Source of the DNA: Acidimicrobiia bacterium
GTDB taxonomy: Bacteria > Actinomycetota > Acidimicrobiia > Spongiisociales > UBA5794
Direction of reading: 5' to 3'
Assembly (NCBI GenBank): GCA_030066715.1
Contig: JASJBC010000038.1
Location: 1-32,036, forward strand
DNA length: 32,036 bases
The position numbers were made by a program, and so were the translations under genes. Positions 1-32,036 of the stretch are shown in pieces (position 1 is the first letter of the stretch; every line of letters begins with the position of its first letter). The notes beneath the pieces are model-generated. The model was not told the origin of the DNA. It saw nothing but the letters and a program-made list of their open reading frames with translations, and ran no database searches.

Positions 1-123
1 ACGGTGCTGGCAACGGCCGAGGTTGACGATTCCCGGCCAACGGTCCTTCAGTCGGAAGGTCCGATTCTCACGGTGTTCTCCGGGAAGCTGAGCACCCTGT
101 TCGATCTGGAGGCGGTTGTATGA
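1..123 (+). CDS. 3' end of an unidentified protein (partial)
   Basis: Frame 1 is open from the window edge to a TGA at 121-123 and gives 40 residues ending in STLFDLEAVV. The stop overlaps the ATG of the next gene (ATGA), the arrangement seen at eight other junctions here, which supports it being a real gene end. The fragment is too short to assign a family. Its position at the head of a glycan cluster suggests a sugar-related enzyme, but nothing in the residues shows that. Confidence 0.6.
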   Translation, partial: TVLATAEVDDSRPTVLQSEGPILTVFSGKLSTLFDLEAVV

Positions 124-1163
124 AGCGGCACGAGTTTGTCTCGGCGGTGATGTACTTCGAGCGCGGGGCGGATCCCGATGATTGCCGTGATCTCGTCAGG
201 TTGATGGCAAGCTTCCTTCGTGAGGGGTTCAACGTCGCCGAGATCGTCGCAGTCGACGACACCGGGCAACGAATTCTGGATGGTTTGGACGTCGATGCCC
301 TCTCGTGCCCGATCCGCATCGTCGAACTGGCGCACCACCACGGCCCCGAAGCGGGAATGGTCGCCGGTCTCGAGCGAGCGGTGGGGGACTGGGTGTTCGA
401 GATCGAGGGATCGACCGGAGGCTTCACCTCGGTAGAGCTATGGGAGATGTTCGAGAAGGCTCTGAGCGGGAAGGACATTGTGGCTCTCATCCCGGCCGCA
501 CCGCCGCGGAGCAGCCGGGTCTTCTACTGGCTGGTCAATCGATACTCCAACCTGGGCCGGGACCTGACCAGCGAACGGGTGCGGCTGGTCTCGCGGAGAG
601 CTCTCAACGCACTGATGACTCTCGGCGAGAGGGTTCGGCATCGCAAGGCGCTGTATGCCCTCACCGGGCTGCCCTTTGCCGGCGTCAGATACAGGACGGA
701 GGTCTCGCTTCCTCGCCGTCGCCTCAACCGGGAGAACATTGGTTTGGCGTTCGATGTCTTGCTCGCCACATCCAATTTCGGCTTGAAGTTGGCCCATCTG
801 CTCAGCCTCTTCTTCTTCCTATTCTCGGCTGGTGCGGGCCTGTATGCGCTGATCGTCAACTTCGTCAAGAACGATGTCATCGAGGGGTGGACCACGCTGA
901 TGATCCTGACCTCCGTAGGGTTCGGCGGGCTCTTCCTCGTGTTGGCAGTTCTCGGCGAGTACGCAGCGAGAATCCTTGCCGAGGTGCGGCGCCGTCCGCT
1001 GTATGCGGCGAGCCGAGATATCCAGCACCTGCCTGCGTCCGGCGAGTTGCTTCCCGAGGTGCAGATGCAGCACAGCGGACGAATGAGCAGCGAGTCAATG
1101 GAGGCGTCGCAGGCCCCCGAGGATCACGTGGCAATCGGCGCAGAGGCATCGGAGCCCGGCTGA
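120..1163 (+). CDS. GT2 (DPM1/GtrB-like) membrane glycosyltransferase, active site degenerate
   Basis: The 347-residue protein has the layout of polyprenyl-phosphate sugar transferases. An N-terminal Rossmann-like domain contains VDDTG (about residues 45-49) and an RLVSRRAL-type segment near 155. Two hydrophobic helices follow at about 220-245 and 260-285, ending in the family's typical GEYAARILAEVRRRPLY. Family members normally carry a DxD metal motif in the segment that reads FEIEGSTGGF here, so catalysis is doubtful. The start is supported by GGAGG at 108-112, 7 nt before the ATG, and the gene overlaps the previous one by 4 bp. A GtrA-like gene follows, the usual partner of GtrB-type enzymes. 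The likely role is loading a sugar on a lipid carrier, or a scaffolding role if inactive. A tail of about 50 residues after the second helix is low complexity. Confidence 0.75.
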   Translation: MKRHEFVSAVMYFERGADPDDCRDLVRLMASFLREGFNVAEIVAVDDTGQRILDGLDVDALSCPIRIVELAHHHGPEAGMVAGLERAVGDWVFEIEGSTGGFTSVELWEMFEKALSGKDIVALIPAAPPRSSRVFYWLVNRYSNLGRDLTSERVRLVSRRALNALMTLGERVRHRKALYALTGLPFAGVRYRTEVSLPRRRLNRENIGLAFDVLLATSNFGLKLAHLLSLFFFLFSAGAGLYALIVNFVKNDVIEGWTTLMILTSVGFGGLFLVLAVLGEYAARILAEVRRRPLYAASRDIQHLPASGELLPEVQMQHSGRMSSESMEASQAPEDHVAIGAEASEPG

Positions 1164-1224
1164 GCATCTATCCCGGTCGTGGGTATGGTTGTCGGATATT
1201 CCAGGTCGTAGTGGAGGACCACCT

Positions 1225-1755
1225 GTGAAGGATTACGTGAGGTCGCTTTTTGTCGACGGAGCCATCAATCAGCTCTTCAAGGTCGGCTTGGTCGGCGTCG
1301 TCAACACTGTTGTGTCGTTTGTGCTCTTCAATGTGTTCCTCACCATCCTGGGCGGAACCAAGACGGTCGACGAGGGCTTCAACTGGGAGCAGTTCTGGTC
1401 TATAGCCATCTCGTTTGCGATCGCCACCCTCGTCTCCTATGTGCTCAATCGCAGGTGGACCTTCGAGCTGACCGAGAAAGGCGACGCGAGGCGTGAGACC
1501 ATGCACTTCTTCGCCATCAACTTCGTAGCTTGGGCCGTGACGCAGGCGTTCGTCGGCGGAGCCGACCTGCTCTGGGGTCCCTTGAGTAGGACCGCACAAA
1601 ACGTCGCCTACCTTGCGGCTGCGGCAGTGATAGTTGTGCCGAAGTTTGCGGGCTACAGAGACATAGTCTTTCGCAAAGCCATTGATGCTCAGGCAGGCAA
1701 CGGCCTCCAGGAGCACCCTGATGAGGATCTGGCACAGCGCAGCCGGGACTCGTAG
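1225..1755 (+). CDS. GtrA-like membrane protein (putative lipid-linked sugar flippase)
   Basis: The 176-residue protein has about four hydrophobic helices and GtrA family landmarks: FKVGLVGVVNTVVSF near the N-terminus, a central SYVLNRRWTF, and a late KFAGYRDIVF resembling the usual KF..R.wvF ending. GtrA proteins are thought to move polyprenyl-phosphate-linked sugars across the membrane, usually beside a GtrB-type GT2 as here. I chose GTG at 1225 because GGAGG at 1213-1217 precedes it by 7 nt. An in-frame TTG at 1189 would add 12 residues but has no ribosome site. About 25 polar residues at the C-terminus extend past the conserved domain. The 61-nt gap from the GT2 gene suggests co-transcription. 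Confidence 0.85.
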   Translation: MKDYVRSLFVDGAINQLFKVGLVGVVNTVVSFVLFNVFLTILGGTKTVDEGFNWEQFWSIAISFAIATLVSYVLNRRWTFELTEKGDARRETMHFFAINFVAWAVTQAFVGGADLLWGPLSRTAQNVAYLAAAAVIVVPKFAGYRDIVFRKAIDAQAGNGLQEHPDEDLAQRSRDS

Positions 1756-1768
1756 CGCCGATCGGCTT

Positions 1769-2464
1769 CTAGAAGGTTCGCTCCACCGATGTGCCCTCCA
1801 ACCGCATCATGCTGCGATGCAGCGCTTCCGCCATCCGGAAGTCCTTCTCCTCGTCGATGTCGACCGACTCGTAGGGATCCATCTCCCACATCATGGTGCG
1901 CGACGTGATCCTGGCGTCCTCCTCGAAGAATGCCTTTCGCTCGAACAGATAGAGGTTTGAGTTCTCCAGGTAGATGGGGTCGAGATCCTGTGTTGGCAGA
2001 AGCTCCTCGGGGTTGTGGTTGAGCGCCTCCCCGGCCTTGTCGTAGAGCCGAGCCTGGATGCGATCCACTGTGAACAGGCTGGTGACGGCGTCGTTGGCGA
2101 AGTACGCATCGACTGCGGCGTCGATCGTGGCAGCAGACAGCAAAGGGTTCGTGCAGTGTGTTTGCCCGAGGTGCTCAACGTGGGGATGGTCGACCAGGAA
2201 GTCCTTGATGAGCCAGTTGACCGAGATTTCGTGACCGAGCAGTTCATCTTTGCGCCTGACGACCGTGACCGTATCGAACCCCGCCGCAGACTCTGCGATG
2301 ACGTCGCTGTCGGTGTCGATGTAGATGCCCCCCACCCGCTCGGCCGCCTCGAGTGTCGCCACAATCGTGTGAAACAGCGGGCGCCCGCCGAAGGGGCGCA
2401 TGTTCTTGCCGGGCACGCGCTCCGACTTGCCCTTCAGTGGGATGAAGATGTCGATCGTCCTCAC
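1769..2464 (-). CDS. NeuA-like cytidylyltransferase (acylneuraminate family)
   Basis: The predicted enzyme couples CTP to an acidic sugar, giving a CMP-sugar. The 231 residues begin with the nucleotide-binding signature IPLKGKSERVPGKN (residues 9-21), closer to NeuA/PseF than to KdsB. Other landmarks are QTHCTNPLL, NHNPEELLPTQDL and a C-terminal SVDIDEEKDF, with the acidic pair expected to bind metal. The GTG start overlaps the stop of the upstream aldolase (GTGA), and GGGAGGAA lies just upstream inside the aldolase gene, so the two are translationally coupled. The exact sugar cannot be read from sequence. Neighbouring aldolase, dehydrogenase and phosphatase genes suggest an ulosonic-type acid. 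The stop lies 13 nt from the convergent GtrA gene. Confidence 0.88.
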   Translation of the reverse strand: MRTIDIFIPLKGKSERVPGKNMRPFGGRPLFHTIVATLEAAERVGGIYIDTDSDVIAESAAGFDTVTVVRRKDELLGHEISVNWLIKDFLVDHPHVEHLGQTHCTNPLLSAATIDAAVDAYFANDAVTSLFTVDRIQARLYDKAGEALNHNPEELLPTQDLDPIYLENSNLYLFERKAFFEEDARITSRTMMWEMDPYESVDIDEEKDFRMAEALHRSMMRLEGTSVERTF

Positions 2465-3237
2465 GCTGTTCCTCCCCGAAGTCTGCCGATGTCGTTGTCG
2501 ACCTTCCTCATGTGATGGGCAAAGAAGAGCATGTCGGACGCATAGGCGATGAACCTGTACCCGTCGTCGATCATTCTCTCGAGACGCTCCGGTTCGGGCT
2601 CGACCACGTGGACACCGGCGAGCACCTTGGGTCGTTTCACGATGGCGGCGACTCTGTCCATCGCAGCAACGACGTCCGGGTGATCGAACTCTCCGGGATG
2701 ACCCAACGAAGCCGACAGGTCGTAGGGACCGATGAAGAACCCATCGACACCGGGGACGGCCAGGATCTCCTCGAGATGATCGACACCGTCTATGTGCTCG
2801 ACCTGCATGATGCAGACCAGTTCGCGTCCCATCCGCTCGAGATAGTCGGGGAAGCCGACTCCGTACTCCTGCGCCCTGGCCAAGCCGACGCCCCGCGTGC
2901 CCTGCGGTGGGTAGGTGGCCGCGGCGACGATCTCGGCGGCTTGCTCCGGTGTGTTGACCATAGGGGCGATGATCCCGGTGGCTCCGGCATCGAGCACCCG
3001 CTTGATCTGGGCAGGATCGTGAGAGCTCAGCCGCACCAGGACGGGGCATCCGGCCAGATCGGCGATGCGGATTACCCGGCCGGCTTGGTCGATGCCGATC
3101 GTCGTGTGCTCCAAGTCGATGCACAACCAGTCAAACGGCCCCGTGGCCAGCATCTCCGTCAGCGCCTCGTCGCCGAGTTGGATCCATGATCCGATCGTCG
3201 GCTCACCGGTTTCGATAAGGTCTCTGAGCGTCGCCAT
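2461..3237 (-). CDS. HpcH/HpaI family class II pyruvate aldolase
   Basis: Family members reversibly join pyruvate to an aldehyde to give a 2-keto-3-deoxy or 4-hydroxy-2-oxo acid, using a divalent metal. The 258-residue length is normal. Visible signatures are DLEH (41-44, catalytic His region), VRL with Arg69, LDAGATGIIAPMVNT (82-96), the YPPQGTRG loop (109-116), the metal ligand Glu147 in QVEH, and FIGPYDLS with Asp173. The ATG at 3237 is preceded by GAGGAAA about 8-10 nt upstream. It is the first gene of a minus-strand pair with the cytidylyltransferase, divergent from the dehydrogenase gene. Catabolic HpcH enzymes sit in aromatic or glucarate operons. The partners here point to synthesis of a nucleotide-activated keto-deoxy acid instead, which is inference. 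Confidence 0.9.
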   Translation of the reverse strand: MATLRDLIETGEPTIGSWIQLGDEALTEMLATGPFDWLCIDLEHTTIGIDQAGRVIRIADLAGCPVLVRLSSHDPAQIKRVLDAGATGIIAPMVNTPEQAAEIVAAATYPPQGTRGVGLARAQEYGVGFPDYLERMGRELVCIMQVEHIDGVDHLEEILAVPGVDGFFIGPYDLSASLGHPGEFDHPDVVAAMDRVAAIVKRPKVLAGVHVVEPEPERLERMIDDGYRFIAYASDMLFFAHHMRKVDNDIGRLRGGTA

Positions 3238-3262
3238 CAGGCTCGTTTCCTCGGTGTGACAA

Positions 3263-3280
3263 CCGGTCTGAGGAGACCGG
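3263..3280. promoter_or_regulatory. Perfect dyad CCGGTCT-N4-AGACCGG between divergent genes (candidate operator)
   Basis: Two 7-bp arms are separated by GAGG. The dyad lies between the aldolase gene and the dehydrogenase gene, at the -35 position of the putative plus-strand promoter whose -10 is TAGCCT at 3293-3298. For the minus-strand gene it would fall in the 5' leader as a short hairpin. It could be an operator for a dimeric repressor or a leader hairpin; the sequence alone does not decide. Confidence 0.45.
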
Positions 3281-3292
3281 GCCACCGTAGGG

Positions 3293-3298
3293 TAGCCT
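3293..3298 (+). promoter_or_regulatory. Putative -10 element (TAGCCT) for the dehydrogenase-HAD-GT operon
   Basis: TAGCCT fits the actinobacterial TAnnnT -10 pattern. It stands 39 nt before the ATG at 3338, leaving a leader that contains AAAGG at 3326-3330 as ribosome site. Overlapping TACCCT on the minus strand could serve the divergent aldolase gene. No clear -35 hexamer is visible. Confidence 0.35.
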
Positions 3299-3337
3299 AT
3301 TGCAATACCTGCTCTCCTTCCGCCGAAAGGACCCGCG

Positions 3338-4267
3338 ATGGGACAGCGCGCAGTCGCGATCACTACCTCCAACTTCAACATGGACGCCCCTCTGCTCGAT
3401 GAGTTTCGAGCCGGGGGATGGGAGATCGTGAGGAGCCAATACGGGCGCAAGTTGACCGAGCAGGAAGTCACCGAACTGCTCGCCGACGGTGGCGTGATCG
3501 GCATGGTGGCCGGCGTGGAGCCGTTGACGAGGGCAGTGTTTGCGGCGAACCCGCAGCTGAAGGTCATCTCGCGATGTGGCACCGGCTTTGACTCCGTGGA
3601 TCGTGATGCCGCCGCTGAGCACGGGATCACTTGTGTCAACACGCCGAATGCGCCGGCCGCGGCGGTGTCGGAGATGACTATCGGGATGATGATGGCAGCG
3701 CTGCGGCGCATCCCGGAGACCGATCGTGCGATCCGTGGCGGCACCTGGAAGGCATTGATGGGCTCGCTGCTGGCCAAGCGACACGTCGGCATCGTGGGGT
3801 TGGGACGTGTCGGCCGGCGGGTTGCCGATTTGGTGTCGGCTTTTGGCGCCGACGTCACCTACTACGACCCACACGTGGCGACGGCCGAATACGACCGCGC
3901 TTCGTCGGTGACCGAACTGGCGGAGCGTGTCGATCTGCTCACCATCCACATCCCTCTGGCGGCCGACACCCGCAACCTCATCAGCGCAGATGTCATCAAC
4001 GCGCTGCCTGCCGGCTCCATCGTCGTCAACGCCGCGCGCGGCGGGGTGCTCGATGAGGAAGCTCTCGCCGCTGCTCTCGAGTCGGGACGGCTCGATGCGG
4101 CCGCCATGGACGTCTTCGCCGAAGAGCCCTATGCGGGCCCGCTGTGCGGCGTCGAGAACGTCGTGCTCACCGCTCACATGGGCTCGTATGCCAAAGAGGC
4201 GAGACAGCTGATGGAGAACGAGGCACTACAGAACCTGCTCAACGCCCTCCAGGAGTTGGACGTATGA
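3338..4267 (+). CDS. D-2-hydroxyacid dehydrogenase (SerA/phosphoglycerate dehydrogenase-like)
   Basis: An NAD(H)-dependent enzyme predicted to interconvert a 2-keto acid and a D-2-hydroxy acid. The 309 residues show the dinucleotide motif GIVGLGRVG (151-159), an acidic residue (Asp177) suggesting NAD preference, and the catalytic triad Arg234 (NAARGG), Glu263 (FAEEP) and His280 (LTAHMGS). It has no C-terminal ACT or other regulatory domain, so it is a short-form enzyme unlike feedback-regulated SerA. AAAGG lies 7 nt before the ATG. It overlaps the HAD gene by 4 bp. Placed beside an aldolase and a cytidylyltransferase it may oxidise or reduce an intermediate of an acid-sugar route. A serine-biosynthesis role is less likely because no serC or serB neighbours are visible. 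Confidence 0.88.
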   Translation: MGQRAVAITTSNFNMDAPLLDEFRAGGWEIVRSQYGRKLTEQEVTELLADGGVIGMVAGVEPLTRAVFAANPQLKVISRCGTGFDSVDRDAAAEHGITCVNTPNAPAAAVSEMTIGMMMAALRRIPETDRAIRGGTWKALMGSLLAKRHVGIVGLGRVGRRVADLVSAFGADVTYYDPHVATAEYDRASSVTELAERVDLLTIHIPLAADTRNLISADVINALPAGSIVVNAARGGVLDEEALAAALESGRLDAAAMDVFAEEPYAGPLCGVENVVLTAHMGSYAKEARQLMENEALQNLLNALQELDV

Positions 4268-4944
4268 CCGACCTGGCTGATGTCGTCGATCTGATCGTCT
4301 TTGACTTCGACGGGACGATCTGTGAGTCGGCTGACGTCAAGACGGAGGCCTTCTACGAGCTCTATCTCGACGAGCATGGCGAGGAGTTTGCTACGCAGGT
4401 CCGCGACTACCACCTGGTGCACGCAGGCGTCTCTCGCTACGACAAGATCAGGTACTACGAGGAGGAGTTGCTCGGTCGAGAGTGCACTGAGGAGCGGATG
4501 AGCGAGGTGGCAGATCGATTCGGCGGCATCGTGCGGGACAGGGTCATCGCCTCGCCGCTCGTGCCCGGTGTTGCCGCATTCTTCTCCCGGTATCGCAACG
4601 CAGTTCCGATGCTGGTCGCTTCTGCGACGCCGACCGCAGAGCTGCGTCAGATCATTGCTGCGCGCGATATGACCTCCTGGTTCGACGCAGTCGAGGGCAG
4701 CCCGGCGCTCAAGGGTGACATCATCAAGCAGTTCCTGGCCGAACGGGGTGCCCTCCCCCAGCGGGCGGTCATGGTGGGGGACCAATTCTCCGACCTCGAC
4801 GCCGCTGTCGCCGCAGGTGTGCATTTTGTCGCCTATCGGCCACCGCATGAGGAGCGGCTGTTTGACGGAGAAGTGCTAGTGGTCGGGCACTTCGACGAGC
4901 TCGCCGACGCAATCGCGACGTTGGCAGGTGGAGGCCTGTCGTGA
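4264..4944 (+). CDS. HAD-superfamily phosphatase (phosphoglycolate phosphatase-like)
   Basis: The 226-residue protein has all four HAD motifs: FDFDGT with nucleophile Asp14 and general acid Asp16, the motif II serine in VASATPT, the lysine in ALKGD, and GDQFSDLD with the metal-binding acidic residues. An alpha-helical cap fits between motifs I and II, as in subfamily I phosphatases. AGGAG at 4251-4255 lies 8 nt before the ATG, and both ends overlap neighbouring genes by 4 bp. By analogy with KdsC-like steps it could remove phosphate from an acid-sugar intermediate before CMP activation. The substrate is unknown, and a phosphosugar mutase role is possible. Confidence 0.88.
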   Translation: MTDLADVVDLIVFDFDGTICESADVKTEAFYELYLDEHGEEFATQVRDYHLVHAGVSRYDKIRYYEEELLGRECTEERMSEVADRFGGIVRDRVIASPLVPGVAAFFSRYRNAVPMLVASATPTAELRQIIAARDMTSWFDAVEGSPALKGDIIKQFLAERGALPQRAVMVGDQFSDLDAAVAAGVHFVAYRPPHEERLFDGEVLVVGHFDELADAIATLAGGGLS

Positions 4945-6275
4945 AACTCAAAGGGCTGCTCGGCTACCTCGTCGGCTGGCGTCTTGCAGTCGTCGGTGCC
5001 GGTCTTCTCGTGGCTTGGATCGTGGTCGTGGTCGGCTTTGACGTCACTTTGGCCGACTCATTGCTGATGGTCGTTGTTGCCGTGATGTTGCTTGGGCCCG
5101 TGCTGCTGCTTCTGGCGCGGCAGGGCACTCTGGCCGACGAGCGCTACGAGCGGCTGACGGCCCGGGTGGAGAGAATCGACGGCGTGCTCGGGTCGGGGGC
5201 CGGGTCGTTGCGGGATGTCGCAGCTCGTCTCGACAAGGTCGACGAGGTGCTCGCGGACTCGGTGCGCAAACCGCTCGACCCGACGGCTCTGCCCTGGCCG
5301 ACACCGGTGGGGAAGTCGGCTCCAATCCTGCTGTTGCCCAGCGCTGCGTATCACCTGGGCGAGATCATGCCTTTGCACGATGCGCTCAACCGCCGCGGCT
5401 ACGAGACGATGGTCGCCGTCGGCGATGCCCATTGGCCGCGTATCGCCACGGGACTGAGCTGGTACGACACGCCCGTGTTTCGGCTCCCCGATCCAGAGCT
5501 GGCCGCCTCCGGGCTCCGCGCCGTGGTCTCCATGAAGGACTGGGCCGGCTACGGCGAAGTGGTCGCAGCCGCGAAAGAGGCGGGTGTCCCGACGTTTGCG
5601 AAGGTAGAGGGCGCCCAGGACTTCAGTGACGCCGACACCCCGTACGAACGGGCGGCATACAGGCTTGCGGATCACATCCTTTGCCAGGGCAAGAACGACT
5701 TCGATGCCCTCGACGGCAGCCGGTACATCGTCGGCAGCAGCCGTCTCGAGCGCCTCTTCCATGCGCCCGTTCTCCCCCAAGACGGCGACCACGTCGTGAT
5801 CAACCTGAACTTCACCTACGGCGTCTTGGAGGAGGAGAGAGCAGCTTGGATCGAAAGCGCAGTCGCCGCCTGCGAGCAGCTCGGGCTGCCCTACACGGTG
5901 GCGCTCCACCCGGCAGAGCGGCGTACCCGCAGCGTGCCCCATGCGAGCACGATTCCGATATCGAGACTGTTGCTGCGGGCGACAACTCTGGTGAGCCGCT
6001 TCTCAACGGTGCCTTTCGAGGCGATGGCACGCGGGATTCCTTTTGTGTATCACAATCCGCACGGAGAGAGGGTTGCGACGTTTGCGCACGGTGGGGATGC
6101 TTTTCGGAGAACCAACGACACTGTGGAGCTGGCGGCCGCGCTCGAGGAAGCGCGCGGGTGGAGGGACGACTACCGGGACCGTTGCTCTGTGTTCTTCTCC
6201 CGCCAGGTGGACGTCGATCCGGAGGTGTCCTCCGAGGATCGTGCGGCAGATCTGATATACGGGATGCTGGGTTAG
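4941..6275 (+). CDS. Membrane-anchored GT-B-like glycosyltransferase or glycerophosphotransferase-like protein
   Basis: The 444-residue protein starts with two hydrophobic helices (about 13-35 and 38-60), then a charged, probably coiled-coil segment (about 65-110). The soluble domain has GT-B features: an N-terminal half with LLPSAAYHLGEIMPLHDALNRRGYE and a C-terminal half with VINLNFTYGV, TVALHPAE, and STVPFEAMARGIPFVYHNPHGE, which resembles the donor-site region of CDP-glycerol or capsule-type transferases. GTG at 4941 has GGAGG 6 nt upstream and overlaps the HAD stop. As last gene of the operon it is the natural candidate to transfer the sugar made by its neighbours. I could not fix the family, so donor and acceptor are unknown. 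Confidence 0.65.
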   Translation: MKLKGLLGYLVGWRLAVVGAGLLVAWIVVVVGFDVTLADSLLMVVVAVMLLGPVLLLLARQGTLADERYERLTARVERIDGVLGSGAGSLRDVAARLDKVDEVLADSVRKPLDPTALPWPTPVGKSAPILLLPSAAYHLGEIMPLHDALNRRGYETMVAVGDAHWPRIATGLSWYDTPVFRLPDPELAASGLRAVVSMKDWAGYGEVVAAAKEAGVPTFAKVEGAQDFSDADTPYERAAYRLADHILCQGKNDFDALDGSRYIVGSSRLERLFHAPVLPQDGDHVVINLNFTYGVLEEERAAWIESAVAACEQLGLPYTVALHPAERRTRSVPHASTIPISRLLLRATTLVSRFSTVPFEAMARGIPFVYHNPHGERVATFAHGGDAFRRTNDTVELAAALEEARGWRDDYRDRCSVFFSRQVDVDPEVSSEDRAADLIYGMLG

Positions 6276-6298
6276 GACGCAAAGCTCCGGAACACATC

Positions 6299-6304
6299 TA
6301 GCAT
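6299..6304 (+). promoter_or_regulatory. Putative -10 element (TAGCAT) for the first DUF3048 gene
   Basis: TAGCAT fits TAnnnT and lies 30 nt before the chosen GTG at 6335. The short leader holds AGGAG at 6323-6327. This separates the DUF3048 gene from the preceding operon, which ends at 6275. Confidence 0.3.
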
Positions 6305-6334
6305 CCGTGGTTCCGTGATGTGAGGAGTGGAGAA

Positions 6335-7516
6335 GTGGTCGACGAGCAATCGCCATCCGGTGGGTCCGGATTCAGTGGCCTGATCGAGACGGTCAAGAAA
6401 CGCCCCGTGTTGTTCGGTGGCTTGGGTGTGCTCGTGCTGGCGGCCATCGTGGCGATAGTCGTGGTGGCCATGGGTGGGGGTAGTGACGATGAGCCTGGGG
6501 ATGATGTTGCTGCGGACGCTACGACATCGACAACCGCCGGGGCGCCGGCGGTGGCTCCTCCCACCGGTGGGGCGACCGCGCAGGACACGCTCCCCGGCGA
6601 CGATGACACCCCGGCCCCTGCCCTCGAGGTCGATCGCAATCCGCTCACCGGTGCGCCGCTGAGCGCAGCCAGCGCCGACCGCGTTGTCGCCGTCAAGGTC
6701 GACAACGCTCCGGAGGCGGGACCCGCGATCGGGATCCAGGATGCGGAGCTGATCATCGAGGCCCCCGTCGAGGGCGGTCTCACCCGTCTCACTGCGATGT
6801 TCTTCGAGAACGAGCCGACCGTCATCGGGCCGATCCGCTCCGTACGCCCCATCGATGCCGATCTTCTCTCCCCGTGGCGTCCCTTCCTGGTGACAACCGG
6901 CGGACAGAGCTTCGTATACCGGGAGATCCTCGCCGCCGGTGTGGAGATTCTCGATGAAGGCACCGACGGCTTGTTCCAGCAGATAGAACGGCGCCAGCCG
7001 TATCACCTGGTGGCGACGATCCCGCTGATCGAGGCAGAAGCCGGCCAGGGTGCGCCCCCGGTAGCGGCCCTGCCGTTCGGCGACGAGGAGCTTGGCGGCA
7101 CTGCGGCTGCTTCGGTGGCCATCCCGTTCTCCGGCGTGGCCGACGTCGTATGGGAATACGACTCGGCCACCGACCAATACGCTCGCATCGTGAACGGCGA
7201 GCCGTATCAGATCTTCCCCGAATACGACGCCGAGCTCACTGACTTCGGCACCGATACGGTGATCGTCATGAAGGCGGCGCAGCGTTCGGCCGGCTACACC
7301 GATGCAGCGGGAATGGACGTACCCACGTTTGACGTAATCGGGTTCGGCGACGTCCTCGTGTTCCACGGTGGAGAGGTCCGCACCGGGCAGTGGTTGCGGG
7401 CTGCCCAATCCGATGGCTGGTTCTTTCTCGACGACTCCGGGGCGCAGTTCACGATCCCGATCGGGTCCGTGTGGCTCGAAATAGTGCCTCGCTTCGTCGA
7501 TGTCACGGTGAGATAG
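6335..7516 (+). CDS. DUF3048 domain protein, single N-terminal membrane anchor
   Basis: The 393-residue protein has a cytoplasmic N-terminus of about 25 residues, one membrane helix (about 26-50, PVLFGGLGVLVLAAIVAIVVVAMGG), a Thr/Ala/Pro/Asp-rich linker to about 105, then a DUF3048 (YerB-like) domain. Its landmarks are NPLTGAPLS, RVVAVKVDN, VEGGLTRL and IGPIRSVRPID, with a C-terminal sheet ending VWLEIVPR. The domain's function is unsettled; it is extracytoplasmic in Gram-positives. GTG at 6335 was chosen because AGGAG at 6323-6327 is 7 nt upstream. GTG at 6320 would add five residues without a ribosome site. A second DUF3048 gene, a lipoprotein, lies at 29409-30521. Confidence 0.88.
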   Translation: MVDEQSPSGGSGFSGLIETVKKRPVLFGGLGVLVLAAIVAIVVVAMGGGSDDEPGDDVAADATTSTTAGAPAVAPPTGGATAQDTLPGDDDTPAPALEVDRNPLTGAPLSAASADRVVAVKVDNAPEAGPAIGIQDAELIIEAPVEGGLTRLTAMFFENEPTVIGPIRSVRPIDADLLSPWRPFLVTTGGQSFVYREILAAGVEILDEGTDGLFQQIERRQPYHLVATIPLIEAEAGQGAPPVAALPFGDEELGGTAAASVAIPFSGVADVVWEYDSATDQYARIVNGEPYQIFPEYDAELTDFGTDTVIVMKAAQRSAGYTDAAGMDVPTFDVIGFGDVLVFHGGEVRTGQWLRAAQSDGWFFLDDSGAQFTIPIGSVWLEIVPRFVDVTVR

Positions 7517-7530
7517 CCCCCGGCCCGGTT

Positions 7531-7557
7531 TAAGGTTTTTCGTGCTGTTGCCGATAA
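7531..7557 (+). promoter_or_regulatory. Sigma-28 (FliA/WhiG-type) promoter
   Basis: TAAGGTTT at 7531-7538, an 11-nt spacer, and GCCGATAA at 7550-7557 match the classic sigma-28 promoter (TAAAGTTT-N11-GCCGATAA) at 15 of 16 positions with exact spacing. Transcription would begin near 7564, where the first leader hairpin starts. It should drive the M23 peptidase gene and possibly the convergent side only up to 8782. I saw no second copy in the window. Confidence 0.72.
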
Positions 7558-7564
7558 ACGCGGT

Positions 7565-7663
7565 TCAGCAACGAGCGAAAGGGGCACCGTTGCTGAGACG
7601 AGGACCGATGAGGTTCTCGTCGCCAATCGCGAACGCTTCCGTGGTGTAGCGGTTTCGGAAGCG
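7565..7663 (+). promoter_or_regulatory. Structured 5' leader with three consecutive stem-loops
   Basis: Three inverted repeats fill the leader of the M23 gene. Stem 1: 7565-7573 with 7588-7596, 9 bp. Stem 2: 7597-7606 with 7612-7621, 10 bp including one G-U, 5-nt loop. Stem 3: 7634-7641 with 7656-7663, 8 bp. Stems 1 and 2 abut. The remaining 15 nt before the ATG are purine-rich with only a weak ribosome site. The length and folding suggest a cis-regulatory RNA. I do not recognise a known riboswitch; c-di-AMP and c-di-GMP aptamer signatures are not apparent. Confidence 0.5.
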
Positions 7664-7678
7664 AGTGAGAGAAGTGAA

Positions 7679-8782
7679 ATGAACGGCATGATGCGAGCCA
7701 CGCTCGCGTTTGTGCTCGTAGTAGGGGCGCTGGCCTCTCCGGGCACTACCGCACCCAAGGCAGAAGCCGACATCTACGGCGACACGATGTATTTCCCCGT
7801 TGTCGGGGACAACCACTATTCGGACACCTTTGGGGCCCCGCGCGGTAGTGGTCGTGTTCACCACGGTGTCGACATCATGGCGGCCAAGATGACACCTGTG
7901 GTTGCCGTTGCCGACGGGACCGTCGGTTGGATGCACGACGACCAGGGCGGGAACTGTTGCGCCATGTCGCTTCGCCACGACGACGGTTATGAGTCGTGGT
8001 ACATCCACCTCAACAACGACACGCCCGGCACCGACGATGGCAAGGGCTGGGGTTTCGCTCCCGGGATCGAGTCCGGAGCCCACGTCTTCGCCGGGCAGCT
8101 GATCGGATGGGTGGGGGATAGCGGCAACGCCGAACATGTTTCTCCGCATCTCCATTTCGAGCTTCACGACCCGAACGGCCGCGTGCTCAACCCAACCGAC
8201 CACGTTGATGCTGCCCACGTTCTCGACGAACCGCTGCTCGCCCCGTACACCGGGTCCTTCCGCGACGACGAGTTCTCGGTCCACCAGGCCAACATCGACA
8301 AGATCGCCGAGGCCGGAATCACCAGAGGCTGCAACCCGCCCGACAACGACAGGTTTTGCCCGGAACGCAAGATCACCCGCGGCGAGATGGCGGCATTCTT
8401 GCGGCGCAACCTCGAGCTCCCCACCCCGGAGGGCGACTTCTTCGCCGACGACACCGAAAGCATCTTCCACGCCGACATCAACGCCCTGACCGCGGTCGGG
8501 ATTGGGTTCGGTTGTACGGACACCGACTACTGCCCGGACCGACCGCTCCAGCGCGACGAGCTGGCGGAGCTGTTCGTGAGGGCATATGGGTTCGAGAACC
8601 CGGAGGGGACGGACTTCTTCAGCGACGATGACGGGAACCCGTTCGAGGCTTCCATCAATGCGATGGCTGCGAATTCGATCACGATGGGCTGCAACCCGCC
8701 GGACAACACCGAGTACTGCCCGGATCGTGAGCTGAGTCGCGAGGAGATGGCTTCGTTCTTCGCCCGGGCGCTGGATCTGTAG
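7679..8782 (+). CDS. Secreted M23 (LytM) peptidase with three C-terminal SLH-like repeats
   Basis: M23 enzymes cut peptidoglycan peptide cross-bridges outside the membrane. The 367-residue protein has a signal peptide (about 1-30, ending AEA), then a complete LytM zinc site: His61 and Asp65 in HHGVD, His110 in the YIHL segment, and His157/His159 in HLHFE. Residues about 192-367 hold three SLH-like repeats, each with a Cys pair (GCNPPDN..FC, GCTDTDYC, GCNPPDN..YC) and a TRGE- or SREE-like motif. These should anchor the enzyme at the cell wall. The gene is expressed from the sigma-28-type promoter and structured leader upstream. The ribosome site is poor (GAGAGAAG). It ends 9 bp from a convergent gene with no evident terminator. 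Confidence 0.9.
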   Translation: MNGMMRATLAFVLVVGALASPGTTAPKAEADIYGDTMYFPVVGDNHYSDTFGAPRGSGRVHHGVDIMAAKMTPVVAVADGTVGWMHDDQGGNCCAMSLRHDDGYESWYIHLNNDTPGTDDGKGWGFAPGIESGAHVFAGQLIGWVGDSGNAEHVSPHLHFELHDPNGRVLNPTDHVDAAHVLDEPLLAPYTGSFRDDEFSVHQANIDKIAEAGITRGCNPPDNDRFCPERKITRGEMAAFLRRNLELPTPEGDFFADDTESIFHADINALTAVGIGFGCTDTDYCPDRPLQRDELAELFVRAYGFENPEGTDFFSDDDGNPFEASINAMAANSITMGCNPPDNTEYCPDRELSREEMASFFARALDL

Positions 8783-8791
8783 TCCGGTCGG

Positions 8792-9184
8792 TCAACCAGC
8801 CAGCTTCGCCGCCGGAACCGATGCAGTGACGCGAGCCTTGGCGTCGTCGACGTCGGCGTGGACGGCGGTCAACGCCATCTGGATGCTGAGCCCGGCGTTG
8901 AACCAATCGATCGGCGACATGGCTCCAAGAAGCGGGTTCGATCGTGACAGCCAGTCGGCGATCGCGGCGCCCGGCAGTTCTTCGCCGACCGCGGCGACAA
9001 TGGTTGCGACCTCAGGACGCACATCGTTGTCGCGGAACTGCAGCGCAGGGTAAGTCTCCTCGAGCCAGCGGCCCTCGAGACGCACCACATCCGTTCGCTC
9101 GAGCAACTCGTCGCCGGTGATGCCGAGGTAGGAAGCAGCCTCGGACCTGGTCCAGAACGGACCGACCAGTACAACATCGCTCAT
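8792..9184 (-). CDS. Small protein resembling MbcA/ParS-type (DUF2384) antitoxins, no toxin partner
   Basis: The 130-residue protein has an N-terminal segment (FWTRSEAASYLGITGDELL) like a small DNA-binding helix-turn-helix. ETYPALQFRD follows, then a helical part containing ADWLSRSNPLLGAMSPIDWFNAG. The ordering of a 'YPAxQF' strand and a 'WL..pnp.LgG.sPld' helix is what actinobacterial DUF2384 antitoxin-like proteins show. AAAGGA lies about 8 nt before the ATG. It follows the GT4 gene on the same strand by 74 nt. No RES-domain toxin is adjacent, so it may be a solitary regulator. The family match is by eye and uncertain. Confidence 0.6.
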   Translation of the reverse strand: MSDVVLVGPFWTRSEAASYLGITGDELLERTDVVRLEGRWLEETYPALQFRDNDVRPEVATIVAAVGEELPGAAIADWLSRSNPLLGAMSPIDWFNAGLSIQMALTAVHADVDDAKARVTASVPAAKLAG

Positions 9185-9258
9185 GGCACTTGTCCTTTGC
9201 TCGCCGTGTGCCTATCTAGACACGGTCGGCGGCCGGCGGGGCGCCATAAGAACTCCCG

Positions 9259-10671
9259 CTAGGTGAAGTCTCGGTATACGCCGAGCAGCTTCTGCTCTTC
9301 GATGGCCCAGTTGTACTTCTGAGCTGCTGCCTTGGTGGCGTGGCGGTAGGAGTCGAGATCGCTCAGGATCGTGCGGGTGGCGGCGGCGAGGCTCTCGGGA
9401 TCGATCGGGTCGGCAACCTCGCCCACCTTCTCTTCCTGAACGATGCGGCCGATCTCGGGTGAATCGGAGCCGAGGACGGCGATGCCGGCGATGATGTACT
9501 CGAAGAGCTTGTTGGGAAGCGACGTGTAGTAGCTCAGCGACGAGTTCACGATGTTGCACAGCCCGATGTCGGCGGCTGCCGTCCACCCGAGAAGGTCGTC
9601 GTTGGGGATCGGGCCGAAGAACTTCACCCGGTCGGTCAGGCCACGTTTGCGCACATCCGCCTCCAATGCGGGTCTGTGATACCCGTAGCCGATGACGACC
9701 AGAACCGCTTCGGGGAGGAGCGTGATGGCATCGATTGCCGGCTCAATACCCCTGTTCTCCTGGATCGAGCCCTGATAGAGCAGGATGGGGGTCGTTGCCG
9801 GGATCTCCAACTCACCCCGGAGGTCCTGCGGTTGGTCGATGACCTCGAGTTCCGGCGTGTTGATGATGCTCACGGACGGATCGGGGACCTTCCCGTATTT
9901 CTCTCGGTTGATGTCGATCCACGACGGCGAGGCGACGATCATCGCATCCGCATAGGGGAGCCAGCGTCTCTCGTTCCACGCCGCCCAGCGGCGCCACCAC
10001 TTGGTCATTCGGTTGCGCTCGGTCTGCAGTTCGTGCGAGTCGTAGACCAACTTGGCGCCGGTCTTGCGTTTGCACGTCGCCCCCACATACAGGGTGTTGA
10101 GGTCATGGGAGTGATACGTGTCGGCTTCCAGTTCGAGGCCGACCTGGATCATGCGCCGGTTGATGGCCCACGTCTTCAGGGCGCGACCCTGCTTCCCGAC
10201 CAGGAACTTCACGACCTTGAAGCCAAGCCGTGCTGTCTTGGCGACACCGCGCAGGATGGGTGTCGTGAGTCGTCCCCAGAGACGGGAAGCATCGCTGGAT
10301 TCGTTGCCACTCGAGCGCTCGACCACTACCTCGACCTTGTCACTCGGGGTGGCGGTGGAAGTAGGCATCCACTCGCTGAGCTCGCGAGCACGGGCCTCGT
10401 CGACCTCGTCGCCGGTGAGCCGGGCATGTCGGGACTCGATCGACCCCGCATAGCGGGCGGCGATCTTGTTCATCGTTCCCAACCCAAAGCTCAACCTGCT
10501 GACCCGGATGACGTTGATCCCGTCTGCGGTTGTCTCCCGTTCCGCCGTCTGGTCGGGGACGTGAATGGCGACCACGGTGACGTCGTGCCCGGCCCCGATC
10601 AGGGTCTTGGCTTCTTTGGTCACCCGGGCGTCGTACTCGAAGGAGTTCTTGACGAACATACAGATCTTCAT
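9259..10671 (-). CDS. GT4 family glycosyltransferase
   Basis: A GT-B fold enzyme of 470 residues that would transfer a sugar from a nucleotide donor to a glycan or lipid acceptor in the cytoplasm. The N-terminal acceptor domain begins MKICMFVKNSFEYDARVTKEAKTL. An insertion of about 100 polar residues (about 85-165) precedes the VYDSHELQTERNR segment, and the donor domain contains ILLYQGSIQENRGIEPAI, VKFFGPIPNDDLLGW and the conserved LPNKLFEYIIAGIAVLGSD with the family glutamate. ATG at 10671 gives the usual MKI start; GTG at 10698 would add nine residues. No ribosome site is obvious, and TACCCT on the minus strand (10682-10687) 10 nt upstream hints at a very short or absent leader. It is divergent from the next GT gene. 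Confidence 0.9.
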   Translation of the reverse strand: MKICMFVKNSFEYDARVTKEAKTLIGAGHDVTVVAIHVPDQTAERETTADGINVIRVSRLSFGLGTMNKIAARYAGSIESRHARLTGDEVDEARARELSEWMPTSTATPSDKVEVVVERSSGNESSDASRLWGRLTTPILRGVAKTARLGFKVVKFLVGKQGRALKTWAINRRMIQVGLELEADTYHSHDLNTLYVGATCKRKTGAKLVYDSHELQTERNRMTKWWRRWAAWNERRWLPYADAMIVASPSWIDINREKYGKVPDPSVSIINTPELEVIDQPQDLRGELEIPATTPILLYQGSIQENRGIEPAIDAITLLPEAVLVVIGYGYHRPALEADVRKRGLTDRVKFFGPIPNDDLLGWTAAADIGLCNIVNSSLSYYTSLPNKLFEYIIAGIAVLGSDSPEIGRIVQEEKVGEVADPIDPESLAAATRTILSDLDSYRHATKAAAQKYNWAIEEQKLLGVYRDFT

Positions 10672-10697
10672 GCGGCCCAGCAGGGTAGCGGTCTCCA

Positions 10698-10750
10698 CCA
10701 GTCCCCCCGCTGCGCAAGCAGCGGCGAAGCCGCTGGGGTAGGGGGACTGG
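10698..10750. repeat. Compound palindromic element between divergent glycosyltransferase genes
   Basis: Outer arms CCAGTCCCCC (10698-10707) and GGGGGACTGG (10741-10750) are perfect complements. Inside are two overlapping, mutually exclusive hairpins: CGCTGC-GCAA-GCAGCG (10708-10723) and CAGCGGC-GAA-GCCGCTG (10719-10735). The arms fall at the -35 regions of the two putative divergent promoters. It may be a dispersed palindromic repeat of this genome or a regulatory site. Confidence 0.6.
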
Positions 10751-10765
10751 CGCGGTGAGGTGAAC

Positions 10766-10771
10766 TACCAT
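10766..10771 (+). promoter_or_regulatory. Putative -10 element (TACCAT) of a leaderless transcript
   Basis: TACCAT is separated by exactly 8 nt from the ATG at 10780, so transcription would start at or next to the start codon. No Shine-Dalgarno sequence is present. The same geometry recurs at 15186-15191 and at 30530-30535. Confidence 0.45.
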
Positions 10772-10779
10772 CCCTTGCT

Positions 10780-12549
10780 ATGCGAATTTGCCTGGTTGCA
10801 GTTGGCCGGTACTGCAACGATCCCCGTGCCAGAACCCTTGCCGGCAGCCTTGCTCGCGTCGGTCACGAAGTGACGGTGATCGCCAGCGGGCGGGAGACAG
10901 ATTGCGCCGCTGAAGGTGTTGACGTGCGGTTCATACCCACCCGCTACCCGGTGGGACGAGGCCGGCTGGGGAAGCTCCTGCGCCGGCTGCAGACCCGGGG
11001 GATGCGGGAACGGCTCCATCACCGGAAACTGGCGGCTGCGGTCCGTGACACCAACCCGGACATCGTGTACCCGACCTCGGAGCCGGCTGTGGCCGTGGCG
11101 GCAGCGGCGGTCGAGGGAACGCAGGGAACCGTTGCCCGCGACCCGCGTTGGGTAAACGCCGGACCGCGCGACCTGGTTGATCTGGCTCCGCACAATCCGG
11201 AGTTGAACGTCTCCCCGGCGGGTCGCGGTGGTCCCTATCTGACGCCAGATGATCCCCGTAAGCCACATACACCCGAACCGGGGCGCTACCAACATCTGCG
11301 GGTGGCGCTGTGCTACCGCAAGACCGATACCAACCCCGGCAAATACCTCGAAGCCGCAATGATTCGCTCGGGAATGAAGGTCGACCTGCATACCGAGGAG
11401 ATCGACTGGAACACGATCCCTGCGGACACCGATGCGGTGGTTTTCGTGGAGGGCCCGTATCCGGCGTTGACGGTCAAAGGGCGGAATCCCGGCGTGCCCG
11501 TCTTGTTCTGGGTGCACCACGGTGAGCACCACATCCCAACGAACTTGCGGCTGGTCGAGCGCTACGGAGCCCATGCCGTCCTGCTGGCGCACTCCTGGCA
11601 CCTGGCCCACCGTTTCCCGGTGCCGGTACACAGATTTACGTTCGGGGTCGCCCCAGAGCTCGTCAAGGCAGCGGTGCCGTGGCCGGACCGGAAGTACGCG
11701 GCGTCGATGGTCGGCGGGCAGTTGCGCCGCGAGGGTGGTACCTATGCCCGCCGGCAGCAGCTCGTCCATGATCTCGAGACTGCGTTGGGGGAGGAGAACA
11801 CGGCGTTTGTCTCCGATGTGACCGCACTGGAGATGGCCGATATCTATGCCGAGGCGAAAACCATCATCAACGAGGGGGGCACTCGCCACTATCCCATCAC
11901 CATGCGGGTTCTCGAGACCATCGGGTCCGGTGCGATCCTGATCACCGACGATCTCCCCGGCACGGATCTGATCGTCGATCGCAAGCACTACTTCGTGTTG
12001 CAGGACGACGTGGTCGCCCAGGTGAAGGAGATCGTTGCCCAGCCCGACAAGATGGCCGCCCTTGCCGCCGAGGCAAGGGAGCAGGCGCTTGCGCTCCATA
12101 CCTACGACCACAACGTGGACGACATGGTCGAGATCCTCGGCTCCATCGACGCAGCCATTCCGCCCGCAGCAAGGCCCACCCTGAGTCCGATGGCTGCGCT
12201 GATCGACGACGACGTCGAGGTGCAGCGGCTTGCCCAGTTCGGTCTGTCCGACCTTGCCGGCGAACTCAGCAGCAGGGAGGTCTGGGACGGTGCGGAACGC
12301 ATCAGCCGGCTCAACCCCGACACGATGGAGGCGGTCGCCATTGGTAGCGACGGGACGGAGCACCTCGATCGGGCGCTTCGTGCGGCGCGACGGTACATCT
12401 ATGCGGCGGGCGACATCGATGCGATCGAGGAGTATGTGGCCGGAGAACTGCCGGACGCCACGGTGACGAAACACGGCGATCTGATCCGGGTCGACCTCAA
12501 CGCTGAGTCCTACCGGGTTCTGGCCCACGAACGTACTATCACCACGTGA
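10780..12549 (+). CDS. Composite glycosyltransferase with CgeB-like C-terminal domain
   Basis: The 589-residue protein has two unlike parts. Residues 1-about 120 look like the acceptor half of a GT4 enzyme (MRICLVAVGRYCNDPRARTLAGSLARVGHEVTVIASGR). From about 174 a second GT-B-like unit begins (RVALCYRKTDTNPGKYLEAAMIRSG), including VLFWVHHGEHH, a SMVGGQLRREGGTYARRQQLV segment, and YPITMRVLETIGSGAILITDD, as in CgeB/GT1-type spore-coat transferases. The last 110 residues (about 470-589) form an unassigned acidic domain. The gene overlaps the following GT2-pyruvyltransferase gene by 4 bp, so the two products likely act on the same surface polysaccharide. The ATG appears leaderless. Donor and acceptor are unknown. 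Confidence 0.75.
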   Translation: MRICLVAVGRYCNDPRARTLAGSLARVGHEVTVIASGRETDCAAEGVDVRFIPTRYPVGRGRLGKLLRRLQTRGMRERLHHRKLAAAVRDTNPDIVYPTSEPAVAVAAAAVEGTQGTVARDPRWVNAGPRDLVDLAPHNPELNVSPAGRGGPYLTPDDPRKPHTPEPGRYQHLRVALCYRKTDTNPGKYLEAAMIRSGMKVDLHTEEIDWNTIPADTDAVVFVEGPYPALTVKGRNPGVPVLFWVHHGEHHIPTNLRLVERYGAHAVLLAHSWHLAHRFPVPVHRFTFGVAPELVKAAVPWPDRKYAASMVGGQLRREGGTYARRQQLVHDLETALGEENTAFVSDVTALEMADIYAEAKTIINEGGTRHYPITMRVLETIGSGAILITDDLPGTDLIVDRKHYFVLQDDVVAQVKEIVAQPDKMAALAAEAREQALALHTYDHNVDDMVEILGSIDAAIPPAARPTLSPMAALIDDDVEVQRLAQFGLSDLAGELSSREVWDGAERISRLNPDTMEAVAIGSDGTEHLDRALRAARRYIYAAGDIDAIEEYVAGELPDATVTKHGDLIRVDLNAESYRVLAHERTITT

Positions 12550-15161
12550 CCTGGCACGTTGCCCCCGAGAACGACTACCGCGGTGTGCGCCAGCTGTCGC
12601 CGGGCCCTCCGCCAAAGGTTGCGGTCGTCATCCCGGTGTACAACCGCATCGAGCTGCTTGCGAACACACTGAGTGCTCTGGCCGCCCAGACGTACGAGTC
12701 GTTCGAGGTCGTAGTCGGCGACGACGGGTCAGAAGAGGATCCCGGCACGGCGGTAGCTGCCGTCGCAGGTCGTATCGACGTGAAGCTGGTTCGGCAGGAA
12801 CACCGCGGCTACGGGGCCGGTCGAGCCCGGAACCTCGGCGCCTCCCACACCGATGCCGACGTGCTCGTCTTCATCGATGCCGATTGCATCCCTGACCCTG
12901 AGCTCGTCGCCCGCCACGCCGACTGGCACCGTCATGCGGACAACCTCGTCGTCATCGGGTCACGCCACCACCTGGACACGACCGATGTCGACAGAGATGA
13001 CCTCGTCGCCGGAGCCGCCGCGCTCCGCGACCGTGTGGCTGCGGAGCAGGATGCGGACGCCGCACTGGTGCCCGATGACTTCCGCCGGGTGTTCTACCGC
13101 CGCACCGCGGGGCTTCGCCTCGGTGACGAAGCTTTCCGGTCCTTGGTTTCGTCGAATTTCTCCATCAGGCGCGACGGTTTCCTCGAAGTAGGAGGGTTTG
13201 CTGAGGACTTCGGGCGCTGGGGTGGCGAGGACACCGAGCTGGGATGGCGCCTGTTCAACGCCGGCTTCTTCTTCGTCCCGGAGAACGAGGCAATCATCTA
13301 TCACCAGACCCAGCAGGACGAGGGAGACTCGCCGGATTGGCGGCAGAAGGCCCGTGCGGCCAACGACGGCATCATCCAGGCCAAGATCCCGCACAGGTTC
13401 TATCGCAAGTCCGAGCGGGGGTACATCTACGAGTCGCCAAAGGTCAGCTGGATCGTGACCCCGACGGTTCCGGAGCGGGCCGCAGAGCTGTGGCACCAGC
13501 TCCTCAAGCAATCTTTCACCGACTTCGAGGTGTTCTTCATGGGTGGGGACGAGCTGGTCGACCGGCTCGGCGAGACCCTCGCCGGGGATCCTCGCCTGCG
13601 GGTGACCCCACCGGGGAATGATCAGTTCGCCGACGCGTTGCGGGCCGCCCAGGGCGAGTACGTCGCCCTGCTCCACGGGTGGGCGTCTCTGGACCATCGA
13701 CTCCTCGGCCGTGCCGTGCGCCGACTTGATGCCAATCCGCGCAGCTCGATTGTGCGCAGCGGCTACCAGATCGTGACCGGCGATGGGAACACCGTGTACC
13801 TGTACGACGAGGCCGTGCACGATCTCGATGCGGAGTGGGGTGAGCTGCCCGTGTTTGCGCTGACACGCCGCCGCGAGTGGGCAAAGGTCGCACCGGCGGG
13901 AGGTTCGCCATCCGACCTCTGGGAAGGTGTCGTCACCCTTTCCGATGTCAAGGCCGTCCGCGACGGCATGGTCGCCCTGCCGGCATCGAGTCCGCGCGAC
14001 CAGCTCCCCGACGAGTTCCCTGCGATAACCGGGGAGCGCACCCTGTTTGTCGAAGATCTCACCAAGGGCGGGGTGAAGCGAAAGGCGACAGCGCTCGCCC
14101 GGTTCGCGACGGCCAAGGCGCAACGCAAGCCATATCGGGCTATCGGGTTGACGTCCGGGGCGGCACAGAGTCTCCCCACCAGGCAAGCCGACGAGCAGAA
14201 ACCCGGCGTGTCGTACATCGGCTGGTTGGGACGAAAGAACTTCGGTGACGAGATCATGCTCCAGGCAATCCAGGAGCTCCTCCCCGCCGCGCGGGTTGGC
14301 TACGAAGCGCCCGGAGCAAAGCTCCTACTGCTCGGGGGCGGGACACTCATCAACCGGTTGACGTACCTGGAAGCCCTGCGTCGTCACGACAGCCCGCGGG
14401 TGGAGCGGGTGGTGTTTGGGGCCGGTGTGGCCGATCCCGACTACTGGGGTTTGACCGAGCCTGTCGATCAGTGGATCGACTTCCTGGATTCGTGTTCGTA
14501 CGTGGGTGTGCGCGGGCCCCGCTCCAAGGCGATTCTCCGCGAGTGGGGATATGTGGGCGATCTGGAGATCATGGGTGACCCCGGGCTGTCGGTGCGGCCG
14601 ACGGGCTCCGTCGTTGTCGATGACGGCTTGGTGGTCATCAGCCCTGCCTTCACGGAAGGTGAGCTGTGGGGAGAGAGCGACGAGCGCGTGTTCGCCGCGA
14701 TGAGCGACCTAGTGGAGTCCTTGCTGCGGTCGGGTCGTCGCGTCGCTTACCTGTCGTGCCACCCCGGGGACGATCGTTTCATCATGGACATCATGCGCCG
14801 CTCGGGTTCTGTCGACTCGCACTACGTGGCTGCGTATGCGGACCACGAGGCCGGTCTCGAGCTGCTGAGCCAGGCAGCGGTGGTCGTCGCCGAACGGCTT
14901 CACGCCGCCGTCATCGCCGCTGCCGGTGGAACACCGTTTGTGGCCATCGAGTACCGGCCGAAGATCCGCGACTTCGCCCGATCGGTCGATCAGGACGACC
15001 TCGTGGTGCGCAGCGACGAAGTGACAGCCGGAAGGCTGATGGAGCTGGTCGAGCAGGCAACGTTCGGTGACCATGCCGAATTGCTGCACCACGCAGTCGA
15101 GAACTACCGCAGCCGGCAACGGCGCGTCGCCGGGGAACTCATGGAGATCCTCCAGAAATAG
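12546..15161 (+). CDS. Fusion: GT2 glycosyltransferase + polysaccharide pyruvyltransferase (CsaB-like)
   Basis: This 871-residue protein joins two catalytic functions. Residues about 24-270 form a GT2 domain with VVIPVYNR, VVGDDGS, the metal motif DADC (111-114) and GGEDTELG (226-233), which holds the probable catalytic base. Residues about 298-480 resemble a second, degenerate GT2-like unit. Residues about 553-850 form a polysaccharide pyruvyltransferase domain: YIGWLGRKNFGDEIM, LLLLGGGTLIN, VGVRGPRSKAIL, VVAERLHAAVIAAAGGTPFVAIEY. CsaB-type enzymes add a ketal pyruvate to cell-wall polysaccharide, the ligand of SLH domains. GTG at 12546 overlaps the previous stop. Genes for SLH-like proteins begin 39 nt downstream, which supports a shared envelope role. 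Confidence 0.88.
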   Translation: MTWHVAPENDYRGVRQLSPGPPPKVAVVIPVYNRIELLANTLSALAAQTYESFEVVVGDDGSEEDPGTAVAAVAGRIDVKLVRQEHRGYGAGRARNLGASHTDADVLVFIDADCIPDPELVARHADWHRHADNLVVIGSRHHLDTTDVDRDDLVAGAAALRDRVAAEQDADAALVPDDFRRVFYRRTAGLRLGDEAFRSLVSSNFSIRRDGFLEVGGFAEDFGRWGGEDTELGWRLFNAGFFFVPENEAIIYHQTQQDEGDSPDWRQKARAANDGIIQAKIPHRFYRKSERGYIYESPKVSWIVTPTVPERAAELWHQLLKQSFTDFEVFFMGGDELVDRLGETLAGDPRLRVTPPGNDQFADALRAAQGEYVALLHGWASLDHRLLGRAVRRLDANPRSSIVRSGYQIVTGDGNTVYLYDEAVHDLDAEWGELPVFALTRRREWAKVAPAGGSPSDLWEGVVTLSDVKAVRDGMVALPASSPRDQLPDEFPAITGERTLFVEDLTKGGVKRKATALARFATAKAQRKPYRAIGLTSGAAQSLPTRQADEQKPGVSYIGWLGRKNFGDEIMLQAIQELLPAARVGYEAPGAKLLLLGGGTLINRLTYLEALRRHDSPRVERVVFGAGVADPDYWGLTEPVDQWIDFLDSCSYVGVRGPRSKAILREWGYVGDLEIMGDPGLSVRPTGSVVVDDGLVVISPAFTEGELWGESDERVFAAMSDLVESLLRSGRRVAYLSCHPGDDRFIMDIMRRSGSVDSHYVAAYADHEAGLELLSQAAVVVAERLHAAVIAAAGGTPFVAIEYRPKIRDFARSVDQDDLVVRSDEVTAGRLMELVEQATFGDHAELLHHAVENYRSRQRRVAGELMEILQK

Positions 15162-15185
15162 TGCGGCTTTGCGCCCGAGCCCAAC

Positions 15186-15191
15186 TATCGT
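15186..15191 (+). promoter_or_regulatory. Putative -10 element (TATCGT) of a leaderless transcript
   Basis: TATCGT lies 8 nt before ATG 15200, the same spacing as at 10766-10771. There is no Shine-Dalgarno sequence. The GTG at 15161 that overlaps the upstream stop would put 13 extra residues before the signal peptide, so the ATG at 15200 is preferred. Confidence 0.4.
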
Positions 15192-15199
15192 CCGAAGTC

Positions 15200-16930
15200 A
15201 TGCGCACACTCTTTGCATCTGCAGTGATAGTCGCCTCGGTTGTGGCGATGACGGCAACGGCTCTGGCCGATCTTCCCCCAGGGGGATCGTTCCGGGATGA
15301 CAACGGCAACGTCCACGAGGGGTACATCGAAGCGATCGCCGCCGAGGGGATCACCCGCGGCTGCAATCCTCCGCTCAACGACGAGTACTGCCCGTCCGAC
15401 TCTGTCACGCGCGGGCAGATGGCTGCTTTCCTGGTTCGCACGCTCGACCTCAGCGATGACGGCGGCACCGACTGGTTCACAGACGACAACGGCAATATCT
15501 TCGAGGCGGACATCAACAAACTGGCGACTGCCGGTATCACGCTCGGGTGCAATCCGCCCGACAACACCAACTTCTGCCCGGCGGACAGAGTCACTCGCGG
15601 GCAGATGGCGGCATTCCTGGTGCGGGCCTACGGATACACAGATTCCGGCTCCGGCGACTACTTCACAGATGATGACGGGTCGGTTTTCGAAGCAAGCATT
15701 GACCGGCTTGCAGCCGCCGGCATCACCCTCGGGTGTAATCCGCCAGACAACGATCTCTACTGCCCATACTCGTATGTGCAGAGAGACCAGATGGCGACTT
15801 TCCTCGGACGGGCCGAGGGCTTCACGCAGATGGTCCCACCGCCCCCGACCGTGCCCAGGGTCGAGACCATCGTCTCCGGGCTGAGTTTCCCCTTGTATGC
15901 GACCTCTCCCGACGGTGACGATCGTCTCTTCGTCGTCGAGAAGGGCGGTTACATCCGCATCGTGGAGAATGACGTGCTCCAGTCCGGTGCGTTCCTCGAC
16001 GTCAGCACCCTCGTTTCCCTCGGCGGGGAGCAGGGGCTGCTCGGGCTGGCGTTCCACCCGGAATACTCGAGCAACGGCCTCTTCTACATCTCGTATACGG
16101 ACAAATCCGGAGACTCGAAGATCGTGGAGTACTCGGTGTCCGCCGATCCAGATGTGGCGAACGCCGGCTCGGCCAGGACGATCATTGAGGTCAACCAGCC
16201 CTACTCGAACCACAACGGGGGGATGATCCTGTTCGACCAGGACGGCTATCTGCTGTTCGGTCTTGGTGACGGCGGATCAGGCGGGGATCCCTTGGAGCAC
16301 GGTCAGAACGCAGGCACGCTGCTGGGCTCCATGCTTCGGATCGACGTCGATGGGGACGACTTCCCCTCCGACTCCAGCCGCAACTACGCCATACCGGCCG
16401 ACAACCCGTTCGTGGGCAAGAGCGGGGCCGATGAGGCTTGGGCCATTGGTCTGCGCAATCCCTGGCGATTCTCGATCGACCCGGATACCGATCTGCTGTA
16501 CATAGGCGACGTCGGCCAGACTCGGTGGGAGGAAGTCGATGTCGCTCCGATGTCGGATGCGGGGCTCAACTATGGCTGGAACCCCTTCGAGGGCGACCAG
16601 TGCTACGACACCGGTGACGGCTGCAACCCGGCCGGTCTGACGTTCCCGGCGGTCGCCTACCCGCACTCCCAAGGTTGCTCGGTCACAGGTGGGTACGTCT
16701 ACCGGGGCGATGAGATGCTCGATCTCGTCGGCCACTACTTCTACGCCGACTACTGCCGCGGCCAGCTGCTCAGCTTCCGATACGTGGACGGTGTGGTTGG
16801 GGCCGAGCGCAACTGGACGCCCGAGGTGGGTGCGCTCGGTGCGGTCACGTCATTCGCCGTCGACAACTCCAATCGTCTTTATATCTTGAACAGCTCGGGA
16901 AGTCTCATGCGGCTGGCGCCGACGCCATGA
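15200..16930 (+). CDS. Secreted glucose/sorbosone dehydrogenase-like propeller with N-terminal SLH-like repeats
   Basis: A signal peptide (1-23, ending ALA) precedes three SLH-like repeats at about 28-206, each with GCNPP and a YCP or FCP cysteine. A proline linker (PPPPTVP) leads to a GSDH domain (about 220-576). The domain shows GLSFPLYATSPDGDDRLFVVEKGGYIRI, GLLGLAFHPEYSSNGLFYISY, the catalytic-type His in SNHNGG, LLFGLGDGGSGGDP, GLRNPWRFSIDP and GLNYGWNPFEG. Related enzymes oxidise aldoses with PQQ, but many such family members are uncharacterised, so the activity is unproven. The repeats are N-terminal here and C-terminal in the three sister genes. The stop overlaps the next ATG by 4 bp, giving an operon with the M15 gene. 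Confidence 0.88.
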   Translation: MRTLFASAVIVASVVAMTATALADLPPGGSFRDDNGNVHEGYIEAIAAEGITRGCNPPLNDEYCPSDSVTRGQMAAFLVRTLDLSDDGGTDWFTDDNGNIFEADINKLATAGITLGCNPPDNTNFCPADRVTRGQMAAFLVRAYGYTDSGSGDYFTDDDGSVFEASIDRLAAAGITLGCNPPDNDLYCPYSYVQRDQMATFLGRAEGFTQMVPPPPTVPRVETIVSGLSFPLYATSPDGDDRLFVVEKGGYIRIVENDVLQSGAFLDVSTLVSLGGEQGLLGLAFHPEYSSNGLFYISYTDKSGDSKIVEYSVSADPDVANAGSARTIIEVNQPYSNHNGGMILFDQDGYLLFGLGDGGSGGDPLEHGQNAGTLLGSMLRIDVDGDDFPSDSSRNYAIPADNPFVGKSGADEAWAIGLRNPWRFSIDPDTDLLYIGDVGQTRWEEVDVAPMSDAGLNYGWNPFEGDQCYDTGDGCNPAGLTFPAVAYPHSQGCSVTGGYVYRGDEMLDLVGHYFYADYCRGQLLSFRYVDGVVGAERNWTPEVGALGAVTSFAVDNSNRLYILNSSGSLMRLAPTP

Positions 16931-19011
16931 GGGCCGGTGCAGTGAGGTGGGTCTTGGCGGCGCTGATGGTCGCGGCCTTGTTGCCGGTGGCAGCACCGGC
17001 CGGCGCGGTCGTTGGGGAAGGCACTGCCACCATCTCCACCAACGAGTCATGGGGCTGTGGCCAACCGTCCACCGATGGCAGCTACGCCTCCAAGACCGGG
17101 AGCCTGGCCAACACCGAGCCGATTGGCGGACCCCGTGCCGAATTGCTCGGGCGGAGCATCGGCGAGATTCGCGACGACCTGGTTTGGTGGACCGTCCCCA
17201 TGTCCGGTGGCTATCGAGTCCTCATGCATGAGCGTGCGCTGCCTGCTCTCGATCAGGTCACGGCCAACCTGGCTGCGGAGCAGGCCAAAGGCAACTATTA
17301 CGCCATCAAGCCGAGCCAGACATACGGCTTCTCGCCCCGGACCATCGGCGGCCGGTATCAGCTCTCGCTGCATGCTCACGGCATCGCCATCGACATGAAC
17401 ACCGCATCCAACCCGTATCGAGGCGACAACGTCCTCATCACCGACATGCCGGCGTGGTTCGTGAAGGCGTGGACCGATGCCGGGTTCTGCTGGGGCGGCG
17501 ATTGGAAGTACGTGAAGGACCCGATGCACTTTGCGTGGATGGGCCCGGCCGCCACACCCGGGTACGAGGCCGTCCCCGATGCCTATCCGACCCGGACCGC
17601 GGCTGCGGGTTTCTCCGAGCAGGCATTGCGCACCACGACCGAGTTCGGGACGGTCAACGCCGACTATCGATACCTTCTCGGCGACGGTGACAGCGACGGC
17701 GTGGCCGATGTCTTCCAGCTGGTACCCCGGGAGAATGGGACTCGCCTCGAGTACTCCCAGAGCGATCGCAACCACGATTGGTGTTCCGTCGGCAGAGACC
17801 ACGCCACGGATGTCCACCTCGACGGCAGGGTTGCCCTTCTCGGCGACTATTCGCGAGTGGGGCGCAACGATCTGCTGCTCCTCGACACAGGTGGGCCGAC
17901 CCTGGACATCGAGGTGTCCCTGAAGCCGACGGGATTCGCCGAGTCGATCATGATCGCAACCTCCATCCCGGTGGAACCTGGTGACGATTACCTGCTGGGA
18001 GATCACAACGCCGACAGCCATATCGATCTCTACGTCGTTCGCCGCGATCTCGAGGCAACGAGCCTGGAGATCTACAGCGGTGCCGATGACTTCGCCACCC
18101 TTCTCGCCGAGGTGAACACCAATCTCGGGGACACGACACCCAGCCAGTTCACGCTGGGCGACACCAACCTCGATGAGCTCCCGGATCTGTTCGTCATCAC
18201 CCCGGTTGGTTCGTCCACCGAGGTCGAGGTCCTACATAATGGCTATCTGACCGTGGATCACACGTTCTCGGTAGACATCTCTGGCACCTTCATCGACGTC
18301 TTGGTCAACGACTACGACGGGGACGGGCGTGGCGATCTGTGGTTCTGGGATGACACTGGGACGTTGACGGTGCGCTTGGGCAACACCCGTCTGGCCGGCG
18401 TTCCGGTGAACTTCTGGCACAACGATCCGAATTGGGAGTGCGACCCGGATGCCCAGGCGTACGCCCATGACGGGATCTTCCGCGACGACGACGGCAACCT
18501 CCACGAGAACAACATCGAGAAGATCGCGCTCGTTGGGGTGACCAAGGGATGCAACCCGCCATTCAACGACGACTACTGCCCCGACAGCTACGTGACCCGC
18601 GGCGAGATGGCTGCCTTCCTCGTCCGTGCCTTGGGTCTCAGTGACGACGGTGGTCGCGACTGGTTCGGTGACGACGACGGCTCGGTCTTCGAGGCCGACA
18701 TCAACAAGCTCGCTGCGGCCGGCATCACCTTGGGATGCAACCCGCCTGCAAACGACAGCTTCTGCCCGCAGGACCGCGTGAGCCGAGAGCAGATGGCGGC
18801 GTTCCTCGTCAGGGCATTGGGCCTGACCGACGGAGCGGGCAGCGACCGGTTCACCGATGACGACTCTTCGATCTTCGAGGACCATATCGACCGTTTGGCG
18901 ACCGCAGGCATCACCCAAGGCTGCAATCCGCCGACCAACGACGAGTTCTGCCCAACGAACAACGTCCGCCGCGACGAAATGGCCAGCTTCCTGGCCCGCG
19001 CGCTGCCGTGA
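16927..19011 (+). CDS. Secreted M15 (VanY-like) carboxypeptidase with FG-GAP repeats and SLH-like repeats
   Basis: The 694-residue protein has a signal peptide (about 1-27, ending AGA). Its M15 domain (about 60-205) has the zinc site SLHAHGIAID (Ser147, His149, Asp156) and DPMHF (Asp198, His201), plus GFCWGGDW. VanY-like enzymes trim D-Ala or peptide ends in peptidoglycan. Residues about 250-480 contain five FG-GAP/VCBS-type units with Asp-rich loops, for example DGDSDGVAD (253-261) and DYDGDGRGD (462-470), likely calcium-binding. Three SLH-like repeats (about 516-694) end the protein. ATGA overlap with the dehydrogenase-like gene indicates co-translation. A long hairpin follows the stop by 3 nt. 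Confidence 0.9.
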   Translation: MRAGAVRWVLAALMVAALLPVAAPAGAVVGEGTATISTNESWGCGQPSTDGSYASKTGSLANTEPIGGPRAELLGRSIGEIRDDLVWWTVPMSGGYRVLMHERALPALDQVTANLAAEQAKGNYYAIKPSQTYGFSPRTIGGRYQLSLHAHGIAIDMNTASNPYRGDNVLITDMPAWFVKAWTDAGFCWGGDWKYVKDPMHFAWMGPAATPGYEAVPDAYPTRTAAAGFSEQALRTTTEFGTVNADYRYLLGDGDSDGVADVFQLVPRENGTRLEYSQSDRNHDWCSVGRDHATDVHLDGRVALLGDYSRVGRNDLLLLDTGGPTLDIEVSLKPTGFAESIMIATSIPVEPGDDYLLGDHNADSHIDLYVVRRDLEATSLEIYSGADDFATLLAEVNTNLGDTTPSQFTLGDTNLDELPDLFVITPVGSSTEVEVLHNGYLTVDHTFSVDISGTFIDVLVNDYDGDGRGDLWFWDDTGTLTVRLGNTRLAGVPVNFWHNDPNWECDPDAQAYAHDGIFRDDDGNLHENNIEKIALVGVTKGCNPPFNDDYCPDSYVTRGEMAAFLVRALGLSDDGGRDWFGDDDGSVFEADINKLAAAGITLGCNPPANDSFCPQDRVSREQMAAFLVRALGLTDGAGSDRFTDDDSSIFEDHIDRLATAGITQGCNPPTNDEFCPTNNVRRDEMASFLARALP
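18670..18707 (+). repeat. 38-nt direct repeat, copy 1 (inside SLH-like repeat)
   Basis: These 38 nt, coding for the DDDGSVFEADIN region of an SLH-like repeat in the M15 gene, are identical to 20772-20809 in the SpoIID gene, 2.1 kb away. Identity at the DNA level across two genes suggests recent duplication or gene conversion. Confidence 0.8.
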
Positions 19012-19014
19012 TCT

Positions 19015-19066
19015 CCGTTCTTGCGTAACTGGCGGCCTATATGGGCCGTGGCTTACGCAAGAACGG
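19015..19066. terminator. Long perfect hairpin after the M15 gene (terminator-like, no T-tract)
   Basis: Arms at 19015-19028 and 19053-19066 are 14-bp perfect complements. A nested 5-bp stem (19033-19037 with 19044-19048) closes over TATATG. It starts 3 nt after the M15 stop. No run of T follows on either strand, so it may instead protect the mRNA end, act with Rho, or be a dispersed palindromic element. Confidence 0.5.
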
Positions 19067-19181
19067 GTCTGTGGCCCCAGTTAATGCCAGGAGGGTATTG
19101 GGCATAGCGCAGGAGTTATACGATTATTGAGCAATCCCGGTGGCACTCAAGGTGTATCGCCGGACGTCGATAGCTGGAAGT

Positions 19182-21113
19182 ATGTCTGTGAGTAGGAGTT
19201 CCCGTTGGTGGCGCGCGGTGGCGTCGCTGGCAATGATCACGTCGCTGGTGGCGCCGGCAGGTTCTGCCGCGGCCGCAGAGGACGACACGGTCTCGTTTGT
19301 CGGGGCCGGTTGGGGCCATGGCGTAGGTCTCAGCCAGTACGGTGCCTACGGCGCATCTCGAGATGGCTGGACCGTCGATCAGATAACCGGTCACTTCTAC
19401 AAGGGGACCACGCTGACGACTCTCGGTGAGGATGGAACCAGCGTGGCGGACGACATCTGGGTCAGCCTGCGTCGCAACCAGGAGTCGATCACTCTCATCG
19501 CTCGCAAGATCTTCTACTCCGACGAGAACCCGCCGACGGCCGATGTCGTGGTCAACCCGGCCACCGACGCTTGGGTGATGGGGATCAACGAGAAGCTGCG
19601 AATCGACAGGATCGCGAACACCCGCAACTGCGACCTTACCTTCACCGACTCCGGCGGAGGCCTAGTGCGGGCAGTCGAGAACGTGTCCTGCGACATCAAG
19701 ATCGAATGGGACGGTGCCGAGGACAAGCCCACCCGCAAGATGGCCGTCGAGGGGTGCGAGTTCGCCGATTGGAACGGTTCGGAGAGCGCCTACCCGTCTG
19801 GGTCGCTGTACCGCGAGTGCCAGTACGGGCGTGGCTACATGGTGATCAAGCCACCCGGCGACGGGTCGACGGGCCCGTTCGACGTCACGGTGATCCTCGA
19901 TCTCGAGTCCTACGTGCTCGGCATCTCCGAGATGCCCTACTACTGGGGTCTGGCGCAAAACGGCGGGATGGCCGCCCTCGAAGCTCAGGCGATCGCCGCC
20001 CGCTCCTACGCCCGCGAGCTCATGCTGTACCGCGGTGAGGCCGGGAGCAACTCCTGCGGCGGATGGTGTCACGTTCGGGACGACACCTCCGACCAGCGAT
20101 ACATCGGCTGGGGGCACGGTTGGTCGACCTGGACTGCGGCGGTCGAGGCGACGGCCGGGAAGGTGATCACCCACCCTGATGCGTCGGAAGACGAAGAGTT
20201 CATCGTGCGCGCCTACTACTCCTCATCGAGCGGAGGTGCCACCGAGAACGTTCACGAGGTGTGGTCGAGCTTTGACGACCCCGTTCCCTACCTCATGACG
20301 GCGGACGATTCGTGGGCCCTGACGTCCATCAACCCTCACGCAGATTGGACGGTCACCAAGAGCGCCGACTACGTCGCCGGGAAGGTTGGGCTGGATACGC
20401 TCACCGGCGCCGCGGTCATCGAGAGACACACGTCGGGTAGCGCCAAGACCGTGCGGTTCACCGGGCTGGATGGCGGTGTCGAGACCTACGTCGACAGGAC
20501 CAGCGTCTGGGTGGATCAGACCATGGGGCTGCGGTCCATCTACTTCGACGTTCAGTTCGGCGACGTCGAGGTGCCTCCGTTCGACGACATCGCCGGCTCG
20601 GTCCACTACGACGACATCGCCTACATAGCCGACCTCGGGATCACCAAGGGCTGCAATCCGCCGGCGAACACCGACTTCTGCCCGGACGACAACGTCACCA
20701 GGGGCGAAATGGCGGCTTTCATCGTGCGGGCGCTGGGTCTCACCGACGACGGTGGTCAAAACTGGTTCACCGACGACGACGGCTCGGTCTTCGAGGCCGA
20801 CATCAACAAACTGCGGGCGGCCGAGATCACAGCCGGCTGCAACGGCGACGGCACTGAGTTCTGCCCGAACGATCCCGTGAGCCGAGGAGAGATGGCGGCG
20901 TTCCTCGTCCGCGGTCTCGGCTACTCGGATCCCGGTGCCGGGGATTGGTTCACCGATGACGATGGCTCGATCTTCGAGGACAATATCGACCGACTCAAGG
21001 TGGCCGGTGTCACCGTCGGCTGCAATCCGCCGGCCAACGACAAGTTCTGTCCGGACGATCCTGTGCAGCGCGACCAAATGGCCTCATTCCTGGCCAGAGC
21101 CCTCCGCGGCTAG
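19182..21113 (+). CDS. Secreted SpoIID/LytB domain protein with three C-terminal SLH-like repeats
   Basis: SpoIID/LytB proteins are murein-degrading or amidase-enhancing factors. The 643-residue product has a signal peptide (about 1-32). The motif WGHGVGLSQYGAYG (44-57) lies at the N-terminal end. The core segment follows, with LESYVLGISEMP (Glu250 is the expected catalytic residue), ALEAQAIAARSYA (266-278), and YYSSSSGG. Three SLH-like repeats (about 463-643) carry the Cys pairs; the second is a shorter variant, GCNGDGTEFC. The start is uncertain: ATG 19182 gives a compact signal peptide, while GTG 19140 adds 14 residues and neither has a good ribosome site. No sporulation genes are nearby, so a vegetative wall-remodelling role is more likely. 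Confidence 0.88.
   Translation: MSVSRSSRWWRAVASLAMITSLVAPAGSAAAAEDDTVSFVGAGWGHGVGLSQYGAYGASRDGWTVDQITGHFYKGTTLTTLGEDGTSVADDIWVSLRRNQESITLIARKIFYSDENPPTADVVVNPATDAWVMGINEKLRIDRIANTRNCDLTFTDSGGGLVRAVENVSCDIKIEWDGAEDKPTRKMAVEGCEFADWNGSESAYPSGSLYRECQYGRGYMVIKPPGDGSTGPFDVTVILDLESYVLGISEMPYYWGLAQNGGMAALEAQAIAARSYARELMLYRGEAGSNSCGGWCHVRDDTSDQRYIGWGHGWSTWTAAVEATAGKVITHPDASEDEEFIVRAYYSSSSGGATENVHEVWSSFDDPVPYLMTADDSWALTSINPHADWTVTKSADYVAGKVGLDTLTGAAVIERHTSGSAKTVRFTGLDGGVETYVDRTSVWVDQTMGLRSIYFDVQFGDVEVPPFDDIAGSVHYDDIAYIADLGITKGCNPPANTDFCPDDNVTRGEMAAFIVRALGLTDDGGQNWFTDDDGSVFEADINKLRAAEITAGCNGDGTEFCPNDPVSRGEMAAFLVRGLGYSDPGAGDWFTDDDGSIFEDNIDRLKVAGVTVGCNPPANDKFCPDDPVQRDQMASFLARALRG
20772..20809 (+). repeat. 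38-nt direct repeat, copy 2 (inside SLH-like repeat)
   Basis: Identical to 18670-18707 and at the same place in the protein repeat. It could support homologous recombination that deletes or swaps repeat units between the M15 and SpoIID genes. Confidence 0.8.
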
Positions 21114-21124
21114 CCGGCGCCCTC

Positions 21125-21130
21125 TACACT
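21125..21130 (+). promoter_or_regulatory. Putative -10 element (TACACT) for the nucleotide-sugar dehydrogenase gene
   Basis: TACACT fits TAnnnT and is 26 nt before ATG 21157. The resulting leader would contain ACGAGG at 21146-21151 as ribosome site, so this gene appears to have a normal short leader. Confidence 0.35.
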
Positions 21131-21156
21131 CCGCACACATTCGCAACGAGGTTCTT

Positions 21157-22455
21157 ATGGATAACGATCGTGCCCGCTTCTTTGCCGAGGAGAGCTGGAC
21201 CGGGGGAGTAATCGGTCTCGGCTACGTCGGCTTGCCGCTGGCCGTGACCATGGTCCAGAACGGCTTGCGGGCGATTGGGTTCGATCGTTCACCGCGCCGG
21301 GTCGAGATGCTGCAGCGAGGGATTTCTCCCGTCGAGGATGTCACCGACGAGGAACTGAGTGCGGCGCTTGCGGGGGGTCTGCAGATCACCTCCGATGAGA
21401 GCGATCTGGCGCAATCGGATGCGATATTCATCTGTGTGCCGAGCCCGCTTGGTCGCCATCGCGAGCCGGATCTGTCGTTCATCAAGTCCGCCGCCGCCAC
21501 GGTGGAGAACGTCGTCGGGCCGGGCATGCTTGTCTCGCTCGAGTCGACGACCTATCCGGGCACGACTGAGGACATCATCGTCCCAGCCGTGACCGGCAAG
21601 GGCCTCGTTGCCGACGAGGACGTCTTCGTTGCCTTCTCCCCGGAGCGCGTATCGCCCGGGGCCGAGATGAAGACCGGCGACATCCCCAAGGTGGTCGGTG
21701 GTATCTCGCCGACGTCGACCGAGGTGGCGGCTGCCGCCTACGCCAGGGTGGTCGCTGCGGTGCACCCGGTCTCGTCCGCCCGGGCTGCGGAGATGGCCAA
21801 ATTGCTCGAGAACACGTACCGCGCAGTAAACATTGGGCTGGTCAACGAGATGGCGCAGCTCGCCCACGAGCTCGACATCAATATATGGGAAGTCGTCGAT
21901 GCCGCGGCCACCAAGCCTTTTGGGTTCCACGCGTTCTACCCGGGCCCCGGAGTCGGCGGCCACTGCATCCCCCTCGACCCCCAGTTTCTCGCCTGGCGGG
22001 CGAAGGAAGCGAACTTCTCGACACGCTTCATCGACTTGGCGGAACAGGTCAACACCAAGATGCCCGAGTACGCCGCCACCCGCGTAGCCGATCTGCTCAA
22101 CCGGCATGGGAAGCCGGTCTTCGGCACGAGGATCCTCGGCATCGGCATCGCCTACAAGCCCGACGTGTCCGACGACCGCGAATCCGCGTCGATCGAGGTG
22201 CTCAAGGAACTGGAGCAGCGCGGCGCCCACGTGTCGGTCCTCGACCCGGTGGTCGGCAAGGCACGCATCGAGAGCCACGGGTTCCCCTCGGTCGGGGAGG
22301 ACGACTCGCTGGCCGACTTTGCCGTGGCCGTCCTGCTGACCGACCACGCGGTACTCGACTTGAAGCGGATTGCGGCCGAGGTGCCGCTCGTACTCGACAC
22401 GAGGGGAGCCTTCCGGCGCAGCGGCTACGAGCCGGACAACGTCGAGTTCCTGTGA
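21157..22455 (+). CDS. UDP-sugar 6-dehydrogenase (WbpA/WecC/TviB family)
   Basis: The enzyme oxidises the C6 alcohol of a UDP-hexosamine (UDP-GlcNAc or UDP-ManNAc type) to a uronic acid with NAD, two turns per product. The 432 residues show the NAD motif GVIGLGYVGLPLA (17-29), CVPSPLG (93-99), the central AEMAKLLENTYRAVNIGL with Lys215, and the catalytic Cys270 in GPGVGGHCIPLDP. The C-terminal domain has GIAYKPDVSDDRESAS. These features favour the UDP-HexNAc group over UDP-glucose dehydrogenase. ACGAGG lies 5 nt before the ATG. It overlaps the GT4 gene by 4 bp. It would supply an aminouronic acid for the surface polysaccharide. Confidence 0.92.
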   Translation: MDNDRARFFAEESWTGGVIGLGYVGLPLAVTMVQNGLRAIGFDRSPRRVEMLQRGISPVEDVTDEELSAALAGGLQITSDESDLAQSDAIFICVPSPLGRHREPDLSFIKSAAATVENVVGPGMLVSLESTTYPGTTEDIIVPAVTGKGLVADEDVFVAFSPERVSPGAEMKTGDIPKVVGGISPTSTEVAAAAYARVVAAVHPVSSARAAEMAKLLENTYRAVNIGLVNEMAQLAHELDINIWEVVDAAATKPFGFHAFYPGPGVGGHCIPLDPQFLAWRAKEANFSTRFIDLAEQVNTKMPEYAATRVADLLNRHGKPVFGTRILGIGIAYKPDVSDDRESASIEVLKELEQRGAHVSVLDPVVGKARIESHGFPSVGEDDSLADFAVAVLLTDHAVLDLKRIAAEVPLVLDTRGAFRRSGYEPDNVEFL

Positions 22456-23513
22456 AGCCCCGGCTGCTCGTCGTCTCGACAGTCCATCCGGCCGATGACC
22501 CGCGCATACGGAGGAAGCTCATCGGCACTCTTCAGGAGGATTGGGCAGTCACGTTCGCCGCGAAGGGTCGTGGCCCGGTCGACCGGACGGGGCTGGAGTG
22601 GCGTGAACTGAGCGGCGGCCGGGTGATGCGCTGGCTGCGGGCGGGACGGCTCTTGGTGACCGGCCGCTACGACGTGGCCTCACTGCACGATCCGGAGTTG
22701 CTGCCGCTGGGTCTTCTGGCCTCGCTGCGGAAGCGGCGGATCGTCTTCGACGTCCACGAGAACATCCCCGCCCAGCTGCGGACCAAAGACTGGCTGCCCC
22801 GGTGGCTGCGCCGCCCCGTTGCCGCACTGGCGGCACGGCTGCTGCGGTGGGGGGAGCGGCGGTTGGATATCACGCTCGCCGAGGCCGGCTACGCCGAACT
22901 GTTCCGCAGGGAGCACCCGGTGTTTCCGAACTATCTGGCGGGCGACCCGCCGGCCCCGCGGTCCGTTGATGCGGAGACCGGCATTGTCTATCTCGGCGAC
23001 GTGACCGAGGCGCGGGGAATCGCCCTTGCGGTGGAAGCTGCGGGCCGGGCTGGGGCGGAGCACTTCACGGTCCTGGGTCGTTGCACCCCAGATTTTCGGG
23101 CGCAGCTAGTGGCGATTGCCGCCGATCATCAGCTTCATCTTCGCTTCCACGGGTTCGTCACCCCTGATCGGGCTCTGGAGATCGTGGCCGGTGCCGAAAT
23201 GGGCCTGTCCCCGCTACTGGACCTCCCCAACTACCGCCGGTCGCTGCCGACAAAGGTCCTCGAGTATCTCGCAGTCGGGGTCCCCACCATCGCTTCGGAT
23301 CTGCCCGGGACGAGGTCGGTGGTAGCCAACAAACCTGGGGTACTGCTCGTTCCGGCGGGGGACCTCGAAGCCTGGACCAAGGCAATCGCAGAGGTCGGCG
23401 CCGACTCTGCACTCCGCAACGCAGCGGCGGCCGGGGCTGCGGCCATCCGCGACAGCTATGCATGGCCCGCAGACGAGGTTCGGGCGTTCTACGCCGGGCT
23501 GCTGGCGAACTAG
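22452..23513 (+). CDS. GT4 family glycosyltransferase
   Basis: A 353-residue GT-B enzyme, shorter than most GT4 members (about 370-400). The acceptor half contains VSTVHPADDPRIRRKLIGTL and VFDVHENIPAQL, typical of WbuB-like transferases. The donor half has GIVYLGDVTEARGIALAV, LHLRFHGFVTPDRALEIVAGAEMGLSPL and LPTKVLEYLAVGVPTIASDLPGTR, with the conserved glutamate of the E-x7-E region. GTG at 22452 overlaps the dehydrogenase stop, so it probably uses the aminouronic acid made by its neighbour. The TAG stop shares a CTAG with the convergent gene. Confidence 0.9.
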   Translation: MKPRLLVVSTVHPADDPRIRRKLIGTLQEDWAVTFAAKGRGPVDRTGLEWRELSGGRVMRWLRAGRLLVTGRYDVASLHDPELLPLGLLASLRKRRIVFDVHENIPAQLRTKDWLPRWLRRPVAALAARLLRWGERRLDITLAEAGYAELFRREHPVFPNYLAGDPPAPRSVDAETGIVYLGDVTEARGIALAVEAAGRAGAEHFTVLGRCTPDFRAQLVAIAADHQLHLRFHGFVTPDRALEIVAGAEMGLSPLLDLPNYRRSLPTKVLEYLAVGVPTIASDLPGTRSVVANKPGVLLVPAGDLEAWTKAIAEVGADSALRNAAAAGAAAIRDSYAWPADEVRAFYAGLLAN

Positions 23514-24466
23514 CTCCCCGCCAGAAAGCCGAGTCCCCAGGCCAGGTGCATCGTGGTTATGGCAGCCGGCATGGCAAGGGCAGCCCGGTCACGCGTCCTG
23601 ACGAGTTGGGCGGCGGTGGCGAGCACCAAGGCGAGCGCGTAAGCGGCGGGCACGACGAGGGCCAGCGGACGCCACGGGGTGAGCGCCAGGATGGCCGAGA
23701 TGAGCAGGGCGATCACGAACAGCGGGGGGATGAGTTGCCGGAGCCGGGTGGACTCGGGGTGCATGCGGACGACACGCCGCTTCCAGGTGCCATATTGGTA
23801 GTACTGCCTGGCCAGCCCCCTGAGGTTGCGCCGGGGCCGGTAGACGACACGCAGCCGCGGGTCGAACCAGACGACCCCTCCGTTGCTGCGGAGCCTGATG
23901 TTGAGCTCATAATCCTGGTTCCTCGTGAGCTCCTCGTCGAAGAGACCAACGGCAAACAGTGCATCCCTGCGGAACACGCCCAGGTAGACCGTGTCGACCG
24001 GCCCGGCGTCGCCCCCGTAGTGGAAGCGAGCGTCACCGACCCCGAGGCGCGATGTCATCGCATATGCAATCGAGCGCTGCAGCCATGTCTGCCCGACGGC
24101 GTGCTGGATGCCTCCCACGTTCACCGCACCCGTTTCCTCCATGATCTCAACCGCGGTGCGGACGTAGTCCGGGGAGAACTCGGCGTGGCCGTCGCACCGG
24201 ACGATTATGTCGCCGTGTGACGCGTGGATCGCCAGGTTGAGCCCGTTCGGTGTCCGGCCGGTGGGGCTGTCGACAAAGCGTAGATTCTCATGCCGCGCAG
24301 CCAGGTCGGTGAGCACTTCACGTGTGCCGTCGTCGCTCATCCCGTCGGCGACGACGATCTCCAGAGGTCCCCCGTAGTCCTGGGCGAGGATGGAGTCGAT
24401 CGTCGCCGCGATGAATCGGACCTCGTTGCGAACCGGAATAACGACCGAGACGCTGGGATCAGCCAT
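23510..24466 (-). CDS. GT2 glycosyltransferase, ExoA-like, with C-terminal membrane helices
   Basis: The 318-residue protein has a GT2 domain (about 5-235): VSVVIPVRNEVRFI, VVADGMSDDGT, the metal motif CDGH at the DxD position, and NQDYELNIRLRS at the acceptor-base site. Three hydrophobic segments lie between about 250 and 315. Succinoglycan ExoA-like enzymes add sugars to lipid-linked oligosaccharides at the inner face of the membrane. AGAGGG lies about 6 nt before the ATG, and the start overlaps the DUF402 gene by 8 bp. It is the last gene of the korA-korB-DUF402 unit and ends on a CTAG shared with the convergent GT4 gene. Confidence 0.88.
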   Translation of the reverse strand: MADPSVSVVIPVRNEVRFIAATIDSILAQDYGGPLEIVVADGMSDDGTREVLTDLAARHENLRFVDSPTGRTPNGLNLAIHASHGDIIVRCDGHAEFSPDYVRTAVEIMEETGAVNVGGIQHAVGQTWLQRSIAYAMTSRLGVGDARFHYGGDAGPVDTVYLGVFRRDALFAVGLFDEELTRNQDYELNIRLRSNGGVVWFDPRLRVVYRPRRNLRGLARQYYQYGTWKRRVVRMHPESTRLRQLIPPLFVIALLISAILALTPWRPLALVVPAAYALALVLATAAQLVRTRDRAALAMPAAITTMHLAWGLGFLAGS

Positions 24467-24977
24467 CACGACCCTCTGCGAGTGATACCGCCTTGGCCAT
24501 CCAGCTCTCGCCGACGGCTCCGAACGGTTCGTGGCGCGACTCGACGGCGAGCGCAATCCGAGCGGTGGTCGCCCTTGCGGTGTCGATCAGCCGCTGTGGG
24601 TAGTCCATCTCTACCTGATGCTGCTCGAACTCGTCCTCGTCCTCGATGGCAACACGTCCGTCGGCTGCCCGCATGATGTCGAGGTCGACGTCGACCATGG
24701 TGACGGTGCTGCCGTTCCAGCTTGGCGGCGTGATGATGTCGACGTACAAGTCGACCTCTCGTTGCCACGACCAGATTGCGGTCCACCACTTGTTGTCGGG
24801 GATCAGCTTGACGTTGATCGAGCGCGACTTGCGCACCGGCTCATGCCCGCGCTGCATGTTCGAACCGGGGGGCGACCACAGCCAGAGGCCGTGTTCGTCC
24901 TCACCAAGGCGGTGCATGGCGAACTGCCAGTGGCGACTTCCGTCCCACTTCCTGAAGTCGATGTGAACGAGATCCAT
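24459..24977 (-). CDS. DUF402 (FomD-like) protein
   Basis: DUF402 proteins include nucleoside phosphatases and the FomD hydrolase of fosfomycin synthesis; many are unassigned. The 172 residues show the family's order: FRKWDGSRHWQF near the N-terminus, LWLWSPPGS, an IPDNKWW turn, and the acidic metal-binding stretch VDVDLDIMRAADGRVAIEDEDEFEQHQ, followed by a helical tail. ATG 24977 follows the KorB stop by 25 nt. The ribosome site is weak. It overlaps the GT2 start, so the four minus-strand genes look like one operon. I cannot tell its substrate. Confidence 0.82.
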   Translation of the reverse strand: MDLVHIDFRKWDGSRHWQFAMHRLGEDEHGLWLWSPPGSNMQRGHEPVRKSRSINVKLIPDNKWWTAIWSWQREVDLYVDIITPPSWNGSTVTMVDVDLDIMRAADGRVAIEDEDEFEQHQVEMDYPQRLIDTARATTARIALAVESRHEPFGAVGESWMAKAVSLAEGRDG

Positions 24978-25002
24978 CCGAGAACGGACTCTAGGTGGCT
25001 TC

Positions 25003-26016
25003 CTACTCGACGGTCCAGGTCCCGTGCTGCTGCACGAGGTCGGAGATGGACGTAGCCTTGTTGCGAGCCTTGGCGTCATCGATCTGGCTCACCATCAGGT
25101 CACCGTATGTCGCGCGCTCCACCTGGCGGAACACGCCGATTGGTGTCGGCCCGGATGGGCCATGAGCCAGCCGGCTCAGGGCGAAAGCTACGCCCGGGCT
25201 CGGCCGTGCCGGATCGTGGATCTGGATTGCGTCCAGCCCCACGTCTTCGACCTTCACGATCTGGGCCCCGTCGATGCCGACCACGACGCCCATTTCGTTG
25301 TCCTTGCCGAACACGATGGGCTTGCCCGCCTCCAGGTAGATACGGTTCGCCTCCCGCTCCTGGCGCCCGGTGAGGATCTGGAACGCCTTGTCGTTGAAGA
25401 CGTTGCAGTTCTGGTAGATCTCGATGAACGAGGTCCCCTTGTGCTCGTAGGCTGCCTGCAGCATCTCCGTGGTGTGTTCCCGATCCATGTCGATCGTTCG
25501 CGCCACGAAAGTGGCTTCGGCTCCCAGGGCGAGGCTGACGGGGTTGAACGGATGGTCGAGCGAGCCCATCGGGCTCGTTTTGGTCCGCTTCCCCGCTTCG
25601 CTCGTCGGCGAGTACTGGCCCTTGGTCAGGCCGTAGATCTGGTTGTTGAACAGCAGGATCTTCAGATTGACGTTGCGACGAAGCGCATGGATCAGGTGGT
25701 TCCCGCCGATCGAGAGCCCGTCGCCATCGCCGGTGATGACCCACACGGTGAGATCCGGGTCGGCGAGTGCAACCCCGGTTGCGATGGCCGGGGCCCGTCC
25801 GTGGATGGAGTGCATCCCGTACGTGTTGACGTAGTACGGGAAACGCGACGCACAGCCGATACCCGAGATGAAGACGTGTTTCTCCCGATCGATGTCGAGA
25901 GAAGCCAGGAAGTTCTGCACCGAGGCCAGGATCGTGTAATCCCCGCACCCGGGGCACCACTTGACCTCCTGCCCGGACTGGAAGTCCGCACGTGTATAGC
26001 GAGTGTCTGTGGTCAT
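25003..26016 (-). CDS. korB: 2-oxoacid:ferredoxin oxidoreductase beta subunit
   Basis: Part of the enzyme that converts 2-oxoglutarate (or a related 2-oxo acid) plus CoA to an acyl-CoA, CO2 and reduced ferredoxin. The 337 residues carry a cysteine motif WCPGCGDY (21-28) and the thiamine diphosphate and magnesium site GDGDGLSIGGNH followed by ILLFNNQIYGLTKGQYSPTS. SGIGCASRFPYY is also typical of KorB. The ATG overlaps the korA stop by 4 bp, with GAGGA about 6 nt upstream. The substrate is inferred from similarity to actinobacterial KorAB rather than shown. Confidence 0.93.
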   Translation of the reverse strand: MTTDTRYTRADFQSGQEVKWCPGCGDYTILASVQNFLASLDIDREKHVFISGIGCASRFPYYVNTYGMHSIHGRAPAIATGVALADPDLTVWVITGDGDGLSIGGNHLIHALRRNVNLKILLFNNQIYGLTKGQYSPTSEAGKRTKTSPMGSLDHPFNPVSLALGAEATFVARTIDMDREHTTEMLQAAYEHKGTSFIEIYQNCNVFNDKAFQILTGRQEREANRIYLEAGKPIVFGKDNEMGVVVGIDGAQIVKVEDVGLDAIQIHDPARPSPGVAFALSRLAHGPSGPTPIGVFRQVERATYGDLMVSQIDDAKARNKATSISDLVQQHGTWTVE

Positions 26017-27884
26017 GACGGGTCCTCGAGTAGGTCGACGATCTTCTTGGTCACTTCGTTCGCCATGAACGGCGCCCCCTGCACCTTGCTCAAGGTGACT
26101 GCCGGGGTGAGATACTTCGCTCGTAGCACCGCGGTCAGCTGCCCGAGATTCAGCTCAGGGACCAGCACCTTGTCGTAGCGGGCCAGGATGTCGCCGAGGT
26201 TCTTCGGGAACGGGTTGAGGTGGCGGAGATGCACGTGCGCTGCCGAGTAGCCGGCCTTGTTTGCGTTGTTCACGCCGGCCCGCACGCTGCCGTATGTCGA
26301 TCCCCAGCTCACCACGAGGATGTCGGCGTCGTCTGCACCGAACACCTCGAGGTCCGGGATGTCGTTGGCAATCCCGTCGACCTTGGCCGCTCGGGCGGCG
26401 GTCATCATTTCGTGGTTGTCGGGATCGTACGAGACGTTGCCGGTGAGAGCTTCCTTCTCGAGACCGCCGACCCTGTGCTCCAGCCCCGGTGTTCCGGGAA
26501 TCGCCCAGGGGCGGGCCCCTGTCACCTCGTCCCGAGCATATGGATAGAAGACGCCGTTGGGCCCGTTGGGCTCGGTGGCGTGTTCGATATCGATCGGGGG
26601 CAGGTCGTCGAAATCCGGCAGGCGCCAGGGCTCTGCCCCGTTGGCCAGATAGCCATCGGAGAGCAGGATCACCGGAGTCATGTACTTGAGCGCAATCCGG
26701 GCCGCCTCCATTGCAATGGCGAAGGCGTCACTCGGTGAGGACGGCGCCAGCACCGGGAGCGGGGCCTCTCCGTGTCTGCCGTACAGCGCCATCATCAGGT
26801 CGGACTGCTCCACCTTGGTGGGCAGGCCCGTCGACGGGCCTGCACGCTGCACATCGACCAGGATGAGCGGGAGTTCGGTCATGAGGGCGAGGCTCATCGT
26901 CTCGCTCTTGAGGGCCACGCCGGGGCCTGACGTCGTCGTCACGGCGAGATGGCCCGTGAAGGCAGCGCCCAACGACACGCCAACTCCGGCGATCTCATCC
27001 TCGGCCTGGAACGTCTTGACTCCGAAATGCTTGAGCCTGGCGATCTCTTCGAGAATCGAAGTCGCCGGCGTGATCGGGTACGAACCCAGGAACAGGGTGA
27101 GCCCGGCCGACTTGGCTGCGGCGACGAGACCCCAGGCGAGGGCCTGGTTTCCTGTGATGTTGGTGTAGGTCCCGGCGGGGAGCTTGGCGGGGAGGATCTC
27201 GTAGGTGTGGTGGAACTCCTCGGTGGTGTTCCCGAAGTTGAATCCGGCGCGGAACGCCTCGATGTTGGCTTCCGCAACGGGGGTGCCTTCGCCGAATTTC
27301 TTCTGGACCCACTCGTAGATGGGCTCGGTGGGGCGGTTGAACATCCAGGAGATGAGGCCCAGGGCGAAGAAGTTCTTGGAGCGCAGGACTGAGCGCCCCT
27401 TGACGCCGCTGTCGGCCACCGCCAGCTTGGTGAGCTTCTCCATCGGTGCAGTCATCACGTGGTAGTTGGAGAGACTGCCGTCCGTGAGCGGGTTGCTCTC
27501 GTAGCCCGCCTTGTCGAGGTTGCGTTGATCGAACGCGTCCTCGTTGGCGAGGATGAGGCCTCCGGCGACCACGTCGCGGATGTTCGATTTGAGTGCGGCG
27601 GGATTCATGGCGACGAGCACATCGGCCTCGTCACCGTGGGTCAGGATGTCCCAGTCGGCGATGTGGACCTGAAACGAAGAGACACCGGCAAGGGTGCCCT
27701 GCGGGGCGCGGATCTCCGCCGGATAGTCGGGGAAGGTGGCGAGGTCATTGCCAAAAGCCGCCGACGACTCGGTGAACCGTGTGCCGGCCAGCTGCATCCC
27801 GTCGCCGGAATCGCCGGCGAAACGGATGACCACCCGATCCCGCTTCTCGGGTGGCTTGGGGGGAGACAGGGTCTCTTCCTGCAT
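26013..27884 (-). CDS. korA: 2-oxoacid:ferredoxin oxidoreductase, fused gamma-alpha subunit
   Basis: The 623-residue protein joins a gamma domain (about 15-200, starting RVVIRFAGDSGDGMQLAG) to an alpha domain (about 235-623) containing GNQALAWGL, YPITPATSILE, FQAEDEIAGVGVSLGAAFTG and TTTSGPGVALKSE. This fused layout is usual for actinobacterial KorA and pairs with KorB. ATG 27884 was chosen because AGGAG lies 8 nt upstream; further upstream in-frame starts lack one. The enzyme likely feeds reduced ferredoxin or runs the oxidative TCA step. A 130-nt gap separates it from the amidase gene, and I see no clear terminator there. Confidence 0.93.
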   Translation of the reverse strand: MQEETLSPPKPPEKRDRVVIRFAGDSGDGMQLAGTRFTESSAAFGNDLATFPDYPAEIRAPQGTLAGVSSFQVHIADWDILTHGDEADVLVAMNPAALKSNIRDVVAGGLILANEDAFDQRNLDKAGYESNPLTDGSLSNYHVMTAPMEKLTKLAVADSGVKGRSVLRSKNFFALGLISWMFNRPTEPIYEWVQKKFGEGTPVAEANIEAFRAGFNFGNTTEEFHHTYEILPAKLPAGTYTNITGNQALAWGLVAAAKSAGLTLFLGSYPITPATSILEEIARLKHFGVKTFQAEDEIAGVGVSLGAAFTGHLAVTTTSGPGVALKSETMSLALMTELPLILVDVQRAGPSTGLPTKVEQSDLMMALYGRHGEAPLPVLAPSSPSDAFAIAMEAARIALKYMTPVILLSDGYLANGAEPWRLPDFDDLPPIDIEHATEPNGPNGVFYPYARDEVTGARPWAIPGTPGLEHRVGGLEKEALTGNVSYDPDNHEMMTAARAAKVDGIANDIPDLEVFGADDADILVVSWGSTYGSVRAGVNNANKAGYSAAHVHLRHLNPFPKNLGDILARYDKVLVPELNLGQLTAVLRAKYLTPAVTLSKVQGAPFMANEVTKKIVDLLEDPS

Positions 27885-28014
27885 GGTGGAAGCTCCTACA
27901 AGGGGCCGTTTCTCTAGCCCCAGATTGCCAGAATTGCCGCTCGGGACGAACCGCACGTGCGCACCGAACTGATTCGCCAGTTTATGCACATCAGCGCAGA
28001 TTGGGGCGCGTTAT

Positions 28015-29412
28015 TCAGCCCTCGGCGTGCGGAGGCCGGCGGTAGCGGCTGATGCCGATTCTCTCGAGTTCGGCACCCAGCTCGAGCAGCCGATGTTCCT
28101 CCCAGCGGCGGCCGATGAACTGGACGGACGGGGGCGGCACACCGTCCAAATCGAGCGGCAGCACGATCGCCGGAAGCCCGGTGTGGTTGACCAAAGCGGA
28201 GAATCGAGAGAGCTGGGGCCGGTACGACACCTGCTTGCCTGCGACCTCGATTTCCTCCTCCCCGATGGGCTTGATCGCGGCCGCCACGGCGGGCGTGAGC
28301 AGGAAATCACACTGCCGCAATGCCGCCTCGGCGATATGGCTGACCCGAGCCCGCCACTCTTGAGCCGCTACGTACGAACGCGGATCTATGTCGAACACCT
28401 CGCTGAGACGTTGTGACACATCGGGTCCGTAGGTCTCAGGACGGCTGTGCCACCGTTCGTGGTGCACATTGGCTACCTCCGGATAGGCGATGTGCTCGAT
28501 CTCGGTCGCGGGCTTCAGATCCGGCAGGTCGAGGTCTATCACTTCGACGCCGGCGGCAGCGAGCTCACCTCTCACGTTGGCAAGGCCGGCGGCGACTGTT
28601 GCGGTTTGGGGGAGATCTACCCAGGGGTGAGGTACGCCGACGGTGAGATCCGGGAAAGGAGCAAGTTGGTCCGGGGGCGATACCCGCCGTGGAGCCGACC
28701 AGGGATCGTCGGGGTCGAAGCCTGCAATCGCCGAGTACACCAGTGCCGCGTCATGGCTGTTGCGAGCCAGGGGCCCGACAGTATCGAGCGACGGAGCGAG
28801 GGGGAACACGCCCCGCAAGGGGACCCGGCCATGCGTCACCTTCAAGCCGACCACACCGCAGAGCGCAGCGGGGACCCGAACCGACCCGCCGGTGTCGGTA
28901 CCGATTGCCGCCGCCGCCACTCCCGCGGACACGGCTGCTCCCGAGCCTCCCGAGGACCCGCCGGGCGAGAGCGTGGGGTCCCACGGATTGTGCACCGGGC
29001 CGAACCAAGGGTTCTCGCTGGAGAACCCGAAGGCGTACTCATGGAGCCCGGTGCGTCCGATGATGACCGCTCCCGCCGCTTCCAGCCGGTCGACGATGGT
29101 GGCGCTGCGCTCCGGGATCGCAGTGGGGTAACTGCTTCCGGATGTGTTGGGGAAGCCGGCGTGGTCGATGAGGTCCTTCACCGCCACCGGCACTCCTGCC
29201 AGGGGGCCGACGGGTGCTCCGGATGCAACCTGCGCATCGATTCCCGCTGCGGCCGCCATCGCCGCATCGTGTTGCAACAGGGTGTAGGCGTTGAGTGTCT
29301 CCTGGCTGCGCTCCGACCTCTCGAGGTGATCCGCAACCACTGCGCCGGCGCTCAACGCGCCGCCCGCTACGGCGTGTGCGATAGCGGAGACACTCGTGAA
29401 GCCGGCGATCAT
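28015..29412 (-). CDS. Amidase-signature family hydrolase
   Basis: The 465-residue protein has the Ser-cisSer-Lys machinery: Lys79 in VAVKD, the serine pair in PGGSSGGS (150-157), and the nucleophile Ser177 in GTDTGGS. The remaining fold matches GatA and AtzF-like amidases. No gatB or gatC lies beside it, and the substrate-binding part differs from GatA, so a stand-alone amidase acting on a small amide is more likely. The ATG overlaps the stop of the upstream DUF3048 gene by 4 bp, so the two are coupled. The substrate cannot be read from sequence. Confidence 0.9.
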   Translation of the reverse strand: MIAGFTSVSAIAHAVAGGALSAGAVVADHLERSERSQETLNAYTLLQHDAAMAAAAGIDAQVASGAPVGPLAGVPVAVKDLIDHAGFPNTSGSSYPTAIPERSATIVDRLEAAGAVIIGRTGLHEYAFGFSSENPWFGPVHNPWDPTLSPGGSSGGSGAAVSAGVAAAAIGTDTGGSVRVPAALCGVVGLKVTHGRVPLRGVFPLAPSLDTVGPLARNSHDAALVYSAIAGFDPDDPWSAPRRVSPPDQLAPFPDLTVGVPHPWVDLPQTATVAAGLANVRGELAAAGVEVIDLDLPDLKPATEIEHIAYPEVANVHHERWHSRPETYGPDVSQRLSEVFDIDPRSYVAAQEWRARVSHIAEAALRQCDFLLTPAVAAAIKPIGEEEIEVAGKQVSYRPQLSRFSALVNHTGLPAIVLPLDLDGVPPPSVQFIGRRWEEHRLLELGAELERIGISRYRRPPHAEG

Positions 29413-30521
29413 TCCCAGGTGACTTGCTGCTGGCTTGGGAAGATCGAAATCCAGATGCGGCCCGGTGGCACGACGATCGGAGTGCCGTCCTCGAGGCTGA
29501 GCTCAAACCGCTCGCCGGCTGACTCCCTCTGCCAGGTCCCCTCGACGACCAGACCTTCGTAGAACACGTATGCCGCTCCGCTGCCGACCGTGTCGAGTGC
29601 GGGGACCGACGAGCCTGCCCCGCTCGATGAGCTTGCGCTGTAGCGGGGGGCCTCCATCACCACCAGCGTATCGGTCGATATCTGCGTCTCGACCCGTTCC
29701 TCACCAGTGACAGGGGCGCTGATCCAATTGTGCGGGTTCTCCCCGTTGAAGCGGATGTACTCGGTGCCGGTCCACTCCCAGCGGACGACAGGGTTGTCCG
29801 ACCAGTCGAGGTTGACCTCCGTTGCCCCCGGCGCACCCTCCGTGGGGTCGCCGAACTCGAACATCGGCTGCTGGGGAGGATCATCGGGGAACCCGCGGCG
29901 ATCTGACTCCTCCCTCATGAGCAGGGTCGATCCGTAGAGGTTGTGCGGGGCACTCCGGGAACCGATGCGGAACATCGTGCTGCCGTTGTCGCCGAGCAGG
30001 TTCACGTCGTAGCCGAGGATCACACCGACGACCCAGGACTGGGCCCCCGAGATCTGAAGCGGGGCATCGAGGAACTTCACCAGGGTCGGGTCGGTAGGTC
30101 GCCCGGATCGAATCGGGCCGAGGTACTCGGTGTCGCTGTGATGGAACAGAGCGATGAACCTGGTCAGACCGCCCTCAACCAGCAGTTCGTACATCGCGTC
30201 GGCCTGCTCGATGCCGGACTGGGGACGGGCGTTCCAATGGTTGTCGATCTTGACTGCGATCACCCGCCGGTCCAGAGCAGCCTCGTCGGCAACTCCCATC
30301 CCGTTCAAGGGCGAAGGGGGGAGAGGCACGGCGGTCGTGGTCGTAGTCGGGGCCGCGGTGGAACTGGTGGTGGTCTCCGGGGCGTCGGTCGTCGCCGGCG
30401 CCGTCTCCACTGGTGCAAGCGTCGTCAGTTCTTCTGCTGTTGGGTTTGTCTCGTCGCTACCGCAGGCTGCTGTGAGCACCATGAACACCGCGATGAGCGT
30501 GAGGGATCTGGATCTATTCAC
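29409..30521 (-). CDS. DUF3048 lipoprotein
   Basis: The 370-residue protein begins with a lipoprotein signal peptide whose lipobox LTAAC puts the lipidated Cys at position 20. A Thr/Pro-rich linker (about 25-70) follows, then a DUF3048 domain with RRVIAVKIDNHWNARPQSGIEQAD, VEGGLTRFIALF and YLGPIRSGRPTD. It is a paralogue of the membrane-anchored protein at 6335-7516, so two anchoring styles are used. GTG at 30521 was chosen because it gives an ideal signal peptide. It has no ribosome site but sits 8 nt from TACACT, suggesting a leaderless mRNA. It is co-transcribed with the amidase. Confidence 0.87.
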   Translation of the reverse strand: MNRSRSLTLIAVFMVLTAACGSDETNPTAEELTTLAPVETAPATTDAPETTTSSTAAPTTTTTAVPLPPSPLNGMGVADEAALDRRVIAVKIDNHWNARPQSGIEQADAMYELLVEGGLTRFIALFHHSDTEYLGPIRSGRPTDPTLVKFLDAPLQISGAQSWVVGVILGYDVNLLGDNGSTMFRIGSRSAPHNLYGSTLLMREESDRRGFPDDPPQQPMFEFGDPTEGAPGATEVNLDWSDNPVVRWEWTGTEYIRFNGENPHNWISAPVTGEERVETQISTDTLVVMEAPRYSASSSSGAGSSVPALDTVGSGAAYVFYEGLVVEGTWQRESAGERFELSLEDGTPIVVPPGRIWISIFPSQQQVTWE

Positions 30522-30529
30522 GAGGGGGG

Positions 30530-30535
30530 AGTGTA
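30530..30535 (-). promoter_or_regulatory. Putative -10 element (TACACT) of a leaderless transcript
   Basis: Read on the minus strand, TACACT is followed by exactly 8 nt and then GTG 30521. No ribosome site exists in those 8 nt. This repeats the spacing seen at 10766-10771 and 15186-15191. Confidence 0.45.
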
Positions 30536-30572
30536 TACGGGAGCGGGAAACAACCGGCATCCCGGTTACTGG

Positions 30573-30578
30573 TAGCCT
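30573..30578 (+). promoter_or_regulatory. Putative -10 element (TAGCCT) of a leaderless transcript
   Basis: TAGCCT lies 7 nt before ATG 30586 of the AlkD-like gene, and there is no Shine-Dalgarno sequence. Together with the minus-strand TACACT at 30530-30535 it makes a compact divergent promoter pair in 64 bp. Confidence 0.4.
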
Positions 30579-30585
30579 CGCCGCT

Positions 30586-31266
30586 ATGGGCGATCTGGTG
30601 TCCTTCGTAGCCGCCGAGTTGTCGCAACGCGCCGACGCCGACAAGGCCGGGCCGATGGCGGCTTACCTGAAGACCGACATGCCTTTCTACGGCGTGCAGA
30701 AGAAGGGGCGGACGGAGGTGCTCCGGGCCGTCAAGAAGCAGTTTCCCATCGAGAGTAACGATGCCTACCGCAAGGCAATCGGTGCGCTTTGGGCGCAACC
30801 GCACCGCGAGGAGAAGTACATGGCGATCGCCATCGCCAAGGAACATGCGGCCTTCATCAGTCACGACAATGTGAAGCTGTATCGGCAACTGATCGTCGAG
30901 GGGGCATGGTGGGACCTGGTTGACGACGTTGCCATCAATTGCGTGGGCATCGCCGACCGCGATGAACGAGACAAGATGGCGCCCGTCATCGAGCAATGGG
31001 TCGATGACGAGGACATGTGGTTGCGCCGGACGAGCCTGATTTCGCCGATCAAGCACAAGGCCGACACCGACTACGAGACGCTCTTCGATCATTGCCTGCG
31101 GAGGGCGCACGAGAAGGAGTTCTTCATCCGCAAGGCGATCGGGTGGACGCTCCGCGAGTACGCCAAGACCGAGCCGGATCGGGTTCGCGACTTCTTGCTC
31201 GAGCACCGCGACCGCTGGTCCGGCCTCACCTTCCGCGAAGCATCGAAACACCTAGACGTAACATGA
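30586..31266 (+). CDS. AlkD-like DNA alkylation repair glycosylase
   Basis: AlkD enzymes remove N3- and N7-alkylated purines using a HEAT-like helical repeat. The 226-residue protein has the family's order: FYGVQKKGR, the WWDLVDDVA active-site segment with Trp109 and Asp113, MWLRRTSLI with Arg148, and FFIRKAIGWTLREYAK with Trp187. These four positions match the numbering I recall for the Bacillus cereus AlkD active site, which supports function. The ATG is probably leaderless. The stop is 4 nt before the methyltransferase start, so both may be on one mRNA. Confidence 0.92.
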   Translation: MGDLVSFVAAELSQRADADKAGPMAAYLKTDMPFYGVQKKGRTEVLRAVKKQFPIESNDAYRKAIGALWAQPHREEKYMAIAIAKEHAAFISHDNVKLYRQLIVEGAWWDLVDDVAINCVGIADRDERDKMAPVIEQWVDDEDMWLRRTSLISPIKHKADTDYETLFDHCLRRAHEKEFFIRKAIGWTLREYAKTEPDRVRDFLLEHRDRWSGLTFREASKHLDVT

Positions 31267-31270
31267 TGAC

Positions 31271-31867
31271 ATGAGTCAACGCGAGCCCTGGAACGAGCGC
31301 TACAACCAACGAGGCTCCGTGTGGGGCGCGGAGCCCAATCAGTTCGTTGCCGACCGGCTGGCCGATCTCCCCTCAGGGCGGGTCCTCGACCTCGGATCGG
31401 GGCAGGGTCGCAACGCAATCTGGCTGGCGCAGCAAGGTCACAACGTGACGGCCGTCGACGTCTCAGATGTGGCTACCGAGCAAGCCGCCGAGCTGGCCGC
31501 CGCTGCAGAGGTGTCGGTCGAGTTCATCGCCGCAGACCTGGCCGAGTGGGAGCCGCCGGAGGAGGAGTTCGATCTCGTTCTCCTGGCTTACATGCAGGCG
31601 CCGGAGGCGCTGCGGCGAGAGTTGCATGCCAAGGCGGCCCGAGCCCTGGCTCCGGGGGGACGGGTGTTCATCATCGCCCACCACAAGGACAACCTCGAAC
31701 AGGGTATCGGCGGTCCGCCGATGATCGAGGTCCTCTTCGACGAAGGGATAGAAGCCGACTTCCCCGGGTTCGTTGTGGAGGAGAACCAAACGGTCCGCCG
31801 ACACGCAGAGAAGGACGGCAAGCGCGGCGAAGCGATCGACCTGCTCTTCACCGCGACGAAGCCCTAG
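31271..31867 (+). CDS. Class I SAM-dependent methyltransferase (TehB/UbiE-like fold)
   Basis: The 198-residue protein begins PWNERYNQRGSVWGAEPN, then motif I VLDLGSGQGRNAIWLAQQGHNVTAVDVSD (about 38-66), which binds S-adenosylmethionine. It continues with an acidic AADLAEWEP, FDLVLLAYMQAP, and the LAPGGRVFIIAHH strand. This resembles small tellurite-resistance-type or thiopurine-type methyltransferases; the substrate is unknown. It starts 4 nt after the AlkD-like gene. Its stop shares CTAG with the convergent signal peptidase gene. Confidence 0.88.
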   Translation: MSQREPWNERYNQRGSVWGAEPNQFVADRLADLPSGRVLDLGSGQGRNAIWLAQQGHNVTAVDVSDVATEQAAELAAAAEVSVEFIAADLAEWEPPEEEFDLVLLAYMQAPEALRRELHAKAARALAPGGRVFIIAHHKDNLEQGIGGPPMIEVLFDEGIEADFPGFVVEENQTVRRHAEKDGKRGEAIDLLFTATKP

Positions 31868-32036
31868 AGCCCAACTCTCCCCGCCGTGGCCGGCGGCCAG
31901 TAGCGAGCCACGACCTTCCAGCGGATAGCAGCGACGGCGATGGGCCCGATCGATCGGCTGTCGGCTGCCGACATCGCCCGGTTGTCGCCGAGCAGAAACA
32001 CCGCATCGGGGCTGAGGTTCCACTCCCCATCGGGAA
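31864..32036 (-). CDS. lepB: Signal peptidase I, C-terminal part (5' end outside window)
   Basis: The minus strand is open from the window edge to the stop at 31864-31866 in a frame giving 57 residues with no start codon. It contains LLGDNRAMSAADSRSIGPI, a close match to the conserved box GDNR.xS.DSR.xG of S26 type I signal peptidases. The catalytic Ser and Lys lie in the missing part. The enzyme cleaves signal peptides of exported proteins at the membrane. It shares a CTAG stop with the convergent methyltransferase gene. Confidence 0.9.
   Translation of the reverse strand, partial: PDGEWNLSPDAVFLLGDNRAMSAADSRSIGPIAVAAIRWKVVARYWPPATAGRVGL

What the first reader, a model, noticed from the sequence alone, without database searches (positions are those of the whole stretch)
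1769..6275. Possible CMP-acid-sugar pathway that uses an HpcH/HpaI aldolase instead of a NeuB/KdsA synthase
A NeuA-like cytidylyltransferase is translationally coupled to a pyruvate aldolase, and divergently arranged with a D-2-hydroxyacid dehydrogenase, a HAD phosphatase and a membrane GT-B-like protein. Known CMP-ulosonic acid routes condense phosphoenolpyruvate with a sugar using NeuB or KdsA, neither of which is here. A free-pyruvate aldolase making the keto-deoxy acid, followed by dephosphorylation, CMP activation and transfer, would be an unusual route.
Basis: inference. Interest (0 to 1): 0.6.

Follow-up and report, generated by a model that had tools for sequence, protein, structure and literature searches.

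The report
Aldolase-based CMP-sugar-acid pathway genes
These five genes are the local copy of a widespread and apparently undescribed bacterial gene set that seems to build and activate an acidic sugar with a metal aldolase instead of the usual NeuB or KdsA synthase, then attach it to a surface glycan; no chemistry has been tested, so the sugar itself is unknown.

Summary
Window 1769-6275 holds a NeuA/PseF-like cytidylyltransferase (CMPt) overlapping an HpcH/HpaI aldolase by 4 bp, divergent from a second overlapping operon: D-2-hydroxyacid dehydrogenase (DH), HAD phosphatase and a membrane protein with a predicted GT-B fold. It is not a local accident. CMPt relatives sit beside this aldolase in about 50 distinct loci of at least 9 phyla, usually with DH and HAD. 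KdsA is in none of these loci; NeuB is in two.

The linked aldolases form one clade with invariant Tyr172 and His210. In an independent genome sample all 12 aldolases with this signature lay near a CMP-ulosonate cytidylyltransferase, against 0 of 57 other HpcH aldolases; five of the 12 had a true KdsB-family partner instead of the NeuA-like one. The partner type changed at least 4 times on the tree. This supports the aldolase making the 2-keto acid that is CMP-activated.

Donor, acceptor, product and reaction direction are untested. The GT-B protein belongs to a motif-rich family without a Pfam model. I found no paper describing the system.

The parts
1769..2464 (-). CMPt: NeuA/PseF-like CMP-ulosonate cytidylyltransferase (231 aa, GTG start)
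   Evidence: PF02348 E=1.3e-19; best NCBIfam PseF, 65 bits, far below cut-off 206; aligns to NeuA structures with DxD (D202/D204) and Q101 kept
2461..3237 (-). ALD: HpcH/HpaI class II metal aldolase (258 aa), Tyr172/His210 subfamily
   Evidence: PF03328 E=1.4e-35; nearest solved structures are HpaI/RhmA/GarL-type aldolases; residues compared; clade
3238..3337 (.). divergent intergenic region between the two operons (probable shared promoter region, inferred)
   Evidence: sequence; promoter activity not tested
3338..4267 (+). DH: D-2-hydroxyacid dehydrogenase, nearest to phosphoglycerate dehydrogenase but below its cut-off
   Evidence: PF02826 E=1.6e-51; TIGR01327 239 bits vs cut-off 454; nearest PDB 1wwk; catalytic R234/E263/H280
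4264..4944 (+). HAD-family phosphatase (226 aa)
   Evidence: PF00702 E=2.1e-16; D14/D16, K150, D173/D177 conserved across 38 cluster relatives
4941..6275 (+). GTB: predicted GT-B-fold glycosyltransferase with N-terminal hydrophobic and coiled-coil helices (444 aa)
   Evidence: no Pfam/NCBIfam hit; relatives share INxNFTYGV, SRFSTxxxEA, YHNPHGE motifs; AlphaFold pLDDT 79.7, Foldseek GT-B hits

Best explanation
The five genes are one instance of a widespread CMP-activated ulosonic-acid module. SHOWN: gene order and coupling; conservation of CMPt + aldolase + DH + HAD across phyla; a dedicated aldolase clade tied to cytidylyltransferases of two kinds (NeuA-like or KdsB-family); no KdsA and almost no NeuB in these loci; a GT-B-fold protein that travels with CMPt. 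INFERRED: the aldolase (metal-enolate chemistry) joins a 2-oxo acid (pyruvate most likely, hydroxypyruvate possible) to an aldehyde or aldehyde phosphate and so makes a 2-keto (3-deoxy) sugar acid; HAD removes the phosphate; CMPt joins CMP from CTP to the anomeric 2-OH to give the CMP-sugar acid; GTB transfers it to a surface glycan at the membrane. DH carries out an NAD-dependent oxidation or reduction of a 2-hydroxy/2-oxo acid that supplies the donor or acceptor or adjusts the product; which of these is unresolved.
For: (1) 80 genome-contig loci from CMPt alignment A1 plus class relatives: CMPt 87, DH 75, ALD 48, HAD 38 of 88 clustered loci; CMPt and ALD within 100 bp in 32 of 53 ALD loci; 41 of 53 hold all four genes (three of the 53 are duplicate fetches). 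(2) KdsA in 0 of 98 loci examined (E. coli kdsA locus as positive control), NeuB in 2 of 53 ALD loci. (3) Converse test: of 69 HpcH aldolases from Actinomycetota, Flavobacteriaceae and Campylobacterota genomes, 12 have Y172+H210, and 12/12 lie near a CMP-ulosonate cytidylyltransferase (7 NeuA-like within 1.5 kb; 5 KdsB-family adjacent or within 2 kb) against 0/57 others. (4) The five KdsB-like partners reach the curated TIGR00466 kdsB cut-off. (5) Aldolase tree: all linked aldolases on one side of a branch with SH-aLRT 99; partner type changes at least 4 times. (6) GTB relatives in the class sample only in genomes that have CMPt, with relatives in Campylobacterota and Bacteroidota CMPt loci.
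Against: DH is not needed by the simple aldolase-phosphatase-CMP route, yet it is nearly always present and persists without the aldolase. Many relatives carry further genes the window lacks (epimerase-family PF01370, cyclase PF04199, YhcH); no cyclase relative was found in the own MAG. No enzyme activity, sugar structure or expression data. The linkage counts are not phylogenetically independent. The MAG is 76% complete, so an unlinked NeuB/KdsA cannot be excluded. Three of the five KdsB-variant loci also carry a NeuB within about 10 kb, in surroundings that look like a separate nonulosonate cluster.
Confidence: 0.68

Rival explanations
1. The 2-keto acid is made mainly by oxidation: a sugar is oxidised at C1 (short-chain or epimerase-family dehydrogenase), opened by a lactonase-like enzyme, and DH oxidises C2 to give a 2-ulosonic acid for CMPt; the aldolase only reshapes or shortens the chain (retro-aldol/aldol).
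For: CMPt + DH + SDR without any aldolase in about 25 of 84 loci; PF04199 cyclase and PF01182 lactonase-type genes recur and alternate in the operons.
Against: The window set has neither an SDR nor a cyclase; the aldolase clade is tightly coupled to the cytidylyltransferase and keeps that partnership through at least 4 partner changes; the DHs of the two architectures differ in conserved positions.
Confidence: 0.2
2. Ordinary NeuB- or KdsA-type pathway: the synthase lies elsewhere in the genome (or in the missing 24%), and the aldolase makes an unrelated side product.
For: MAG is only 76% complete; NeuB occurs near two ALD loci and three KdsB-variant loci.
Against: Across 53 ALD loci KdsA is never and NeuB only twice present in the stretch; the own genome shows only DAHP synthases; the aldolase, not a synthase, is the constant partner of the cytidylyltransferase.
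Confidence: 0.08
3. Chance neighbourhood of unrelated carbohydrate and acid-metabolism genes.
For: HpcH aldolases and D-2-hydroxyacid dehydrogenases are common families.
Against: Same set in at least 9 phyla, with overlapping genes in the window; 12/12 against 0/57 linkage by subfamily.
Confidence: 0.02

Closest known systems
CMP-nonulosonate pathways (NeuB-NeuA; PseI-PseF; LegI-LegF)
   Same: NeuA/PseF-like cytidylyltransferase with the DxD motif, in a glycan gene region with glycosyltransferases
   Different: No NeuB in the set; an HpcH/HpaI metal aldolase takes its place beside the cytidylyltransferase; D-2-hydroxyacid dehydrogenase nearly always present; cytidylyltransferase far below the PseF cut-off (65 vs 206 bits)
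CMP-Kdo pathway (KdsA-KdsC-KdsB)
   Same: Logic of C-C bond formation, HAD phosphatase, CMP activation; sister loci L145 and L205-L208 use a true KdsB-family enzyme beside the same aldolase clade
   Different: KdsA missing; aldolase with a free 2-oxo acid inferred; the HAD here resembles PGP/beta-PGM-type HADs rather than a demonstrated KdsC
HpcH/HpaI (GarL, RhmA, HpaI) class II pyruvate aldolases
   Same: PF03328; all shared catalytic and metal residues; 32% identity to GarL and RhmA
   Different: Well-studied members are catabolic; this clade has Tyr172 (Ala/Ser in RhmA/GarL), His210 (Leu in both), mostly His148, and is tied to CMP-ulosonate cytidylyltransferases
GT-B glycosyltransferases / CDP-glycerol polymerase TagF
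   Same: GT-B fold by predicted structure; TagF among the best Foldseek hits
   Different: No detectable sequence family; own motif set (INxNFTYGV, SRFSTxxxEA, YHNPHGE); some members fused to GT2 domains

Membership tests
NeuB/KdsA-dependent CMP-ulosonate pathway | PEP-dependent NeuB or KdsA synthase linked to the cytidylyltransferase | tested here: not met
   No PF03102/PF00793 member in the window set; own-genome hits are DAHP synthases; KdsA in 0 and NeuB in 2 of 53 ALD loci. The MAG is incomplete.
NeuB/KdsA-dependent CMP-ulosonate pathway | CMP-ulosonate cytidylyltransferase (PF02348) with catalytic motif | tested here: met
   substrate not tested
HpcH/HpaI class II aldolase | PF03328 family with metal ligands Glu/Asp, pyruvate-binding Arg and catalytic His | tested here: met
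   E147, D173, R69, H44 conserved with GarL/RhmA
HpcH/HpaI class II aldolase | metal-dependent aldol activity on pyruvate or hydroxypyruvate | not testable with these tools
   needs purified enzyme
Pseudaminic acid cytidylyltransferase PseF (TIGR03584) | score above the curated cut-off of 205.7 bits | tested here: not met
   64.8 bits
Phosphoglycerate dehydrogenase SerA (TIGR01327) | score above the curated cut-off of 454 bits | tested here: not met
   238.9 bits; the position aligned with a SerA Arg is Val60 here
GT-B glycosyltransferase | two Rossmann-like domains of the GT-B type | tested here: met
   predicted model only: pLDDT 79.7, Foldseek E to 2e-11, query TM-score about 0.5
GT-B glycosyltransferase | transfer of the CMP-activated acid | not testable with these tools
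   co-occurrence with CMPt only

The most novel reading that the evidence does not exclude
The aldolase uses hydroxypyruvate (made from glycerate by the partner D-2-hydroxyacid dehydrogenase) rather than pyruvate, so that the product is a 3-hydroxy (non-deoxy) 2-ulosonic acid, activated as its CMP derivative and added by a new GT-B family: an acid-sugar class with no known pathway of this type. The polar His210 and Tyr172 near the donor/aldehyde pocket and the nearly constant DH permit this but do not show it.
Probability: 0.18. Interest if true: 0.8.

Novelty: new variant of a known kind. Interest (0 to 1): 0.66.

Why it matters
CMP-activated acidic sugars (sialic, legionaminic, pseudaminic acids, Kdo) are known as products of PEP-dependent synthases of the NeuB/KdsA kind. 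A dedicated aldolase clade coupled to NeuA-like or KdsB-type cytidylyltransferases in at least nine phyla would be a second way of building them, would let genomes be read for acidic sugars that NeuB-based surveys miss, and points to a glycosyltransferase family without a Pfam model. It makes a concrete question testable: which aldehyde and which 2-oxo acid does this aldolase join?

Tried and rejected
A KdsA/NeuB gene elsewhere in the MAG: the only hits are DAHP synthases. DH as a true phosphoglycerate dehydrogenase: nearest by score but below cut-off, and a SerA Arg position is not Arg, so the neat 3-phosphoglycerate to hydroxypyruvate route was not adopted. His210 alone as a signature: rejected, it is common in other HpcH aldolases; the Tyr172 + His210 pair is what separates the clade. 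Klebsiella K38, recalled as containing a 3-deoxy-pentulosonic acid, as a known structure made this way: the papers held gave no gene information on it. Plasmid search for named hosts with the same aldolase: only HpcH hits below 42% identity. Literature searches for HpcH with cytidylyltransferase, O-antigen, CMP-Kdo, ulosonic acid: nothing relevant.
Full report
WHAT IS THERE. The window is contig C144 of an actinobacterial MAG (3.14 Mb, 239 contigs, 76% complete). At 1769-6275 two divergent operons leave a ~100 bp gap. Leftwards: an HpcH/HpaI aldolase (ALD, 2461-3237) and a PF02348 cytidylyltransferase (CMPt, 1769-2464) with a 4-base stop/start overlap. Rightwards: a D-2-hydroxyacid dehydrogenase (DH, 3338-4267), a HAD phosphatase (4264-4944) and a membrane protein (GTB, 4941-6275), again with 4-base overlaps. 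The rest of the contig carries further glycosyltransferases, a GT2 fused to a polysaccharide pyruvyltransferase domain, a UDP-sugar dehydrogenase and SLH-domain proteins, which fits cell-surface glycan synthesis.

ACTIVE-LOOKING ENZYMES. ALD keeps the class II residues shared with E. coli GarL and RhmA (W18, D41, H44, R69, E147, D173). DH keeps Arg/Glu/His. HAD keeps DxD, Lys and the acidic motif. CMPt keeps the NeuA-type motifs. GTB has no Pfam or NCBIfam model; its predicted structure (mean pLDDT 79.7) is a GT-B fold, best matched by UDP-GlcNAc 2-epimerases, GtfD and TagF. Its relatives share INxNFTYGV, SRFSTxxxEA and YHNPHGE motifs.

CONSERVATION. In the class, CMPt occurs in 13 of 296 genomes. 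In the window's family it sits with ALD, and where the contig is long enough with DH and HAD; in other families of the class it mostly sits with DH and an SDR. A scan of 84,980 species genomes gave 80 loci from many phyla. In 88 clustered loci the commonest neighbours are DH (75), ALD (48), HAD (38), a PF01370 epimerase-family protein (38, some of them probably unrelated), an SDR (34) and a PF04199 cyclase (30). On a CMPt tree ALD loci number 51 and DH+SDR loci 25 of 84. In 53 ALD loci (three are duplicate fetches), DH is in 46, HAD in 41, KdsA in none and NeuB in two; named phyla are Bacteroidota, Campylobacterota, Thermodesulfobacteriota, Actinomycetota, Pseudomonadota, Chloroflexota, Myxococcota, Bacillota and Balneolota. 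The full five-gene set including GTB is seen in the window, in G226 (L017/L029) and in G058 (L018/L030).

CONVERSE TEST. HpcH aldolases were collected without regard to neighbours from Actinomycetota, Flavobacteriaceae and Campylobacterota genome samples. Of 69, twelve carry Tyr172 and His210; 57 do not. Seven of the twelve have CMPt within 1.5 kb. The other five (L116/L145, L169/L205, L170/L206, L196/L207, L197/L208) have a KdsB-like enzyme next to ALD or, in L145, about 2 kb away, plus DH and mostly the same companion genes. All five reach the curated kdsB cut-off. None of the 57 others has CMPt or that KdsB within the stretch. Fisher p is 1e-13, not corrected for shared ancestry. The tree is the better argument: linked aldolases are one side of a branch (SH-aLRT 99), and within them the partner changes at least four times between NeuA-like and KdsB-like. 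An aldolase that keeps company with two kinds of CMP-ulosonate synthetase most probably makes their 2-keto acid substrate (inference).

MECHANISM. Inferred order: ALD condenses a 2-oxo acid with an aldehyde (phosphate); HAD dephosphorylates; CMPt activates; GTB transfers. Class II aldolases of this family take pyruvate and, in some members, hydroxypyruvate with hydroxyaldehydes to give 2-keto acids (PMC7610986). In AbHpaI the residue corresponding to His210 (Leu214; my alignment through E. coli HpaI Leu212) lines the aldehyde pocket (PMC8560999). A His at this position is not rare in the family; Tyr172 together with His210 is what marks this clade. DH is the unexplained constant: it is present with and without ALD, and a Gfo/Idh-like oxidoreductase (read by eye, not family-searched) follows ALD in L057 and L074, which lack DH. 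So an NAD(P)-dependent redox step probably belongs to the pathway, but I cannot say whether it supplies donor or acceptor or adjusts the product.

LIMITS. No biochemistry; MAG incomplete; locus counts share ancestry; only open-licence PMC papers were searched and none describes this, so novelty is relative to that library and to my own knowledge.

Noticed in passing
L020-L027, L033, L052, L055, L061, L103, L107 and others: Second architecture: CMPt + D-2-hydroxyacid dehydrogenase + SDR (often + GT2) without the aldolase and mostly without NeuB, in cyanobacteria, Chloroflexota, Geobacteraceae, Clostridia and Methanosarcina.
   Followed up: partly
L045, L057, L059, L074, L095: Third architecture: aldolase and CMPt together with GmhA-like isomerase, AroB-related TIGR04425 sugar phosphate phospholyase, Gfo/Idh and SDR (in varying subsets), suggesting a cyclitol-linked variant.
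   Followed up: partly
G000:C29 (L155:1-1449): Second GTB paralogue (46% identical) in the own genome, near GT2-domain proteins and an ABC transporter ATPase like those of polysaccharide export.
   Followed up: partly
window 12546-15161: GT2 domain fused to a polysaccharide pyruvyltransferase domain (PF00535 + PF04230) in one 871-aa protein.
   Followed up: no
window 7679-8782, 15161-16930, 16927-19011, 19140-21113: Four proteins with SLH-type repeats carrying a GCNPP motif, joined to M23 peptidase, GSDH, M15 peptidase and SpoIID domains; a possible shared cell-surface anchoring system.
   Followed up: no
window 6320-7516 and 29409-30644: A DUF3048 protein directly downstream of GTB (tested) and, by eye, a second DUF3048-like protein at the other end of the contig (not tested).
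   Followed up: no
L167, L199: Two aldolases of the linked clade show one stop each within their match (TAG, TGA), possibly decayed copies or assembly errors.
   Followed up: no
L077:10425-12145: Two genes that look by eye like a split transketolase downstream of ALD and an epimerase-like gene, a possible source of the acceptor aldehyde.
   Followed up: no
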